A DNA stretch of 64,000 nt. Source: Dyadobacter sp. CECT 9275 (lineage in GTDB: Bacteria > Bacteroidota > Bacteroidia > Cytophagales > Spirosomataceae). Both the position numbers and the translations under genes were made by a program. The stretch spans positions 3,286,001 through 3,350,000 of the forward strand of contig NZ_CAJRAF010000002.1 of assembly GCF_907164905.1 (NCBI RefSeq), read 5' to 3'. Under the pieces are notes generated by a model. That model saw only the letters and a list, made by a program, of their open reading frames with translations. It had not been told where the DNA came from and made no database searches. Of the stretch, positions 1 to 64,000 are shown piece after piece (position 1 is the first letter of the stretch; every line of letters begins with the position of its first letter).

Positions 1-723
1 AATACCACTCCAGCCAAAGTTTTCATACTTACCCGTATTTTCAGGAATGTAGGGCACAAAGTTTTCAGGATTAATGTGGCTCCATCCCAGGGATATAAAG
101 ATGAGTACGACAGCTACTTTAATGACCACCAGAAAGTTGTTCAGAAAAGCTGAGCCCTGCGTTCCTCTCATCAAAAGCAACGACAACAGACATACGACCA
201 GAATCGCAGGCAGGTTTACAATACCGTTATCGATGATCGTACCATCGCTCAGTTTTACTACTTCAAAGGGCGAACAAACCAGCTGGGCCGGAAGGTGAAT
301 ACCAAATTTGCTCAGAAACTCAAGGAGATACCTGGACCAGCTCACCGACACCGTTGCTGCACCCAGCGCATATTCAAGCACCAGATCCCAGCCGATGATC
401 CAGGCTACAAATTCTCCCATAGTCGCATAGGAGTAAGTGTAAGCACTACCGGCAATAGGTATCATAGATGCAAACTCTGCATAACACAACCCTGCAAAAC
501 CACAACCCACAGCAGCAAGAATAAAAGAAATGGTAACCGCTGGCCCCGAGTGTTCAGCGGCTGCAATACCTGTTAACGAAAAAAGACCCGCGCCGATAAT
601 TGCCCCGATTCCCAACGCAACCAGGCTAGCGGAACTTAAAGAACGTTTCAACTGATTTCCTTCGCCTGAGGATTCCAGCAACAATTTTTCAATTGGCTTC
701 TTTATCCAAAGTTGATTTGCCAT
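1..723 (-). CDS. APC-family amino acid permease, 3' end cut by window edge
   Basis: The reverse strand is open from an ATG at 721-723 to the window edge, giving 241 residues without a stop; the C-terminal half lies outside. After a short cytoplasmic N-terminus the protein has the first-helix signature of the APC amino-acid permeases (SLVALGIGAIIGAGLFSLTG), followed by further hydrophobic helices and the family-typical segment AGSAYTYSYATMGEFVAWIIGW. It should be an inner-membrane transporter taking up amino acids by cation symport or exchange. Cationic amino acid transporters (YfnA/CAT-like) fit best, but the specificity is not readable here. It follows secDF on the same strand, separated by a strong terminator, so it probably has its own promoter. 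Confidence 0.88.
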   Translation of the reverse strand, partial: MANQLWIKKPIEKLLLESSGEGNQLKRSLSSASLVALGIGAIIGAGLFSLTGIAAAEHSGPAVTISFILAAVGCGFAGLCYAEFASMIPIAGSAYTYSYATMGEFVAWIIGWDLVLEYALGAATVSVSWSRYLLEFLSKFGIHLPAQLVCSPFEVVKLSDGTIIDNGIVNLPAILVVCLLSLLLMRGTQGSAFLNNFLVVIKVAVVLIFISLGWSHINPENFVPYIPENTGKYENFGWSGI

Positions 724-804
724 AGAGAGTTATTTATTATAGAGATGATTCCATTATTTCATAAAACTAAAATAAAATTCGCTAACAAAGCATTCTGGTA
801 GAAT

Positions 805-839
805 AAAAAAGGGAAAGCCTGGTAAGCTTTCCCTTTTTT
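805..839 (-). terminator. Rho-independent terminator of secDF
   Basis: Arms gggaaagc (811-818) and gctttccc (826-833) enclose a 7-base loop and are extended by A6 and T6 tracts on the two sides. The hairpin starts 9 bases past the secDF stop. It is symmetric, so it could act on either strand. Confidence 0.85.
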
Positions 840-847
840 ATTTCTTT

Positions 848-3820
848 CTATGCCTTCATTTTCTTTCCAGCCGTTTCCGTCACCGCAGGAGCCGCTGCCA
901 TTTTCTTGTTATCACGCTGCAGAAGGTCTACCACGATTGGCGCAGCAACAAAAAGCGAAGAATAGGTACCTACGATTACACCCAGCAACATACAGAATGT
1001 AAATCCACGGATCACTTCCCCGCCAAACACGATCAGTACCAAAAGTACCAGAATCACCGAGATACCTGTTACGGCCGTACGGCTCAGGGTACTGTTCAAT
1101 GCGTTGTTGATGACGGTTGGCAGGCTTTCGTTTTTCGCTTTGTCCTGGCTCAGGTAATCCCTGATCCGGTCATAAATCACCACCGTATCATTCATGGAAT
1201 AACCGATCATCGTCAGGATTGCTCCGATAAAAGCCTGGTCAATATCCAGTGAGAAAGGCAGGATACCGTTGAACAGAGAATAAATGGCCAGGATAATGAC
1301 CACGTCGTGGAACAGTGACATCACCGCACCGTAGCTAAATGCCAGTCTTTTAAAACGGATAAAGATATACGCAAAGTTAGCAGCAAGAGCCAGGAGAATT
1401 GCATACACGGCAGAAATCATGGTATCATAAGCCATTGTAGGACCTACTTTGCTGTAACTTACGATTTTGGCCTTATTGTCTTTCATTTTGGAAGCACCTT
1501 CCAGTACCTTGGCCTGAGCCTGCTGGTCTGCATCCGGAGAAGTATTATCAATCAGATAGGCCGTTGTAATCTTTACCTGATCTGACCCGCCAAAAGTTTT
1601 TACTTCGGGGGTTGATTCCAGCGCATCGCTCAAAGCAGAACGCAGTTGGTCTGTCTCTACCGCTTTTTCAAAACGCACAACGTAAGAACGTCCTCCTTTG
1701 AAATCAATACCCAGCCCAAATCCTTTAAAAATAAAGGAACCGATCCCAATCACGATGATCACGGTTGAAATAATGTAAAAACGGCGTCTCTGGGATACAA
1801 AATCAAAATGGTTATCCTTAAACCAGTTTTTGGTAAGAGCCGAATAAAACGCAAATGTTTTGCCTTTCGCTACCTGTGCCTCAAGGAATAAACGAGTAAT
1901 GAAAATAGCAGAAAAAAGCGAGGTGACCAAACCGATTACCAGCGTGGTGGCAAAACCCAGAACCAGCCCTGTTCCGAAAATCCAGAGAATAACCCCTGTT
2001 AAAAGTGTAGTTACGTTGGAGTCAATGATGGCGGTCAGCGAATGTTTAAAACCATCGGTCACAGCGAGTTTGAAAGGTTTACCCTCATTAATCTCAGCTT
2101 TAATCCCTTCATAAATGAGTACGTTTGCATCCACGGCCATACCAATGGTCAGTACGATACCTGCAATACCTGACAGTGTTAATACAAAGCTCATCGAAGC
2201 CATTACCCCCAAAAGAAGGAACAGGTTCATCAAAAGGGTAATATCTGCGATCCAGCCTGCACGCGCATAATAGGCAACCATGAAAACCAGAACGATGATC
2301 AGACCCACAATCGAAGATACCACACCGTCCCGGATAGCCTCTGCTCCAAGGGTGGAACCAACTACAGCTTCTTCAACGATATTGGTGGGGGCGGGTAACT
2401 TACCCGCCTTCAATACGTTGGACATATCTTTTGTTTCTTCCACCGTGAAATTACCTGTAATACTTGAGTTTCCGTTTGGAATCTCGCCCTGTACGGTCGG
2501 AGCAGTATAAACCAGGTTGTCAATAATAATAGCTACAGGGCGGTTGATACTTCTGGCAGTTAACGAGCGCCATTTACGAGCTCCTTCACCGTTCATACGC
2601 ATGGTTACTTCCGGACGTCCGCGGTCGTCGTAGTCGTGATTAGCATCAACGATCACATCACCTTCCATGGCAGCCTGGCCACCTTGTTTTTTGATAAAAT
2701 ATAACGGGAGAATTAATTGTCCGTTTGCGGCTTCAGTACCTTTACGATCCCACATGAATACCAGATCGGCAGGAAAAAGCGTACGCACTTCCGGACGTGC
2801 CAGTATTTTATTAGCTCTTGCGGTATCTTTCAGATATACCCCCAAACCTTGCGGCATTGGAACAAAAAGGCTGGTGAGGGCTGCACTTTGAGCCGCAATA
2901 GCTGAACTATCCTTTTTGGTAGAATCGCTTTTTTGCGCAAGCTGTTCCGCCAAGCTGGTAGCTGCCGCTTTTTTGGTTGTATCAGCTGCCGTAGCCGGCG
3001 CTGCAGAAGCGGTTGCTTTCGCAGCTGCTTTCTGGCTTGCCTCCTCTTTGGAAAGAAATGCACCTAATCCTTCAATGGCAGGGGCCAGTTCGTTGGTCAG
3101 ATATACCTCGCAGAACTCAAGTTTTGCAGCACCCGATAATAGGCGACGTACACGCTCAGGGTTTTCTACACCCGGTAATTCCACCAGAATACGGTTGGTA
3201 TTGGGCAAGCGCTGAATGTTGGGGTTGGTCACACCAAACTTGTCAATACGTGCCTGTGTGATCTGAAACGCACGGTCAATGGCTCCGCTTACTTCTGTTT
3301 TCAACATTTTGGTCACCTCCGAGTCAGACGAATTGCTGCTGATCTTTCCGCGGTTTGCACTGGTTGAAAAAACACTCGCCAGGCTGGTATTGGGCGCTGC
3401 TTCTTTGTAAGCCTTCACGAACAAGTCAACATAAGAGCTGCTGCTGGACTTCTGTGCTTCGCTTGCATCTTTTATGGCCTTCTGGAAAGCAGCACTGCGG
3501 GCGTTTCCACCTGCCATCCCTTTCAGGATATCCACTGGTGACACTTCAAGTACCACGTGCATACCTCCTTGCAGGTCGAGCCCCAAGGTAAGTTCACGTT
3601 CCATTACTTCCTGCAGGGTTTGGCCCAGGTAAACATCTTCACGCCAGAGCGAATCAATGTAAGCCTGCTTTTTAGCCTGGTCTACCTGGCCATTAGCATT
3701 GGTAGCATACGCCTCCGCTTTCCCTTTGATATTTCTGGATACAAAGGTGAAAGAAAGGTAATAGATACTGATAAGGGCAAACACAATGGTTAAGCCGATT
3801 ATTCCATTCTTATTAGTCAT
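848..3820 (-). CDS. secDF: Fused protein translocase subunit SecDF
   Basis: The 990-residue product joins SecD and SecF in one chain, the usual arrangement in Bacteroidota. It drives proton-motive-force-dependent late steps of Sec export in the inner membrane. The SecD half has an N-terminal helix, the LTLGLDLQGGMHVVLEV segment, a large periplasmic domain and a six-helix block with the GMAVDANVLIYEGIKAE signature. The SecF half restarts near residue 640 with GLGIDFKGGRSYVVRF and carries GYSMNDTVVIYDRIRD. An Ala/Lys/Ser/Thr-rich stretch at about residues 255-315 interrupts the first periplasmic domain and is probably a flexible insertion. The ATG at 3818-3820 sits directly before the first membrane helix. 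Confidence 0.97.
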   Translation of the reverse strand: MTNKNGIIGLTIVFALISIYYLSFTFVSRNIKGKAEAYATNANGQVDQAKKQAYIDSLWREDVYLGQTLQEVMERELTLGLDLQGGMHVVLEVSPVDILKGMAGGNARSAAFQKAIKDASEAQKSSSSSYVDLFVKAYKEAAPNTSLASVFSTSANRGKISSNSSDSEVTKMLKTEVSGAIDRAFQITQARIDKFGVTNPNIQRLPNTNRILVELPGVENPERVRRLLSGAAKLEFCEVYLTNELAPAIEGLGAFLSKEEASQKAAAKATASAAPATAADTTKKAAATSLAEQLAQKSDSTKKDSSAIAAQSAALTSLFVPMPQGLGVYLKDTARANKILARPEVRTLFPADLVFMWDRKGTEAANGQLILPLYFIKKQGGQAAMEGDVIVDANHDYDDRGRPEVTMRMNGEGARKWRSLTARSINRPVAIIIDNLVYTAPTVQGEIPNGNSSITGNFTVEETKDMSNVLKAGKLPAPTNIVEEAVVGSTLGAEAIRDGVVSSIVGLIIVLVFMVAYYARAGWIADITLLMNLFLLLGVMASMSFVLTLSGIAGIVLTIGMAVDANVLIYEGIKAEINEGKPFKLAVTDGFKHSLTAIIDSNVTTLLTGVILWIFGTGLVLGFATTLVIGLVTSLFSAIFITRLFLEAQVAKGKTFAFYSALTKNWFKDNHFDFVSQRRRFYIISTVIIVIGIGSFIFKGFGLGIDFKGGRSYVVRFEKAVETDQLRSALSDALESTPEVKTFGGSDQVKITTAYLIDNTSPDADQQAQAKVLEGASKMKDNKAKIVSYSKVGPTMAYDTMISAVYAILLALAANFAYIFIRFKRLAFSYGAVMSLFHDVVIILAIYSLFNGILPFSLDIDQAFIGAILTMIGYSMNDTVVIYDRIRDYLSQDKAKNESLPTVINNALNSTLSRTAVTGISVILVLLVLIVFGGEVIRGFTFCMLLGVIVGTYSSLFVAAPIVVDLLQRDNKKMAAAPAVTETAGKKMKA

Positions 3821-3992
3821 TGGGTAATTATAAAAGTTATTACTGAATTCATTATCAATTATTTAAATTTTCATTACAGTCTGTTAAACTGAAATTAAAA
3901 ACCATAAATAAAAAGCGGGTTAAATCCCTTGGAGAAGCAAATCAATGCAATTTTCGCGTCTGCATACCGCAAACCAAAAACCGCCAACCCGA

Positions 3993-4382
3993 TTAGGGGG
4001 CGTTGGTGACTATGTAGGAGCCAAATATCCTGCAGAAGGAAGAAACCAGAAAATACGGTTCCTCAAAAGTAATGAAGGCAGCAGCCGGATCTGAAATTAA
4101 TTGCCACAACGGCTCCGGCAAAATATAAAATCCCTGAAAAAAATCGAAGGAAAGTGCCGGTGTAATGACGGCATCCAGTGATAATGAACTGATAACGGCG
4201 CCCTGGCTTCCCTTTTCACCAGAAGCATCTCCTGCATCCGAAGCATGGAAATCAGGCCCGGAAACCTGTTTTTCCTGACCATAAACTTCCTTTAAAGACC
4301 ATGTTTTTACTCCAGCTACCATTAAAAGCATGGTTGCCATGAGTAAAGTGATGGTTCTATTCATTAAAGTTTGGGCCTTCAC
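3993..4382 (-). CDS. Small exported protein of unknown function
   Basis: A 129-residue frame with a hydrophobic segment near the N-terminus (about residues 9-27), consistent with a signal peptide or anchor. A second ATG at 4364 gives a slightly shorter start just before this segment and is equally possible. The rest has an acidic and glycine-rich stretch followed by aromatic-rich segments. No family is recognised. It lies alone between secDF and a divergent histidine kinase gene, and the frame is uninterrupted over its whole length. It is probably a lineage-specific envelope protein; a spurious frame cannot be excluded. Confidence 0.5.
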   Translation of the reverse strand: MKAQTLMNRTITLLMATMLLMVAGVKTWSLKEVYGQEKQVSGPDFHASDAGDASGEKGSQGAVISSLSLDAVITPALSFDFFQGFYILPEPLWQLISDPAAAFITFEEPYFLVSSFCRIFGSYIVTNAP

Positions 4383-4667
4383 TGATCTGATTTAGGTTTC
4401 AAATGAACGGCAAATTTTAAAGTAAAATATTACAATCGCAAATGGATTTTTTATAAAGACCTGGTTTTGAAGAAATATTAAGAAAATATTGCGGTCCGTC
4501 CGTAAGCTTACTGCGAGCGGGCTGGCTTTCAGTAGAATCCCTGAGCATTTGTTTCCGATATAAAAACGGTATAATCATGAGGAAAATACCCTTTCATATT
4601 CATACATGCATTCCTTATCTTTATTCTCTCAAGGACGGACCCCTATAAAAGGAAATAATAACCCACC

Positions 4668-6074
4668 ATGCATTTTGTGCTAAACTATTACAGCCTGCGT
4701 CTTTTCTTTGACGGAATGCTGGTCATGATGCTGTTTTACGTACTCATCACCTATTACTGGCAAAGAAAACGTGTGCTCATTTTTTACGCACTTTACATCA
4801 TTTCCATGCTCGTATACATGACGCTGGATGATACCTTCTACTATCATTTTGACAATGATTCTCCCAAAAACATTGTAGATGCCTACGATTTTGCACTGGG
4901 TACGTCTCAATATCTTTCGCTTTACCTGTATGGGCAGTTTGCGATACTCTTCATGGACCTGCGCGACAACGATCCACTTTGTGTCCGCATTATCGGTGCC
5001 ATCGCGGTATTGTCAGTAGTGAGTGTGGCTATGGATTTCTATTATTTTTTTGTCAACAACAATATAGATCATTACATTTTTGAACGCTGCAAGGAAGTAT
5101 TAAGATATGTTTTTGCTGCACTTGGCCTGGCGGTTATCTACAGGGTCCTACGCCTGAGAACCCGCGTGGTTTCATTCTTCGTGCTGGGCACCATGTGTTA
5201 TATCACCGGAATGATCGTTGCCATTTTTCTGCTAAAACTGGATTCCTGGACTGCCAGGGATATCAGTAAACCGTTTTCCTTTCCCATGATTCCTACGGAA
5301 ATTGGAATGATACTGGAAACCATCTGTTTTACGATAGGTATCTCCTGGATCAACCGACGTACGGAGATGGAAAAATTCCAATACCACGAAGAACTGATCG
5401 GTCAGCTTCGGCAAAACGAGGAAAAGCAGCTGAAACTTCAGTTGATCCGGAATGATATTGCCCGCGACCTGCACGATGAAATAGGTTCTGACGTTAGTGG
5501 GATCAAGCTCTTAAGCACGGTGGCTTCCAGGCAAATTGAAAGTGAACCACAGGAGGCCCGATCAACCCTTAAAATGATCGGAGACCGGGCTAATATCATT
5601 ATGTCAGCAATGCGCGAGATTGTCTGGAGCCTGAACTCTGACCCGGAATCTGAGGATACCCTTAGTCTTCGCCTGATGGAAACCACCGAGTATGTATTCC
5701 GCCCCAGTAACCTTACCGTGCACACAGATATCCCTGAATCCATACCGCTGTGGTCCATGCTTCCGCATTATCGACGCGACCTGTTACTGATTTACAAGGA
5801 GGCTCTGCACAATGTGGTGAAACATGCCAGCGCCGAAAATGTATATATTCATGTAGGCATATCCCCTGATTACCTTGAGCTGAGCATCAAAGACGATGGT
5901 GTGGGTTTCGACAGCAGTCTGAAACAGCTTGGTAACGGATTAAAAAATATCCAGCAGCGCACAAGCAAATTGAATGGGGAAGTCCGGATAACGTCCGCTC
6001 CCGGCCAGGGAACACGGCTCTCCATTCGTTTTCCTGTAACAACGGATATTCCGGTGAACAATCCCGCTCACTGA
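4668..6074 (+). CDS. Membrane sensor histidine kinase, HisKA_3 (NarL-partner) type
   Basis: 468 residues. The N-terminal 230 residues hold about seven hydrophobic segments, similar in layout to 7TM sensor modules. A short coiled-coil linker leads to a HisKA_3 dimerisation domain whose phosphoacceptor is His269 in ARDLHDEIGS. The HATPase_c domain follows, with the N-box around HNVVKHAS and the G-boxes DDGVGFD and GNGLKNIQQR. Such kinases normally phosphorylate a LuxR/NarL-type regulator, but none is adjacent: the next gene is convergent. The partner must be elsewhere, or beyond the window. The signal sensed is unknown. Confidence 0.9.
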   Translation: MHFVLNYYSLRLFFDGMLVMMLFYVLITYYWQRKRVLIFYALYIISMLVYMTLDDTFYYHFDNDSPKNIVDAYDFALGTSQYLSLYLYGQFAILFMDLRDNDPLCVRIIGAIAVLSVVSVAMDFYYFFVNNNIDHYIFERCKEVLRYVFAALGLAVIYRVLRLRTRVVSFFVLGTMCYITGMIVAIFLLKLDSWTARDISKPFSFPMIPTEIGMILETICFTIGISWINRRTEMEKFQYHEELIGQLRQNEEKQLKLQLIRNDIARDLHDEIGSDVSGIKLLSTVASRQIESEPQEARSTLKMIGDRANIIMSAMREIVWSLNSDPESEDTLSLRLMETTEYVFRPSNLTVHTDIPESIPLWSMLPHYRRDLLLIYKEALHNVVKHASAENVYIHVGISPDYLELSIKDDGVGFDSSLKQLGNGLKNIQQRTSKLNGEVRITSAPGQGTRLSIRFPVTTDIPVNNPAH

Positions 6075-6087
6075 TAGGGAGGACAGG

Positions 6088-7206
6088 TCAGTTTAACCTG
6101 CCGTATTTCTTCATAATCTGGAGTACCTGGTCTTCCGGTAACTCTTCCACTTTACTTCCATTGAAACCTGTTGACGTTTTGGCCATAAAAAGTGAATTGA
6201 TAATCGCTTCTTCGGTAGCTTCAATCACAGCCATAAACAAAGGAGAAACATAATCATTATGCAGCAAGGTAGCTCCGCTGGTTGCCTGTTGGGTTTCATG
6301 TAAAACCCGGTTGACAGTGGAAAACGCCAGTACATAGTCTCCGCTTCCGTTTTCAGCAATACCGCCTGTTTTTCCAAGCCCGAGCATGGCCCTTTTGGCG
6401 AGCCTTTTCAGGTTACGCGCGTCCAGCGGTGCATCCGTCGCTACCACAATCATGCAGGAACCCGCCGCCGACTTGTCCAGATTATCCTTGAACGCATATT
6501 TCCCTAGCACTTCTCCAACCGGCACACCGTCCACCTGCAGCACTCCCCCAAAGTTGGACTGCACCAGTACGCCAACCGTATACCCTCCCAGATTCTGCGG
6601 CAGCTTCCTTGATGAGGTACCTATGCCCCCTTTCCATCCAAAACAAACGGTACCTGTGCCCGCACCCACGTTTCCTTCTTCCACTTTTCCGTCAGACGCT
6701 TGCGCGAGCGCATTTAATACATGTTCCTTTTTTATGTAGCGTCCGCGGATATCATTGAGTGTACCATCATTGGTTTCGCCCACCACGGCATTAACAGATC
6801 TCACATTTTCGTTACCGCCCTGTCCAAGCGTCCAGTCGATCAGTCCGTCGGCGGCGGTTGGTACACTCAGGGTATTCGTAAGAACAATGGGGGTTTCCAT
6901 TGTGCCGAGTTCTTCTATCTGTGTTGAACCGGTCAGTTTTCCAAAACCGTTTCCGACATATACGGCGGCGGGGACTTTTTGCTGAAAAATGTTCCCTCCG
7001 TGCTGTAAAATTGCAGTGACGCCGGTCCGCACGTCTGCTCCTTCATAGAGGGTTATCTGCCCCACCCTCACCCCTTCCACATCGGTGATGGCATTGCCTG
7101 CTCCCGTCGGGAGTACACCTATCTTTATTCCCGCTTCCCTGGGACGTTGCTGCGCCATAACCAGGTAGGGTAAGCTGCTTAACAACAATATACTTAACAC
7201 TTTCAT
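6088..7206 (-). CDS. P1 (S58, DmpA-like) family peptidase, exported
   Basis: The open frame extends to 7299, but the ATG at 7204-7206 starts directly with a signal peptide (MKVLSILLLSSLPYLVMAQQ), so it is preferred. The mature part begins with GIKIGVLPTGAGNAITDVEGVRVG, typical of the DmpA/BapA aminopeptidase family. The expected autoproteolytic site is the Gly-Ser bond in GSGDYVLAFST, with Ser288 (numbered from the chosen start) as the N-terminal nucleophile of the beta subunit. Family members release N-terminal amino acids or cleave beta-peptides; the substrate here is unknown. Export would place it in the periplasm. It is convergent with the upstream kinase, with only 13 bases between the stops. 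Confidence 0.88.
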   Translation of the reverse strand: MKVLSILLLSSLPYLVMAQQRPREAGIKIGVLPTGAGNAITDVEGVRVGQITLYEGADVRTGVTAILQHGGNIFQQKVPAAVYVGNGFGKLTGSTQIEELGTMETPIVLTNTLSVPTAADGLIDWTLGQGGNENVRSVNAVVGETNDGTLNDIRGRYIKKEHVLNALAQASDGKVEEGNVGAGTGTVCFGWKGGIGTSSRKLPQNLGGYTVGVLVQSNFGGVLQVDGVPVGEVLGKYAFKDNLDKSAAGSCMIVVATDAPLDARNLKRLAKRAMLGLGKTGGIAENGSGDYVLAFSTVNRVLHETQQATSGATLLHNDYVSPLFMAVIEATEEAIINSLFMAKTSTGFNGSKVEELPEDQVLQIMKKYGRLN

Positions 7207-7303
7207 GAAGGAGCGTTTTTTGCAGCGAAAAAACGAAAAGTTTGATAAATTATTCACATAACGAAAGCCCGAGGAATAAAATATTTTACCCTGAAACAAA
7301 AAA

Positions 7304-7340
7304 CCGGCATTCCCCTGAGATGTGGTCAGGAAAATGCCGG
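7304..7340 (-). terminator. Terminator after the DUF4249 gene
   Basis: Arms ccggcatt (7304-7311) and aatgccgg (7333-7340) with an inner cctga/tcagg pairing. Read on the minus strand it is followed by a T6 run. It lies about 20 bases past the DUF4249 stop and closes the TonB-receptor operon. Confidence 0.8.
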
Positions 7341-7361
7341 AAAAGGCCCTTATTTTCTTGA

Positions 7362-8291
7362 TCAGTCTTCTTCCGGACGTGCTTTGGCCGGATCAATCAC
7401 CGTTTCCTTCCGGCTCACGGCAGAGGCTCCAAAGTACCCCAGGGCTTTGGGGCCGTTGGCATTCGTATTCACCACGTTGGACTTGATATTAGAGTTAGGC
7501 GTGGCAAACAACCCTCCGTTACTGGCCTGCTCCCGTACCAGTTTCAAAAACTCAAATGCCTCATTGGTAATGCTGTGTAATTCCACCCCAACTGAATTTC
7601 CGGCGGAATAAAGTGAATCTACCGTAATCGACTGCCGCAGGGGAAGTATAAATATAAGCCCGTCCGAAGGTGCCCCTGACCCGAAAGCCGCATCGTACGC
7701 AATAGAAATATTCACCGGATTGTTTGCACTTACTTTCCCGCTCACCACCGGCTTAATCCAGTAGGTATCTCCTTCTCCTACGAAATCACGTGCGTAAAAT
7801 TCAGCAATAAATCCTTTTTTGGGACCTTTATCCGGCTCAAAGGGGTAGGTTTCGTGCTGGTATACCACCGAATCCACGGTTGGTACCCGTTTGATCTGGT
7901 TAAAAGCCGTATAGGTATCATCCCCATTTTTGATGCTAAGGGTGTAGGTTCTTCCAATATGCCCCAGGGTATCCGCACCATTCCAGACATACTTCCCGTC
8001 GGCACCACTGTAGGGAAATTCATATTTGTTTCCTAGATTGTCCGTGACAGTAACCTCTGCGTTTAGAACAGGCTTCGCCGCACCATTATCAAAATAATCT
8101 GCTGACCACGTCAGGCGGATCGTCTGTGCGCCGGGCTGGTTGGTAATCCAGCCATCCACAACCATCTGGGAAGGGCCATTGGCTGTTTTCAGATCGATTA
8201 CATCTTCGCAACTCATGAGCGACATCAATGTGGATAACAATACGAGACTGTAAACCAACGATTTAAATATATTTTGAATAACCATTTTCAT
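7362..8291 (-). CDS. DUF4249 outer-membrane-associated lipoprotein
   Basis: 309 residues with a signal peptide ending in a lipobox (TLMSLMSCEDV). The mature start (CEDVIDL, then MVVDGWITNQPG) matches the DUF4249 family of Bacteroidota. Members are almost always encoded next to a TonB-dependent receptor and are presumed to be its surface or periplasmic accessory; no biochemical role is established. Here it follows the receptor gene at 8356 by 64 bases on the same strand, so co-transcription is likely. A terminator lies just downstream. Confidence 0.88.
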   Translation of the reverse strand: MKMVIQNIFKSLVYSLVLLSTLMSLMSCEDVIDLKTANGPSQMVVDGWITNQPGAQTIRLTWSADYFDNGAAKPVLNAEVTVTDNLGNKYEFPYSGADGKYVWNGADTLGHIGRTYTLSIKNGDDTYTAFNQIKRVPTVDSVVYQHETYPFEPDKGPKKGFIAEFYARDFVGEGDTYWIKPVVSGKVSANNPVNISIAYDAAFGSGAPSDGLIFILPLRQSITVDSLYSAGNSVGVELHSITNEAFEFLKLVREQASNGGLFATPNSNIKSNVVNTNANGPKALGYFGASAVSRKETVIDPAKARPEED

Positions 8292-8355
8292 GTGATAGTT
8301 TCTGAATAAATGACTGGTTTTTCGCTTGTGACAAACAGGCGATCTGGTGAGTCGA

Positions 8356-10752
8356 TTAAAACTTAAAGTTATAGGTTACAGAAGGGATCATGCTGCCGAT
8401 CACAGAATAGCGTACCGCCTCTGTTTTCAGTGCATTATCTTCATTTACACGGGTATATACCGAAAAGGGATTCCTCCTGTTGTAAACATTATAGACCGAG
8501 AATACCCATTCTCCTTCACCGGTTTTGAACAACTTCCGTTTGGACTTCAGCGTAGCGGCCAAGTCGAGGCGATGGTATGCCGGTATCCTGCTGTTATTTC
8601 TTTTGCCTTCATAATTGTTACCCAGTGCCCAGCCCTGAATTTCGTAACGGTTGGTAGCAAAAGTAGCCGGGGTACCGGAAGCAATTGTAAAGTTCGCAGA
8701 GAGTGTCAGCCGTTTTCTCAGTTCATAAATGGCCACGGATGTGAAATTGTGGGGCTTGTCAAACCTGGCTGGAAACCAGTCGTCATTATTAACGGTTTCC
8801 ACTTGTCTCTCGGTTCTTGACAAGGTATAACTTACCCAGCCCGTCAGCTTACCTTTGTTCTTTTTAAGGTAAAATTCCGCACCATATGCTCTTCCTTTGC
8901 CAAACAGCAGGTCACCTGTAAAATACTGGTTCAGCAGCAGGTCTGAGCCCGGCACATAGTCAATCTGGTTATACAGCTTTTTGTAGTACACTTCCACAGA
9001 AGCCTCGTAGGTATTATCTTTGAAATTCTGAAACCAGCCCAAAGCCACCTGATCGGCCATCTCGGGTTTAATAATGGGCGAACTCAGCGTCCATACGTCC
9101 AGCGGGGAACTTGCTGCCGTATTGGAGAGCAAATGCAGGTACTGCGCCGTACGGTTATAACTTGCCTTGATGGAAGTAGTAGCATTCAGCCCGATATTCA
9201 GAGAAGCGCGTGGCTCCCAGTTGCCGTATGACTTGATCACATCGCCTTTACCATATTCTTTTCCAGGAAGCACAGGCAGTTTCCGCTGTCCTTTCACTTC
9301 TTCGATATAATCATATTCGGTACCTGGTCCCAGGCTGCGGAAATAACTGTAACGGATACCATATTGCAAGGATATTTTGTCCCCGAATTTTTGCTCGTTA
9401 CCAATATAAAGCGCTGATTCATCAGCATACTTCGGATCAAGACTAATATCGGTTGTTTCTCCTTCGGAAATGGCTATAGCCTTGCCCGGACGGGAATCAT
9501 ACCGGATATATTGTCCGCCAAAAGTAAGCTGGTTGTTCGGTGTGATGTAATAGGTGAAATCGGGCTTGATACTCTTGCTGATGATCTTAGATTTCCAGTC
9601 AAATTTATCCCTGGCATTATCATCATTCACATTCTGGCCCAGAGAGTAGTCGTAATTACTATAGTAGCCAGTCAGGTTCATGAATAATTTGTTGGAAAAA
9701 ATGTGATTCCAGCGCCCAGTGGCAGTAGCATTGCCCCAGCCAAAGGCGAAGTCGCCTCCACCGAAAACATCTTTACCAAAGTATCCTGATGCGAAAAAGG
9801 TATCTTTTTCTCCCAGCCGGTAATTCACTTTGGCCGTGAGATCATAAAAATTGAATTTGGAATCGCGCAGGTCTTTATTCAGAAACGGCTTGGCCAGAAT
9901 GTCGATGTACGAACGCCGCGCGGCTACGATGAACGACCCTTTTCCTGCAGCAAAAGGCTGTTCATAAGTAAGGCGTGAGAATATGGAACCTATCCCACCA
10001 TTGATTTCACGTTTTTTGGCATTCCCCTCTTTCATCCTGACATCCAGAATAGAGGATATCCTTCCGCCATACTGCGCCGGGATCCCGCCCTTGATCAGTT
10101 TCACGTCCTTCACCGCGTCGGGGTTAAAAACCGAGAAAAAACCAAAAAGGTGAGAGGAATTATAAACCGGTGCCTCATCCAGCAGCACCAGGTTCTGAGA
10201 GATATCCCCGCCACGAACGTTAAATCCGGAGGCTCCCTCTCCCACGGTGGTCACACCCGGTAAAAGCTGGATGCTCCTGATCAGGTCCACCTCACCAAGC
10301 AGCGCTGGCATCTTTTTGATGGTTTTCATTTCCACTTTATTCACCGACATCTCAATGCTGCGGACATTCTCATCTTCCTTCTGGGTGGAGATCGTCACCT
10401 CTTGTAGCTGATTACTTTCATCGGCCATTTCGATATTCACCGTCTGGTCTGTGGACAGGTTTACCTCTTTGATTATCTTTTGATATCCAATGTAACTGTA
10501 AACCACATTGTACTGGCCTGCCGGAAGTGTGAGGGAATAAAATCCGTAGGTATTGGTGGTCACGCCCGTTTCCGTCTCGCGGACATACACCGAAACACCA
10601 ATGAGGCCTTCTCCGTTTGCAAGGTCTTTTACAAACCCGCTGATCGTCTGTTTGGTCTGGGCATCTGCGGTAAGGCTCATGATCATCATCAAAGCCAGCA
10701 TCAATGCTCCTTTTAACTTTTCATTTTTCATGCTAAAAAAATTTTTTTTCAT
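8356..10752 (-). CDS. TonB-dependent receptor with carboxypeptidase-like N-terminal domain
   Basis: The frame opens at 10788, but the signal peptide is preceded by ATGs at 10752 and 10731; the start is therefore approximate. After cleavage near ADAQ comes a CarboxypepD_reg-like Ig domain (ISGFVKDLANGEGLIGVSVYV), a plug domain (PALLGEVDLIRSIQLLPGV, GFNVRGGD) and a beta-barrel of about 550 residues ending in an aromatic residue (TYNFKF), as expected for an outer-membrane barrel. The plug has the FhuA/FecA-type layout without the SusC STN extension. It imports an unknown ligand using TonB energy. DUF4249 is encoded directly downstream. Confidence 0.93.
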   Translation of the reverse strand: MKKNFFSMKNEKLKGALMLALMMIMSLTADAQTKQTISGFVKDLANGEGLIGVSVYVRETETGVTTNTYGFYSLTLPAGQYNVVYSYIGYQKIIKEVNLSTDQTVNIEMADESNQLQEVTISTQKEDENVRSIEMSVNKVEMKTIKKMPALLGEVDLIRSIQLLPGVTTVGEGASGFNVRGGDISQNLVLLDEAPVYNSSHLFGFFSVFNPDAVKDVKLIKGGIPAQYGGRISSILDVRMKEGNAKKREINGGIGSIFSRLTYEQPFAAGKGSFIVAARRSYIDILAKPFLNKDLRDSKFNFYDLTAKVNYRLGEKDTFFASGYFGKDVFGGGDFAFGWGNATATGRWNHIFSNKLFMNLTGYYSNYDYSLGQNVNDDNARDKFDWKSKIISKSIKPDFTYYITPNNQLTFGGQYIRYDSRPGKAIAISEGETTDISLDPKYADESALYIGNEQKFGDKISLQYGIRYSYFRSLGPGTEYDYIEEVKGQRKLPVLPGKEYGKGDVIKSYGNWEPRASLNIGLNATTSIKASYNRTAQYLHLLSNTAASSPLDVWTLSSPIIKPEMADQVALGWFQNFKDNTYEASVEVYYKKLYNQIDYVPGSDLLLNQYFTGDLLFGKGRAYGAEFYLKKNKGKLTGWVSYTLSRTERQVETVNNDDWFPARFDKPHNFTSVAIYELRKRLTLSANFTIASGTPATFATNRYEIQGWALGNNYEGKRNNSRIPAYHRLDLAATLKSKRKLFKTGEGEWVFSVYNVYNRRNPFSVYTRVNEDNALKTEAVRYSVIGSMIPSVTYNFKF

Positions 10753-10987
10753 CTGTACTATGTGTGGTGTTGGTATATCCGTTAGCAACTCGTTTAACGA
10801 CTGTCTGACAACTCAGCCGACGTTTACCCTTATGTGTTTTCAGAAATATTGTAAAACCAATATTAAACAGCTGTACAAAACAAGCAATTACGCACCAAAT
10901 CCTGTACAAAAAAGTGACGAACCTCTGTAAAACAGGAATGAATGGAATGAACGAATACGGGAACGTAATATCCGGAGTAGTACTTTT

Positions 10988-11479
10988 TTATGAAAGTTTC
11001 ATAACCTCCCCGTCGTCCGTGCATGTGGACAACAACTCTGCACTGGTTTTTTTGAAAAGAGGGTGTAAAAAATCAGAGGCAATTTCGGAAAGAGGAACCA
11101 AAGTAAAGCGCCTTTCATGAAGCCTGGGATGAGGTACCGTCAGCCGCGCGCCTGCCAGCACAAAGTCGTTATAATACAGTATGTCAATGTCTATAACCCG
11201 TGCGCCCCATTTTTCATACCGAATCCTGCCCAGCTCGTGCTCTGCTTCCAGTACAATCCGGAGTACCTCTTCCGGCTGCAATGCTGTATTTACCTCCAGT
11301 ACCTGGTTCATAAAAGCAGGCTGGTCCGTTACACCCCAGGGAGAGGTCTCATAAACCGATGATGCCCGGACAATCTCGCCCACACGTTTTCCGATGAGCA
11401 GCCGGGCGGCCTGCAGCACCTGGGAACGTTCGCCCAGATTGGATCCCAGCAAAAGATATACCGAATTTGAGCGAGCCAT
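10988..11479 (-). CDS. folK: 2-amino-4-hydroxy-6-hydroxymethyldihydropteridine pyrophosphokinase
   Basis: 163 residues, normal for HPPK. The start YLLLGSNLGER is the family hallmark, followed by YETSPWG and the signature RYEKWGARVIDIDILYY, which contains the two Asp residues that bind magnesium. The enzyme transfers pyrophosphate from ATP to the pterin in folate synthesis in the cytoplasm. It is encoded downstream of rpmB with a terminator between them, so it may have its own promoter. No other folate gene is in the window. Confidence 0.96.
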   Translation of the reverse strand: MARSNSVYLLLGSNLGERSQVLQAARLLIGKRVGEIVRASSVYETSPWGVTDQPAFMNQVLEVNTALQPEEVLRIVLEAEHELGRIRYEKWGARVIDIDILYYNDFVLAGARLTVPHPRLHERRFTLVPLSEIASDFLHPLFKKTSAELLSTCTDDGEVMKLS

Positions 11480-11519
11480 AAAGTTTTAACCTGATGAGAC
11501 CTGGAAGAAGCAAGCAAAA

Positions 11520-11550
11520 AAAGGGACCACCCAAACCGGGAAGTCCCTTT
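11520..11550 (-). terminator. Terminator downstream of rpmB
   Basis: Arms aaagggac (11520-11527) and gtcccttt (11543-11550), with a further ccc/ggg pairing inside. Read on the minus strand it ends in a T7 run. It begins about 20 bases past the rpmB stop. Confidence 0.8.
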
Positions 11551-11570
11551 CCAATAAATTCGTAAATTTC

Positions 11571-11810
11571 TTAGAATGTAAGCGTGCCTTTGTCGTATGC
11601 TTTCTGAATAGTAGCTTCGATACCATTCTTGTTGATTGTACGAAGTGCAGAAGCAGCTACTCTTAACGTAACCCATTCTCCGGTTGAAGGAAGGAAGAAA
11701 CGTTTCTTTTGCAAATTCGGGAAGAATTTACGTTTTACTTTATTGTTAGCGTGAGAAACATTATTTCCAACGCGTGTTCTTTTTCCAGTAATTTGACAAA
11801 CCTTAGCCAT
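11571..11810 (-). CDS. rpmB: Ribosomal protein bL28
   Basis: The open frame reaches 11921, but the family start is MAKVCQITGKR at 11808-11810, giving 79 residues, the usual length for bL28 of this group. The protein binds 23S rRNA in the large subunit. Typical features are the N-terminal CQITGKR, the basic middle part and LRVAASALRTINKNG near the end. In many Bacteroidota rpmB is followed by rpmG; here the gene is single, with its own promoter and terminator. Confidence 0.97.
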   Translation of the reverse strand: MAKVCQITGKRTRVGNNVSHANNKVKRKFFPNLQKKRFFLPSTGEWVTLRVAASALRTINKNGIEATIQKAYDKGTLTF

Positions 11811-11838
11811 GACCTTACAATTTTTCCAAATGAGGGTG

Positions 11839-11870
11839 CAAAGATGCGTAATTATTTTTTTATGAGCAAA
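11839..11870 (-). promoter_or_regulatory. Bacteroidota-type promoter of rpmB
   Basis: On the minus strand a TTTG (complement of 11867-11870) is followed after 20 bases by CATCTTTG (complement of 11839-11846), one base off the TAnnTTTG consensus. It places the transcript start roughly 20-25 bases upstream of the rpmB ATG. Confidence 0.65.
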
Positions 11871-11914
11871 TAAGCGTAAAATATATTTTAAAATTTTGTT
11901 ACAAAACACCCTGT

Positions 11915-12601
11915 TCACCACCGCATCCGGAACCCTACGCCGTGAATATTATCAATTTTGATGGCCGGGTCAGCGGATAAATATTTGCGCAACCTTGAAA
12001 TGAACACGTCCAGGCTCCTGCCCATGAAATAATCGTCATCACCCCAGATCGCCTTCAGCAGGTCATCGCGGCGGATCACCTGGCCGGGGCGGTCGGACAG
12101 ATATTTCAGTACCTCCGCCTCCCTGAAGGTCAGATTTTGCAGCACCCCATTCCCCGACAAGGTAAGTTTTTGAAAATCAAAATCGTAAATTCCCACTTTC
12201 CCCGGCTCAATCTTTGACGCCGCAGGGGTGGCAGAGGTACTTCTCCTCAAAAAAACCTCGATCCGTAGCCTCAGTTCCTCAATACTGAAGGGTTTGGTAA
12301 TGTAATCGTCACCCCCAAGTTTGAGTCCTTTGATCTTATCCTCCTGCAGTGAGCGCGCCGTCAGGAACAGAATGGGTACCAGCGCATCCTGTTTCCGGAT
12401 CTGTTCAGCCAGGGTAAAACCGTCCATTTTGGGCAGCATAATATCCAGCACACAGATATCAAAATGCTCTTTCCCAAATAATTCCAGGGCTTCGGCACCG
12501 TCTGCGGCATGAATGATGTCGTAATCAAATTGTTCCAGATTATCTTTGGTAGCGAAAGCGAGGTTAGGATCATCCTCAACGTATAATATTTTCTTTTTCA
12601 A
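11915..12601 (-). CDS. OmpR/PhoB-family response regulator
   Basis: 228 residues: a receiver domain with Asp10/Asp11 in YVEDD, the phosphoacceptor Asp53 in VLDIMLPKMDG and the conserved Lys in GGDDYITKPF, then a winged-helix DNA-binding domain (LTFREAEVLKYL, GRSLDVFISRLRKYL). It acts as a phosphorylation-dependent transcription factor. The kinase gene lies 38 bases upstream on the same strand, so the two form a two-component operon. Targets cannot be read from the window. Confidence 0.94.
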   Translation of the reverse strand: MKKKILYVEDDPNLAFATKDNLEQFDYDIIHAADGAEALELFGKEHFDICVLDIMLPKMDGFTLAEQIRKQDALVPILFLTARSLQEDKIKGLKLGGDDYITKPFSIEELRLRIEVFLRRSTSATPAASKIEPGKVGIYDFDFQKLTLSGNGVLQNLTFREAEVLKYLSDRPGQVIRRDDLLKAIWGDDDYFMGRSLDVFISRLRKYLSADPAIKIDNIHGVGFRMRW

Positions 12602-12639
12602 GTTTGTCCGGTTTTAAAGCGAATGTATGTGTTATCTGT

Positions 12640-13911
12640 TTACTTAAAACTTCTGCCCCGGTCTGCTTTTCCCTGCGGGATACGTATCTTAAAGCTGCTT
12701 CCCTTTCCCAGAGCGCTGTCCAGGGTCAGTTTCCAGTGATGCGCCAGGATGATCTGCTTCACATAACTCAGGCCAATACCGAATCCTTTGACATTGTGCA
12801 CGTCGCCATAAGGTATCCTGAAAAACTGGTTAAATATTTTTTTCTGGTATTCGGGGGCTATACCAATACCTTCGTCCTGCACGCACACCACTAGCGCACG
12901 GCCCTCATTGCTGGTTCTGACGATCACATGCGGGATATCTTCCGAGTATTTCAGGGCATTATCGATCAGGTTGTTCATCATACAGCGAAAGTGGAACGGA
13001 TCCGCTTCAATAAACGGGTCGCTCGTTTCGCTGGTGAAGTTCACCTTCTCGTCGTAAGGCAACAGTACCGAACGAATCACTTCGTCCACATCAAACCATT
13101 CCTTTTGCAGATGTAAGGCATTTTGTTCGGCCTTTGCGGTGGAAAGTACCATTTCTACCTGCCCCTGCAGCCGCCTGATCTCTTCCTGAACAATACTTAC
13201 ATACCGGCTGTGCCTTTCGGGCTGGCTGGTAATGATGTCCGAATTCAGCACGTCGGCGGCAATTCTGATGGTTGAAATGGGCGTCTGTAGTTCGTGCGTC
13301 ATGTTATTCACAAAATCCTTTTGCACTTCCGACAGCTGTTTCTGGCGGAGTATTACAAAAAGTGCGTAGGCAAAAAGCGATACCGCCACCAGTACCAGCG
13401 CCGACGACCCGATGGCGTTGTTGATACTTCCGGCAAAATAGGCCTCCTGCTCGGGAAATCTTACGCCGAAGTAATAGGGATACTTGTCGGTTTTGATCCA
13501 GTCGGAGGTCGGGGCGGAGGTTTTGTCATTATTTTTGGTACTTAACGACATCCCGTACCGCATCCTGTTGGTGGTACAGTCATAAATTCCGATCTCAAAA
13601 TCAGTGATAAGGTTGTGTTTCTGGAAGCTCTCCTTGATGAAATGTTCGAGTAACTCGGGCTGTGTGGTGGAGTTGGTGTTCACCAGAAAATATTCCGGGG
13701 AAAGCTGTTCAACCGGGTTCACTGTCTGCATCACGCCATTCACTTTTGCCAGCTGGCCTGCCACATCCTGCAATGCAACATGGGCGTTCTGGTTAAACTG
13801 CCTGCGACGTAGTTCAAGCGCCTGCTTCACCCAGAATATCTGTGTGATCACCACGCCGATAATCAGCAGGGCAGAGAAAACGGTAAGCCATTGAATGGTT
13901 CTGCGGGGCAT
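12640..13911 (-). CDS. Two-component sensor histidine kinase (HisKA)
   Basis: 423 residues. Two membrane helices at about 8-28 and 168-188 flank a periplasmic sensor domain of about 140 residues. No HAMP domain is obvious. His206 in MTHELQTPISTIR is the phosphoacceptor. The HATPase_c domain has NLIDNALKYS, DEGIGI and GFGIGLSYVK. It should phosphorylate the OmpR-type regulator encoded directly downstream. The ligand of the periplasmic domain is unknown. The upstream neighbour is divergent. Confidence 0.93.
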   Translation of the reverse strand: MPRRTIQWLTVFSALLIIGVVITQIFWVKQALELRRRQFNQNAHVALQDVAGQLAKVNGVMQTVNPVEQLSPEYFLVNTNSTTQPELLEHFIKESFQKHNLITDFEIGIYDCTTNRMRYGMSLSTKNNDKTSAPTSDWIKTDKYPYYFGVRFPEQEAYFAGSINNAIGSSALVLVAVSLFAYALFVILRQKQLSEVQKDFVNNMTHELQTPISTIRIAADVLNSDIITSQPERHSRYVSIVQEEIRRLQGQVEMVLSTAKAEQNALHLQKEWFDVDEVIRSVLLPYDEKVNFTSETSDPFIEADPFHFRCMMNNLIDNALKYSEDIPHVIVRTSNEGRALVVCVQDEGIGIAPEYQKKIFNQFFRIPYGDVHNVKGFGIGLSYVKQIILAHHWKLTLDSALGKGSSFKIRIPQGKADRGRSFK

Positions 13912-14094
13912 TAAAAACGCAATTTTATTTAGGTAAAGTTAACCGTTTTTATTTTCCGGGACTGCAGCGTGGTTTTTGATCAACAGATACTACGCTCCGT
14001 CGGCAATATTATTCTCCTTTAGTACACTTAAATTTATTAGACAAAAAGATTTTTTTCTGCCATATTTATATCGCCCTTATTACTCAGCCCTTAT

Positions 14095-15075
14095 ATGAAA
14101 AATTTCTTCCTGTTCTTTTCCACGGCTCTTTTCGTCTGGGCCTGCAGTACCGTTCCCGATCCCGCTTCCAAGGTATACTATATCACCGAAACCACCACGA
14201 CACGCCAGCCATCCGGAATTTGTGCTTTCAGATACAAAATTACCAATTCCTATTCCAGGCTCGACAACCAGAGTCAGCAGAATGCCGTAAGGGCAGCTTT
14301 TGATCTCTGGCAAAAAGGAAACCCTAACCTGCTGTTCCTGCAAAAGCAAGATGGCCTTACTACAGAAATCGCCATCCGGTTTGCCGAGCCCTCCGAAATA
14401 CCACAGGGCACCCAGAAAGCGCCGATCGGCTTGGTCCGCGGAAATATCCCGACCATCTCAGCACTGAAAGTGGACAACAATAATTATACCATCTTACTGG
14501 ATGCCAGTTTCCCTTGGGATACGCATGCCATTACCCGGGCGCTTTCGTTCCACATCGGAAAATTTCTGGGCCTGGAAATTTCTCCGGAAAACGGCTCCAT
14601 GATGAACCCTGTCTACCTGAAGGAAACCATCCGGTTGTCCGATGCCGACTCTGTCAAAATTAACGCGTTGTACAGCCTGCCATGTACCAGTGGCTGTAAC
14701 AATTTTCTTCCGCTGTCCTTACCGGTAAATGATATCATCACCAAAAGTATCCGATTAGACAAACAGGGGAAAATAGCCATCAGCGCATCGGGGCGTATGG
14801 TCATTGGTTTCTGGCTCGGATGGAGCACGCCAGCGGGTCTGGAAAATGGCCTTTTCAGCGTTCCCATCGGTGATTACAGCCTCGACAGATCCATCAACCA
14901 CGCCGCGCTCATCTACAGAATCAACAATGAAACGAAATGGAGATATTGCGGCACGGCCTGTGAATTCTCAACAGATGGGGTGAGCCAATGCATTGATGTC
15001 ACACTGGCTATCAACGACAACAAACCGAGCGACAACGACGGCGCTTACGATGTTACCGTTAATTACAAACCCTGA
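14095..15075 (+). CDS. Matrixin-fold lipoprotein with a degenerate zinc site and a PA-IL-like C-terminal domain
   Basis: 326 residues with a signal peptide ending in a likely lipobox (LFVWAC). Residues 60-190 follow the matrixin metalloprotease plan: a helix with AVRAAFDLWQ, strands, then SFHIGKFLGLEIS and the Met-turn SMMNP. The zinc motif HExxHxxGxxH would occupy 152-162, but the positions read F152, H153, K156 and I162; only Gly159 remains, so catalysis is not expected. Residues 225-326 resemble the calcium-dependent PA-IL (LecA) galactose-binding fold: GKIAISASGRMVIGFWLGW, HAALIYRI, then NDNKPSDNDGAYDVTV. It probably acts as a binding or regulatory subunit. It lies 9 bases upstream of the CHAT protease gene, so the two are almost certainly co-transcribed. 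Confidence 0.75.
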   Translation: MKNFFLFFSTALFVWACSTVPDPASKVYYITETTTTRQPSGICAFRYKITNSYSRLDNQSQQNAVRAAFDLWQKGNPNLLFLQKQDGLTTEIAIRFAEPSEIPQGTQKAPIGLVRGNIPTISALKVDNNNYTILLDASFPWDTHAITRALSFHIGKFLGLEISPENGSMMNPVYLKETIRLSDADSVKINALYSLPCTSGCNNFLPLSLPVNDIITKSIRLDKQGKIAISASGRMVIGFWLGWSTPAGLENGLFSVPIGDYSLDRSINHAALIYRINNETKWRYCGTACEFSTDGVSQCIDVTLAINDNKPSDNDGAYDVTVNYKP

Positions 15076-15084
15076 GTTTCCGGC

Positions 15085-17877
15085 ATGAAAAACTTGATGC
15101 TGCTGTTCATCGTGGCCTGGGCCTGCTGCATCCAGGCAGGTTATGCCCAGACAACGGTATATCTGCAAAACTGGCTGGAGGGTGAAAAACATGCTATTAA
15201 TGGGGAATTCGCCGAAAGCATGAAGTATTACCAAAAAGCCTACCAGGCCGTGGCGAAAACAGACCCTGTCCGCGCGGCCAATGTCTGCAACGACATGAGC
15301 AGCGCCTCCTATGGAGATGGCCTCTACGACCAGGCGCTGCGTTATTGTTACCGTGGACTGGCACATACCAAAAACCGGGCTTCCGTACCCGATTCCATTT
15401 TTTTTAAACTGTACTCCAGCCTTGGCACAATGTACAATGAAATGGAGCACCGTGATTCTTCATATTTCTATTTTCAATCTGCCGATGCAGTCTTAGATCG
15501 TACACCAATAGTTGAAAATCAAATACCAATATATGTTTTGCATCACTATTTGCATCAGGGTCGAGCCTTTTGGAAATTTCATAGATACCATCAAAGCATA
15601 ATCTACTTTTCCAAAGCCAAATCTCTCTGCCAGAATCACAAACTGACAAATGATTTGCAATATGTTGAAAGTAGCCTTGCTGAGGTTTATGATTTACTTG
15701 GACAACCACAAAAATCCCTAGTTTTCAGAATATCAGCAATTAACCACATTTCTTCTAATAATGACGAGTTAGAAAAACTATACACTGGTATCGGGTATAC
15801 CTACCAACAACTTAATCAAATAGACAGCGCATTAATTTGGCTAAAACGAGCGAGAAACGTTTCAATTTCACAAAGTTTGGAAAATAAAGCTGTAAAAAAA
15901 CAAGATATTCGCCTGCTTCTCCTCCTAGGACATTGCCATTCCAGTATTGATGATTTTAAGAACGCTGAGTATTTTTTAGACCTGGCGGAGTCTCAATTGG
16001 CTACAACTACTGGCAATTCTGCATGGGTAAGGGCAAACATAAATATAGAAAAAGGAAGAAATTCTCTTAAACGAAAAAACTACAACACTGCAGCTCTTTA
16101 TTTTGAGAACGCCTTTCAGAATACATGCTATAATCGTGATATCACTAATTTTTTTAATTTAATTCTCCCAGAAATTGGATTAAATGCATTATACCTGAAA
16201 GGCTATACTTATCATCAAAAATTTAATACTTCCGGTCAAATCACAGATCTTCTATTAGCTTATGAAACCTTCAAGAAACTAATAATTCTAAAAAAAACTG
16301 CATACCAGGAAGGCATAAATGATGCCGAGGAAAGATATACATTATCCAAAGAAGGCATAAATATATTTTCCGAGGCCATTCCGATAGCTTATACACTTTA
16401 TCAAATTAAAAAATCTCCGAAAATCCTGAACCAACTTTTTGAATGGTTTGAACAGGCCAATACCTCCTACCTGAACGACGCCATCAGCAACAAGAATTTG
16501 ACGAGAGAAAATCTCCCGGCAGCCTTACAAGCCGAAGAGCAAAAAATACTTAAGGAAAAGGCCCGGCTGATCGAAAAATCGGATCCCTCCTCAGCAGAAT
16601 ATCAGGAAAAACTGAACGAGCTAAGACTCAGATGGTACAAATTCAGCCAGAAATTAAATAAGTCGAATAAAACATCGGCCCTTTCGATCCGCCCTAAAGA
16701 AATTCAAAATCAGCTGGACCCCGGAGCTGCCTTCATCTCCTATAAATGGTACGGAGATCATATTTACACTTTTATAATTACCCGGGATACCTCCCGCCTG
16801 GAGGTTTTACCGGTTAATGCCAAACGATTACAAAACAATCTGGACCATTTAGAAGGACAACTACGTCACAATCCGGGTTTTGGGAAATATTCAGGGACCG
16901 AAGCTGCTATTGACTGTTACCGGCTATTGGTTGAACCCTTAAAAAAATGGGTTTCAGGTAAGAACCGGCTGATCATAGCCCGGGACTGGCGGTTTAATTT
17001 TTTACCTTTTGAATTACTTGAGACCGGTAAAAAAACACATGACTACCTCACACGGCAGTATGCCTTTTCCTATACCTATTCCGCTGCGTATTTCTGGCAG
17101 CATCCGTCACTGGCACAAAAATCAGGACAGTCGGCCACGCGTTCCAGCCTGATTGTCGCACCCTTTATAAACCAGTTAACAACGGAAGTCACAAAAGGCT
17201 GGGCACCTGTGGCCGACCTGGATGACCTGGACGACATGGGAGGGGAAAAACTGTGGGCGGAAGGAGCAACCAAACAGGCATTTTTAGACAAGGTGCAGGG
17301 GCAGCATGTGCTGCAGCTGGCCACGCATGCCCGGTCGGCAGACAACAACCCCGACGACTCCTTCATACAGTTTTATCCCGGCGGAGACAGCCGCCTGTAT
17401 CTGAGCGAAATATATGCTCTTCCGTTGCAGGACACCCGTCTGGTTATTCTGAGCGCCTGCTCAGGAGGAGAGGGTATGAGCAAAAAAGGAGAAGGCAATA
17501 TTTCCCTGGCACATGGTATGGTGCAAGCCGGCTGCCCCTCGGTGATCAGTACCATTTGGGAGGCCAATAATGAAGTAACCGCTTTCCTGACTAAAACAAC
17601 ATACCAATACTTAAAAAAGGGAATACCCGTAGACCTGGCCTTACAGCGTGCGCGAACTGATTTTTTTGATGATCCCGTGCTTAAAAAATTCATGCACCCT
17701 TATTACTGGGCCAATCTGACGCTCATTGGTAATTATGATCCTGTTTTTAACACGGGAACCGGATACCTGTGGTTTGGAATTGCGGGAGTGATCCTGATTT
17801 TAGCAATGATGTTATATATGATGAGCAAACGCTCCGGTAATAAAAAAAGTGGCCATACCGAACCGGATGACCACTGA
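15085..17877 (+). CDS. Exported, membrane-anchored TPR-CHAT cysteine protease
   Basis: 930 residues. A signal peptide (cleavage near GYAQ) leads to a TPR-rich region of roughly 450-500 residues, then a CHAT domain, the clan CD caspase/separase-like protease fold. The catalytic dyad is visible: His748 in LATHARS and Cys792 in LSACSGGEG. A single helix at about 893-913 and a basic tail follow, so the protease should face the periplasm while anchored in the inner membrane. Base composition is uneven: sample counts give 37/60 G+C at 15241-15300, 18/60 at 15841-15900 and 33/60 at 17341-17400, so the TPR part looks foreign to its flanks. The substrate is unknown; neighbouring tiny lipoproteins and membrane anti-sigma-like proteins are candidates. 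Confidence 0.9.
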   Translation: MKNLMLLFIVAWACCIQAGYAQTTVYLQNWLEGEKHAINGEFAESMKYYQKAYQAVAKTDPVRAANVCNDMSSASYGDGLYDQALRYCYRGLAHTKNRASVPDSIFFKLYSSLGTMYNEMEHRDSSYFYFQSADAVLDRTPIVENQIPIYVLHHYLHQGRAFWKFHRYHQSIIYFSKAKSLCQNHKLTNDLQYVESSLAEVYDLLGQPQKSLVFRISAINHISSNNDELEKLYTGIGYTYQQLNQIDSALIWLKRARNVSISQSLENKAVKKQDIRLLLLLGHCHSSIDDFKNAEYFLDLAESQLATTTGNSAWVRANINIEKGRNSLKRKNYNTAALYFENAFQNTCYNRDITNFFNLILPEIGLNALYLKGYTYHQKFNTSGQITDLLLAYETFKKLIILKKTAYQEGINDAEERYTLSKEGINIFSEAIPIAYTLYQIKKSPKILNQLFEWFEQANTSYLNDAISNKNLTRENLPAALQAEEQKILKEKARLIEKSDPSSAEYQEKLNELRLRWYKFSQKLNKSNKTSALSIRPKEIQNQLDPGAAFISYKWYGDHIYTFIITRDTSRLEVLPVNAKRLQNNLDHLEGQLRHNPGFGKYSGTEAAIDCYRLLVEPLKKWVSGKNRLIIARDWRFNFLPFELLETGKKTHDYLTRQYAFSYTYSAAYFWQHPSLAQKSGQSATRSSLIVAPFINQLTTEVTKGWAPVADLDDLDDMGGEKLWAEGATKQAFLDKVQGQHVLQLATHARSADNNPDDSFIQFYPGGDSRLYLSEIYALPLQDTRLVILSACSGGEGMSKKGEGNISLAHGMVQAGCPSVISTIWEANNEVTAFLTKTTYQYLKKGIPVDLALQRARTDFFDDPVLKKFMHPYYWANLTLIGNYDPVFNTGTGYLWFGIAGVILILAMMLYMMSKRSGNKKSGHTEPDDH
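17848..17875 (-). terminator. Terminator of lipoprotein copy 1, inside the end of the CHAT gene
   Basis: Imperfect hairpin (agtgg/ccact outer arms, inner cat/atg pairs) followed on the minus strand by a T7 run. It is the repeat-borne terminator. Here it lies within the last codons of the CHAT frame and sets its C-terminal residues. Confidence 0.6.
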
Positions 17878-17884
17878 TCAATAA

Positions 17885-18043
17885 TCAGGGATGACAGTTA
17901 GAGCCACCGCCGCAGTTGGATTTTGGTGGCTGGTCTGCATCTCCCTCAACCGATCGGGTGACCGTATTTTCAGGAGAAACACCTTGTTCGCTGCAGGAAG
18001 TGGCCAGAACCAACAGTAACATAAAACCAAGTAACGTTTTCAT
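17885..18043 (-). CDS. Tiny array lipoprotein, copy 1
   Basis: The open frame reaches 18088, but the ATG at 18041-18043 starts directly with a signal peptide. The 52-residue product has a hydrophobic core (LLGFMLLLVLATSC) with a clear lipobox. The mature peptide is only about 36 residues: an acidic, proline-containing stretch, a conserved VTR, then a tail with two Cys, here NCGGGSNCHP. No family is recognised. It converges on the CHAT protease gene, with stops 7 bases apart. It could be a secreted or outer-membrane-anchored signal, substrate or inhibitor; nothing in the sequence decides this. Confidence 0.85.
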   Translation of the reverse strand: MKTLLGFMLLLVLATSCSEQGVSPENTVTRSVEGDADQPPKSNCGGGSNCHP

Positions 18044-18091
18044 AATTAGGTATGGTTTACGGAACCTCCACCAGTGGAAGTTCCGCAAATA

Positions 18092-18119
18092 AGATACCAG
18101 GTTAGACTTTGAGATACCA
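18092..18119 (-). promoter_or_regulatory. Direct repeat upstream of lipoprotein copy 1, also before copies 2-4
   Basis: AGATACCA occurs at 18092-18099 and 18112-18119, a 20-base period equal to about two helix turns, some 50-75 bases before the start codon. The same pair is present upstream of copies 2, 3 and 4 but not of copy 5. It could be a regulator-binding site or part of the promoter; no clean TAnnTTTG element is seen nearby. Confidence 0.4.
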
Positions 18120-18161
18120 GATCTTTACCAAATTGTTAGTAAGCGGTCAGATAATAAAAAA

Positions 18162-18191
18162 AGTGGTCATCCCGAAAACAGGATGACTACT
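18162..18191 (-). terminator. Terminator of lipoprotein copy 2
   Basis: Arms agtggtcatcc (18162-18172) and ggatgactact (18181-18191) pair with one G-T; a T-run follows on the minus strand. Confidence 0.8.
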
Positions 18192-18200
18192 GATCAATAA

Positions 18201-18359
18201 TCAAGGGTGGCAGTTAGGTCTGCCACTGCAGTTGCCCTTTGGAGGCTGGTCAGGATCTTCTTCAACCAATCGGGTGACGGTATTTTCAGGAGAAATACCT
18301 TGTTCGCTGCAGGAAGTAGCCAAAACTAATAGTAACATAAAACCAAGTAACGTTTTCAT
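18201..18359 (-). CDS. Tiny array lipoprotein, copy 2
   Basis: 52 residues from the ATG at 18357-18359. The signal peptide and lipobox are identical in sequence to the other copies. This is the most divergent mature part: Ile replaces Val in EQGISPEN, Leu replaces Ser after VTR, and the tail is NCSGRPNCHP. The two Cys, the Arg and the Pro-Pro-Lys are kept. The start at 18404 in the same frame is unlikely, because it would put a basic stretch before the signal peptide. Confidence 0.85.
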   Translation of the reverse strand: MKTLLGFMLLLVLATSCSEQGISPENTVTRLVEEDPDQPPKGNCSGRPNCHP

Positions 18360-18477
18360 AATTAGGTATGGTTTACAGAACCTCCTCCAGTGGAAGCTCC
18401 GCAAATAAGATACCAGGTTAGACTTTGAGATACCAGATCTTTGGCAAATTGTTAGTAAGCGGTCAGATACTAAAAAA

Positions 18478-18507
18478 AGTGGTCATCCGGAAAACCGGAT
18501 GACCACT
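18478..18507 (-). terminator. Terminator of lipoprotein copy 3
   Basis: Perfect 13-base arms (18478-18490 and 18495-18507) with an AAAA loop on the plus strand; a T7 run follows on the minus strand. Confidence 0.85.
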
Positions 18508-18516
18508 GATCAATAA

Positions 18517-18675
18517 TCAAGGATGGCAGTTAGGACCACCGCCGCAATTATTTTTCGGTGGCTGGTCAGGATCTTCTTCCACTGATCGGGTGACCGTGTT
18601 TTCTGGAGAAACACCTTGTTCGCTGCAGGAAGTAGCCAGAACCAACAGTAACATGAAACCAAGTAACGTTTTCAT
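18517..18675 (-). CDS. Tiny array lipoprotein, copy 3
   Basis: 52 residues from the ATG at 18673-18675. Same signal peptide and lipobox as its neighbours; mature tail NNCGGGPNCHP after an acidic EEDPDQPP stretch. It has its own copy of the upstream region and terminator, so each array gene should be a separate transcript. Confidence 0.85.
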   Translation of the reverse strand: MKTLLGFMLLLVLATSCSEQGVSPENTVTRSVEEDPDQPPKNNCGGGPNCHP

Positions 18676-18794
18676 AATAAGGTATGGTTTACAGAACCTC
18701 CTCCGGTGGAAGTTCCGCAAATAAGATACCAGATTAGACTTTGAGATACCAGATCTTTACCAAATTGTTAGTAAGCGGTCAGATACTAAAAAAA

Positions 18795-18824
18795 AGTGGT
18801 CATCCGGTTTTCCGGATGACCACT
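18795..18824 (-). terminator. Terminator of lipoprotein copy 4
   Basis: Perfect 13-base arms (18795-18807 and 18812-18824) with a TTTT loop on the plus strand. The loop differs from the AAAA of copy 3 while the stem is identical, so the stem appears to be under selection. Confidence 0.85.
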
Positions 18825-18833
18825 GATCCATAA

Positions 18834-18992
18834 TCAAGGATGGCAATTAGGACCACCACTGCAGTTAGATTTCGGTGGCTGGTCTGCATCACCTTCTACT
18901 GATCGGGTGATCGTATTGTCAGGGGAAACACCTTGTTCACTGCAGGAAGTAGCCAGAACCAACAGTAACATAAAACCAAGTAACGTTTTCAT
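18834..18992 (-). CDS. Tiny array lipoprotein, copy 4
   Basis: 52 residues from the ATG at 18990-18992. Signal peptide as in the other copies; the mature part differs by PDN for PEN and ITR for VTR, and its tail is NCSGGPNCHP. The conserved Arg and both Cys are present. Confidence 0.85.
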   Translation of the reverse strand: MKTLLGFMLLLVLATSCSEQGVSPDNTITRSVEGDADQPPKSNCSGGPNCHP

Positions 18993-19111
18993 AATAAGGT
19001 ATGGTTTACAGAACCTCCTCCAGTGGAAGTTCCGCAAATAAGATACCAGGTTAGACTTTGAGATACCAGATTTTTGGCAAATTGTTAGTAAGCGGTCAGA
19101 TACTAAAAAAA

Positions 19112-19139
19112 GTGGTCATCCGGGAAACTGGATGACCAC
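19112..19139 (-). terminator. Terminator of lipoprotein copy 5
   Basis: Arms gtggtcatcc (19112-19121) and ggatgaccac (19130-19139), T-rich run on the minus strand after the stem. Confidence 0.8.
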
Positions 19140-19149
19140 CAACAAACAA

Positions 19150-19308
19150 TTACGGGTTACAGTTAGAGCCCCCGCCGCAGTTTGACTTCGGAGGCTGGTC
19201 AGGATCACCTTCAACCGATCGGGTGACCGTGTTTTCTGGAGAAACACCTTGTTCGCTGCAGGAAGTAGCCAGAACCAACAGTAACATGAAACCAAGTAAC
19301 GTTTTCAT
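19150..19308 (-). CDS. Tiny array lipoprotein, copy 5 (promoter-distal variant)
   Basis: Translating the minus strand from the ATG at 19306-19308 gives 52 residues with the same signal peptide and lipobox as copies 1-4 and a tail NCGGGSNCNP ending in Asn-Pro where the others have His-Pro; the stop is TAA at 19150-19152. Its upstream DNA departs from the other units right after the start codon and keeps only a short tggaagtt match. It therefore probably has a different promoter, shared with the divergent sigma factor region (158 bases between start codons). Confidence 0.85.
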   Translation of the reverse strand: MKTLLGFMLLLVLATSCSEQGVSPENTVTRSVEGDPDQPPKSNCGGGSNCNP

Positions 19309-19467
19309 AATAAAAAAGTTTAGAAGAAACTCCCCCCGTTGGAAGTTCTGGCCGTTAAGGGGAAGGCTACATTCACATTTCCCCCGGTTCAGGAAAAAAA
19401 ATTTCCGGCGGTGTTACTTTTTTTGGAGCAAGAGGAATAAACAGTTCAAACAGGCACTGCTCAGCAC

Positions 19468-20055
19468 ATGAAGCTTTTTACAGACCGAGAAATCGTTGAT
19501 GCAATATTTTCAAAAGAATCCAGGGCAGTGAATGCCGCTACCGAACAGGTGTACAAGCAAAACCAGAAGAGGATTACCCAGTTTGTGTGTACCAACGGAG
19601 GAACCAAAACGGATGCGGAAGATCTGTTTCAGGATCTGACGATCATATTTTTAAACAATGTATGGAATGAGAAATTCTCTCTTCGCGACAATGCCCAGAT
19701 CAGCACCTATCTGTACAGTATAGCGGAAAACCTGTGGTATAAAAAAATCCGCAGCTCAACCTCTGCACTTAGGCGCGAAAAGAACTACATGGACGACTTT
19801 CTCGCAGCCGCACCCGACCAGGACAGTCCTGTGCAGCAGGTGATTGCAAAGGAAGAGGAAAACTGGAGCCATGTCATATTCAATAAGCTCCGGACCGAAG
19901 CACAGGATGTATTGAAAGCATATTATGACGAAAAACTGAGCATGAGCGAGATAGCGATTCGCCTGGAATATACCAATGCAGATACCGCCAAAAACCGGAA
20001 ATACCGGGCCATGGAGGAATTGAAAAAGCTTATTAAAAAATTCAGACCGGAGTAG
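19468..20055 (+). CDS. ECF-type RNA polymerase sigma factor
   Basis: 195 residues. Region 2 spans roughly 25-95 with TDAEDLFQDLTIIFLNNVW and STYLYSIAENLWYKKI; region 4 is at about 135-190 with LSMSEIAIRLEYTNADTAKNRKYRAMEELKKL, a helix-turn-helix for the -35-like element. It should redirect RNA polymerase when released from an inhibitor. The gene starts a run of plus-strand genes, with the membrane TPR protein 49 bases downstream as the likely anti-sigma, and is divergent from the lipoprotein array, a possible target. Confidence 0.9.
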   Translation: MKLFTDREIVDAIFSKESRAVNAATEQVYKQNQKRITQFVCTNGGTKTDAEDLFQDLTIIFLNNVWNEKFSLRDNAQISTYLYSIAENLWYKKIRSSTSALRREKNYMDDFLAAAPDQDSPVQQVIAKEEENWSHVIFNKLRTEAQDVLKAYYDEKLSMSEIAIRLEYTNADTAKNRKYRAMEELKKLIKKFRPE

Positions 20056-20104
20056 TTCCCTGCCTGATTCACCGGTGTCACAACACTAAAAATCAACGAT
20101 ACCC

Positions 20105-20785
20105 ATGAGAAGACCAACCGACAAAACAGAAGAGCAGGAATGGATAGAACGTTATCTTGAGGGCAAAATGTCCGAAGATGAACGCAAACACTTCGAAACA
20201 GAATTAGCAAAGGACATTAACCTGTCAATGGACACCCAACAATTAAAACAAGCCCACCGCCTCATGAAAGAGGCTTTTCTGGAAGAACAGGCACTGGCTA
20301 CCGTCAGGCGCCTGCAGGCTGCCAGCCGCTCCCGCGAAAAAATCATTTACTGGAGCAGGTACCTCGCAGCGGCATCGGTAAGCGGCATTATTTTTGTCAC
20401 CTATCTTTCTTTAAGTATGCCCCGGTTTCCTGACTCGGAAAACGATTTCACGGTGGTCCGCGGGGCCAACACCACCACCATGCCGCTCAACCAGCGGGCC
20501 GTTTTCGATCAGTTTTTTGAAGGACAAGCACACATTGCCGAAGGGCAGTACATCCTGGCAGTCAGGAATTTTGAAACCGTATTGCAGTCCAGCGACCTGA
20601 GACCTTATTTTAAAGAAGCCGCCCAGTGGCATCTGGCGGTAGCCTATCTGAAAAGCGGGGATATCTCCCGTGCCGAAAATCTTTACCAAAGATTTGATCA
20701 TTGTACCGACTGCGAATATACGGTGGGCACAATGAACCGCTGGAAAATATGGTGGCAAATCCGCTGGAAAAAGTTGCTGCCATAA
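20105..20785 (+). CDS. Single-pass membrane protein with anti-sigma-like N-terminus and periplasmic TPR
   Basis: 226 residues. The N-terminal cytoplasmic part (IERYLEGKMSEDERKHFETELAKD) has the short helical look of zinc-less anti-sigma domains. One membrane helix lies at about 84-104. The periplasmic part has two TPR-like helical hairpins (FFEGQAHIAEGQYILAVRNFETVL, WHLAVAYLKSGDISRAENLYQRF). Position directly after an ECF sigma gene supports a role as its membrane anchor or inhibitor. The periplasmic TPRs could meet the TPR-CHAT protease encoded on the other side of the array; that is inference. Confidence 0.75.
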   Translation: MRRPTDKTEEQEWIERYLEGKMSEDERKHFETELAKDINLSMDTQQLKQAHRLMKEAFLEEQALATVRRLQAASRSREKIIYWSRYLAAASVSGIIFVTYLSLSMPRFPDSENDFTVVRGANTTTMPLNQRAVFDQFFEGQAHIAEGQYILAVRNFETVLQSSDLRPYFKEAAQWHLAVAYLKSGDISRAENLYQRFDHCTDCEYTVGTMNRWKIWWQIRWKKLLP

Positions 20786-20835
20786 GACTTTTATTAGTAA
20801 CTTAATGTCTCAATTAATAACCTTCCTGTGCCGTC

Positions 20836-22086
20836 ATGAAATTACCGTGGAACAGTTCCTCAAAGAACCTGATTCAACTGTTTCAAGCTACTGAAAAACC
20901 CACTGTAAACCAGATGGTAAGCCTGATTTCCGAATTTTTCGGAAAGGCGGTTTCCGGAGAAGTCAGGCAAATGGGCATTGATTCCCGTGATCACGAGCTG
21001 CTGCTCTACCGCGAAACCATGACTGAGCTTGCGGCATTGCTCAGAAACCAATATCATCTCTGGGAAAACTGGACCAGAAAAGAGGTGGACCGGCGTATCC
21101 CGGATATTGTAACTGCCACCGACTGGAAATTACGCATTCCTGGTTACCGTTATTCTCGGGAAGAAACGGGTACCTTGGGCAAACAGGGCATGGCGATCAT
21201 CAGAGCCTTGCCTGAGTCTCTGAGCGTATGCCTGAAAGACCGCAAGGAGACGGTCAGAAAAACCCTTGTCAGGAAATATGCCACCAAAACCGAGGATGCT
21301 CAAGCGGTTTCCGAACGCACCCTTCGATGTGTCATCACCCTCAAACGTCACCAGGGCTGGGGAAAAAACACCATTTTTACCTGGAGCAAAGACAGGGAAC
21401 TAAACCTGAAGTATACCCTGGTAGAAACCTATCTGTATGAGCAGCTCGCCTTATACTCCTTTGTTTTTAAGGAGGACAACAGGGCCGTTTTTATGGAGGA
21501 TATCCGTTATAAGTTAAAACAATATCTGATCAACAAGCTTTCTTCGCATCACCAGCGGGCTGAAATTGCGGAAGAAATCATACAGGAAATTCTTATTTCT
21601 TTCTTTGATAAAAAAGCCGGGTATGCCGCCCACCCCGAAAAGTTTTATGTAGATACCCGGCTCCATACCTATTTTATCAAACTGATTAAGGACAGCCGGA
21701 AACTCCGGAAGTACCAGGGCGAAGTGGATGACAACACCGAAGACCTTCCTTTTGATGAGCAATTTTTTTCCAGACAGGGCCATGAGGTATCCGCCAGTGA
21801 GATCATGGAGATCCTCCACCAGTGCCGGCTCTTGCTGGATGATAGCTGCAGGGAATTTTTTGAGCTCAGGTATTCCGAAAATTTTGCAGAACCGCTTAAC
21901 TATGAGGCAATGGCCGACATACTGGACCAAACGCCCAAAAAAGTGGAGAAACTTGCCGGGAAATGTAATGAAACTTTAAAAACTTCGATCATTGAAAAAT
22001 CTATTGAAAAGGGGATCGTGTTGAAAAAATCATGGACGACTACCAAAAAGAAAGACTTATCCGCGCCGCAAGAACCGGAAAACTGA
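20836..22086 (+). CDS. Long sigma-70-like protein with extended N-terminus
   Basis: 416 residues, about twice the length of an ECF factor. Residues 222-292 resemble sigma region 2 (AEIAEEIIQEILISFFDKK, LHTYFIKLIKDSRKLRKY) and 325-385 resemble region 4 (LLDDSCREFFELRYSE, LNYEAMADILDQTPKKVEKL). The first 220 residues have no recognised domain, although 145-200 look faintly like a second degenerate region 2. It probably acts as a divergent sigma factor, possibly autoregulated by its N-terminus. Its last 55 bases overlap the next gene, which suggests translational coupling to a membrane partner. Confidence 0.7.
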   Translation: MKLPWNSSSKNLIQLFQATEKPTVNQMVSLISEFFGKAVSGEVRQMGIDSRDHELLLYRETMTELAALLRNQYHLWENWTRKEVDRRIPDIVTATDWKLRIPGYRYSREETGTLGKQGMAIIRALPESLSVCLKDRKETVRKTLVRKYATKTEDAQAVSERTLRCVITLKRHQGWGKNTIFTWSKDRELNLKYTLVETYLYEQLALYSFVFKEDNRAVFMEDIRYKLKQYLINKLSSHHQRAEIAEEIIQEILISFFDKKAGYAAHPEKFYVDTRLHTYFIKLIKDSRKLRKYQGEVDDNTEDLPFDEQFFSRQGHEVSASEIMEILHQCRLLLDDSCREFFELRYSENFAEPLNYEAMADILDQTPKKVEKLAGKCNETLKTSIIEKSIEKGIVLKKSWTTTKKKDLSAPQEPEN

Positions 22087-22682
22087 CGGAAGAGGAGTAC
22101 CAACTGTATTACCAGCTGCTGGAAGAAAATCCCTCCCTTGCCCGTGACCTGGAATGGGAAGGGTTTATGGATGAGCACATGCCCTCTGCCGAAGATGCCG
22201 AGCTCTACGAAGCTACTGCCCGGCTCACCATGCCCGAAGAAACCCGGGAAGTATTTCCTATTGGTTACCGGTGGGCGGCTGCGGTCGTTTTGCTGATCAT
22301 AGGAGGCTGGCTTGTCTTTCAGTTTATCACTGATACCACAGGCCCTGAACTGGCATCGTCTGGCTTTCTGCGCTTTTACAGCGGGGATACCAGGCCCGAC
22401 AGCCAGCTGGGCTACGCAGAAGGCGATGGGCCGGTTGGCAGGCGTGGCTTAAAAATATGGAGAAACAGCAGGCAGCAGGACCTTGTAAATTACCAGTTTT
22501 GTAATGATACCCTACAGTTGTTCTTTCAGGATCTGGAGGATACGCTTCTGATTCAGAAAAGTTACCGGCTTGTCTACAAGACAGACTCCGCAGCTTTCAG
22601 CATGGTATCCGACAAGTATCCTGTGGTGGTGCTTGAAAACTGTACCGATAAACCTAAAACCCTCATCCCCGCCAGGCAGTGA
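22032..22682 (+). CDS. Single-pass membrane protein, putative anti-sigma partner
   Basis: 216 residues starting inside the end of the sigma-like gene in another frame. A helical acidic N-terminus (KLTEEEYQLYYQLLEENPSLARDLEWEGF) precedes one membrane helix at about 80-99, then a periplasmic domain of about 115 residues with mixed strands and no recognised fold. The layout (cytoplasmic helices, one helix, periplasmic domain) repeats that of the protein at 20105. It is therefore likely to hold or inhibit the sigma-like protein at the membrane. Confidence 0.7.
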   Translation: MDDYQKERLIRAARTGKLTEEEYQLYYQLLEENPSLARDLEWEGFMDEHMPSAEDAELYEATARLTMPEETREVFPIGYRWAAAVVLLIIGGWLVFQFITDTTGPELASSGFLRFYSGDTRPDSQLGYAEGDGPVGRRGLKIWRNSRQQDLVNYQFCNDTLQLFFQDLEDTLLIQKSYRLVYKTDSAAFSMVSDKYPVVVLENCTDKPKTLIPARQ

Positions 22683-22715
22683 TTAATTCCACTGCACCCG
22701 CTTATCTTACCATTT

Positions 22716-24125
22716 ATGAAAATACCTTTACTGACCCTGTCACTCCTTTTCTGTGTAACCACCACCTCTTTCTCCCAGAGCATGCTTCCGTGCAACTGCA
22801 ATGCCCTGAATGAAATCCCAAAAAATTACATGGCCGAAAAACAGGCCACTGAGTTGCTGAACACGTATATTGATCAGCTCTGGAAATATTCGAAGATCAG
22901 GAAGATACGTGACCCGTTTGTTGTCAAGGAAGCACTTTGTCCGTATGCCTTAACCGATATCTGCCTCACCAAGCTCCCTGATGGTACTGCGGAGAACGTC
23001 CGCCTGATTCTGTACAGTAAAGAGTTTCTTGAAGACCTGAATAAAGCAGGACAAACGGCTTCTTATGTAGACCGCCATGTATTACTGCATGAACTGGGGC
23101 ATCACGTATTAGGCCATCATAAAAATTCCAAAAGTATGGAAGCGCTTCTGTCAATCTACAAGCAGTCGGCCCCGGATCCTAAGGAATGGAGAAAATACGG
23201 AGCAGCCAACCCCATGGCCCAGGAACTTGAGGCTGATATATATGCCGTCTGGGCGTTGTCAAAGCTCGAAAAGGGTTTTACCGTGCAGCAACTGGTGAGC
23301 CAGTTCAATACACAGATACTCAATCAGAAGGATAAGGAAGCCATCGCCGCAAACCATAGCGACCACCCTCTTTTCCGTGACCGTATCGAGACCATGCGGA
23401 AGTTTGAGGCGCAGATGCTCCGGGCGCAAAGTAAGGTGGTGCCCCGGAAATACTTTTCGGATATTGCCAGCAGTGCCTATCTGGACCTGTGGCCCGACGC
23501 ACCAGTAATAGACATTGCCCTGAACGCCGGTATCGCCCTGGGCGGTATCACGGATTTTTCCTATGACGGAGAAAAAACGGATGGCTTTTTGTATCCGCCA
23601 AAAACGTTGAAAAGTATTTCAAATTACCATGCAGGTTTATCCATCACCCGGTTCCGGTGGGACAGGCATTGGCAACGTCATGTGGATATACAGTGGTCCA
23701 GGCATAAATATGGTACCACGGTACAAGGCGGTAGCGAAGAGCAGCTGATCGAAAAGTTTCAGGTGGATTACCTGACCGTCGCTCCAAGAATGACCTGGAA
23801 CAGTGCTACCGGCGGTAAAAAAGGTTCGTTCCAGGCACTTCGTGTGGGTTTAATAGCAGGGTTTGGTTTCAATTTCAGGATCCCCGCCGGGAAAATAAGT
23901 TATACCAATTACATCTCTGATGTGCCCACTCCCAAATCCAGGTTTACCCTCGGCCCAAAGGCGGTTGTTGGCGTATCACTTTTAAAGAAGACATTTTTAC
24001 CAAAAGGTGCCAATATCCTTTTCAGCTACGATCCGCAATGGATACGCCTGGATACCCCCGTGAAAACCTGTGTGATATCTCATAATTTGGAATGTACTCT
24101 ACAATACTCAATTTTTCGCCACTGA
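22716..24125 (+). CDS. M48-like zinc protease fused to an outer-membrane-type beta-barrel
   Basis: 469 residues with a signal peptide (cleavage near SFSQS). Residues 95-225 carry the M48 features: HELGHH with His125, Glu126 and His129, the third ligand Glu170 in ELEAD, and the SDHPLFRDRIETM segment. From about residue 255 the sequence alternates strands with aromatic ends (YHAGLSITRFRW, VDIQWSRHKYG) and ends in Phe-Arg-His, compatible with an 8-10 strand barrel or a surface beta-domain. The protease would work in the periplasm or at the outer membrane. It is the last gene of the sigma-led run, before a terminator, and may be the effector or a processing enzyme of the lipoproteins. Confidence 0.75.
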   Translation: MKIPLLTLSLLFCVTTTSFSQSMLPCNCNALNEIPKNYMAEKQATELLNTYIDQLWKYSKIRKIRDPFVVKEALCPYALTDICLTKLPDGTAENVRLILYSKEFLEDLNKAGQTASYVDRHVLLHELGHHVLGHHKNSKSMEALLSIYKQSAPDPKEWRKYGAANPMAQELEADIYAVWALSKLEKGFTVQQLVSQFNTQILNQKDKEAIAANHSDHPLFRDRIETMRKFEAQMLRAQSKVVPRKYFSDIASSAYLDLWPDAPVIDIALNAGIALGGITDFSYDGEKTDGFLYPPKTLKSISNYHAGLSITRFRWDRHWQRHVDIQWSRHKYGTTVQGGSEEQLIEKFQVDYLTVAPRMTWNSATGGKKGSFQALRVGLIAGFGFNFRIPAGKISYTNYISDVPTPKSRFTLGPKAVVGVSLLKKTFLPKGANILFSYDPQWIRLDTPVKTCVISHNLECTLQYSIFRH

Positions 24126-24147
24126 GGTAATCCGATACGCATCCGAG

Positions 24148-24180
24148 AAGCCGGTTTCCTGTCAGGAGCCCGGCTTTTTT
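24148..24180 (+). terminator. Terminator closing the sigma/M48 gene run
   Basis: Arms aagccgg (24148-24154) and ccggctt (24170-24176) with an inner cctg/cagg pairing, followed by T-run to 24180. It lies 23 bases after the M48 stop. Confidence 0.8.
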
Positions 24181-24361
24181 CTTGACCAACAAAATCCTGA
24201 TTGATAGCGAGTTGCTAGATACTCCCTATTTTTTTCAAAAAAAGATCTGTTTTACCCGTTACCTATGCTCAGGTACCGCGATTAATACTCAGAAAGCGCT
24301 GCTGAGGGAGTAGTTGCTTCAACGTAAAACTTTATACTCCACTTTATTAATCACTCACCTC

Positions 24362-24796
24362 ATGAAATTTTTAAACACCAGATTATTCATCCTCCTTGTG
24401 TTATTAGGTGGAATGATGACTTCCTGCAGCAAAGATTCAGATGACGTAGGACCTGCATTAACAGGGAAATGGATCATTAAAAGTATAAACTACAAGACGT
24501 ACGTCGGCAACACGCTCGACGAGGAAGAAACAGAAGACTACTCAGGGGTGGCTTACCTTGAGTTCAAAACGAATGGTACCTTCGTTGCTAAAGACGAAGA
24601 CGGGTCTGTAGACGAATTCGAATACACGTACAATGCATCCGCTCAGGAGGTCCGTGTTACGGATGACGATGAAGTAACTGTGTTGAAAATACAGGAGCTT
24701 ACTTCTTCTTCACTGATCATCTATTCCGAAGATTCCGCAACAAGTTCCGGTGTAACCTACAAAGCCCGCGTCACATTCTCCTGCAGACGTGCCTGA
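24362..24796 (+). CDS. Lipocalin-like small lipoprotein
   Basis: The frame opens at 24314, but the ATG at 24362 begins a signal peptide with lipobox (GGMMTSCSKDSDD), giving 144 residues. The mature part starts LTGKWIIKSI, with strands such as VAYLEFKTNGTFVAKD and a hydrophobic end, the usual pattern of Bacteroidota lipocalin-like lipoproteins of unknown ligand. It is followed 55 bases later by a small barrel protein gene; the two may form an operon of their own after the upstream terminator. Confidence 0.75.
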   Translation: MKFLNTRLFILLVLLGGMMTSCSKDSDDVGPALTGKWIIKSINYKTYVGNTLDEEETEDYSGVAYLEFKTNGTFVAKDEDGSVDEFEYTYNASAQEVRVTDDDEVTVLKIQELTSSSLIIYSEDSATSSGVTYKARVTFSCRRA

Positions 24797-24851
24797 TCAT
24801 CATTTTATTCATAAAACTTAAAAGTAACTCCATTTATCCAATTAAATTCTC

Positions 24852-25382
24852 ATGAAAAAGTTTATCATTTTATCCGTCTCACTATTCAGTCTATTATTAG
24901 TTACACAGGCCAAAGCACAGGTTTTCGAGAAAGGTACTAAGCTGATAGATGCTGGTTTCGAATTCCAGGAATCGTTTGAAGAAACCGTTATCCCTGTTTT
25001 CGGAGCTTTTGAAATAGGCGTAACAGACGACATAGGCGTGGGCGCCAAAATGCGCTTCTGGTCCAAACACGATGTGAATAGTCTGGTGATCCAGGCTACG
25101 GGCGCCTATCACTTCGGCAGGTTTATACCGGTAGAAAAGCTTGATGTTTTTGGTAGCCTCGGGTTGGGTGTCAACCGGATCTGGGTATCAGACTATGCCG
25201 AATATTCAGCCAGTTCTTTTATGATCAGCCCGCAGATTGGAGCACGTTATTTCTTTACCGAAAAATTTGGTGTAACCGCGAAACTTGGTGTCGACAGTTA
25301 CAGGTACGACGACGGTTACTATGACTACGGCTCACGTTACACCGATGTCAACCTTGCACTAGGTGTATCCTTTAAATTTTAA
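24852..25382 (+). CDS. Small outer-membrane beta-barrel protein
   Basis: 176 residues with a signal peptide ending QAKAQV. The rest alternates hydrophobic and polar residues in about eight strands (IGVGAKMRFWSK, FGSLGLGVNRIWV, FGVTAKLGVDSYRY) and ends in the barrel signature LGVSFKF with terminal Phe. It fits the OmpA/OprF-like or Porin-family eight-stranded barrels of Bacteroidota. Its function is unknown. A strong terminator follows. Confidence 0.82.
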   Translation: MKKFIILSVSLFSLLLVTQAKAQVFEKGTKLIDAGFEFQESFEETVIPVFGAFEIGVTDDIGVGAKMRFWSKHDVNSLVIQATGAYHFGRFIPVEKLDVFGSLGLGVNRIWVSDYAEYSASSFMISPQIGARYFFTEKFGVTAKLGVDSYRYDDGYYDYGSRYTDVNLALGVSFKF

Positions 25383-25434
25383 TCCCCCCGAATTCGATTG
25401 AGAAGTAATTTTTTATCGTAATAAAAGTTCAGAC

Positions 25435-25467
25435 ACATGGAGGACATTGTTCTCCATGTTGTTTTTT
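25435..25467 (+). terminator. Terminator after the small barrel gene
   Basis: Arms acatggag (25435-25442) and ctccatgt (25452-25459), then T-rich run to 25467. It lies between convergent genes. Confidence 0.8.
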
Positions 25468-25484
25468 ATGGTGGTATCTGATTT

Positions 25485-26366
25485 TTAGTTCATGGTATGA
25501 TAATCGGTTAAACCTTCCAGGGGTGATTTCACGATCCTGCCGGGTATCAGGCCCTCTTCCAGTAAAACCCTTTTGAGGATATCCTGGTAAAAGAAAGCAA
25601 CCGAGCCCGTAAAATGAACCTGATACAGCGCCGCATCCCTGTGCTTTTTGATATACTTTTTTACAAAAAGGGTGAAAGCCTGCGTAACCAGTTCCTGTAA
25701 AAACGGGTGTTCGATATGGCTCGCGATAAACCGGGAGAAGCCCGCAAAATACCGGTTTGGGAACGGCTGGCGATAGGTTTTGTCCAGAACCGCCAGCCGG
25801 TTGACCTCCGGATAGGTATTGGCAAACTGCGTATATAGCTCGTCCGGCATTTCCTGCTGAAGGTATTGTACCACCAGGGTTTTACCCAGATAAGATCCGC
25901 TGCCTTCGTCGCCCAGGAAAAATCCCAGCGACCCGATTGAATGGGTGATATGTACCCCGTCAAACAAAGCATTGTTGGCCCCGGTACCAAGTATACAGGC
26001 CAGGCCGGGCTTGTGCCCGCACAGCCCTCGTGCCGCACCCAGCATGTCCGAAGCCACTTCAATAATTTCCGCCGCCGGTATGCATTCACTTAGTGCATCA
26101 TACACCGGTTTCCCCGATTTCGCATCCGCACAGCCCGCTCCATAAAAATGAATCTCGCCCACTTCGCCTGTCAGCCGTGGTAAAACTTCTGTTTCTAAAA
26201 TTTTAACAATATCTCCCGTCGACTGGTAAAAAGGATTCATTCCTGCGGAGGCAAGCATTGTCCTGCTCCCCTGAACATCCGTAAGTATCCAGTCGGTTTT
26301 AGTGGATCCGCTGTCTGCAATGAGTATGCTCGTATTTTTCAAGATCAGTGTTCTTTTGTCCGGCAC
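25485..26366 (-). CDS. BadF/BcrA-family ATPase, N-acetylglucosamine-kinase-like
   Basis: 293 residues with the ASKHA ATPase fold: phosphate-1 loop ILIADSGSTKTDW at residues 14-26, a second phosphate segment in LACILGTGANNALFDG and GFFLGDEGSGSYLG. This set matches the eukaryote-type GlcNAc kinase group within the BadF/BadG family, which phosphorylates amino sugars in the cytoplasm. The exact sugar is unproven. The gene follows the cytochrome-b5-like gene by 30 bases on the same strand. It might serve the amino-sugar-related locus at 40-54 kb, but the two are far apart. Confidence 0.85.
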   Translation of the reverse strand: MPDKRTLILKNTSILIADSGSTKTDWILTDVQGSRTMLASAGMNPFYQSTGDIVKILETEVLPRLTGEVGEIHFYGAGCADAKSGKPVYDALSECIPAAEIIEVASDMLGAARGLCGHKPGLACILGTGANNALFDGVHITHSIGSLGFFLGDEGSGSYLGKTLVVQYLQQEMPDELYTQFANTYPEVNRLAVLDKTYRQPFPNRYFAGFSRFIASHIEHPFLQELVTQAFTLFVKKYIKKHRDAALYQVHFTGSVAFFYQDILKRVLLEEGLIPGRIVKSPLEGLTDYHTMN

Positions 26367-26396
26367 TGCTGTTGCAACCGGTAAAACGATAAAATA

Positions 26397-26654
26397 TTAA
26401 ACCTTATCCGAACTGTTCACCAGTCGGCCCACAATATTAAAACGTTCGAAAACTTTTTCCGTATGCGGGGCATCGCCAAGTTCACGTGTCAGATCCTGTC
26501 CCGCCCAGTGCTCGTAATGATGCCCGTTACGCCAAAGCCTTGATGGGCCTACATCGTAAATCATTCCCTTATAAGCACACCAGATTTCTTCCCTGTCCTG
26601 CCCGTTACGCAGCGCTAGCTGAGATCTGGAGTACTCTTTGACCTTTTCCTGCAT
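26397..26654 (-). CDS. Cytochrome-b5-like heme/steroid-binding domain protein
   Basis: 85 residues covering one cytochrome-b5-like domain: SRSQLALRNGQDREEIWCAYKGMIYDV at the start, then HHYEHWAGQDLTREL and APHTEKVFERF. The classical HPGG ligand motif is replaced by RNGHHYEH, as in the bacterial short group annotated as predicted heme/steroid-binding; the second His in APH is present. No signal peptide, so it is cytoplasmic. It is upstream of and probably co-transcribed with the BadF-type kinase gene, with no obvious functional link. Confidence 0.85.
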   Translation of the reverse strand: MQEKVKEYSRSQLALRNGQDREEIWCAYKGMIYDVGPSRLWRNGHHYEHWAGQDLTRELGDAPHTEKVFERFNIVGRLVNSSDKV

Positions 26655-26785
26655 TTATTCCCGGGTAATTATCTTAAATTATGATCAATCCTGCTTCAAA
26701 TTAAGATGAACTTATGATAATATTTTGACATTAAGACTAAAAAGTATGAACTTGGCGTTTAGTTTGAACAATGACTACTACAAAT

Positions 26786-27241
26786 ATGAGAAAAAGCTAC
26801 GCTGTAATTTGGTGTGCTGTATTATCCATAACCCTGCTGGCTTCAGGTTGCAAGAAAAAGGTAAAACCACTTTCTGAAAGAATTGCAAAGACCTGGACCG
26901 CTGAATCCGTCGATCATGCTACAACAGTGGTTTACACCCGCGGCGGGTCTGCCAACTCATGGCCAGGCTACTCTGATTTCCGCCTCATCCTGACCACCGC
27001 TTCCGGTGTGAATTCCGCTACGCTTACCGAATGGAATAAAGATAGTTTCACAGGAACCTGGGAATTGGAAGGAGATACCAAGCTGATCCTGAAAAATCTT
27101 GTTCCGGTACCAACAGGTACTTCGGGGACTATAGAATTTACCATCAATTCAATTGATGACAGCAAGCTGGTCATTACGAGACTATCTACAAGCAAAAAAA
27201 CAGGTGATACCATTAATAAGTATACCCTTTCAAACCCCTGA
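26786..27241 (+). CDS. Small lipoprotein, lipocalin-like
   Basis: The frame begins at 26771; the ATG at 26786 gives MRKSYAVIWC and a more regular signal peptide, with lipobox LLASGCKKK. The 151-residue product then has LSERIAKTWTAESVDH, strands, and SFTGTWELEGDTKLILKN near the middle, the layout of lipocalin-like or DUF5004-like lipoproteins common in this phylum. The function is unknown. It stands alone with a terminator behind it. Confidence 0.75.
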   Translation: MRKSYAVIWCAVLSITLLASGCKKKVKPLSERIAKTWTAESVDHATTVVYTRGGSANSWPGYSDFRLILTTASGVNSATLTEWNKDSFTGTWELEGDTKLILKNLVPVPTGTSGTIEFTINSIDDSKLVITRLSTSKKTGDTINKYTLSNP

Positions 27242-27299
27242 TAAGCAGCAGGATTCCCAGTAATTTTGAACTAACTTATCCGGAATATCATTATCCATG

Positions 27300-27340
27300 A
27301 CGAAGCCATTTCCTGTGAAGAAGTGGCTTCGTTCTCTTTT
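27300..27340 (+). terminator. Terminator between the small lipoprotein gene and thiL
   Basis: Arms acgaagcca (27300-27308) and tggcttcgt (27324-27332) followed by tctctttt. It ends only about 18 bases before the thiL start, so thiL must have a promoter overlapping it or depend on read-through. Confidence 0.7.
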
Positions 27341-27357
27341 AGGCTCATTAAAATAAT

Positions 27358-28389
27358 ATGGCAGATACAAGAACGGAGATCAACAGCCTGGGTGAATTCG
27401 GCCTGATCCAAAGAATCAATAAAAAAATAAAAACAAATTTGCCAGACACCATTACCGGTATTGGTGACGACTCCGCCGTCATTGACCTTGGTGACGAATT
27501 TGGCCTGCTTTCCACAGATATACTGTTGGAAGGCGTTCATTTTGATCTGACATTTTTCCCGCTCAAGCACCTGGGATATAAAGCCATCGCCATCAATGTA
27601 TCAGACATTGCAGCTATGAACGGTACTCCGCGGCAGGTGACCGTGGCGATTGCATTAAGCAACCGTTTTTCGGTAGAGGCAGTTGATGAGCTCTACGAAG
27701 GCATACACGCCGCCTGTAAAGATTTTAATGTGGACCTTGTAGGAGGTGACACAACTTCTTCCCGCTCGGGACTGTTAATTTCCGTCAGTGTTTTTGGCAG
27801 AGTAAAAAAAGATAAAATCACCTACCGCCACGGTGCCAGGCCCAACGATCTGTTATGCGTCACCGGCGACCTGGGAGGTGCCTATATGGGTCTTCAGCTG
27901 TTGGAAAGAGAGAAACAGGTTTTCATGGCCAACCCTCAAATGCAGCCCGAACTGGAAGGAAAGGATTATGTGATCCAGCGCCAGCTAAGACCCGAGGCCC
28001 GGATGGATGTCATTTATGAGCTTGCAGAAGCAGGAGTACTGCCCACCTCAATGATTGACCTGTCCGACGGCCTGGCCTCTGATCTGTTGCATATTTGTGC
28101 CCAGTCTGGCGTGGGTGCAATCGTTTTCGAGGAAAAACTACCGATTGACGAACAAACCTATATCGCTGCCACAGAGCTTAATCTGGGACCAGTAACGGCT
28201 GCCCTGAACGGAGGCGAAGATTACGAGCTGCTGTTCACCGTTCCGCAGGTTTCCTACGACCTCATAAAAAACAATCCGAAGATTAGCTTCATTGGATACA
28301 TCACTGATAAAAAGAATGAGGTACTACTGCATACCAATGCAGACAACAGGATACCGATCACGGCACAGGGCTGGAACAGAGAAAATTAA
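27358..28389 (+). CDS. thiL: Thiamine-monophosphate kinase
   Basis: 343 residues with the PurM-like fold. Recognisable parts are GIGDDSAVIDLGDEFGLLSTD, the metal-binding VDLVGGDTTSS, VTGDLGGAYMGLQLL and SMIDLSDGLASDLLHI. The enzyme phosphorylates thiamine monophosphate to thiamine diphosphate, the last step of cofactor synthesis in the cytoplasm. No other thi gene or TPP riboswitch is seen beside it. Confidence 0.95.
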   Translation: MADTRTEINSLGEFGLIQRINKKIKTNLPDTITGIGDDSAVIDLGDEFGLLSTDILLEGVHFDLTFFPLKHLGYKAIAINVSDIAAMNGTPRQVTVAIALSNRFSVEAVDELYEGIHAACKDFNVDLVGGDTTSSRSGLLISVSVFGRVKKDKITYRHGARPNDLLCVTGDLGGAYMGLQLLEREKQVFMANPQMQPELEGKDYVIQRQLRPEARMDVIYELAEAGVLPTSMIDLSDGLASDLLHICAQSGVGAIVFEEKLPIDEQTYIAATELNLGPVTAALNGGEDYELLFTVPQVSYDLIKNNPKISFIGYITDKKNEVLLHTNADNRIPITAQGWNREN

Positions 28390-28417
28390 AGTAGGTGTAT
28401 ATCTCAGAAGTAATTTT

Positions 28418-28459
28418 AAAGGTACCATCCAGAACACAGCGACTTCCGATGGTACCTTT
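28418..28459 (+). terminator. Terminator of thiL (bidirectional)
   Basis: Perfect 12-base arms aaaggtaccatc (28418-28429) and gatggtaccttt (28448-28459), followed by more T. It sits between convergent genes and may serve both. Confidence 0.85.
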
Positions 28460-28503
28460 TTCCTGACTTTGTGTCTTGAATAAATATGGAGAAAGCTCAT
28501 TCC

Positions 28504-29994
28504 CTATTCACTGTCCGACAATTTCTTTAGGTTATTGGCAATACTGATCAGTGCTCTTATCATCTCGGCCAAAACGCGGCTTGAGATAATAACAAAAAAA
28601 CCAACGACCGGCCATACAAAGATCAGTGCAAAACTCCCACCGGTCAGAAAACCTAATCCCATACTCCGCCCAAGGTTGTCTGCATTTTCTCCCAGAAATA
28701 TCGTCCCTATCAGCGCAGCACCTGTGCCAATGATAGCCACCATGGTACCGTAAGATTCTCCCATTGTTTGCACAAAATGGCTGAATACGGGCGTTGCAAC
28801 GAACTCGTCGGTACTCTTTGCCGAACCTTCCACCTTATCTTTCCTTTCCCACCACAGCTGAAAATTGACCCACGCAGCCAGCGAAGCAATGGCAAACACC
28901 AGCAAAAAAGCAAACGTGAACTTGAAGGGCATGCCAAAAATATTATTACTTAAACCGGCATAAAGAATAAGCAGGGGAATCAGCAGGCTGATCATTGCAT
29001 TAAGGACATAGAGCCAGTAAAATGGCTTCCGGAAAAATTCTCCGCTGTCGATAAACCTGAGATAGGGATGTATAAAACCAAAGAAAAGGGCATGTTTCTG
29101 CTCTGCATCTCCCATCATACTCCCTAATTTTTCGGTGGCTTGCCGAAAGCGAAAGCGTTCCGTTGAAAGTTTTAAAGTTGAAAGTTTTAACCCGGCAACA
29201 GTCGTTTTAAGACTTTTCACGGCTACTTTAAAGGTTTCGGGATTACTTAGCTGCGCAGGGAGAGTAAATGCGCCCTGTCTGATTTCATAACGATGGACAA
29301 GTACCAGGTAACCCTGTGCCAGCAGTATCACAACACCAAAATAAAACCCGAAAGTTAAAAAATCAAATACGCTGGGAGTGGGTACGGTCAGAGAAGGATT
29401 AATGATTTCCGAGCTTGTTCTCATGGCGGTCTGCATATTGGAAACCACTGAAAACAGACTTTCTTCATTCAAAAAACTGATAATAAATAACCCTGCAAAT
29501 GCCATATAGGTCCATAACAGCCATTGCCAATTAAGCCCGAGTGCAAAAATTACGGTAAGTGCCAAAGCAGCTATCACGAGTAAGACTCCAAGATCTCCGG
29601 AGACCAGTTTAAACTGTACCGTCTGCTCCACAACATCAGGGACCGATACGTTGGTATTGGCGAGGTTGCCGTAGGGAATAAACAAGCTGATCAGCAAAAG
29701 TACCGACACCAACACGCCAGGATAATTGTAAATCGTTTTTGCGGCTGGCGCAGGTACTTGTGGTGTGGAAGGCGGAGCATCCGAGGACGCAGGTATTTTA
29801 AATGTATTTTCACTGATTACAGAAACAATCTGACGTGCGAGGTTATTCTCCGGCACAAAGTTTATGCTTTGCCCGGCCTGAGGAATGACATTGTTAAAGC
29901 AGTCGGTCTTCGTAAAATAGTAACGGTTGTCGTCCGCGCCGCGTATCAGGCCCGAATCCTGAACGGGATCATAAAATAATACAGTTCCTTGCAT
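28504..29994 (-). CDS. Membrane protein with N-terminal cold-shock-like domain
   Basis: The frame reaches 30060, but the ATG at 29992-29994 begins MQGTVLFYDPVQDSGLIRG, the natural start of a cold-shock OB-fold domain, giving 496 residues. Residues 1-60 follow the CSD plan (YYFTKTDCFNNVIPQAGQSINF). Two clusters of membrane helices follow (about 90-235 and 320-495), separated by a basic linker around 240-300. The last part, with ISSRVLAEMIRALISIANNL, resembles DUF4282-type membrane proteins. The combination suggests a membrane-tethered nucleic-acid- or ligand-binding domain; the role is unknown. Confidence 0.75.
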   Translation of the reverse strand: MQGTVLFYDPVQDSGLIRGADDNRYYFTKTDCFNNVIPQAGQSINFVPENNLARQIVSVISENTFKIPASSDAPPSTPQVPAPAAKTIYNYPGVLVSVLLLISLFIPYGNLANTNVSVPDVVEQTVQFKLVSGDLGVLLVIAALALTVIFALGLNWQWLLWTYMAFAGLFIISFLNEESLFSVVSNMQTAMRTSSEIINPSLTVPTPSVFDFLTFGFYFGVVILLAQGYLVLVHRYEIRQGAFTLPAQLSNPETFKVAVKSLKTTVAGLKLSTLKLSTERFRFRQATEKLGSMMGDAEQKHALFFGFIHPYLRFIDSGEFFRKPFYWLYVLNAMISLLIPLLILYAGLSNNIFGMPFKFTFAFLLVFAIASLAAWVNFQLWWERKDKVEGSAKSTDEFVATPVFSHFVQTMGESYGTMVAIIGTGAALIGTIFLGENADNLGRSMGLGFLTGGSFALIFVWPVVGFFVIISSRVLAEMIRALISIANNLKKLSDSE

Positions 29995-30280
29995 AACAGA
30001 GAAGTTTTTCGTGGATATTAGAAGCGGCAATGGCAGATGAATCTGAAAAAAGTGAATCAAACTAATTGGAACCAGGGGTTCAAAATATTCTAGAAATCTG
30101 CTTCAACAATATATTCATTTATATCGGTTCTTCCTCGGGATTTAGCGGATCTGAGTAAAATTTACCAGGATGGTGCCCATCATGCAGCAGGAATATTACA
30201 GGATATCACGCAACCTCCGAAGGAGCGTCTTCGTACTTGTCAGTAAATAATTCATCTCTAACAAAATCTGACAAATCCAC

Positions 30281-31123
30281 ATGACATTTTTAACATTCAC
30301 CCGCCGGCTCGCCATACTTGGCCTGCTGTTAACTGTTGGAATTTCCTGTTCCAAAGACGATGACGACACAACGGTGCTGCCCAGTGTTGATATCATGGAA
30401 TCAACCACCTCTTTGGGTAAAGTATTAACCGATGGCTACGGAAAAACGCTGTATTTCTTTTCAAAAGATGCTGCCGGTGCGTCGGTCTGTACCGGTACTT
30501 GCCTGGACAACTGGCCGGTTTTCTCTGTGTCAACTTTAAGGCTGGGAACAGGACTTAATTCCGCTGACTTTGGCACTATCACACGCGCCGACAATAAAAC
30601 ACAGGTTACGTACAAAGGCTGGCCGCTTTATTACTTTAAGAATGATGCTGCCGCCGGAGATGTAAAAGGAGAAGGCGTGGGCACCATTTGGTATGCAGCT
30701 AAAACTACGTACTCCATTATGCTGGCCAATGCACAGCTTGTTGGTAACGATGGCAAATCTTATAAAGCCGACCATACCGAAGGAACAGCGGAAACCCAGT
30801 TTTTCGTAGATGATATGGGCAGAACGTTATATGCCTTTAACAAAGACAAGAAGAATAAAAACAATTTCACCAAATCCGATTTCAGTAATGATGGTACCTG
30901 GCCCATTTACACCACTGAAATAAAAGAGGTGCCTTCTACTTTGGATAAATCCCTTTTTGCGGTCATAGATGTTTATGGAAAAAAACAGCTAACCTACCGC
31001 GGCTGGCCATTGTACTATTTTGGCTCCGACAACAAGGTAAGGGGTGCAACAAAGGGTGTAAGTGTACCATCTCCAGGCGTTTGGCCCATTGTCCAAAAGG
31101 ATTCGCCCAACGCTCCTGAATAA
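30281..31123 (+). CDS. Lipoprotein with COG4315-type repeats
   Basis: 280 residues with signal peptide and lipobox (TVGISCSKDDDD). Mature sequence carries repeats of the COG4315/Lipoprotein_15 family: TDGYGKTLYFFSKD with CTGTCLDNWPVF, KTQVTYKGWPLYYFKND, DMGRTLYAFNKD, KKQLTYRGWPLYYFGSDN. Pairs of these units are thought to form small beta structures exposed at the cell surface or in the periplasm; the function is unknown. Only the first unit has the Cys pair. The gene is single, with a terminator after it. Confidence 0.88.
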   Translation: MTFLTFTRRLAILGLLLTVGISCSKDDDDTTVLPSVDIMESTTSLGKVLTDGYGKTLYFFSKDAAGASVCTGTCLDNWPVFSVSTLRLGTGLNSADFGTITRADNKTQVTYKGWPLYYFKNDAAAGDVKGEGVGTIWYAAKTTYSIMLANAQLVGNDGKSYKADHTEGTAETQFFVDDMGRTLYAFNKDKKNKNNFTKSDFSNDGTWPIYTTEIKEVPSTLDKSLFAVIDVYGKKQLTYRGWPLYYFGSDNKVRGATKGVSVPSPGVWPIVQKDSPNAPE

Positions 31124-31148
31124 ATGATCTTATTGTGGGGTAATGCGG

Positions 31149-31185
31149 AAAGGTGGCTTCCAGTCTGGAGGCCGCCTTTCTTTTG
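31149..31185 (+). terminator. Terminator after the COG4315 lipoprotein gene
   Basis: Arms around aaaggtggcttcca and tggaggccgccttt with internal mismatches, followed by ctttt. It lies about 25 bases after the stop, before a convergent gene. Confidence 0.65.
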
Positions 31186-31212
31186 ACTGTACCATTCCGC
31201 TGCCACAACCTG

Positions 31213-32043
31213 TTAGCTGCCCCAGCCCGCAATGAGTTTTTCAAATAACCCCTGTAAAAATAGCGTATGCTTTCCGGCAAGTCCGGAACCCACCGTGTGG
31301 TCACCAATCCCAACCACGGGCATCACCCATTTGGTAGTGCTGGTCGTAAAAATTTCATCGGCATTCATTATCTCATCCAGTAACACCGGTCTTATTTCGG
31401 TCTCGAAATAAGGCTCGGCCAATTCCAAGACTACCTTCCTGGTGATACCATTCAGGATATTACGATCAGAGGTAATCAGCTTGTTTCCTTTAAAAAGGAA
31501 AATATTACTCCGCGTCAGCTCGCTGACCTCCCCGTCTTTATGAAACAACAGATCCGCCGCTGACTGGTGCCTCATTTCATCTGCCATCAAAATCATGTGC
31601 ACATAGTTGGTCGTTTTCACTTCTGGCAGATCGCGGACATATTCATAAGGCAATACCTTTATCCCTTTCAGCCTTCCGGCCGGGTAATCCTGCGGCAGAG
31701 GTTCGGCCCGGATGATAAAATTAGGTTTGATCACATGGACGCTATCCGGAGCATAACCTCCCGTGAGTATAAACCTGAAAGCAATATCAGCTTCTCCGGA
31801 CAGCGCAAACAAGTCTGCCAGGATTTTACTGGTTTCCTCCTGTGTAACGGGCAAATCAAGTTTCATCAACCGCGCCGAATTCGCAAAACGGTTCCAGTAA
31901 TCATCCCAGCGGAAAGGAATCCCGTTGTAGGTCCTGAAATAATCAAACAGACCAAAACCACGGAGCAGGCCAAGGTCATTGGTTTGCAGCAAAGGCTGGG
32001 CAACAGGTACTATTTCTCCGTTAAAAAATTGGTAAAATGCCAT
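31213..32043 (-). CDS. Class IV PLP aminotransferase (D-amino acid / branched-chain / ADC lyase group)
   Basis: The frame begins at 32070; the ATG at 32041-32043 gives MAFYQFFNGE, the usual family start, and 276 residues. The PLP lysine is in LPEVKTTNY (Lys143 from this start), followed by SELTRSNIFLFKGN and NGITRKVVLELA, the cofactor-phosphate-binding part. Members include branched-chain and D-amino acid aminotransferases and aminodeoxychorismate lyase; the sequence does not allow a sure choice. It is divergent from the isoprenyl synthase gene. Confidence 0.88.
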   Translation of the reverse strand: MAFYQFFNGEIVPVAQPLLQTNDLGLLRGFGLFDYFRTYNGIPFRWDDYWNRFANSARLMKLDLPVTQEETSKILADLFALSGEADIAFRFILTGGYAPDSVHVIKPNFIIRAEPLPQDYPAGRLKGIKVLPYEYVRDLPEVKTTNYVHMILMADEMRHQSAADLLFHKDGEVSELTRSNIFLFKGNKLITSDRNILNGITRKVVLELAEPYFETEIRPVLLDEIMNADEIFTTSTTKWVMPVVGIGDHTVGSGLAGKHTLFLQGLFEKLIAGWGS

Positions 32044-32267
32044 TTGTATTGTCTTATTAACCGTTTGCATAAAGATAAATATTCTTTAAAAGGGGTGGTC
32101 AAATATTCTCAAAGGAAATTACGCCCCCTTTTAACATCAGTTACAACCATTTACAACTTCCCTTTGAGTTTCTCGCCAGTATTTAGGTACTTTGCATACT
32201 TCCCAAATGTTCCGGAAGTAGTACGCTGCCCTCCTGACAGGAAATGCAGAATTGAATTTGCCTTCTG

Positions 32268-33242
32268 ATGATAAAAATTGAGCAACTGCTAGAAACACTG
32301 AAAACCGAATTTGCCAGCCATAGTTACGGTACATCTCCCGCCGAACTCTATGATCCTATCCGGTACATTATGTCACTCGGCGGCAAACGCTTTCGTCCCT
32401 TGCTGACGCTCCTCTCCGCATCTCTTTATACCGATGACTGGCAGCACGCCTTAAAACCGGCCATGGCCGTTGAAGTTTTCCATAATTTCACGCTGATGCA
32501 TGATGATATTATGGACAACGCGCCGCTCCGGAGAGGCAAACCCACTGTTCATGAAAAATGGAATCCGAACACGGCTATTCTCTCGGGCGATGTAATGCTG
32601 ATCAAAGCCTACGAGCTACTGATACATGTCCCTGAAAGTCAGCTACGTAATGTAATTGAACGTTTCAACACCACCGCTGCGGAGGTGTGTGAAGGCCAGC
32701 AACTTGATATGAATTTTGAAACCCGCTGGGATGTTACCGAGGAACAGTATCTGGAAATGATCCGGCTTAAAACTTCTGTAGTACTGGGTATGTCGCTGGA
32801 ACTGGGAGGAATTATAGGCGAAGCCGACGCGGCTGAAAAAGCACTGCTCTACAAGGCCGGAGAGAGTATGGGGCTCGGATTTCAGCTGAAAGACGACCTG
32901 CTGGATGTGTATGGCGATCCTGAGAAATTCGGGAAACAGGTAGGCGGTGATATTATTTCCAATAAAAAAACTTTCCTGCTGATAGAAGCACTTGCAAAAG
33001 CCTCTGGAGAAATACGAAACGAACTGGATCGGTGGATTTCCGCAGAAACTTTCAACAAGGAAGAAAAAGTAGAGGCCGTAAAAAATATTTACAACAAGCT
33101 GGGTATTTATGAGATCACTGAAAATAAAATAAAAGCGTATTTTAAAACAGGAATTTCAAATCTGGAAAATCTTAACGTACCCTCAGAACGGAAGGATATC
33201 CTGCTTGCATTTGTACATCAGCTGGTGGAGCGGGAACACTAA
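32268..33242 (+). CDS. Isoprenyl diphosphate synthase
   Basis: 324 residues with both aspartate-rich motifs of trans-prenyl synthases: HDDIMDNAPLRRGKPTVH and FQLKDDLLDVYGD, plus GGKRFRPLL near the start. The residue five positions before the first motif is Phe, which in this family usually limits the product to a short chain (farnesyl or geranylgeranyl); long-chain enzymes tend to have a small residue there. It feeds menaquinone, carotenoid or undecaprenyl synthesis. The ATG at 32268 directly follows a TGATG-like context and is kept. Confidence 0.92.
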   Translation: MIKIEQLLETLKTEFASHSYGTSPAELYDPIRYIMSLGGKRFRPLLTLLSASLYTDDWQHALKPAMAVEVFHNFTLMHDDIMDNAPLRRGKPTVHEKWNPNTAILSGDVMLIKAYELLIHVPESQLRNVIERFNTTAAEVCEGQQLDMNFETRWDVTEEQYLEMIRLKTSVVLGMSLELGGIIGEADAAEKALLYKAGESMGLGFQLKDDLLDVYGDPEKFGKQVGGDIISNKKTFLLIEALAKASGEIRNELDRWISAETFNKEEKVEAVKNIYNKLGIYEITENKIKAYFKTGISNLENLNVPSERKDILLAFVHQLVEREH

Positions 33243-33298
33243 TGTAAACCCCAACTGCATACTAAGCTAACTATTTCATTTTAGACCAAAAGAAATTT

Positions 33299-33928
33299 AT
33301 GTCAATCACCCTCATACTTGTATTACTCACCGGCGGTATAAGCTATTACGCTTTCAACAATTACAGCTTTATGGACAAAATGCTTCTGAACCCTTACCGG
33401 GTGATGAAGAAAAACGAATATTACCGCTTTCTGACGTCCGGCTTTGTGCATGCGGATTTCGGCCACCTGATCTTCAACATGTTAAGTTTATGGTTTGTGG
33501 GTGAAGGAATCGAAAGACTTTTTGCGATGCTGTTCGGAGCAAACGGCTCTTTTTACTATCTCTTTTTGTATCTGGTGGGTATCATTGTGTCGGACATACC
33601 CACCTTTATGAAACATCGCAACAATTCCAATTATAATTCCCTGGGTGCCTCTGGCGGTGTTTCTGCAGTTTTGTTCGCTGCTATATTATACGCCCCTCTG
33701 ATGGATATCTATCTGTATTTCTTCATTCAGCTGAAGGCATTCATATTCGGGATATTGTTCCTGGGTTATTCGTTATTTGAAGCCCGCCGCGGAACCAGTT
33801 ATGTCAACCATAGCGCTCACCTGTATGGAGCCATTTTCGGGATGGTTTTTATGGCCGTGGTATATCCGGATGCAGTTCCCGGATTTTTCCAGCAGATCGG
33901 TGACTGGATATCGGGCTTTGCAAGATAA
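33299..33928 (+). CDS. Rhomboid-family intramembrane serine protease
   Basis: 209 residues with about six membrane helices. The catalytic dyad is Ser118 in GASGGVSAV and His174 in NHSAHLYGA. A conserved HADFGHLIFNMLSLWFVG segment follows the first loop. It cleaves membrane helices of unknown substrates in the inner membrane. It comes 56 bases after the prenyl synthase gene on the same strand and may share its transcript. Confidence 0.93.
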   Translation: MSITLILVLLTGGISYYAFNNYSFMDKMLLNPYRVMKKNEYYRFLTSGFVHADFGHLIFNMLSLWFVGEGIERLFAMLFGANGSFYYLFLYLVGIIVSDIPTFMKHRNNSNYNSLGASGGVSAVLFAAILYAPLMDIYLYFFIQLKAFIFGILFLGYSLFEARRGTSYVNHSAHLYGAIFGMVFMAVVYPDAVPGFFQQIGDWISGFAR

Positions 33929-33987
33929 AAACGCCTATGTCCATAATCCTAATGAACACTTTCTTTATCAAAGGCCATAAGCTCTGC

Positions 33988-34188
33988 CTAATTATCCTTT
34001 CTGATGACAAGTCCCTTTCCCTGCGGAAATTTGAGCGGTTTCCCGTCATTCAATTCTATTGACAGGTGAATGAGAGACAATAGCTCCGTGAATTTTTGAG
34101 AAGACGATTTTGCCAGATAATGTGCCTCTCTCTCCCGTTTGATCTGATCACGGGATAACGAAGAATCGTACAGTTTAAGCTCTCCCAT
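33988..34188 (-). CDS. Small conserved-looking cytoplasmic protein, unknown
   Basis: 66 residues, basic and helical (SRDQIKREREAHYLAKSSSQKFTE), ending in a short polar tail. It lies 73 bases after psd on the same strand, in a gap with no other coding potential. Its shape recalls the small proteins that precede nucleotidyltransferase genes in Bacteroidota, but no such partner is next to it. No function is assigned. Confidence 0.55.
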   Translation of the reverse strand: MGELKLYDSSLSRDQIKREREAHYLAKSSSQKFTELLSLIHLSIELNDGKPLKFPQGKGLVIRKDN

Positions 34189-34261
34189 TTAAGTTTAAAG
34201 ATAGCCATTAGAAAGTTTCAGCATATCGAACAACTTTTGAAAAGTTGTTCAATATAAATCT

Positions 34262-34924
34262 TCAAGCCTTCAGTTCAGCCAGTACTGTAATACTTCCAAC
34301 CGTTTTATCCTGAAGGTTAACCTTTATATCCGCATCCAGCGGAACAAAGATATCCACGCGTGACCCGAATTTGATAAAACCCATTTCGGTACTCTGTTCC
34401 ACTTTATCGCCTTCCTTGACATACCAGCGTATCCGCCGCGCCGCTGCACCGGCTATCTGGCGAAAAAGCACATCTATACCTTCCTTATTTCTGATTACCA
34501 CAGTGGTTCTTTCATTATCCGTGCTGGACTTCGGGTGCCAGGCTACCAGATACAGACCGGGGTGATATTTGAAATACTGAATAACACCACTGATGGGGTT
34601 CCAGTTGATATGCACATTAAGCGGAGACATGAATATGCTGATCTGCCGCCGGGGGCCTTTGAAGTATTCGGTTTCCACCACTTCTTCTATCACCACCACC
34701 CTGCCATCACAGGGTGCAACAATCTGCGTATCACTTTTATGAACGACACGGCTCGGTACGCGAAAAAATTGTACTACAAGCAAGAAAACAATAATGCTGG
34801 CAATCAACGTTATTCTGGGTATCCAGTATCCATCCGGAAGAAGATAATTGATACCTGCATTAATCAGTAGCAACACAATTGCGGTGACCGCCATGATGGT
34901 ATATCCCTCTCTGTGTAATGTCAT
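34262..34924 (-). CDS. psd: Phosphatidylserine decarboxylase, short type
   Basis: 220 residues with two N-terminal membrane helices and the catalytic core. The serine that becomes the pyruvoyl group is Ser188 in FGSRVDIFVP, the GSR variant found in short bacterial and archaeal-type enzymes rather than the LGST of E. coli. Other family segments are MSPLNVHINWNPISGVI and YHPGLYLVAWHPKSS. The enzyme makes phosphatidylethanolamine at the inner membrane. A run of eight C, then five A, sits directly before the ATG on the coding strand. Confidence 0.93.
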   Translation of the reverse strand: MTLHREGYTIMAVTAIVLLLINAGINYLLPDGYWIPRITLIASIIVFLLVVQFFRVPSRVVHKSDTQIVAPCDGRVVVIEEVVETEYFKGPRRQISIFMSPLNVHINWNPISGVIQYFKYHPGLYLVAWHPKSSTDNERTTVVIRNKEGIDVLFRQIAGAAARRIRWYVKEGDKVEQSTEMGFIKFGSRVDIFVPLDADIKVNLQDKTVGSITVLAELKA

Positions 34925-35003
34925 TTTTTGGGGGGGGTGATGTTAAGTCCGTTTATTCTAAAGTATACAAATATCGTATAAATACTGATTTACACACAAG
35001 CAA

Positions 35004-35037
35004 GAGCCCTGCCTGTCCATTTGGATAAGCAGGGCTC
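35004..35037 (-). terminator. Hairpin downstream of secA
   Basis: Arms gagccctgc (35004-35012) and gcagggctc (35029-35037). The T-run on the minus strand is weak, so it is a possible but not strong terminator for secA. Confidence 0.5.
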
Positions 35038-35113
35038 CTGGCTTATAAAAGCAAATCGCAAATGACAACTTGTTCAGTACGAAGCTCATTACAGCCCATG
35101 CTTTTGTGAAATT

Positions 35114-38100
35114 TTATTCAATCACTACGCACTCGCCATTTTTAACTTCCTGTTCTACCTTTTTAAATTTCACATCGCGCAGGATCCTTCCATCCCGGTA
35201 CTGAACCGACACTTTCTGGTTACGGTCCGCAATTTTTATGGTTCGTACCGGCTGCGCTTTGGTAGTTGACTCCATTGAAGCCGCAAACTCGTTGCCGTCC
35301 TGCTCAAAATCTTCCTCACGGTTGGTATGTAATACAGGCGCCGGGGTGGGCCTGCGAACCTGCTGGGGAACGGCAGTTGGCGGGGCCGCTTCTTCCTGAG
35401 GGATATCAGCCTTCATGAGGAAGGATATCATATCAAAATTCACTTTACTGAGGAAGCGTTTGAACAATTCAACCGATTCAAATTTATAGATCAGCAAAGG
35501 ATCTTTCTGTTCAAATACTGCATTTTGCACCGACTGCTTCAGATCATCCATTTCGCGGAGGTGTTCCTTCCATTCCTGGTCGATCAGAGAAAGCACAATG
35601 GCTTTTTCCATTTCGCGGGTGATTTCCTTTCCGTTATTTTCCAGCGCTTTTTTAAGATTAACCACTACGCCGGTTTGTTTCAGCCCATCGCTGAAAGGAA
35701 TCATAATTTCGGTAACCGTAGCACCTCTGTCGGCAAATATGGACCTAAGTATCGGCAGCGCCTTTTCAGAAATCGCCTGATTTTTATCCTGATATTGCTT
35801 TTCCGCCGCTTCATATAACTTCTGGGCACGGGTACTTACGTTCAGCGAACCGAACTCCGATTCACTGAAAGGCAACTCCATCCCCAGGTTTGTAATCACG
35901 GCAAGTTCCAGCTCAGGATACGTCTCTCCATTGGTAACGATTTCCTCGCACACATCAAAAAGGGTATTGGCAATATCAACCGCCAAACGGTCACCGAACA
36001 GCGCATTTCTGCGGCGGGTGTAAATGGCATCACGCTGGTAGTTCATCACGTCGTCATATTCAAGCAGACGCTTACGCATACCAAAGTTATTTTCCTCCAC
36101 TTTTTTCTGAGCACGTTCAATAGACTTGGTGATCATACCGCTCTGAATCACTTCTCCTTCTTCAAGGCCCATGCGGTCCATCACCTTTGCCATCCGGTCT
36201 GAGCCGAAAAGGCGCATCAGGTTATCTTCCAGTGAAACAAAAAACTGAGAAGAACCCGGATCACCCTGCCGTCCTGAACGCCCTCTTAACTGACGGTCTA
36301 CCCTGCGGCTCTCATGACGCTCAGTACCAATAATGGCCAGACCACCCGCCGCTTTGGACTCGGCAGTAAGCTTGATATCCGTTCCCCGGCCAGCCATGTT
36401 GGTTGCTATGGTAACCGTCCCTGGCTTACCCGCTTCTGCAACCACTTCTGCTTCGCGCTGATGTTGTTTGGCATTCAGTACCTGATGCTGGATTTTTCTG
36501 AGTGTTAGCATCCGGCTGATGATCTCCGAATTTTCAACGGAAGTAGTACCCACCAAAACCGGCCTGCCGCCTTCCACCAGTTCTACGATTTCATCTGTAA
36601 CCGCATTATATTTTTCACGAACCGACCGATATACCTTATCCTCCTGGTCCTTACGCGTAATACCAACGTTGGTAGGAATAGATACCACATCCAGTTTGTA
36701 GATTTCCCAGAATTCACCTGCTTCCGTTTCCGCAGTACCGGTCATACCGGCGAGTTTATGATACATCCGGAAATAGTTCTGCAAAGTGACGGTGGCATAG
36801 GTTTGCGTAGCATCTTCCACCCTCACGTTTTCCTTCGCTTCAATGGCTTGGTGGAGCCCGTCAGAATACCGGCGACCGTCCATGATACGCCCCGTTTGCT
36901 CATCTACAATTTTAACCTTTCCGTCCATGATCACATACTCCACGTCTTTTTCAAACAGGGTATATGCTTTTAACAACTGGTTAACCGTATGGATACGTGC
37001 CGTTTTAACAGAATAATCCCTGATCAGCGCTTCTTTCTGAAGGACACGTTCCTGCTCGCTTAGGGAAGTATCTTTTTCAATCGCATCCAGATCAACCGCA
37101 ATGTCGGGTAGTATGAAGAAGTTGGTTTCTTCGGATTCCCCCGTCAGGAAGTCGATACCTTTTTCTGTTAATTCAATGCTGTTATGACGTTCATCAATCG
37201 TAAAGTAAAGCGGAGCGTCAGCAACCGGCATCAGTTTCTGATTTTCGGCCAGGTGGATGGATTCAGACTCCTGCATCAACGCCTTTATACCAGGCTCACT
37301 GAGGTACTTGATCAGAGGCTTATATTTAGGCATACCCCGGTGTGCCCTGAAAAGGGAAAGCGCCCCTTCCTTTTTGTCTCCGGCAACAATCTTTTTCTTG
37401 GCGTCATTCAAAAGGTCCATCGCCAGCTTTTTCTGAGCTTCAACGATCCTCGATACCCGTGGCTTCAGTTCCAGATATTCCTGTTCATCTCCGCGTGGTA
37501 CCGGCCCGCTGATAATCAATGGCGTACGTGCGTCATCTATTAAAACGGAGTCAACCTCATCCACCATAGCGTAATGATGTTTGCGCTGAACCAGCTCTTC
37601 CGGTGTACGTGACATATTGTCACGCAGGTAATCAAAACCAAACTCATTATTGGTACCATAGGTAAGGTCTGCCTTGTAGGCATTTCGGCGGGCTACCGTA
37701 TTGGGCTGGTGCCTGTCGATACAATCCACACGCATACCGTGGAATTCAAACAGCGGGGCATTCCATTCAGCATCACGCTTGGCCAGATAGTCGTTCACAG
37801 TCACAATATGAACCCCTTGTCCTGCAAGTGCATTCAGGAAAGCCGGCAACGTAGCCACCAGGGTTTTACCTTCACCTGTTGCCATCTCAGAAATTTTACC
37901 CTGATGCAAAACAACTCCGCCTATGAGCTGCACATCGTAATGAAGCATATTCCACTTAATAGGCTGGCCAATTACGTCCCAGGTACTGTTCCAGTAAGCG
38001 GTGTCGCCTTCTATGGTTACGTGTGATTTTTTTGCGGCTACTTCCCGGTCAAAATAATTGGCCGTTACTTCCAGACGATCATTATCCTTAAATCTCCGGG

Positions 38101-38449
38101 CAGTATCCTTTACAATGGCAAAGGCCGTTGGAAGAATTTCCAGGAGGATTTTTTCCAGCTCTTTGTCTCTTTCCAGAACGAGTGCATCTATTTTCTTAAA
38201 AATCGTTTCCTTCACATCCACATTGGGTTCGTTGGCTGCTTCCGCCTTTAAGGCATCTATCTGATCATCAATAGATTTCAGTTCAGAAGCAATTTGCTGT
38301 TTCAGCCCTTCCGACTTGCCCCGAAGTTCGTCGTTGGATAAGGAAGCCAATTTTGAATATTCCGCATTAATCCTCTCAACATAAGGAGTAAGCTCCTTTA
38401 AATCCCGTTCCGATTTTGTGCCGAAAAGCTTAGAAAAAAATTTAAACAT
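35114..38449 (-). CDS. secA: Preprotein translocase ATPase SecA
   Basis: 1111 residues, longer than the E. coli enzyme, as usual in Bacteroidota. Walker A is in MATGEGKTLVATLPAFL, Walker B in MVDEVDSVLIDDARTPLI, and the second ATPase half has TNMAGRGTDIKL and RQLRGRSGRQGDPGSSQFF. The preprotein cross-linking and helical-scaffold domains are complete. The C-terminus is a low-complexity linker ending GECVVIE without the Cys-rich zinc motif of SecB-dependent SecA. It powers Sec export with SecYEG and the SecDF encoded at the window start. Confidence 0.98.
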   Translation of the reverse strand: MFKFFSKLFGTKSERDLKELTPYVERINAEYSKLASLSNDELRGKSEGLKQQIASELKSIDDQIDALKAEAANEPNVDVKETIFKKIDALVLERDKELEKILLEILPTAFAIVKDTARRFKDNDRLEVTANYFDREVAAKKSHVTIEGDTAYWNSTWDVIGQPIKWNMLHYDVQLIGGVVLHQGKISEMATGEGKTLVATLPAFLNALAGQGVHIVTVNDYLAKRDAEWNAPLFEFHGMRVDCIDRHQPNTVARRNAYKADLTYGTNNEFGFDYLRDNMSRTPEELVQRKHHYAMVDEVDSVLIDDARTPLIISGPVPRGDEQEYLELKPRVSRIVEAQKKLAMDLLNDAKKKIVAGDKKEGALSLFRAHRGMPKYKPLIKYLSEPGIKALMQESESIHLAENQKLMPVADAPLYFTIDERHNSIELTEKGIDFLTGESEETNFFILPDIAVDLDAIEKDTSLSEQERVLQKEALIRDYSVKTARIHTVNQLLKAYTLFEKDVEYVIMDGKVKIVDEQTGRIMDGRRYSDGLHQAIEAKENVRVEDATQTYATVTLQNYFRMYHKLAGMTGTAETEAGEFWEIYKLDVVSIPTNVGITRKDQEDKVYRSVREKYNAVTDEIVELVEGGRPVLVGTTSVENSEIISRMLTLRKIQHQVLNAKQHQREAEVVAEAGKPGTVTIATNMAGRGTDIKLTAESKAAGGLAIIGTERHESRRVDRQLRGRSGRQGDPGSSQFFVSLEDNLMRLFGSDRMAKVMDRMGLEEGEVIQSGMITKSIERAQKKVEENNFGMRKRLLEYDDVMNYQRDAIYTRRRNALFGDRLAVDIANTLFDVCEEIVTNGETYPELELAVITNLGMELPFSESEFGSLNVSTRAQKLYEAAEKQYQDKNQAISEKALPILRSIFADRGATVTEIMIPFSDGLKQTGVVVNLKKALENNGKEITREMEKAIVLSLIDQEWKEHLREMDDLKQSVQNAVFEQKDPLLIYKFESVELFKRFLSKVNFDMISFLMKADIPQEEAAPPTAVPQQVRRPTPAPVLHTNREEDFEQDGNEFAASMESTTKAQPVRTIKIADRNQKVSVQYRDGRILRDVKFKKVEQEVKNGECVVIE

Positions 38450-38551
38450 GATCTTTCTATATAGATTTTAAAATCGTCTTTTACTGTAAAAAATACTGCG
38501 CCTGAAACAATTCATGTGCCAGATTGTCAGCAAAACTATCATTTTCAAGAA

Positions 38552-38559
38552 CAAAGGTA
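38552..38559 (-). promoter_or_regulatory. -7 element of a secA promoter
   Basis: TACCTTTG on the minus strand matches TAnnTTTG exactly; the -33 element is poor (CTG at the expected spacing). It implies a leader of about 95 bases before the secA ATG. Confidence 0.5.
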
Positions 38560-38689
38560 ATTTATTACGAATAGTTATCAGCACTCAGAACGATAATCCT
38601 AATATAACTCTAATGTTTTCTTAACATTTCAAACAGGATTTCCAGCAACCGGCCGGGCAGTGTGCCGGGCCATCTTTCCAATAGCGGAT

Positions 38690-38707
38690 CGCATTTTGCA
38701 AAATGCG
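38690..38707. promoter_or_regulatory. Perfect 18-base palindrome
   Basis: cgcattttgcaaaatgcg reads the same on both strands. It lies about 135 bases before doxX and 240 before secA. It may be an operator; it has no T-run suited to termination. Confidence 0.35.
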
Positions 38708-38842
38708 GCATTCAGGAAATGGCCTTTAAACCAAAAAAAGCGGGGTGATCAGCAGGAAAAAAACAAAATAAAATAACTCAATTTTTTCAAGGAATAATCT
38801 ATTATTTTATATAACTTTCTGAAAACCAAACCATATTAAGTT

Positions 38843-39277
38843 ATGAACATGATGGACCGAATCGGACATTGGGGCGACACGCACCATCCCGCCTGGCTGG
38901 ATATGCTCCGCATTGTTTTGGGCATACTCCTATTTGTGAAAGGTATCAGCTTCATCAGTGATACCACAAAACTCTCGCAACTCATTTCAGGTCTGGACAT
39001 TCGTCTCTGGACCGTAACGGCTGTTCATTACGTAGCATTTGCGCATATCTTCGGAGGATTTCTGATCGCGATGGGCTGCCTCACCAGGCTTTCTTCCCTC
39101 ATTCAGATACCTATCCTGATCACCGCTGTGTTCTTTGTCAATATACGAATGGGATTTTCCTATCTGAACTCGGAGCTATGGCTCTCTATGGCCACCCTGC
39201 TTCTGGTACTTACTTTTGCAGTGGTAGGTTCGGGGCGTTTTTCAGTGGACGAGTATATGCGCACCCACGACAGGTAA
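38843..39277 (+). CDS. DoxX-family membrane protein
   Basis: 144 residues with four membrane helices (LRIVLGILLFVKGISFI, VAFAHIFGGFLIAMGC, IPILITAVFFVNI, LSMATLLLVLTFAVVG), the DoxX plan. Relatives take part in redox or quinone-linked processes at the inner membrane; no precise reaction is known for this one. It is convergent with an AraC regulator gene. Confidence 0.85.
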   Translation: MNMMDRIGHWGDTHHPAWLDMLRIVLGILLFVKGISFISDTTKLSQLISGLDIRLWTVTAVHYVAFAHIFGGFLIAMGCLTRLSSLIQIPILITAVFFVNIRMGFSYLNSELWLSMATLLLVLTFAVVGSGRFSVDEYMRTHDR

Positions 39278-39288
39278 CGCGGGAAATG

Positions 39289-40161
39289 TCAGATAAGCTC
39301 GGGTGTGGTTTTCAGATACTTCTTTTTATATTCCATCGGCGTCATATCCGTCACCTTTTTGAAATGCCGGTAAAAGTTGGAGACGTTATTGAAACCACAC
39401 TCAAAGCATATCACCTCCGTGGCAAGCCTGTCCTCGATCAGGAAACGGCAGGCATGGCTGATGCGTATCTCAACAAGGAAGTCGTTGTAGGTTTTTTTTG
39501 TCATCATTTTGAAATAACGGCAAAATGAGGTGATGCCCAGATTGGCGATAGAGGCCACATCCTGTAAGTTAATATCACTTTTATAATTGGCCAGCGTGTA
39601 GGCGTATATCTTATTAAGCCTCAGCGTCTCGGAATCATTGGATTTATAAAAGGCATGAGCCGATGCGATACTCTCCGTTTCGTCTGTTTCCGCGAGGATT
39701 TTAAGTATGGACAAAAGGGCAATCAGCCTGTCCAGATTTTGTGCATCCACCGCATGGTGCATGAGCCCGATGACCTTCTCCCTGGCCGTCCCGTTGATCA
39801 CCAGTCCCTTCTTTGCCTTTTCGAAGAGCTTGGGAATAAGATAAGCCTCCGGCAAAAGCAAAAGATCACTCCCGAGGCAATCCGGCAAAAAGTGAATAAT
39901 GATCACTTCAACATGCGCCCGGTCCGAAGCTTCCTCCACGCGCCAGGTATGCGGCAGGTTCTGCCCCAGGAGGATCAGTTCCCCGTCCGAAAAATTACTG
40001 ATATTGTCACCAATAAAACGTACCCCCCTGCCTTTGACCAGGTAATGCAGTTCCAGTTCGGGATGATAGTGCCATACCGTACCAAAACTTGATTCCTTCT
40101 CATGCCTGATGCTGAAGGAAGTCTGAGATTTGATCGGTACCCGATGGAAATGAGGTTTCAT
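39289..40161 (-). CDS. AraC-family transcription regulator with cupin sensor
   Basis: 290 residues. The N-terminal cupin (HYHPELELHYLVKGRGVRFIGDNISNF, LGQNLPHTW) should bind a small ligand. The C-terminal double helix-turn-helix has LQDVASIANLGITSFCRYFKMMTKKTYNDFL and ECGFNNVSNFYRHFKKVTDMTPMEYKK. A TAAATTTG -7 element lies at 40179-40186 on the minus strand, close to the start. It sits downstream of the SusCD/sialidase-like operon and is a candidate regulator of that locus, which is inference from position. Confidence 0.9.
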   Translation of the reverse strand: MKPHFHRVPIKSQTSFSIRHEKESSFGTVWHYHPELELHYLVKGRGVRFIGDNISNFSDGELILLGQNLPHTWRVEEASDRAHVEVIIIHFLPDCLGSDLLLLPEAYLIPKLFEKAKKGLVINGTAREKVIGLMHHAVDAQNLDRLIALLSILKILAETDETESIASAHAFYKSNDSETLRLNKIYAYTLANYKSDINLQDVASIANLGITSFCRYFKMMTKKTYNDFLVEIRISHACRFLIEDRLATEVICFECGFNNVSNFYRHFKKVTDMTPMEYKKKYLKTTPELI

Positions 40162-40290
40162 GTGAATTTGTAATTGGGCAAATTTAAACTGCAGTACATT
40201 TTAAAAGCACCGCAACCGATTTTTCTATCCATTTCCCCTTATTCAAAAAAATAACCGGGTAATTTCTGACACCGTCCCTGGAAGAACAGC

Positions 40291-41478
40291 TTATTTCCTG
40301 AAATTTTTAATTCTGTGAAAAGTAAGGAAATTAGCGTCGTGGTTATTGTGTGCACCACCCAGCCCATCGTCATAAGCCGTGCGGGAAAGGAAAATAATAT
40401 CCTTCTTATCAAACATAAAATCGACGTACTGAAATCCGTGATTCACGACATCGGGGTGTTCCAGCACTATTTTATGAAAATCCCAGTTTATTAAATCCTT
40501 CGAGCTGAACAACGCCTGCGTATTGCGGATGCTTGCCGGGTTTTTCCCCGTGTGGGTTGCCTTCACGGCGTCAGGTATATAGTTCACCAGCGACCAATAG
40601 CGCTTTGACTTAGGATCATAACGTATGGTAAACTTTTTACTGCCACCGGGAAAATCAATAAATCCCCTATTCCGATCAAAAGATGCTGTCTTTCCATCGT
40701 CACTTATTTTAACAAAGGCCGCTTTCTCGCGAAGTGTGGACCGGTCGTCCACGCGCAGGACATCCCAGACCTGTCCCTGAGGGTCCACCACCGCATTGCC
40801 TTCTATCCAGGCTCCAAAATGCCCGTTAAGCATGGTGGAATCGTAGGGAAGAACGTTGGAACTGGTCCAGTTGGCGGCTTTCATCGGATCTGCCTCAAGG
40901 GGGATAGACATCATAAAAGCGCCATACCTTTTTCCCCATTTTTTTACCGTTCCCATGGCATCTTCCATAGCCCTCCAGAGCCTTCCGTTATGTTCAATGA
41001 ATGACATGGGCGCGCAATGATATTCTCCTGCCAGCAGTAGTCCGCTTTCTCCATTTGAAGGTTCTGTCCAGGTAACGCCGTTATCCTCAGACTTGCGTAT
41101 GATTACATTTCCGTGGTGCTTGCTGGTACCCATAAAATACAACCCACCCCGGTGCACGAAAAGCTTGGACCAGAATTGCCCGTTGATGGTCGATATTTCT
41201 TTCCACGATTTCCCTTTATCCGACGAGCTGTAAATCTTAGATACCGGACTCACAAACTCTTTTGATTGAGGCCCGAAAAGGTCATGCGAAGCAAGATAGT
41301 CTCCATTCTTTAAAACACATATACTTGGCGAGCCAATATAAAGACCTGATGAGGCAGGGCTGTGAGCGACTATACTACCCGGAACTTTGGAAAAGTCGGG
41401 GGTCTGTGCTTTTAAAGGCTGATAAAAAAACAAAAGCAAAACGGCGTAAATGCCAGACAACCGGATCATTGTATTCAT
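40291..41478 (-). CDS. Exported sialidase-superfamily (BNR) protein
   Basis: The frame starts at 41532; the ATG at 41476-41478 precedes a signal peptide (cleavage near PLKAQT), giving 395 residues. A six-bladed propeller is indicated by Asp-box-like motifs SSSDKGKSWKEI and KSEDNGVTWTEP. At the point where true sialidases have YRIP the sequence is YIGSPSI, so the first arginine of the catalytic triad is missing and the substrate may not be sialic acid. It follows the SusD-like gene by 85 bases and should belong to that operon. Confidence 0.82.
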   Translation of the reverse strand: MNTMIRLSGIYAVLLLFFYQPLKAQTPDFSKVPGSIVAHSPASSGLYIGSPSICVLKNGDYLASHDLFGPQSKEFVSPVSKIYSSSDKGKSWKEISTINGQFWSKLFVHRGGLYFMGTSKHHGNVIIRKSEDNGVTWTEPSNGESGLLLAGEYHCAPMSFIEHNGRLWRAMEDAMGTVKKWGKRYGAFMMSIPLEADPMKAANWTSSNVLPYDSTMLNGHFGAWIEGNAVVDPQGQVWDVLRVDDRSTLREKAAFVKISDDGKTASFDRNRGFIDFPGGSKKFTIRYDPKSKRYWSLVNYIPDAVKATHTGKNPASIRNTQALFSSKDLINWDFHKIVLEHPDVVNHGFQYVDFMFDKKDIIFLSRTAYDDGLGGAHNNHDANFLTFHRIKNFRK

Positions 41479-41562
41479 ATCTGAAAAAATAAAGCGTGTT
41501 ACATGTGTATACCGACTAAACGATGTACACACATAACACGCATGTGGGCTATTCTGTTTGTA

Positions 41563-43236
41563 TTACCAGGGCTTGGATGTTCCCTGGATCAACCACATTT
41601 TGGCATAGTGATGATCTTTGCTTTGACCCGCAGGTATGTAATTAGTGGTCCCCAGTCTGTCCACAGCCGCATTGTAATTCACGATGTAGGCAGGATCCAG
41701 GTTCGGTGACGGATACATATAACGTATCGGCAATGCAGGTCCATACTGTGCAACGGGTCCGGTTTTCAAGGCAGGGTACCCTGTACGTCTCCAGTCAAAC
41801 CAGGACTGAACGCTGAACCAGGATGATATCCATTTTTGCTCCAGGATGCGCTCCTGTTTGTTGGCTGCACCGGCATAGGCCACTGATGTTTGGGCATAAT
41901 ACGTATCGAAATTGAATGTGGCCGCAGTAAGAGCTCCCTCTTTGTCCATCGAAGCACGTACCGCCTTTTTGTAGTGATCCTCCGCATCTGTGACACCAAA
42001 ACCACCCAGCAAGGCAGCCTCCGCCAGAATAAACTCAACCTCAGGGTAATTCATGAGGTTCATGCTGACATATGGATCAACGTTTTTACGGTACCTGTCA
42101 TGAATGAACGAGATATAAGGATTTTGCTCGTTGGGATATACACCCGTATCATTTCCTTTGTTGTAAACAATACCCTGGGTAATCGGAAGGCCAACAGGCA
42201 GCCCCACATACAGGGACGTATCCGCGCTGGAAGCAACTGCGGGTACGTATACCACCGAATAGGTTTCGCCAAACATGTTGGTGAACGACTTGGTTGTTAC
42301 CTCTTTAACGTTTGCATCCCACTTGCGGCGAACAGGGTTGGCCCAGCGCTGCAGCCTTGGGTCTTTGAGGGAAATCAGCTTATCAACCAGCGGTTTTGCC
42401 GGTTTGGTTAACCAGTTGAAAGTAGCTGATGCCAAAGGACCTCCCGGAAATGAGTTGTCTGCATTTGTTCCCAGGTATGCAATAGCGGCATCATCTGCTT
42501 TGCTTGTGAATGCACCGGCACTTGCTTCTTTGAACTCCGTTTCGAGGTTGATACCCAATGCACTCATTTCTGCTTTTTTATCGGCAAGGCGCAACGCATA
42601 TCTTAATCGAAGCGAATTCGCGAATTTTTTCCATTTTGCACCATCACCTTTGTACATCACGTCAGCAGTTGCGCTCACCGCGTCTTTGGCGGTAAGGCTG
42701 CTCAGCAAAGTATTGGCCGTTTTCAGGTCGGTTAGGATGCCTTTAAAAACCTCCGCCTGGCTGTCGTATTTCGGAAAAAAAGTACCTGAACTTGCTTTCA
42801 GTGCATCAGTATAGGGTACGTCACCATATAAATCCGTCAATAAGCCGAACACAAGAGACTTCATCGTCAGCGCAATCGCCTGAAACATTTTATTGTCGTC
42901 CCTTACGCCGTTATCATAAATGATCTGGTTGTTACGGAGAATGTCGTAATATCCGTTCCAGCCCTCGGCAGTCCAGGCATACTGGTTGGTTACTGCCGCG
43001 CCTTCATTCGTCCCAGCCTGCATGTACTGCATGGCAGCAGCGATGTTCGATCCATTACGGCCAAGATTGGCAAACGTTTTTCCTGTGTTAACAAGGGTAT
43101 ACGTCAGAATGTAGTTGGACGATATATTCTCCGCACTATTGGGGTTTTTATTCAGGTCGGTCAGATCCTCACAGGCAGACAGAAACAAGCCCAATGTTAC
43201 GAGCAGGGTGATGTATATTGATTTGGTAGCTTTCAT
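41563..43236 (-). CDS. SusD/RagB-family outer-membrane lipoprotein
   Basis: From the ATG at 43234-43236 the 557-residue product has a signal peptide and lipobox (GLFLSACEDL), then TPR-like helices and the segment FWKLNKNP-like start (LTDLNKNPNSAE), NSLRLRYALRLADK, and C-terminal WISSWFSVQSWFDWRRTGYP. These mark the SusD-like_2 branch, which caps the SusC channel at the cell surface and binds the nutrient. The upstream SusC gene ends 14 bases before this start, so they form a standard pair. Confidence 0.93.
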   Translation of the reverse strand: MKATKSIYITLLVTLGLFLSACEDLTDLNKNPNSAENISSNYILTYTLVNTGKTFANLGRNGSNIAAAMQYMQAGTNEGAAVTNQYAWTAEGWNGYYDILRNNQIIYDNGVRDDNKMFQAIALTMKSLVFGLLTDLYGDVPYTDALKASSGTFFPKYDSQAEVFKGILTDLKTANTLLSSLTAKDAVSATADVMYKGDGAKWKKFANSLRLRYALRLADKKAEMSALGINLETEFKEASAGAFTSKADDAAIAYLGTNADNSFPGGPLASATFNWLTKPAKPLVDKLISLKDPRLQRWANPVRRKWDANVKEVTTKSFTNMFGETYSVVYVPAVASSADTSLYVGLPVGLPITQGIVYNKGNDTGVYPNEQNPYISFIHDRYRKNVDPYVSMNLMNYPEVEFILAEAALLGGFGVTDAEDHYKKAVRASMDKEGALTAATFNFDTYYAQTSVAYAGAANKQERILEQKWISSWFSVQSWFDWRRTGYPALKTGPVAQYGPALPIRYMYPSPNLDPAYIVNYNAAVDRLGTTNYIPAGQSKDHHYAKMWLIQGTSKPW

Positions 43237-43249
43237 ATCGTATTGCAAT

Positions 43250-46200
43250 TTAGAAATCAACATTTAATTTAAAGCCCAATGAACCGGTGTATGGCAATAC
43301 GTTATAATATTCTACGCCCTGTGTCCATCCGGTGCCATTAGACCTGAAAGCCCTTTCCGGATCCAGCCCTTTGATACCTGCTTTGGTCCACATGAAAAGG
43401 TTGTTACCTACCACACCGATGGATATGTTCTGTAGTTTCATACGGCTTACAATGGATCTTGGTAGGTGGTAAGTCACCGACACCTCACGCAGTTTTACGT
43501 AAGTAGCACTGTAAAGGTTTTTGCTTGGGAACGGACGGTTGGCGTAGCGATAAGCGCTGAACGGATCCAGCCATTTGCTGCCAGGGCCCCCGAGGTTTTC
43601 AGTATAGACCACATTTCCTGAGGCATCTTTTGAAGACAATACGCCCGGGTTCAAACTTGCATCCTGTAACCTTCTGCTTGCTTCCACGCTTCCTTCGGGC
43701 CAGGGCAATCCACCGTTTTCAGCATTTCTGCCGCCAATCCAGCTTCCAAGATATTTGTCCGGATTTTCTTTGATCTGATCCACGAGGCTTCTGCTTGGGT
43801 CGTAGGATTCTCCGGTGATCGTTTCCTCCAGCTGGCCGTTGTTGCCCAGGAACATCATGGTGTTGGAATAAAACTGACCTCCCTGGCGCCAGTCCACACT
43901 TGCATACAAAGAGAAATTCTTATATGTAATGCTCGGCTGGAAACCCATCAGGAACTTGTTGTTGAAGTTACCGATCTTCTTGAGATGGCTTACATCATTA
44001 TCCGTTTGGTAAAGCCCTCCGCTGGTCACGATAGGATAGCCATAGTACTGAGATGCCTGGTCCTGAACTCTAAGGATGGGTGCTTCAAAGATATCCCCGA
44101 TTTGTCCGCCTTCGTAGGTCCGCAGCAGCGCTCCGGTGTATGAGGCAAACTCGAAATATTTGATACCTTCCGCAAGTTTGGTGATATAGGTTCTGTTACG
44201 CGTCAGCGTGATGTTCATATCCCAGGAGAAATTTTCTCTCTTGATAGGCGTGGCTGAGATACCCAGCTCAAAACCCTTACTTTCTACAAGACCTGCATTG
44301 ATCTGCTTGTTGCTGGCACCAGATTCAATGGGAACTCCGATCGACAATACCTGGTTTTTGTTACCTCTTTTGTAATAAGTCGCTTCCAGGCCCAGGCGAT
44401 TCTGCAAGAATTTAAGATCCACCCCGATTTCCTCAGACGTTGCTATTTCAGGTTTAAGATTCTGGTTGGTTAAAGTACCTCCCATATACATGCTTTTGGC
44501 TGCGCCCCAGTCTGTTGGCGAAGTTGAAAACGCCTGGCTGTACGCGTAAGGGTTTACATCATTACCTACCTGAGCATATCCGGCCCGTATTTTGGCAAAG
44601 GTAAACCACCTTGGCAGCTCAACCATTTCGGACAGCAACACACTCAAAGAAGCCGATGGATAAAAATAAGAGTTGTTTCCCTTAGGTAGTGTACTGGTCC
44701 AGTCGTTACGAGCGGTGAGATCCAGATAAACCATATCCTTGAAACCCACAGATGCCGATCCATATACGCCGTACATTCTTTTCTCTCCTAAATAGCTGTT
44801 GTAGGTAACCGCACCTGGAGCACCATTGCTGATATTGTACAGTCCCGGAACAACCAGCGCAGATGCAGTATTGTTCAGGCTTCGGTTGTACCGATCCAGC
44901 CTGTTCACACCTGCAAAAGCATTGATACTCCAGAGTTCACTAAAGTTTTTTCTGTAATTAAGGATCAAATCCATGTTTGACTCCTTATTGTAATTGTTTG
45001 TAAGCTGGTAAGCTCCGTTCACTGCTTCAAAGTTATTCCAGGCCTTTTTTGCCTCCAGGATTTCTTCATAAGAATCTCTTGAATAACGTGCTGTAACAGA
45101 AAAATCCTTGGATACTTCGTAGTCTAGCTGCAATTTACTTACTACCCGGTCACGTTTGAAACCGGTTGGGTTTTCATACACCAGGTAAAAGGGGTTATTT
45201 TGCTTATCCTTGTATTTTCTTTGTGCGATACCCTCCTGTCCGGGAAGCCAGTAATCTCTCAGGTCGTTGATATTAACCTGTGCTCCTGTTTCATAAACGC
45301 TTCTTACGGCATCGTTACGGCTCTGGTCGATCATCGGTCTGTTGTCCGAACCTGATTCAGTAATATTAACATTCACCGATGCACGCAGTTTGCTGGTAAG
45401 ATTGTACATGGTGTTCAAAGCAAGCGTCAGACGCGACAGATCCGTATTGGGAATAATTCCCTTGTTGGTCATATTACCAGCGGATAACCTGAAATTACCC
45501 TTGTCGTAATTTCCGTTGATGGAAACGTTGTTGGTATTGGTTACGCCGGTCTGGAAGAAATCCTTAAAACGGTTGGGATAGGAAACCAGCGGCACCTTCT
45601 GGCCGTTGCTGTTCCAAAGTGCCCATTGTTCGCCTTTATCCAAAGCAGCCCCCCAGCTTTCGTTTTCAGGTTCTTCCAGGATATGCGCACCTGTTTTTCC
45701 GGATCCGAATTTGTTCTGAACCTGCACATACTGCATAGGAATATCCAGTACCACTGCTGTATTCAGAGAAACGCCTATACCCTTTTTACCGGCAGCACCC
45801 GACTTGGTTGTGATCAGTACTACCCCGTTACCTGCTCTGGAACCATACAACGCAGCGGCGCTGGCTCCTTTCAGGATAGATACGTTGGCTATATCGTTCG
45901 GGTTAATATCCGAGATAGAGTTCCCCATATCCGCTCCGGCAAAACCGTTTGCAATTTTATTGGCCACCGGCACACCGTCAATGACGAAAAGCGGCTGGTT
46001 GTCCCCATTCAGCGAACCGCCGCCGCGGATCACCATACTAACTGTTGAACCTACGCCGCCACCCATCTGCGAGATCTGCACACCGGCTACTTTACCTGCC
46101 ATGGAATTCAGTACGTTGTTCTGCGGAGTCTGGGTTAAGGAGGCCCCTTCCAATGTACCTACTGAATATCCCAGTGATCTTTTTTCACGTTTGATTCCCA

Positions 46201-46885
46201 ACGCCGTTACCACTGCTTCTTTCAGGGTTTCTACACTTTCTACCAGGTTTACATCAATGTTGGTCTGGCTACCTACTACTACATCCTGCGAGTTGAACCC
46301 AATGTAAGAAAAGGTAAGTACCGCATTTGGGCCAGGAACTTCTATCGAATAATTACCTGATACATCCGTCGTTGTACCCATTTGAGTACCTTTGATGAGT
46401 ACATTCACCCCCGGCAAAGTTGCTCCGTCTTTAGAGGAAGTTACCTTCCCCTTGACAACCTGGGCATTTTGTTCCAGCAGATTGATGTTGAGCAAACCGT
46501 TATCCACCGGCCCCATCGATACATTTAAAGGTGACAGTACCACCTGCTTGCCAATAATCCGGTATTTGATCTTCATGGGTACCAGCAAACCGTCCAGTAC
46601 ATCGGCCAGTCTTTCATTGGAGACCTCCATGCTGTACTTTTTGCTATCTGCCAGAAGTTTAGGACGATAGGTAAATTTGATATCAGCCTGTTTTTCTATA
46701 CCCGTCAGGATCGTAATAACACTCTGGTTCTGAACTTTCAGACTGATCTTCCGATTCAAAAGTTCCTGTGCATCCGCCACCCGTGCGAACGAAGCACTGG
46801 CAAAAATCACCGCTATACATACCTGAAGAAGAGATATTCTCATGAGGTGATATAGGAATTCCTGGTTCAGTATTTGTTTTTTCAT
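43250..46885 (-). CDS. SusC/RagA TonB-linked outer-membrane transporter
   Basis: 1211 residues. After the signal peptide there is an STN domain (residues 45-120, SVITILTGIEKQADIKFTYR), which usually contacts a FecR-type anti-sigma. Then come the CarboxypepD_reg-like domain (VVKGKVTSSKDGATLPGVNVLIKG), the plug with VVTALGIKREKRSLGYS and the barrel to a terminal Phe (LGFKLNVDF). With the SusD-like lipoprotein it imports an oligomeric nutrient. The STN domain plus the FecR/sigma pair just upstream implies ligand-sensing trans-envelope control. Confidence 0.95.
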   Translation of the reverse strand: MKKQILNQEFLYHLMRISLLQVCIAVIFASASFARVADAQELLNRKISLKVQNQSVITILTGIEKQADIKFTYRPKLLADSKKYSMEVSNERLADVLDGLLVPMKIKYRIIGKQVVLSPLNVSMGPVDNGLLNINLLEQNAQVVKGKVTSSKDGATLPGVNVLIKGTQMGTTTDVSGNYSIEVPGPNAVLTFSYIGFNSQDVVVGSQTNIDVNLVESVETLKEAVVTALGIKREKRSLGYSVGTLEGASLTQTPQNNVLNSMAGKVAGVQISQMGGGVGSTVSMVIRGGGSLNGDNQPLFVIDGVPVANKIANGFAGADMGNSISDINPNDIANVSILKGASAAALYGSRAGNGVVLITTKSGAAGKKGIGVSLNTAVVLDIPMQYVQVQNKFGSGKTGAHILEEPENESWGAALDKGEQWALWNSNGQKVPLVSYPNRFKDFFQTGVTNTNNVSINGNYDKGNFRLSAGNMTNKGIIPNTDLSRLTLALNTMYNLTSKLRASVNVNITESGSDNRPMIDQSRNDAVRSVYETGAQVNINDLRDYWLPGQEGIAQRKYKDKQNNPFYLVYENPTGFKRDRVVSKLQLDYEVSKDFSVTARYSRDSYEEILEAKKAWNNFEAVNGAYQLTNNYNKESNMDLILNYRKNFSELWSINAFAGVNRLDRYNRSLNNTASALVVPGLYNISNGAPGAVTYNSYLGEKRMYGVYGSASVGFKDMVYLDLTARNDWTSTLPKGNNSYFYPSASLSVLLSEMVELPRWFTFAKIRAGYAQVGNDVNPYAYSQAFSTSPTDWGAAKSMYMGGTLTNQNLKPEIATSEEIGVDLKFLQNRLGLEATYYKRGNKNQVLSIGVPIESGASNKQINAGLVESKGFELGISATPIKRENFSWDMNITLTRNRTYITKLAEGIKYFEFASYTGALLRTYEGGQIGDIFEAPILRVQDQASQYYGYPIVTSGGLYQTDNDVSHLKKIGNFNNKFLMGFQPSITYKNFSLYASVDWRQGGQFYSNTMMFLGNNGQLEETITGESYDPSRSLVDQIKENPDKYLGSWIGGRNAENGGLPWPEGSVEASRRLQDASLNPGVLSSKDASGNVVYTENLGGPGSKWLDPFSAYRYANRPFPSKNLYSATYVKLREVSVTYHLPRSIVSRMKLQNISIGVVGNNLFMWTKAGIKGLDPERAFRSNGTGWTQGVEYYNVLPYTGSLGFKLNVDF

Positions 46886-47018
46886 TAGTTTTGATCTGTT
46901 CTTGTTTTGAGAAAAGCAATAACCATCCTTTCATCCGCCGAAATCGGATGTCGTTTGATAAGAACGGTAAAGGAATTTGTGAAAGCCGATAACGCCGGAA
47001 TCGTTATCGGCTTTTTTT
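46886..47018 (+). ncRNA. Candidate antisense RNA opposite the susC leader
   Basis: On the plus strand TAGTTTTG (46886-46893) matches the -7 consensus, and a strong hairpin (arms 46982-46994 and 47002-47014) is followed by a T7 run ending at 47018. On the minus strand the same hairpin has no T-run, so it does not terminate fecR. A transcript from about 46900 to 47018 would be antisense to the susC leader. The -33 element is weak. The geometry resembles the DonS-type antisense RNAs of Bacteroides. Confidence 0.4.
46982..47018 (+). terminator. Plus-strand terminator in the fecR-susC gap
   Basis: Perfect 13-base arms aaagccgataacg and cgttatcggcttt with a 7-base loop, T-run only on the plus strand. 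Confidence 0.75.
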
Positions 47019-47076
47019 GTATTTAGATTTTTATTTATCCATAGGTCAAAGGTTTACGATTTTAAGGGTTTAGGAA

Positions 47077-48156
47077 TCAATTACACTTCGTGCCGGAAAT
47101 AATTACCTGCGCGTCCACCACTTTGTATTCTGCTTCAATGGCTTCACATATTACGTCCAGCCTTTCGAAAAGGGTTTCGTTGCTAAGTGATGTAGTCAGC
47201 CGGCAGGCTGCCAGCATTTCCTTGTCATATATAATATCCACTCCGTATGCCTTCCGAAGCGCTTCAAAAATATCTGTAACAGGTGCATTGGAAAATGAAA
47301 ACAGCATCAACTCGCTTTCCGACACGATCACCTGCGGCCTGCTTACCAACGACCGGCTGATGGTTGCCTGCTTTCTCGAAAAAACAGCCTGCTGGTTGGG
47401 GATTAGGGTAACTACATTCGACTTCCTGTCTTCATTGTCGCTGAAAACCGACACCTTGCCCGTTTTTACGGCCACCACTACTTTTACATCCCGCTCAAAG
47501 GCCGTCACCCTGAAACTTGTTCCCAGTACCTTTGTGATCAACCCGTTGGCATAAACCAGAAAAGGCTTAGCCGGATTTCTGGTCACTTCAAAAAATGCTT
47601 CTCCGGATAAAAAAACCTCTCTTTCGCGGCCATTAAACGCTTTGCCATAACTGAGCCGGCTATCTTTTGACATCGTTACTTTACTTCCGTCAGGCAGCAG
47701 TACCACAAGCGGCACTGTCTCTGTATTCGTAACTTCTTCCAAATCTCCCTTTGCCCTTTTTACCAATTCGGAATAAGTACCGGGTTTCCCATCATTTGTC
47801 TTCTGAAACTGATACCATAGCATACCCATGATCAGTATCACCGACGCCGCCGTCAGCAACCTGGCCAGGTTACGCCTGAAAAAATTATTTCTTACGCTTT
47901 CTCTCTCTGTTATCGCAAGCTCAATTTCAGTCCAGATATCCTCCACATCCTTCCTTTCTGCTGGCAATTTGGAAGCCTCCGAAAGTTGCAAAACCACTTG
48001 TCGCGCCTGCTCAATCACCTCTCTCTGATAGGGATAGCGACTGATCACATCCTGCCACACCGCATGATATTCGGTATGAAAAAGCTTCGCCCAGTCAATG
48101 AAGTTCTCATCCTTGACAAAGTCTTCCACAGTATAAGTCGCATATTTTCTTAGCAT
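47077..48156 (-). CDS. FecR-family anti-sigma factor
   Basis: 359 residues: cytoplasmic N-terminus of about 95 residues, one membrane helix (about 98-117), a FecR domain (VVLLPDGSKVTMSKDSRLSYG, REVFLSGEAFFEV, VLGTSFRVTAF), and a C-terminal DUF4974 domain (SNAPVTDIFEALRKAYGVDIIYD). It holds its sigma factor at the membrane and releases it when the SusC STN domain signals ligand. It is encoded 75 bases after the sigma factor gene. Confidence 0.95.
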   Translation of the reverse strand: MLRKYATYTVEDFVKDENFIDWAKLFHTEYHAVWQDVISRYPYQREVIEQARQVVLQLSEASKLPAERKDVEDIWTEIELAITERESVRNNFFRRNLARLLTAASVILIMGMLWYQFQKTNDGKPGTYSELVKRAKGDLEEVTNTETVPLVVLLPDGSKVTMSKDSRLSYGKAFNGREREVFLSGEAFFEVTRNPAKPFLVYANGLITKVLGTSFRVTAFERDVKVVVAVKTGKVSVFSDNEDRKSNVVTLIPNQQAVFSRKQATISRSLVSRPQVIVSESELMLFSFSNAPVTDIFEALRKAYGVDIIYDKEMLAACRLTTSLSNETLFERLDVICEAIEAEYKVVDAQVIISGTKCN

Positions 48157-48231
48157 AATAATACCCTTCTGACCCCTAAATCAGATTAAAACAAGTTTGT
48201 ACTCATTTTTTGTAAAAAAAATGATATTTAT

Positions 48232-48819
48232 TTAAATGATGGGAAGCAGGAGCATGATCCAGCCCGCCAATTCGAAGTAAGAGCGTAACTGGCTGATGGC
48301 CCGGTGCAGCAGATTACGAACCGACTGATTGTTCAGCTGCATCAGATCGGCAATTTCTTCCAGGCTGAAATTGTGTTGATATCGAAAAGCGATGACTTCC
48401 TGCTGCCGTTTGGAGAGCTGCTCAATGCCTCTCCGGAGCCGGGAAATTTGTTCCTGGTCACTTTCGAACTTCATCAGGTAATGTTCAAACGGAAAATCCC
48501 CGATGACATTTTCAAGCACACTTTCCTGCTGCTGAATGGATACCTCGGGATGTTTTTCCATATTCCGGACAATCCGGTTTCGCAGGGAGCGGAAGAGGTA
48601 AAACTTCACGGAATCGGTTTCCGACAAATTTTCACGATGGACCCATAAATGCAGAAAAAGGTCCTGTATGCTATCTTTTATGAGTTGCCGGTTTGAGGTA
48701 ACGCGGTATCCATAACTCAATAATTCTTCAATGTATAAATTATAAATTCGGGCAAACGCTTCCCTGTCGCCTTGCTGAAAGGTGTTCCACAAGAGCATAT
48801 CCGAAGCCGTTGTTTTCAA
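48232..48819 (-). CDS. ECF RNA polymerase sigma factor of the SusCD locus
   Basis: 195 residues. Region 2 has LIKDSIQDLFLHLWVHRENL and VKFYLFRSLRNRIVRNM; region 4 has LSKRQQEVIAFRYQHNFSLEEIADLMQLNNQSVRNLLHRA. A hydrophobic C-terminal tail (ELAGWIMLLLPII) is common in these Bacteroidota sigma factors. It is followed by FecR, SusC and SusD-like genes and should activate them. Confidence 0.95.
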   Translation of the reverse strand: MKTTASDMLLWNTFQQGDREAFARIYNLYIEELLSYGYRVTSNRQLIKDSIQDLFLHLWVHRENLSETDSVKFYLFRSLRNRIVRNMEKHPEVSIQQQESVLENVIGDFPFEHYLMKFESDQEQISRLRRGIEQLSKRQQEVIAFRYQHNFSLEEIADLMQLNNQSVRNLLHRAISQLRSYFELAGWIMLLLPII

Positions 48820-49160
48820 ATTTATCTAATGAGGATTAGTGGTTGTTATTCAAATCAGCCTGTATCAGGTTCCGCGCTGACAAGGGCTAAATATAGGGCT
48901 TCCTGCTGGCATAGTATCTATGGATACCAATGGCTAACAATTATTTAAAATTCCCACACGCAAAGAATGACTTAAAATAATAATTTTTTGATAAATATTA
49001 AGTCAAACTATGCAAAATTTTAATTTAACTCCAGATAGTTCTATTTTAAAAATTGCATAATCCTATTTTGAGTGCGAGCACCTTATACGAATGATCAAAT
49101 CAGGATAAAAATTTTATCCTGATTTGATCCAGGTATTCAATCCGATTGTGATTTTAGGGT
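48820..49160. other. Intergenic region between two sigma factor genes
   Basis: 341 bases, AT-rich towards 49080, without a gene. It must contain the promoter of the downstream sigma gene, though no clean TAnnTTTG is seen, and it holds the long palindrome at 49093-49129. Confidence 0.7.
49093..49129. terminator. 37-base near-perfect palindrome, likely terminator
   Basis: Arms of 18 bases (49093-49110 and 49112-49129) are exact inverse complements around a single base. It lies 32 bases after the stop of the orphan sigma gene. The stem is AT-rich with its own T/A tract near the tip and no T-run behind it, so an operator or cruciform is an alternative to a terminator. Confidence 0.5.
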
Positions 49161-49700
49161 TTAAATATTTGCCAGCATTACTTTCTGACGTAATATCTGC
49201 TTTGCCTTGATGAGCTGATTCTTTACCGTGTTGGTTGAAATATTAAGAAAACTTGCGATTTCCTTATATGATTTCCCTTCTTCCACGTTCAGCTTAAAAA
49301 TCTGTTTTCTCTTCTCCGAAAGAGAGTTCACAGCATTCTGAACAAACTGGATATAAGCTTCTTTTTCATCCGCTTCATCATCCGTCCAGGTTTTCATGCG
49401 GTCAAGGTATCTCTGCCGGGAAATATTATCCTTTTCAAGCTTTTTGAACTGATCAAAGATCTGGTTCCGGAGGCTTACAAAAAGGTAGGACTGAAAGCTG
49501 TGATCAGGTTTGATCTGAACGCGCCTGTCCCAGATTTTGGCAAAAACGTCCTGCGTAATGTTTTCTGCTTCTTCTTCGTCTTTTAACAAAGTGGTACAGA
49601 ACTTGAGGGCGGGGGAGCGAAAGTGGACATAAAGCTGGGTAAATGCCGCTTCATCGCCTTGGGTCACCCGATAAAGGATTTGTTCATTTGGAAAATTCAT
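49161..49700 (-). CDS. ECF RNA polymerase sigma factor without an adjacent FecR
   Basis: 179 residues. Region 2 has AENITQDVFAKIWDRRVQI and QSYLFVSLRNQIFDQFKKL; region 4 has LSEKRKQIFKLNVEEGKSYKEIASFLNISTNTVKNQLIKAK. It follows the FGE/sialidase-like gene by 38 bases and ends before a long palindrome. No anti-sigma gene is next to it, unlike the neighbouring sigma gene at 48232. It may be the last gene of the symporter-lyase-hydrolase operon, linking catabolism to activation of other targets. Confidence 0.92.
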   Translation of the reverse strand: MNFPNEQILYRVTQGDEAAFTQLYVHFRSPALKFCTTLLKDEEEAENITQDVFAKIWDRRVQIKPDHSFQSYLFVSLRNQIFDQFKKLEKDNISRQRYLDRMKTWTDDEADEKEAYIQFVQNAVNSLSEKRKQIFKLNVEEGKSYKEIASFLNISTNTVKNQLIKAKQILRQKVMLANI

Positions 49701-49738
49701 AGGGTTAAGGAATATAGGATTGTACTAATATCAATGCA

Positions 49739-51739
49739 TTACTGAGAATTCAACCAGCTAAGGTTGAAGCGATAGTGTATGCTACTGCTCATCAGATGTA
49801 TCAGGTTATCAGGCGATTGGGTCAAAGCCAGATAACCTCTAGGTTCCGCGTGTGACTTATCCATTTCAAAAGCCCCCGTCCAGGCGCCGCCATTCAGATA
49901 CCTATCCTTTCCATCGGTAATCAGCTTTTTTACCGGCCAGGTTTTGCCCTCATCAAATGAAAGAGCGGCAAACATGCCATAACCTTTGAAAGAACTTCCG
50001 TCTTTCCTGGTAAACAACATTCCAATTTTCTTTTCATCCACTTCCTCAGGATGATGCGTAAAAGATACCAACAGCAACGGCCCTTCATTAAGCCTGTAAA
50101 GTATCAGACGCTGTCCTCCGGCAATCAGCGGAAATTCAGACGCCGAATAGGTCCAGCTTTTGCCCTTGTCTGCAGAGATACTCATGGGCATTCGTTTTTC
50201 TCCTTTATCCCCGGCACTAATGTTATTTCCCCGTCCGAAGGCGAGCAGCTTTCCGTCTTTCAGCTCCACCACTCCTGCATGGATTCCGGCAATGACGCCG
50301 CCTGTTTTCCCTTCCTCAAATTCGGGGACGTCGGTACCCGTATAGGGATTGTACCATGTTTTTCCCTGATCCTTACTGATGTGGATGGCTGTCCCTCCAT
50401 TGGAGCTGGGATCAGCATCACCCGCCTGAACGAGCCAACCCTCTTTGGTCTGAAACATTCCTGCAATTACCTGATTTCTAACCTGATGTGCAGGGTCAGC
50501 CATGGACGGTGCCGACCACGTGGCGCCATTATCTTTGCTTGTTCTGAGTACCATAGCGAGGTTTTTCCAGTCGCCATCCGTCTCTACCCCGTTCATATGA
50601 TAGACCGTGCCCTTCCCGTCATGAAACAATGAACTGCCCGTCATATTTCGGTCCGGTACTTTAAAAAACTCAGACGGCATATCCCATTTACGCTGCCCCG
50701 CCCTTAACCTGCTTGCCAGTATGGTCATTTCTCTCCCTGATTCCTGATTAGTTGAAAACCAGGCGGCCAGCAGATCGCCATTGGGTAACCAAGCCACAGC
50801 AGGACAATGGTTGTGATGGAAAAACGGTACCTCATCAGGGCATTCGGGCTTGAATACATACCTGATCGGTTCCATAAAAACAGGCTGAGTATCCGAAACC
50901 TTTGTCCATTGAAACCCTTTTTGAGAAACACCACGGAAGACCGCCGTTGGCTCCACAGCCGGCAGAGGGTTGCCAGCCGGGATATCTCCCTCTACTACCC
51001 TGAAACCCAGCTGAAAATGCTTGTCCTCGGGTATCATCCCTAATCGGTTGGCAGACCTGAGATACGCTACGGGAGTGCCATGACTTCCTCCCCGGGTTAC
51101 TCTGAACAGGCCGCTTTTTCTTCCTGTCGGATCCGTCCTGTCTCCTTCGCCATAAGGCCCGTACCAGTCAGCACACCATTCCTCCACGTTTCCGTGCATA
51201 TCATACAGACCAAAACTGTTAGGCTTGAACTGCCCTACTTTCAAAGAAACAATTACCGGATCCCGATCTGTTTTTTGCGATTTATGGTCAGTTTTAGGAA
51301 AGAAGCGCCCGCTCCAAAAATCAGTCACAGTACCGGCCCTACAGGCATATTCCCATTCTGCTTCGGTTGGCAGACGATATTTCTTTCCTTCCTTCTTACT
51401 CAGCCAGTCACAAAATGCCTGTGCCTCTTTATAATTTACAAAAATGACCGCTTCGTCATCCTCTTTGGAAAACCCATCTTTGCCCCTTAATGCTTTGTGG
51501 GAAGGATCAAACAGCTCATACTGAGCGTTGGTCACCTCTGTTACCGCCATCCGGAACGGTTTTGAAATGGTTACTCTGTGAACCGGTTTTTCGTCTGCAG
51601 TTTCTCCTTCTCCTTCAGCCCCCATGTAAAAACGGCCTGCAGGAATTTCAGCAAAACGCATGCCCACCGTGTTGGTTTGCTGGGCCCACGCCTGCGGAAT
51701 AATCAAAATAGCTGCGAATGCTGTCCTTAGCCAATTCAT
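49739..51739 (-). CDS. FGE-like domain fused to a sialidase-like propeller, exported
   Basis: 666 residues with a signal peptide (PQAWAQ). Residues 20-260 form an FGE/SUMF1-like domain: IPAGRFYMGAEGEGETADEKP, YRLPTEAEWEYACRAGT, YDMHGNVEEWCADWYG and RVTRGGSHGTPVAYLRS. The two cysteines that formylglycine-generating enzymes have in this last segment are absent, so sulfatase activation is unlikely and a binding role is more plausible. Residues 290-650 form a BNR propeller with Asp-box motifs TSKDNGATWS, SKDQGKTWYNP, SADKGKSWTYS and SFDEGKTWP. The lyase gene stops 6 bases upstream, so the two are one operon. Confidence 0.85.
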   Translation of the reverse strand: MNWLRTAFAAILIIPQAWAQQTNTVGMRFAEIPAGRFYMGAEGEGETADEKPVHRVTISKPFRMAVTEVTNAQYELFDPSHKALRGKDGFSKEDDEAVIFVNYKEAQAFCDWLSKKEGKKYRLPTEAEWEYACRAGTVTDFWSGRFFPKTDHKSQKTDRDPVIVSLKVGQFKPNSFGLYDMHGNVEEWCADWYGPYGEGDRTDPTGRKSGLFRVTRGGSHGTPVAYLRSANRLGMIPEDKHFQLGFRVVEGDIPAGNPLPAVEPTAVFRGVSQKGFQWTKVSDTQPVFMEPIRYVFKPECPDEVPFFHHNHCPAVAWLPNGDLLAAWFSTNQESGREMTILASRLRAGQRKWDMPSEFFKVPDRNMTGSSLFHDGKGTVYHMNGVETDGDWKNLAMVLRTSKDNGATWSAPSMADPAHQVRNQVIAGMFQTKEGWLVQAGDADPSSNGGTAIHISKDQGKTWYNPYTGTDVPEFEEGKTGGVIAGIHAGVVELKDGKLLAFGRGNNISAGDKGEKRMPMSISADKGKSWTYSASEFPLIAGGQRLILYRLNEGPLLLVSFTHHPEEVDEKKIGMLFTRKDGSSFKGYGMFAALSFDEGKTWPVKKLITDGKDRYLNGGAWTGAFEMDKSHAEPRGYLALTQSPDNLIHLMSSSIHYRFNLSWLNSQ

Positions 51740-51745
51740 ATTCTA

Positions 51746-52717
51746 TTATTTTACTAACTGCTTAGTAAGTATACTGGTAATTCCCAACTCGTTATGTAAC
51801 ACTTCAAGGTCTTCCAGCAGCCGATCCATACCTTCCTGAAGTTCAGGCGTGAACACACCCACATCTCTCCTGGTATAAGTTGAGATTGGGAAACCTCTTT
51901 TCTTCAGACTGTATTTAGCGTTGATGGGGTATGCCGCATGCACGGGGTCCATGGTGTCAACAAAAAACTGCTGCACACGTTCCACTTCTTTTTTCTTAGT
52001 TTCGTCGTTGTAGTGCTCGCAGATCCATACCACCAATTCAGGAAAAATATTGCCCTGAATACAGGAAAGTCCCGCTGCTCCTGCACTTAAAGAAGAAACT
52101 GCGTTAACCATATAGGCATCATAAAGCCCGAAATTATAATCTTTTCCGACGGTAATTCTGCGTAATACTTCCGCATCATCCAGGCAGGTATCCTTGTGGT
52201 AAACGATTCTGCCCGTTGGCAAAAGCTCTTTCAGAATATCAGAAGTGATACATCTTTTGTATGGAACGGGGCACTCATAAAACCCTAAGGGTATATCATC
52301 AGTCAGCGAAATCAGCTCTTTAGCTCTTTCAACAAAAACATTATCATCCTCATTTTCCTCAGCAATCAGGCCCGTAATCACGATCACCGCCTGTATTCCG
52401 GTAGCATATATACGTTTAACAAATTTTGCTTGTTCGCTGATCGGCCCACCGAAAGTTCCCGTAGCCACAACCGGCACTCGGCCTGCTGCCTGCTCAACAA
52501 CCGTTTTTGTAATCGCAAGTCTTTCATCTTCCGTCAGCTCATACATTTCGCTGGAAAGACAATTTGCAAACAGACCTGCCGATCCGGCTTCAATGTAAAG
52601 TTCCGTAAGTGTTTTCAATCCTTCGTAATCAATTTCACCAGTTTCCAGAAAAGGAGTAAGCATTACAGGAATAAAACCCTTTGGTAAGGCAATAGAGGAG
52701 GGGTTAGACATAGCCAT
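51746..52717 (-). CDS. DapA/NanA-family aldolase or lyase
   Basis: 323 residues with the TIM-barrel class I aldolase fold. The Schiff-base lysine is Lys175 in VYHKDTC and the catalytic tyrosine Tyr147 in LGFYECP. The phosphate/carboxylate loop differs from the GTTGE of DapA (here ANCLSSEMYELT), so lysine synthesis is unlikely. N-acetylneuraminate lyase or a related keto-acid aldolase fits the adjacent symporter and sialidase-like genes. The symporter lies 66 bases upstream. Confidence 0.85.
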   Translation of the reverse strand: MAMSNPSSIALPKGFIPVMLTPFLETGEIDYEGLKTLTELYIEAGSAGLFANCLSSEMYELTEDERLAITKTVVEQAAGRVPVVATGTFGGPISEQAKFVKRIYATGIQAVIVITGLIAEENEDDNVFVERAKELISLTDDIPLGFYECPVPYKRCITSDILKELLPTGRIVYHKDTCLDDAEVLRRITVGKDYNFGLYDAYMVNAVSSLSAGAAGLSCIQGNIFPELVVWICEHYNDETKKKEVERVQQFFVDTMDPVHAAYPINAKYSLKKRGFPISTYTRRDVGVFTPELQEGMDRLLEDLEVLHNELGITSILTKQLVK

Positions 52718-52783
52718 TTTGTGTCAGTTTAAATTCAGAAACTATTTGGATCGTTGAGAGAAAATTTGGTTTATAAAACCCGC

Positions 52784-54376
52784 TTAGCTGTGCCCGACAA
52801 CTTCCTGGGCCTCATCCGGCAGCGTTTTGCCTTTTCCTTTAATTTTTGTTAATAATATCCCGATCAGAAAAATGGACAGGGTCCCCACAACCATGATCAT
52901 ATTCTGATGAAGAGGGTTACGTAAATATGCGTATTCACCTGAAAGCTTGGGTGAGAAGGTCATCCACACAATCACCAGTACTCCGATGATGGTGGCCGTA
53001 AGCGCTTCGGTATTTTTTGTATTTTTTGAAATAATTCCCAGCAGAAATAATCCCAGCATTCCTCCAGCAAATATTCCAGAGAGTAACCACCAGATATCCA
53101 GTACACTCTTCACGCCGATCATGGCAATACCTGTGACCATTCCCAGTAAACCAAAACCCGTTGTGGCTATATAGAGCAAGCGCATGCTTTGTTTTTCCGA
53201 AAGATCCGACTTGATGTAACGCTGATAAATATCTACTGAAAAAACAGTTGCCGAAGCATTCATACCCGAACTGATGGTACTCATGGCGGCAGACATAATG
53301 GCCGCGATGATTAACCCTAACAACCCCACAGGAACCTTGGTAACCATGAAGTTAGGCATTACCTTATCGCCATAATCCGCTGGTGTAAGCGTTGCCGCCA
53401 ACTGTCTGATGGCCTCGGGTGTACCTCCTGGAAGCCTTTCTGCTGCGGCCGTCATTTTTATGACCTGCAGAAGCTCGGGGTTACTCTGATAGTAGGCATA
53501 CAGGCAGGTTCCCAGTACAAAAAAGATAAGAGATACCGGCAAATAAAGATACACACACAACCAGATGGAACTCGCTGCTTCTTTCACCGAGCCGGTAGTA
53601 TGATACCTCTGAACGTAGTTCTGATCCATTCCGAAATTATTCAGGTTCATGAAAAAACCATAGAATAGTATCACCCAAAAAGACGACTGGACAAAATCCG
53701 GAGCAAATGTTCCCAGGCTGAATTTATCCTCCGCCACACCCATGTCAATAATTTTTGAAACACCGCCATCCAGGCCTGATACCACCAGATAAAGGATTAC
53801 AAACGCTCCGATGGTTTTGATCACCCCCTGTACCACTTCCGTCCAGATCACCGCTTCCATTCCTCCCATCACCGTGTAGAGTACAATACATATACCAACC
53901 ACGATCATGATCGTCGACATAGGATAACCCGTCAGAGCCTGTAAGCTCAGTGCAATACCAAAAAAGATGGATCCCATCCTGGCCAGCTGGGTAAGCAAGA
54001 AACAGGCTACGGCGTAAGTTCTTGCCCAGGGACCAAAACGATGCTCGAGATGCGTATAAGCCGACACCTCTCCGGTACCTCTGTAAAAAGGTATGAAATA
54101 TTTGGTGGCAAACCACGCCGCCAGCGGCATCGACAAACTAAACACAAAGCTGTTCCAGTTACTTCCGAAAGCTTTACCCGGAACACCTAAAAAAGTGTTA
54201 CTGCTCAGGAACGTTGCATAAATTGAAATCCCGATTGCCCAGCCCGGGATTTTCCCCGAAGCTTTGGTGAACTGGTCAGCACTGGTATTCTTTCTGGAAA
54301 AATAGATACCAACAGCCACCATCCCTACCAGATAAGCAATAACGATAATAAGGTCAATAAGAGGTAAGGATTTCAT
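52784..54376 (-). CDS. Sodium:solute symporter (SSS family)
   Basis: 530 residues with about 13-14 membrane helices. Family landmarks are YLVGMVAVGIYFSRKNTSADQF at the start, GWAIGISIYATFLSSNTFLGVPG, GMEAVIWTEVVQGVIK and NNFGMDQNYVQRY, then AAIMSAAMSTISSGMNASATVFSVD with sodium-site residues. Members carry sugars, sialic acid or other small solutes with sodium into the cytoplasm. Genes for the lyase and the sialidase-like fusion follow on the same strand. The substrate is likely the lyase's, which is inference. Confidence 0.92.
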   Translation of the reverse strand: MKSLPLIDLIIVIAYLVGMVAVGIYFSRKNTSADQFTKASGKIPGWAIGISIYATFLSSNTFLGVPGKAFGSNWNSFVFSLSMPLAAWFATKYFIPFYRGTGEVSAYTHLEHRFGPWARTYAVACFLLTQLARMGSIFFGIALSLQALTGYPMSTIMIVVGICIVLYTVMGGMEAVIWTEVVQGVIKTIGAFVILYLVVSGLDGGVSKIIDMGVAEDKFSLGTFAPDFVQSSFWVILFYGFFMNLNNFGMDQNYVQRYHTTGSVKEAASSIWLCVYLYLPVSLIFFVLGTCLYAYYQSNPELLQVIKMTAAAERLPGGTPEAIRQLAATLTPADYGDKVMPNFMVTKVPVGLLGLIIAAIMSAAMSTISSGMNASATVFSVDIYQRYIKSDLSEKQSMRLLYIATTGFGLLGMVTGIAMIGVKSVLDIWWLLSGIFAGGMLGLFLLGIISKNTKNTEALTATIIGVLVIVWMTFSPKLSGEYAYLRNPLHQNMIMVVGTLSIFLIGILLTKIKGKGKTLPDEAQEVVGHS

Positions 54377-54501
54377 TCTACTTTTTTAGTATTTATAACT
54401 TTATTACAAATAAACAGGATAAAGTAAATGTGTTTGTGACGATTTATTACCTTTTATTGTACGATATTATCATTATGATATTTTACCACAGAGAATCATT
54501 G

Positions 54502-55191
54502 TCAATTCCCGACAGCATTTCTGCTGCGAAAGAAGTAACCCATACCGACTGTTGAAGCACTTATCAAAAGAATGAGTAAAACCTTGGATCCGAGTCCTTC
54601 ATTAGGATGTTCCAGCAGATAACGGATATCCTGTGCCTCATAACCGACCCAAACTGCCAGTATTGTCCTGGGAATCATGCCTAATGTCCCGCCTGCAAGT
54701 ACTTGCTTCAATCTTGCTCCTGCAATAGCAAAGAACAAATTGGTTACTGCAAAGGGCAATATGGGCGAAAGCTTGGCAAAAAAAATCAGCCGCAGTTCTT
54801 GCGCGCGAAACCGCTTTAGTAAAATTCCAACCTTGGGATACACTGCCAGCAGATAATTCCGGGTTTTCCCGGGGTTTAGAAACCGCGCAAGAAAGTACAC
54901 GATACAGATGGCCCCGAGGTTCAACATAAATAGCAAAGGCAATGCCACCCATCCGAGAAAATAACCATAGACCATGGCCAGAAATGTAGGAGGCGTCAGC
55001 GCCAGGGCCGATGTAACGGTTAGCAGGACGGTGACCAGTACCCAGAAGGGAAAGGTCCATTCCCGCAGCATGTTTTCATGGCCGATTGCCCAGGCAGTGA
55101 GCAACGATGTTGTCATCAAGGGTATTATTGTCATGAGTATACTTATGACAAAAGGCAGGGAAAGGTGCTTGGGTGATGACGATGGTATCAA
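54502..55191 (-). CDS. TVP38/TMEM64-family (VTT domain) membrane protein
   Basis: 229 residues with five to six membrane helices. The VTT signature is visible in ALTPPTFLAMVYGYFLGW, FAKLSPILPFAVTNLFFAIAGA and GTLGMIPRTILAVWVGYEA. Members of this DedA-related family are linked to lipid scrambling or membrane homeostasis; the bacterial role is open. It is separated from the symporter gene by 125 bases and has no clear functional link to it. Confidence 0.87.
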   Translation of the reverse strand: MIPSSSPKHLSLPFVISILMTIIPLMTTSLLTAWAIGHENMLREWTFPFWVLVTVLLTVTSALALTPPTFLAMVYGYFLGWVALPLLFMLNLGAICIVYFLARFLNPGKTRNYLLAVYPKVGILLKRFRAQELRLIFFAKLSPILPFAVTNLFFAIAGARLKQVLAGGTLGMIPRTILAVWVGYEAQDIRYLLEHPNEGLGSKVLLILLISASTVGMGYFFRSRNAVGN

Positions 55192-55321
55192 ACTGGATAG
55201 ATGCTAGCGGTTTCGGTCCTAATTGTGCAACGCCTTCGGCTGGTAAAAGGTTTTCAGCCTGTTTATCTTTTATACTTTATTATAGGGCAGACCATACCCT
55301 GGGCTGAGTACTAAATGTAAG

Positions 55322-55359
55322 ATCCGGTTGAACAGACGGCCTGGGTATTACAACCGGAT
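55322..55359. repeat. Inverted repeat before the DUF3127 promoter
   Basis: atccggttg (55322-55330) and caaccggat (55351-55359) are exact inverse complements 20 bases apart, ending about 14 bases before the -33 element. It may be a regulator site or the end of a small transcript. Confidence 0.4.
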
Positions 55360-55372
55360 GATCTTCCGGTTT

Positions 55373-55404
55373 TTTGATTTCGAATGCCAAAATCTTTACT
55401 TTTG
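55373..55404 (+). promoter_or_regulatory. Bacteroidota-type promoter of the DUF3127 gene
   Basis: TTTG at 55373-55376, 20 bases, then TACTTTTG at 55397-55404, an exact match to the consensus. It gives a leader of about 30 bases. Confidence 0.75.
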
Positions 55405-55439
55405 ATGTTGTTTTAAGCAACTACTAATTCAAAAATTAT

Positions 55440-55790
55440 ATGGAATTAACAGGAACCGTTATCGCTTTGCTTCCAGAGGTATCCGGACAGGGAAAAAATG
55501 GAACATGGCGCAAGCAGGAATTCATTCTTGAAATCCCCTCTCAGTACCCTAAAAAAGTTTGTATTTCATTATGGGGAGATAAAATTGACCAGGCGGGACT
55601 CAGAGTCAATGATAGCGTAACGGCTTCAATTGATATTGAAAGCCGGGAGTACAATTCCCGGTGGTATACAGAAGTGAAAGCATGGAAACTGGATAAAGCC
55701 GGCTCAAGCCAGCCGTCCGGCTCCGGCAACACTGCATTGCCTCCTGTAACCTCTTTTTCTGAGGACGAATCGGATGATCTTCCGTTTTAA
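55440..55790 (+). CDS. DUF3127 OB-fold-like protein
   Basis: 116 residues matching the DUF3127 family: MELTGTVIALLPEVSGQG, WRKQEFILEIPSQYPKKVCISLWGDK, SIDIESREYNSRWYTEVKAWKL. The fold resembles single-stranded-DNA-binding proteins, and the tail EDESDDLPF is like the acidic tip of SSB that recruits partners. A role in DNA metabolism is plausible but not shown. It is monocistronic with a clear promoter. Confidence 0.9.
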   Translation: MELTGTVIALLPEVSGQGKNGTWRKQEFILEIPSQYPKKVCISLWGDKIDQAGLRVNDSVTASIDIESREYNSRWYTEVKAWKLDKAGSSQPSGSGNTALPPVTSFSEDESDDLPF

Positions 55791-55896
55791 AGTTATTCCT
55801 TAATGCTACCGTACAATCCTGCGATTTTACGGTAGCATTATTCTTTTTTCGATAATGAGCTCTACCAGCTTTTAACTTTCAAGTGTTAACTTAAAA

Positions 55897-56553
55897 CTAA
55901 CTGGTACGGTAAGCCATTGACATCGTAAACTGATCCAGCATTTCGTGCGGGTGAACTTCCAGAACCCTTGCAAGCACCATTACCACCAACGTATTGGATG
56001 CAATTTTCCTGGGAATTCCCGCAAAGGCTGCAAAAAGGTCCACTGTTACGGTTTGTTTTTTGTCAAGAAGCTCCATGAGCTTCTGCTCTTTGTCGCCGTA
56101 CTGGAACCTTACATCTCTTTCCCCTCTTCCACGGCGCATGATCTCTTTCATTTCCCTGCTGGCTTGAATTGACTTGTCTTCTACACGGATGTAAGCTCTT
56201 CTGTCACCAGTAAGTTCATCTATAACATAATGCGGTTTGTCAACACTGCGCGGAATTGTGAGTACCAGTACATCCCTTTCCGGGCTTACGGGTACTCTTT
56301 CCTTTCGAAAGCTGATCTTAGGATAAATGTATTTGTCAATTGCGCGCGTGAGTGAAAACTCATCTTCGTCGGCATCTTTTAAACCTTTGATTGTCTTGTC
56401 GTCTCCCACTCCTATGAAGAGTTTTCCGCCACCGGTGTTGGCAAAAGCGACAATTTCGCGGACAATCTTTTCCGGATGACTGGATTTCAGCTTGAATTCC
56501 GAGTGTTCACCCTCTCCTTTTTTGACCAATTCTTTCAGTAATCGAAGTTCCAT
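55897..56553 (-). CDS. AlbA_2 (Schlafen-like) domain protein
   Basis: 218 residues. The first 140 residues form an AlbA_2 domain: EHSEFKLKSSHPEKIVREIVAFANTGGGKLFIGVGDD and YPKISFRKERVPV. This domain binds nucleic acid or nucleotides and occurs in transcription regulators and some defence proteins. The C-terminal 70 residues look like a helical or winged-helix part (MELLDKKQTVTVDLFAAFAGIPRKIASNTLVVMV). No partner gene is adjacent. Confidence 0.82.
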   Translation of the reverse strand: MELRLLKELVKKGEGEHSEFKLKSSHPEKIVREIVAFANTGGGKLFIGVGDDKTIKGLKDADEDEFSLTRAIDKYIYPKISFRKERVPVSPERDVLVLTIPRSVDKPHYVIDELTGDRRAYIRVEDKSIQASREMKEIMRRGRGERDVRFQYGDKEQKLMELLDKKQTVTVDLFAAFAGIPRKIASNTLVVMVLARVLEVHPHEMLDQFTMSMAYRTS

Positions 56554-56774
56554 TTTCGTAATGGATAGAAACCTGAGTTATGATAAAAACTTTACTTTTT
56601 ATTCGCTCTCTTTCTCTTCTTTCTTAACGCTTTTAAGATACATTCCTTTTGTGAAATATAAAAAATCTCAGCGCGTCTGTTTGCCTGGTTTTAGGTTTAA
56701 ACTATTCCATTTCCTTATATATCTACCATTCAGCGTATTAAGTAACGCTGCATTTTTCACAGGAGGGCTCTTCT

Positions 56775-56805
56775 AAAAAAGAAGCGGCACCGATGGCACC
56801 GCTTC
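56775..56805 (-). terminator. Terminator of the DUF2795 gene
   Basis: Arms gaagcgg (56781-56787) and ccgcttc (56799-56805) with a T6 run on the minus strand, only a few bases past the stop. Confidence 0.8.
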
Positions 56806-56808
56806 CTG

Positions 56809-57030
56809 TCAATATTCGTCTTCGTTAAAAAAGAAATCATCTTTGGTCGGATAGTCCGGCCAGATTTCCTCAATACTTTCATACGGCTGTCCGTCATCTT
56901 CAAGTTCCTGTAGGTTTTCAACTACTTCCAACGGAGCGCCTGTTCTAATTGCAAAGTCAATTAGCTCGTCTTTAGTGGCTGGCCAGGGAGCATCTTCAAG
57001 ATATGACGCAAGTTCGAGAGTCCAGTACAT
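56809..57030 (-). CDS. DUF2795 protein
   Basis: 73 residues, acidic, matching DUF2795: MYWTLELASYLEDAPWPATKDELIDFAIRTGAP is the family's start, with VVENLQELEDDGQPYESIEEIWPDYPT after it. Members are small cytoplasmic proteins of unknown role, common in Bacteroidota. It is monocistronic. Confidence 0.88.
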   Translation of the reverse strand: MYWTLELASYLEDAPWPATKDELIDFAIRTGAPLEVVENLQELEDDGQPYESIEEIWPDYPTKDDFFFNEDEY

Positions 57031-57074
57031 ATTTTTTTCGCCTATTAAAGAGTTACTTACTGTTTTAAGGATTG

Positions 57075-57082
57075 CAAAAGTA
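57075..57082 (-). promoter_or_regulatory. -7 element of the DUF2795 promoter
   Basis: TACTTTTG followed by CA on the minus strand matches the consensus exactly, about 45 bases before the start codon; no -33 element at normal spacing. Confidence 0.5.
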
Positions 57083-57355
57083 AAAAAATTTGCATCTTTT
57101 AATAGTTTCTAACAAAAAAAAATAAAAATAATTGTTTTTACCAAATCTTGATTTAATTTTTTTATATAACACACTAAAAATCAACAATTTAATTCATAAT
57201 ATTTTCTACTGTCAAACCTCTTGGAAAGCAGCACACTGCCTGATTGCTATGAGCAAGATTTACTCTGCACGAAATACCCATAATACCCCCTGAAGCAAGT
57301 GCTTTGAATCCGTTTTGCATCACAATTTCCGCAAAGCGCCTAAAACGACGATTGG

Positions 57356-57387
57356 TTGTTTACTCCAAATTTTTTCTTTCATCTTTG
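57356..57387 (+). promoter_or_regulatory. Bacteroidota-type promoter of cutC
   Basis: TTG at 57356-57358, 21 bases, then CATCTTTG at 57380-57387, one base off TAnnTTTG. Leader about 37 bases. Confidence 0.65.
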
Positions 57388-57431
57388 TACCGAACCTTTT
57401 GTAAATTTCGGTCATACAAATAAATAAAGAT

Positions 57432-58163
57432 ATGAATATAGAAGTTTGTGCCTATTCCCTTGAATCATGTATTAATGCACAGGCGGGCGGTGCAGGCAGA
57501 ATAGAGCTTTGCGGTGGACTGGGCGAGGGAGGCACAACCCCAAGCGCCGGGCTCATCGAGGTAGTTCGTGAGCACATACAAATTCAGCTTTTTGTGATGA
57601 TAAGGCCCCGTGGCGGTGATTTTGTCTATGATTTCTTTGAACACGAAGTCATGAAAAAGGATATTCTGCTTGCAAAAAAACTGGGTGCCGATGGTGTGGT
57701 ACTGGGTGTTCTGCAGGCCGACGGGCAGGTAGACGTGGAGAGAACAAAAGCGCTGGTCGACTACGCCAGTCCTATGAAAGTAACATTTCACCGTGCTTTT
57801 GATATTACTCCCGATCCGTTGAAAGCGCTTAGTGCAATCATTGAAACCGGTGCAGAGCGCATACTTACCTCGGGCCAGAAACCTACGGCTGCTGAGGGCA
57901 TAGCGCTCCTGGAAAAACTGGCGCGAGCCGCCGGTGATAAAATTGAGATTATGGCTGGTGGCGGTGTTAACCACCTTAATGCTGCTGCCTTTAAAGCCGC
58001 CGGAGTACCCGCCCTGCACCTGACCGCCAAGGCATTCCGCCCGGGGCGTCAGAAATTTTTCCCGGAGGGTATATCAATGGCTGGCGAAATCCCCGATGAG
58101 CGTTCGGTTATGTATAGTGACCTTGGCCTCATTGAAGCCATTGTACAAGTAGTTTCCGAATAG
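57432..58163 (+). CDS. cutC: Copper homeostasis protein CutC family
   Basis: 243 residues with the CutC TIM-barrel features: AGGAGRIELCGGLGEGGTTPSAGLI, VMIRPRGGDFVYDFFE, VTFHRAFDI and RILTSGQKPTAAEG, then IMAGGGVN. The family was named for a copper-sensitive phenotype, but its biochemical reaction is uncertain. It is cytoplasmic, no signal peptide. The gene is followed by a penicillin-acylase-family gene after 153 bases. Confidence 0.93.
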   Translation: MNIEVCAYSLESCINAQAGGAGRIELCGGLGEGGTTPSAGLIEVVREHIQIQLFVMIRPRGGDFVYDFFEHEVMKKDILLAKKLGADGVVLGVLQADGQVDVERTKALVDYASPMKVTFHRAFDITPDPLKALSAIIETGAERILTSGQKPTAAEGIALLEKLARAAGDKIEIMAGGGVNHLNAAAFKAAGVPALHLTAKAFRPGRQKFFPEGISMAGEIPDERSVMYSDLGLIEAIVQVVSE

Positions 58164-58316
58164 CCATTACCTTTTATATCCTATACGAACCACCGGTTCC
58201 TGCTGATACCCTAATGACTTGTTTATCCCAACGGTTATGAAAAATATCCAAATCCGAGTTTAAATATTTACCACACACTACTGATCTTTCGACAAACCCG
58301 CTAGCCTCCCTGAATC

Positions 58317-60773
58317 ATGAAACTGGTAAAAGCTTTGTCTTCCGTCATTGTAGCGGGATTATTACTATACGCGCTCAACCGCCCATGGGGCCCCGTTCCT
58401 GCGCTGGGCAGTTTTCTGAGTCCGTTCACGGGCTTCTGGCAGAATTGGGAAAAACCATATAAAACCGGCGAAGAAATTGTTCTGAGCCTGGATAGTCTTC
58501 GGGATGAGGTCACCATAAGGTTTGACGATACGGGTGTGCCACATATTTTTGCCAAAAACAATTTTGACCTCTTTTACGCCCAGGGATATGTGACTGCCAA
58601 AGACAGACTCTGGCAGATGGACCTTCAGACAAGGGCGGCCTCGGGCAGGCTCTCGGAAGTACTAGGGCCCGCTACCCTCGACATGGACAGACAGAGCCGG
58701 TTATTGGGAATGGGATACGGAGCCGAAGCCAACATTAAACTTGCGATGACAGATCCCCGCACCAGGGAAGCGCTGCTGGGTTACACTGCGGGTGTCAATG
58801 CCTATATACGCCAGTTGGCACCTCAGGACTTTCCGGTTGAATACAAGCTGCTTGGCTACCAGCCCGAACCCTGGAAACCGATCAATACGATGTACATGCT
58901 GGAACAGATGACATTGACCCTGGCGGGCCGCTCCAACGACCTGAACATGTCCAATATCCTGAAAAAGTATGGCAAAGAAGTGGTAGACCAACTCTTTCCG
59001 GATTATCCCATGCTTCGGGAAAGCCCTGTTATTCCGGAAGGTACCGCCTGGGATTTCAAACGCCTTCCCCTGCCTGTGCAGCCTCCGGTCATGCCGGTAA
59101 ATGACAGTATCAAAACTGCCCATACATTAATGAATCCCATGCCGGCCCGCGAACCAAAGGTTGAAGGCATTGGCAGCAACAATTGGGCAATAAGTGCTCA
59201 AAAATCAATAACAGGATACCCTATCCTGGCCAATGATCCGCACCTCGAACTGACTCTACCCTCCATTTGGTACCAGGTTCAGCTGCACTCCCCGGATATG
59301 AATGTCTACGGCGTTTCGCTGCCGGGCATACCCAGTGTCATTATCGGCTTTAACCAGCATGTTGCCTGGGGCGTTACCAACGTGGATGCGGACGTATATG
59401 ACATTTACGAAGTGACATTTCAGGATTCTTCCAAAATCAGGTACCTGCACAATAATCAATGGAAACCTGCTAAAACCAGAGAGGAAATTATCTATGTCAA
59501 AGGCAGGGAGCAGCCCCTGAAAGAAAAAGTCATTTATACACACCATGGCCCTGTTTACCAACAAAAAGATAGTGCTGATGTGCTTCACAACTATGCAGTG
59601 CGGTGGATCGGCCATGAACCCGGCAACTCTTTTATTACCTTTTATGAGTTGAATCAGGCCAAAGATTATGAGGATTACCGAAAAGCGCTGAGTCATTATG
59701 TTGGCCCCGCCCAGAATTTTATTTTTGCTGATAACGGAAAGAACATTGCGATTACCGTCAACGGGAAATTCCCCTTGAAATATAAAGACCAGGGCAAATA
59801 TGTACTGGATGGTAGCAATCCGATGGACGACTGGCAGGGCTGGATACCTTCCGACCAGAACCCCTTTGTTAAAAACCCGGCCAGAGGTTTCGTAAGTTCG
59901 GCCAATCAGTCATCCACAGATCCCTCCTATCCCTACTATCTCAACTGGGTATTTGCCCCATCGGAAAGGGCGATCCGAATCAACGAACGGCTGACAGCCA
60001 TGTCCGGGGCCAATGCGGATAGCCTGCGTTTACTGCAGAATGACAATTTCAGTGTACTTGCCCGAACCATCCTTCCAAGATTGTTATCCTACCTGAAAAA
60101 CCATCCGCTCACTCCATTTCAAAAAGCGGGTGAAATCACGTTGTCCGACTGGAACTATCAGAATTCTCCTGAATCCGTGGCGGCATCCATCTTTGAAACC
60201 TGGATGCCCATACTGGGGGAAGCTATCTGGCGCGATGAATTTTATTCTGAAAAAACGCCCCTGGACTATCCCTCCAGAGACAGAACACTTTATCTCCTTT
60301 TGAAAGAACCCGATTCAAAATGGTTTGACAACATCAGCACGCCTCAAAAGGAAACGATGCCGGATATTATCCTGAGCAGTTTCAGGACCACGCTGGACAC
60401 CCTTACCTCCAGACACGGCCCCATGAGCCCTGAATGGCAATGGGCCAAAGTAAAAGGAACCGAAATACGCCATTTGAGCAGGCAGTTGAAACCATTTAAT
60501 GCACCGAAACTAAAAACGGGCGGCGGAGGCAGCATCGTGAATGCTATTACCAGAAGAAATGGCCCCTCCTGGCGGATGGTGGTTGAGCTTGGGCCATCAC
60601 CCCGTGCTTTTGGAATCTATCCAGGAGGGCAATCCGGTAACCCTGGCAGTCCCTATTATCTTAATCTGTTACCCAAATGGGAAAAAGGAGAGTTAAACGA
60701 GTTGCTGTACCTGTCGTCACCGGATCAGCAAAATGCGAGGCTCACTTCCAGCATGATATTAAAAAAGAACTGA
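58317..60773 (+). CDS. Penicillin acylase-family N-terminal-serine hydrolase
   Basis: 818 residues with an N-terminal signal or anchor helix. The alpha-subunit part has DTGVPHIFAKNNFDLFYAQGYVTAKDRLWQMD. Self-cleavage should occur before Ser287 in EGIGSNNWAIS, which then becomes the nucleophile; a typical NDPHLELTLPSIWYQVQL follows, and the beta subunit has VNGKFPLKYKDQG. The family cleaves amides such as acyl-homoserine lactones or penicillins; the substrate is not known here. It is periplasmic. The small membrane protein gene follows by 13 bases. Confidence 0.93.
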   Translation: MKLVKALSSVIVAGLLLYALNRPWGPVPALGSFLSPFTGFWQNWEKPYKTGEEIVLSLDSLRDEVTIRFDDTGVPHIFAKNNFDLFYAQGYVTAKDRLWQMDLQTRAASGRLSEVLGPATLDMDRQSRLLGMGYGAEANIKLAMTDPRTREALLGYTAGVNAYIRQLAPQDFPVEYKLLGYQPEPWKPINTMYMLEQMTLTLAGRSNDLNMSNILKKYGKEVVDQLFPDYPMLRESPVIPEGTAWDFKRLPLPVQPPVMPVNDSIKTAHTLMNPMPAREPKVEGIGSNNWAISAQKSITGYPILANDPHLELTLPSIWYQVQLHSPDMNVYGVSLPGIPSVIIGFNQHVAWGVTNVDADVYDIYEVTFQDSSKIRYLHNNQWKPAKTREEIIYVKGREQPLKEKVIYTHHGPVYQQKDSADVLHNYAVRWIGHEPGNSFITFYELNQAKDYEDYRKALSHYVGPAQNFIFADNGKNIAITVNGKFPLKYKDQGKYVLDGSNPMDDWQGWIPSDQNPFVKNPARGFVSSANQSSTDPSYPYYLNWVFAPSERAIRINERLTAMSGANADSLRLLQNDNFSVLARTILPRLLSYLKNHPLTPFQKAGEITLSDWNYQNSPESVAASIFETWMPILGEAIWRDEFYSEKTPLDYPSRDRTLYLLLKEPDSKWFDNISTPQKETMPDIILSSFRTTLDTLTSRHGPMSPEWQWAKVKGTEIRHLSRQLKPFNAPKLKTGGGGSIVNAITRRNGPSWRMVVELGPSPRAFGIYPGGQSGNPGSPYYLNLLPKWEKGELNELLYLSSPDQQNARLTSSMILKKN

Positions 60774-60786
60774 TACTGATGTCCCT

Positions 60787-61125
60787 ATGAACTTTCTTAT
60801 CATCATCATCACAACAGCCGTCCTGCAAATTTTTGCTCCCTGGTGGGTGATCGGCCTCATTCCCTTTCTGGTACATTTCTGGCGGCCTACTTCGTACAGC
60901 AATACTTTCCTTTCCAGTTTTGGTGCTATCGCCATGGTCTGGCTGGCCTACGGACTTTACCTGCATATTAATTCCGGAGGTGCCATGTCTGACAGGATTG
61001 CACAGATATTTTCCCTGCCCAATGGCCTGCTGATGCTCGCCGTTTCCACCCTTGTGGGCGGGCTGGCAGGTGGCTTTGCCGGCATGGCCGGATTTTCGGT
61101 CAGAAGTTTGTTTCTCAAAAATTGA
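60787..61125 (+). CDS. Small membrane protein, unknown
   Basis: 112 residues with three to four hydrophobic segments (LIIIITTAVLQIFAPWWVIGLIPFLVHF, IAMVWLAYGLYLHI, LLMLAVSTLVGGLAGGFAGMAGF). It starts 13 bases after the acylase-family stop and is probably co-transcribed. No named family is recognised; similar small membrane proteins are common in Bacteroidota. Confidence 0.7.
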   Translation: MNFLIIIITTAVLQIFAPWWVIGLIPFLVHFWRPTSYSNTFLSSFGAIAMVWLAYGLYLHINSGGAMSDRIAQIFSLPNGLLMLAVSTLVGGLAGGFAGMAGFSVRSLFLKN

Positions 61126-61180
61126 AACAGATTATTACTTCAATCTATCATTCAGGCATTTATTGATGTTACATAATCCT

Positions 61181-61188
61181 TATCTTTG
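61181..61188 (+). promoter_or_regulatory. -7 element before the OmpH-like gene
   Basis: TATCTTTG followed by CG matches TAnnTTTG exactly, 32 bases before the start codon. The -33 element is not clear. Confidence 0.6.
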
Positions 61189-61220
61189 CGGTTCTTTCTA
61201 AAACAAAACAACAAAAAAAC

Positions 61221-61838
61221 GTGAACAACAATACTTCCTTAATCTGGAACATCGTATTATCCCTTGCAGTAGCGGTGTTATTTTTCTTACATTTTTCGGG
61301 AAAACCAAGTGCAGATACTACCGTTGCAGACGGTAATGTAGTAGCAGGCCGCCGGACTGTTTATGTTCAGGTTGACTCACTTTTGAAAAATTACGATTTC
61401 TTCAAGGATACCAAAAAAGAACTTGAAAATAAAAATTACCAGCTCGAAAACGATCTGAATCAAAAAGGCCGTTCCCTGCAGAATGAGGTGGCTTTTTTTC
61501 AGCAAAAAGCACAGACCATGACTCCGGAACAGGCAAGGTCTACCGAGGCTCAGCTCATGAAAAAACAACAGGATCTGGTAGCTTACCGCGACCAGGCAGC
61601 GCAGGGACTGGCTCAGGAAGAAGCCAAGAAAAACGAAGAGTTATATAAAAATATCCGTGCCTATATTGAGAAATACAACAAGGAAAACGGCTATGAGTAT
61701 GTACTGGGCTACTCGCTGGGAGGTGGAATTCTTTTTGCAAATCCTTCTATGGATGTAACCAAAAAGATCATCGATGGTCTTAACAAAGAGTATGCAAGCG
61801 CTGGAAAACCTGCAGCTGCAGATTCTACCAAGAAATAA
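61221..61838 (+). CDS. OmpH/Skp-family periplasmic chaperone
   Basis: 205 residues read from a GTG start at 61221-61223. An N-terminal hydrophobic segment (LIWNIVLSLAVAVLFFLHF) acts as signal or anchor. The rest fits Skp/OmpH: YVQVDSLLKNYDFFKDTKKELE, a long charged coiled coil at about 70-140, and NGYEYVLGYSLGGGILFANPSMDVTKKIIDGLNKEY. It should hold unfolded outer-membrane proteins in the periplasm. No bamA is adjacent, so it is an extra copy away from the usual bam cluster. Confidence 0.9.
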   Translation: MNNNTSLIWNIVLSLAVAVLFFLHFSGKPSADTTVADGNVVAGRRTVYVQVDSLLKNYDFFKDTKKELENKNYQLENDLNQKGRSLQNEVAFFQQKAQTMTPEQARSTEAQLMKKQQDLVAYRDQAAQGLAQEEAKKNEELYKNIRAYIEKYNKENGYEYVLGYSLGGGILFANPSMDVTKKIIDGLNKEYASAGKPAAADSTKK

Positions 61839-61868
61839 CAGGCTACTGTTTTCACATATTACGTTACA

Positions 61869-61900
61869 AAACGAGGACTTCTGTATGGGGGTCCTCGTTT
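61869..61900 (+). terminator. Terminator of the OmpH-like gene
   Basis: Arms aaacgaggac (61869-61878) and gtcctcgttt (61891-61900) with T-rich sequence after. Confidence 0.75.
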
Positions 61901-61969
61901 TGCTTTGGTACATGCACCAAAACACTTTCAGCCAACCTCGTTAGTAAAAAAGGTATGGCCACACAACAA

Positions 61970-61992
61970 AAAAGAGGCCGGATTATCCGGCC
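61970..61992 (-). terminator. Terminator of the sdh operon
   Basis: Arms ggccgga (61976-61982) and tccggcc (61986-61992) with a 3-base loop; on the minus strand it runs into T6. It begins about 37 bases past the sdhB stop. Confidence 0.85.
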
Positions 61993-62028
61993 CCCTGTAA
62001 AGATTTAATCCTTTTATGCTTTCCTGAA

Positions 62029-62796
62029 CTAAACGGCCGTGGAAGACAACTTTGCTCCAAGGTACTCTCTGTTTAGCCTGGCAATATTCTCTAGACTGAT
62101 TTCCTTAGGGCATTCTGCTGAACACGCACCAGTGTTGGTACATGCACCAAAACCTTCGGCATCCATCTGTGCCACCATCTTCTCTGCCCGAATGGTACGC
62201 TCTGCCTGTCCTTGTGGAAGCAGTGCGAGCTGGGAAACTTTGGCCGACACAAAAAGCATGGCAGACGCATTTTTACAAGCTGCAACACAAGCTCCGCAGC
62301 CGATACATGCCGCAGCAGAAAATGCATCATCCGCAGCCTCCTTTGGAATAGGCAAGCTGTTGGCATCCTGAGCATTACCGGTGTTGACAGAGATAAACCC
62401 TCCGGCTGCAATAATTCTATCGAAAGCATCACGGTTCACTACAAGATCTTTGATCACCGGAAATGCTCCTGCCCTCCAGGGCTCAACCACAATGGTATCT
62501 CCATCGTTAAAAGATCGCATGTGTAACTGGCAAGTGGTTACACCCTGTAGCGGGCCATGCGGCTGTCCGTTGATGTACATTGAACACATCCCGCAAATAC
62601 CCTCACGACAGTCGTGATCAAAAGCTACGGGTTCTTTGTTTCCTTCAACCAGCTGTTCGTTCAGGACGTCGAACATTTCCAGAAAGGACATATCAGGCGA
62701 GATACCTTCCAGGTTATAATTCTCAAAATTCCCTGCTGTATTATTATTGCTTTGTCTCCACACTTTCAATGTAAGACGCATATTCCCTGCACTCAT
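62029..62796 (-). CDS. sdhB: Succinate dehydrogenase/fumarate reductase iron-sulfur subunit
   Basis: 255 residues. The [2Fe-2S] cluster region is [18 protein letters not shown], and the second half has [13 protein letters not shown] and [13 protein letters not shown] for the [4Fe-4S] and [3Fe-4S] clusters. It passes electrons from the flavoprotein to the quinone site at the inner membrane. The long form with an extra N-terminal part and this Cys pattern belongs to the Bacteroidota/epsilon-like type B enzyme. The flavoprotein gene is 70 bases upstream. Confidence 0.96.
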
Positions 62797-62866
62797 TGTT
62801 GTAATAGTTAATGATTATCAATTAACCGATATAATAGGAAAAACTTCCGGCCTGTGCCAGAAGTAA

Positions 62867-64000
62867 TTATTTATAACTACGCTGTGCTATTTTGATGTTG
62901 TCATACACAAGTTCTTCTTTATGAAGCTCCCATTTTTCAACACCTAAATGTTCCCATGCCGCCACATAACGATAATTTTCATCATCACGTAGTGCTTCTC
63001 CTTCCTCCGTCTGATACTCCTCACGGAAATGGCCTCCGCACGATTCATTGCGGTTTAAGGCATCAATACACATCAGCTCTCCCAGTTCTATAAAGTCGGC
63101 AACGCGGTTGGCTTTGTCGAGTTCAGGATTAAACTCATTGATCTGCCCCATTACCCGCAGGTCGCTCCAGAACTCCTTCCGAAGCGCACGGATTTCAAGA
63201 ATTGCTTCTTTCAAGCCTTTTTCATTCCTGGCCATTCCGCATTTTTCCCACATGATCTTGCCCAAACGGCGGTGAAACAACTCAGGAGAGGTATTTCCCT
63301 TTATGCCGATGAGCGTTTCGATTCGTTCCTTCACTTCCCGCTCCACTTTCACAAACTCTTCGTGATCTGTAGATATTTTACCGGTCCGGATCTCATTGGC
63401 AAGATAAGCACCAATGGTATAAGGTATGACGAAATATCCATCTGCCAATCCCTGCATCAACGCTGAAGCACCCAGGCGGTTGGCTCCATGATCCGAGAAA
63501 TTTGCTTCTCCCAGCGCATAAAGACCAGGAACTGTTGTCATCAGATTATAATCAACCCAAAGCCCGCCCATGGTATAGTGTACCGCCGGATAGATACGCA
63601 TAGGCACCTCATAAGGATCTTCTCCTGTGATTTGCTTATACATATCGAAAAGGTTGCCGTATTTTTCTTTTACAACCGCCTTTCCCCATTTGATAATATC
63701 TTCGGGAGAGGCATCGTGGATGTTGTTTTTATTTGCTTCTCCTTTTCCGTAACGTTCAATTGCAGCGGAATAATCCAGATAAACGGCCAGACGCGATGAT
63801 CCCACCCCATAGCCCGCGTCACAACGTTCCTTGGCAGCGCGTGATGCTATATCACGCGGAACCAGGTTACCAAAAGCCGGATAGCGGCGTTCCAGATAGT
63901 AGTCGCGCTCTTCTTCTGGTATATCGTTGGGGTTACGGGTATCATTTTGTTTTTTGGGCACCCATATTCTCCCGTCATTTCTCAAAGATTCGGACATCAA
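62867..64000 (-). CDS. sdhA: Succinate dehydrogenase/fumarate reductase flavoprotein subunit, 5' end cut
   Basis: The frame is open to the window edge; the 377-378 residues seen are the C-terminal part, so the FAD-binding N-terminus lies outside. Recognised segments are [41 protein letters not shown] (the FAD-linked substrate site), the helical region around [15 protein letters not shown], and [24 protein letters not shown] at the end. It oxidises succinate (or reduces fumarate) on the cytoplasmic face. sdhB follows on the same strand. Confidence 0.95.

Follow-up and report, generated by a model that had tools for sequence, protein, structure and literature searches.

In type III-E CRISPR systems, the TPR-CHAT protease Csx29 cleaves an inhibitor of an ECF sigma factor; in the available part of that study, no single substrate residue was essential for cleavage and the size of the loop mattered (PMC10028731). 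CHAT genes are also held, together with subtilase genes, by the loci of the ECF54 group, whose sigma factors are presented in the available part of their description as acting without an anti-sigma factor (PMC8999054). As far as these two precedents are described there, a CHAT gene beside an ECF sigma gene is therefore not new in itself. We analyzed a 64,000-nucleotide stretch of DNA from Dyadobacter sp. CECT 9275, named the window, in which a CHAT gene lies close to an ECF sigma gene.

Organization and conservation of the locus

The locus is composed of MAT, CHAT, five tiny lipoprotein genes on the minus strand, SIG1, MEM1, SIG2, MEM2, and the M48 gene. Sequence and profile checks found all the genes named in the initial annotation in place, with the sites ascribed to them. 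In line with the system proposed there, the gene order is kept in other Spirosomataceae and recurs across genera; this recurrence, together with a pairwise dN/dS of 0.03–0.18 within the lipoprotein array, places the order beyond chance. Judged from its gene content and distribution, the locus is a conserved system of the Spirosomataceae, a family of environmental bacteria, and has two separable modules: a core, consisting of SIG1, MEM1, and a predicted membrane-anchored TPR-CHAT protease, and an add-on, in which sigma-like, membrane, and putative M48-barrel proteins accompany a pseudo-matrixin lipoprotein and which is also found without CHAT nearby.

The linkage of CHAT to the sigma pair was followed in relatives. 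MEM1 matches numbered 62, of which 54 were examined (the remaining eight have E 1.6e-23 or worse); they occur in at least 56 genomes, with limited candidates scored per genome, so that the counts are lower bounds. At 51 of the 54 MEM1-type loci, CHAT is situated at most 9.5 kb from MEM1, and in L061, one of the three loci without nearby CHAT, it is found 16 kb off on the same contig. A further 20 loci were picked by CHAT similarity, comprising a second CHAT encoded in the window genome and 19 chosen matches, with weaker matches and one carrying an internal stop left out (L041 belongs to both the 54 and the 20). In this set, a sigma gene is present within 4 kb of CHAT in 17 of 20, and 18 sigma genes were counted in 158 kb near CHAT versus 1 in 177 kb further off. 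The core keeps together in differing orientations across many genera; in many relatives CHAT and MEM1 run toward each other, so that CHAT is not co-transcribed with SIG1–MEM1 there. Thus, of the co-occurrence expected at first, the association of CHAT with SIG1–MEM1 stands (51/54 loci), but the CHAT/matrixin pair does not qualify as core, since MAT also occurs without CHAT nearby and CHAT–SIG1–MEM1 mostly occurs without MAT. The locus L008 keeps MAT, CHAT, the lipoprotein, MEM2, and M48, with SIG1, MEM1, and SIG2 missing, and its genome (G075) is absent from the 56 with a MEM1 match; CHAT and the lipoprotein can thus persist without the SIG1–MEM1 pair.

The core module: SIG1, MEM1, and CHAT

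SIG1 (19468–20055, plus strand) is an ECF sigma factor, as testified by matches to Sigma70_r2 (E 3.9e-7) and TIGR02937 (57.7 bits, cut-off 42.9). A candidate promoter, GTTAC-N-ATAAA (19413–19441, plus strand), recurs 5' of SIG1, in 12/29 lipoprotein-bearing rows (1.6 expected) and in 10/21 other core rows (1.5 expected). Genome-wide, the strict motif is rarer than its reversed control, with 3 versus 9 sites in genome G000 and 5 versus 18 in G216. SIG1 had been expected to drive the lipoprotein array; this is unsupported, as the GTTAC-type motif is found 5' of SIG1 and none was seen 5' of the lipoproteins when these were inspected by eye.

MEM1 (20105–20785, plus strand) consists of an anti-sigma-like N-terminus, one transmembrane segment (TM) with basic residues ahead of it, and a periplasmic TPR. 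Of ten MEM1 members, all match BamD-type TPRs and seven also match anti-sigma families at E ≤ 0.05, the best at 9.6e-6; the anti-sigma match of the window MEM1 has E 0.008 and scores 16.2 bits, below the cut-off of 100. A juxtamembrane Arg, Arg119 in the window (20459–20461, plus strand), is conserved at its column in 44 of 54 MEM1 sequences and within one column in 52 of 54, the runner-up among residues 104–125 being Asp114 (36/54). This conserved Arg and the architecture of MEM1 favour its cleavage, with Arg119 as the candidate residue. The loop-size result for the studied TPR-CHAT system, as given in the available part of PMC10028731, counts against a single-Arg site.

No subtilase of the paralogous type was found in the sequence stretches around the 54 MEM1 loci. 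Five more anti-sigma-like proteins, whose loci likewise lack such a subtilase (L042, L043, L044, L058, and L059), carry Arg-Gly in the corresponding linker. Eleven others, from loci in which an S8 subtilase is placed between the pair and CHAT, have Met in the linker (read by eye; the subtilase was assigned by Pfam in ten and, in L050, by 93% identity and profile). In L052, the linker contains neither of these residues, Arg or Met, and there is no subtilase. These patterns suggest that the anti-sigma linker may correspond to the proteases present, Arg going with CHAT alone and Met with an added subtilase. The contrast may also reflect ancestry, the Met set being perhaps one lineage.

CHAT (15085–17877, plus strand; 930 aa) has a hydrophobic N-terminus predicted as a signal peptide, TPRs predicted to be periplasmic, a CHAT protease domain (profile match E 2.3e-42 for the window protein, which also matches TPRs), and a C-terminal TM at about residue 890. 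Its first description as a TPR-CHAT protease with His748 and Cys792 is borne out, both residues being invariant in 13 aligned sequences and in 66/66 of a wider set. Column 829, 37 residues past the catalytic Cys, carries Asp in 49/55 Arg-type versus 3/11 Met-type proteins, a count that leaves out L008, L020, L040, L051, and L052, which fit neither set, and includes in the Arg-type set two proteins from loci whose MEM1 is without the Arg (L013 and L081). It is at best a partial marker, since the window CHAT has Asn829, although its MEM1 has Arg119, and five other Arg-type proteins are also without Asp.

The tiny lipoproteins

The five 52-aa lipoprotein genes of the window, all on the minus strand, form a 316-bp tandem repeat of 4.7 copies (17841–19313). 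Copy 1 (17885–18043, ATG at 18043) is associated with a terminator-like hairpin at 17841–17880, and copies 2 (18201–18359, ATG at 18359), 3 (18517–18675, ATG at 18675), 4 (18834–18992, ATG at 18992), and 5 (19150–19308, ATG at 19308) have their own terminators at 18187–18166, 18507–18478, 18824–18795, and 19140–19111, respectively. The pairwise dN/dS values reflect purifying selection on the five copies. Copy 5 is head-to-head with SIG1, at the position of the single lipoprotein in most relatives. An RNA hairpin before the start codon is strong in copies 1–4 (z −5.0 to −6.5) but not in copy 5 (z −1.9), both against plain, not dinucleotide, shuffles; most relatives have a weak hairpin there or none.

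Across loci, the lipoproteins have 48–105 residues and an acidic-PP-basic tail, mostly Gly-rich. The conserved partnership first supposed for the tiny lipoprotein holds, but in one subgroup of core loci only, where 30 of 33 loci have it head-to-head with SIG1; in the 21 other core loci, no convincing lipoprotein is seen beside SIG1. A scan without a PP requirement recovered it in 31/35 sigma rows of this clade, all with PP; the 35 rows represent 33 loci (L016 and L060 are counted twice), hence 30/33. The same scan gave 2/21 other core rows (one with PP) and 3/21 paralogous sigma rows, judged spurious by eye. A basic residue follows PP in 33/33 script-parsed lipoproteins, and three more have PPK by eye, making 36 distinct proteins; this list came from a PP-requiring scan, which misses L065, found by eye, and the scan without PP gives the same proteins. 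The lipid Cys was set by eye in four rows (L021, L065, and two window copies). Tandem copies are also present in L009, L011, and L012 (two each), and in L066 the tail unit occurs twice within one lipoprotein. The Thr-Arg of the window lipoproteins had been put forward as suited to the protease; this idea falls because the motif is common to the window's copies only and is already absent from the nearest relative, Dyadobacter sp. SG02.

The add-on module: MAT, SIG2, MEM2, and the M48-like protein

MAT (14095–15075, plus strand; 326 aa) is a lipoprotein in which a matrixin fold (Pfam Matrixin E 6.7e-11; PDB profile matches to karilysin/MMP, 5.8e-13) precedes a C-terminal domain. The dead site noted at the outset is confirmed: HExxHxxGxxH is replaced by FHIGKFLGLEI, so that no zinc ligand is left and the protein is a pseudo-metalloprotease. 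Of 23 aligned rows, 22 cover the site and it is dead in every one of these; HExxH occurs nowhere in ten MAT rows from eight of those loci. The C-terminal domain also matches on its own in other proteins; a LecA-like reading of it was set aside, and no PDB entry matched its sequence at E ≤ 10. MAT is found in 13/33 loci of the lipoprotein clade and 0/21 other core loci, and in L015 and L017 it accompanies an M48 gene with no CHAT within the 20 kb examined. Neighbor genes of similar size recur beside MAT at several loci of one genus, an observation based on gene size only.

SIG2 (20836–22086, plus strand; 416 aa) has a divergent ECF-sigma C-terminal half, with a sigma-like region at residues 228–383 (TIGR02937 E 6.6e-9, under the family's cut-off). 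Its predicted model is of low confidence (pLDDT 69) and gave no Foldseek match at E ≤ 0.001, the top 30 matches being sigma factors or sigma-containing models. MEM2 (22032–22682, plus strand) has one TM and no useful Pfam or NCBIfam match; its N-terminus and TM resemble those of MEM1 (hhalign probability 93.7, E 2e-7, 97 columns). The M48-like protease (22716–24125, plus strand) carries HELGH and ELEAD, with HExxH and ExxxD invariant in 14 aligned sequences, and a predicted C-terminal outer-membrane-type barrel at residues about 264–468 (mean pLDDT 80; OprG/OmpW match at E about 1e-5). The motifs and the predicted barrel agree with its first assignment as an M48 protease with a barrel; the Pfam M48 score (17.4 bits) is below the cut-off of 20.3.

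Proposed mechanism and alternatives

The best explanation, which we advance with moderate confidence from sequence and analogy, is a two-module envelope-signaling locus in which CHAT would act as a site-1 protease that cuts MEM1 and frees SIG1. The anti-sigma-like domain of MEM1 would, from its profile matches, hold SIG1 at the inner membrane. After export, CHAT would be anchored in the inner membrane, its TPRs facing the periplasm; it would take up an envelope signal and cut MEM1 in the short linker between TM and TPR, just outside the membrane, most likely at Arg119; further proteases would finish MEM1 and release SIG1, by analogy with DegS–RseA and Csx29–Csx30. The tiny lipoprotein would be a regulator or an output, and its lipid-tethered acidic-PP-basic tail could, speculatively, be a ligand of either periplasmic TPR domain. 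Around this core, MAT and SIG2–MEM2–M48-barrel would make up another sigma/protease module that is separable from it. An extended version, speculative and unlikely, has the CHAT switch tuned by the lipid-tethered mini-protein, whose tail would be read by the periplasmic TPRs; the circuit would gauge lipoprotein sorting or envelope spacing, with tandem amplification tuning the ligand dose.

An unlikely alternative makes CHAT a sigma-induced executioner or quality-control protease, with SIG1–MEM1 sensing otherwise, through its own TPR or another site-1 protease, and the lipoprotein as inhibitor or immunity partner. The retention of lipoprotein and CHAT in L008 fits this, as does the separate convergent CHAT transcript in many loci, and the subtilase beside CHAT in the 11 paralogous loci could be the site-1 protease. 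However, 20 of the 21 lipoprotein-free core loci keep CHAT, so an obligatory inhibitor role is unlikely, the near-invariant juxtamembrane Arg is left unexplained, and for seven locus proteins PADLOC found only chance-level matches to defense systems (E 0.005–0.009). That the lipoprotein is instead the main CHAT substrate, its tail being cleaved to release a pheromone-like or effector peptide at a dose raised by selection, hence the array, appears improbable. The basic residue after PP throughout the parsed lipoproteins, the tandem copies (L009, L011, L012, and the window), the doubled tail of L066, and purifying selection on the window copies speak for it, yet the lipoprotein is absent from 21/54 core loci, 20 of them with CHAT, and there is no fixed cleavage motif, the window Thr-Arg being unconserved. 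A regulator or output is the more likely role.

Very improbable is a set of unrelated neighbors co-inherited by linkage in a stable region. The add-on genes do come and go (MAT 13/33 versus 0/21) and similar-sized genes recur beside MAT in one genus, but the recurrence of the core in varied orientations, the density of sigma genes near CHAT, and the head-to-head lipoprotein kept in 30/33 loci largely refute it.

If CHAT does cut MEM1, CHAT (caspase/separase-like) proteases would be a recurring class of sensors that link the envelope to ECF sigma factors in Spirosomataceae, apart from CRISPR, and Arg119 would be a named candidate cleavage residue. If linker and protease are matched, the specificity of proteases in sigma switches could be tested directly. 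The mini-lipoprotein adds a conserved partner without Pfam or NCBIfam match, as searched with one window copy.

Comparison with known systems

As in the type III-E CASP system, to the extent described in PMC10028731, a TPR-CHAT protease with His and Cys stands beside an ECF sigma factor and a candidate inhibitor, and the expected logic is inhibitor cleavage, suggested here by architecture and the conserved Arg. What sets the Spirosomataceae locus apart is the signal peptide and C-terminal TM of its CHAT, the single TM of the candidate inhibitor, and the partnership with a tiny lipoprotein; PADLOC gave no Cas match among the seven locus proteins scanned. The likeness to ECF54 is one of gene context, the paralogous loci reading sigma, membrane protein, S8 subtilase, CHAT; unlike ECF54 as presented in the available part of PMC8999054, SIG1 is followed by the one-TM, anti-sigma-like MEM1. 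MAT matches karilysin-type matrixins (M10) over the catalytic domain, whereas the 22 site-covering rows have retained neither the zinc ligands nor the catalytic Glu. With DegS–RseA–sigmaE, the locus would share a membrane anti-sigma factor with a periplasmic linker, an envelope site-1 protease, and an ECF sigma factor, but the candidate for site 1 is a TPR-bearing cysteine protease of the CHAT type in place of a PDZ serine protease. In DegS–RseA, the C-termini of outer-membrane proteins act where a tethered small lipoprotein may stand here.

Gene content and modules of the locus

All the genes named in the initial annotation were found in the window, with the sites as claimed, in a genome of 7.2 Mb. 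They encode MAT (a matrixin-like lipoprotein), CHAT (a TPR-CHAT protease with His748 and Cys792), the ECF sigma factor SIG1, MEM1 (an anti-sigma-like TPR protein with one transmembrane segment), SIG2 (a divergent sigma-like protein), MEM2 (a one-segment membrane protein with a MEM1-like N-terminus), M48 (an M48-like protease), and five minus-strand copies of a 52-residue lipoprotein. HExxH is absent from 22 of 22 MAT rows covering the site (23 aligned), and MAT looks, by its alignment, like a true pseudo-protease family. The C-terminus of M48 is a predicted barrel (mean pLDDT 80 in the structure model), with OprG and OmpW as best solved matches (E 4.5e-6 to 3e-5). The same genome carries a second CHAT protein (L040 6485–9250; about 944484–947249 of G000 C2), with no recognised sigma pair near it.

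Related loci were fetched round matrixin homologues (20), other CHAT hits (20), and further MEM1 hits (38), together with 12 named loci found with the MEM1 profile. With duplicate named/unnamed records removed, the set covered 54 distinct MEM1-type loci, out of 62 MEM1 hits. The co-occurrence proposed in the initial annotation was supported for CHAT, which lies within 9.5 kb in 51/54 of these loci, and not supported for MAT: of the 33 loci whose MEM1 has an E below 1e-50 (the lipoprotein clade), 13 contain it, versus none of the 21 other core loci. The three exceptions for CHAT are L060, which lacks CHAT and has SIG1 in two pieces, L061, whose CHAT is on the contig of MEM1 but at a distance of 16 kb, and L082. 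The complete set, MAT-CHAT-lipoprotein-SIG1-MEM1-SIG2-MEM2-M48, is found in 10 loci, window counted; in L021 a contig end cuts MAT. Spirosoma telluris (L016 3861–6235) has both of its sigma genes, SIG1 and SIG2, broken into two frames, by decay or assembly error, with the other locus genes present.

MAT-like and M48 genes occur together, with CHAT absent from the fetched 20 kb, in L015, L017, L025, L026, and L027; a sigma-like gene adjoins them in all of these except L017, where none is shown, and a MEM-like gene in L017, L026, and L027. Because such loci occur without CHAT and the core is mostly without MAT, CHAT-SIG1-MEM1 is one module and MAT, M48, and the second sigma/membrane pair are another, the latter wrapping round the former in the window. 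The arrangement is real and conserved. L008 carries a natural deletion (5891–9564): SIG1, MEM1, and SIG2 are gone, while CHAT, the lipoprotein, and MEM2 are kept.

MEM1 matches at or below 1e-10 were present in at least 56 of 222 Spirosomataceae genomes. A class-wide draw gave matches in at least 4 of 395 genomes: two belong to the family, and the other two lie elsewhere and are weak (E 1.8e-11 and 1.9e-12). Within this sample, the core seems restricted to Spirosomataceae.

The tiny lipoprotein

A lipoprotein stands head-to-head with SIG1 in 30 of the 33 lipoprotein-clade loci, the exceptions being L060, L041, and L070. A scan without the PP requirement yielded no convincing lipoprotein in the 21 other core loci or in 21 paralogous sigma rows, the two core and three paralogous rows flagged being spurious by eye. 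Mapping lipoprotein presence onto the MEM1 tree takes 5 changes, against 18 for shuffled labels. The starred branches already require 4, and a one-change history is seen in none of the bootstrap trees. A fair reading is that the lipoprotein was gained early and later lost, a single origin being only one possibility.

The mature proteins have 32–47 residues (79 in L066), in which an acidic segment is followed by PP and a basic residue, and the end is often glycine-containing; four rows were corrected by eye. The 105-residue L066 protein (8509–8826) holds the PPK/Gly tail unit twice. L009, L011, and L012 have two copies each. Differences among the five window copies are mostly synonymous (pooled pS 0.39 and pN 0.056 over ten non-independent pairs), with dN/dS of 0.03–0.18; these copies are therefore coding and under selection. 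In the four full repeat units (window 17885–19149), the non-coding parts differ by 8.1% versus 17.7% for the mature coding parts; synonymous sites of all five copies differ by about 39%. This low non-coding divergence may reflect conserved regulation or gene conversion.

Copies 2–5 each have their own terminator. For copy 1, a terminator-like hairpin with a T run (window 17841–17880) lies inside the last CHAT codons, where the tandem-repeat array starts. Copies 1–4 each have a stable hairpin directly ahead of the start codon (18043, 18359, 18675, and 18992 on the minus strand), scoring z −5.0 to −6.5 relative to plain shuffles; copy 5 has no such hairpin.

Putative SIG1 promoter

A GTTAC-N-ATAAA-like site is found ahead of SIG1 in 12 of the 29 lipoprotein-bearing rows, where 1.6 would be expected, and in 10 of the 21 other core rows, where the expectation is 1.5. 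In the paralogous rows the count is 2 of 21, with 1.5 again expected. The pattern was picked after part of these sequences had been viewed. The motif showed no genome-wide specificity. These sites suggest that SIG1 may be autoregulated.

Subtilase loci and a candidate cleavage residue

In 17 of the 20 loci chosen for their similarity to CHAT, a sigma gene lies no more than 4 kb off; the others are L040, L043 (sigma at 6.7 kb), and L051. In total, the 158 kb close to CHAT hold 18 sigma genes, and the 177 kb at greater distance hold 1. Eleven (L045–L050 and L053–L057) share the order ECF sigma, one-segment anti-sigma-like protein, S8 subtilase, CHAT, the subtilase being called by Pfam in ten and by identity and profile in L050. 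The subtilase profile had no match in the DNA fetched for the 54 core loci or for L040, L042, L043, L044, L051, L052, L058, and L059. A gene of 204–205 codons adjoins CHAT in several of the eleven; the L046 copy matches RNase_T.

MEM1 members match BamD-type TPR (10/10) and anti-sigma families (7/10 at E ≤ 0.05), both weakly against curated cut-offs, and share 97 columns with MEM2, covering the N-terminus and the membrane segment. Arg119 falls in the linker that joins the membrane segment to the TPR; its column holds Arg in 44 of 54 proteins, and an Arg lies within one column in 52 (missing in L013 and L081); the second-best column of residues 104–125 is Asp114, at 36/54. By eye, the corresponding linker holds Arg-Gly in five paralogues without a subtilase (L042, L043, L044, L058, and L059), Met in the eleven with one, and neither in L052. 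In separases, Arg binding is helped by an acidic residue that follows the catalytic Cys. At CHAT column 829 (catalytic Cys +37), Asp is found in 49 of 55 Arg-type versus 3 of 11 Met-type proteins. The window CHAT has Asn829, five more Arg-type proteins also lack Asp there, several other CHAT columns differ between the two sets, and the Arg/Met contrast may be one of ancestry; for these reasons we hold Arg119 as a candidate cleavage residue, not a finding.

Relation to known systems

In the searched literature, 'CHAT protease' with 'Bacteroidota' returned nothing, and no account of this locus system was found; the arrangement is, as far as searched, undescribed, and its mechanism we infer. The only paper there combining 'CHAT domain' and 'anti-sigma' is the type III-E study (PMC10028731). 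In another study, ECF54 sigma factors are reported to have CHAT and subtilase genes nearby and no anti-sigma factor (PMC8999054). CHAT beside an ECF sigma factor is known already, and the present system is a variant of that kind.
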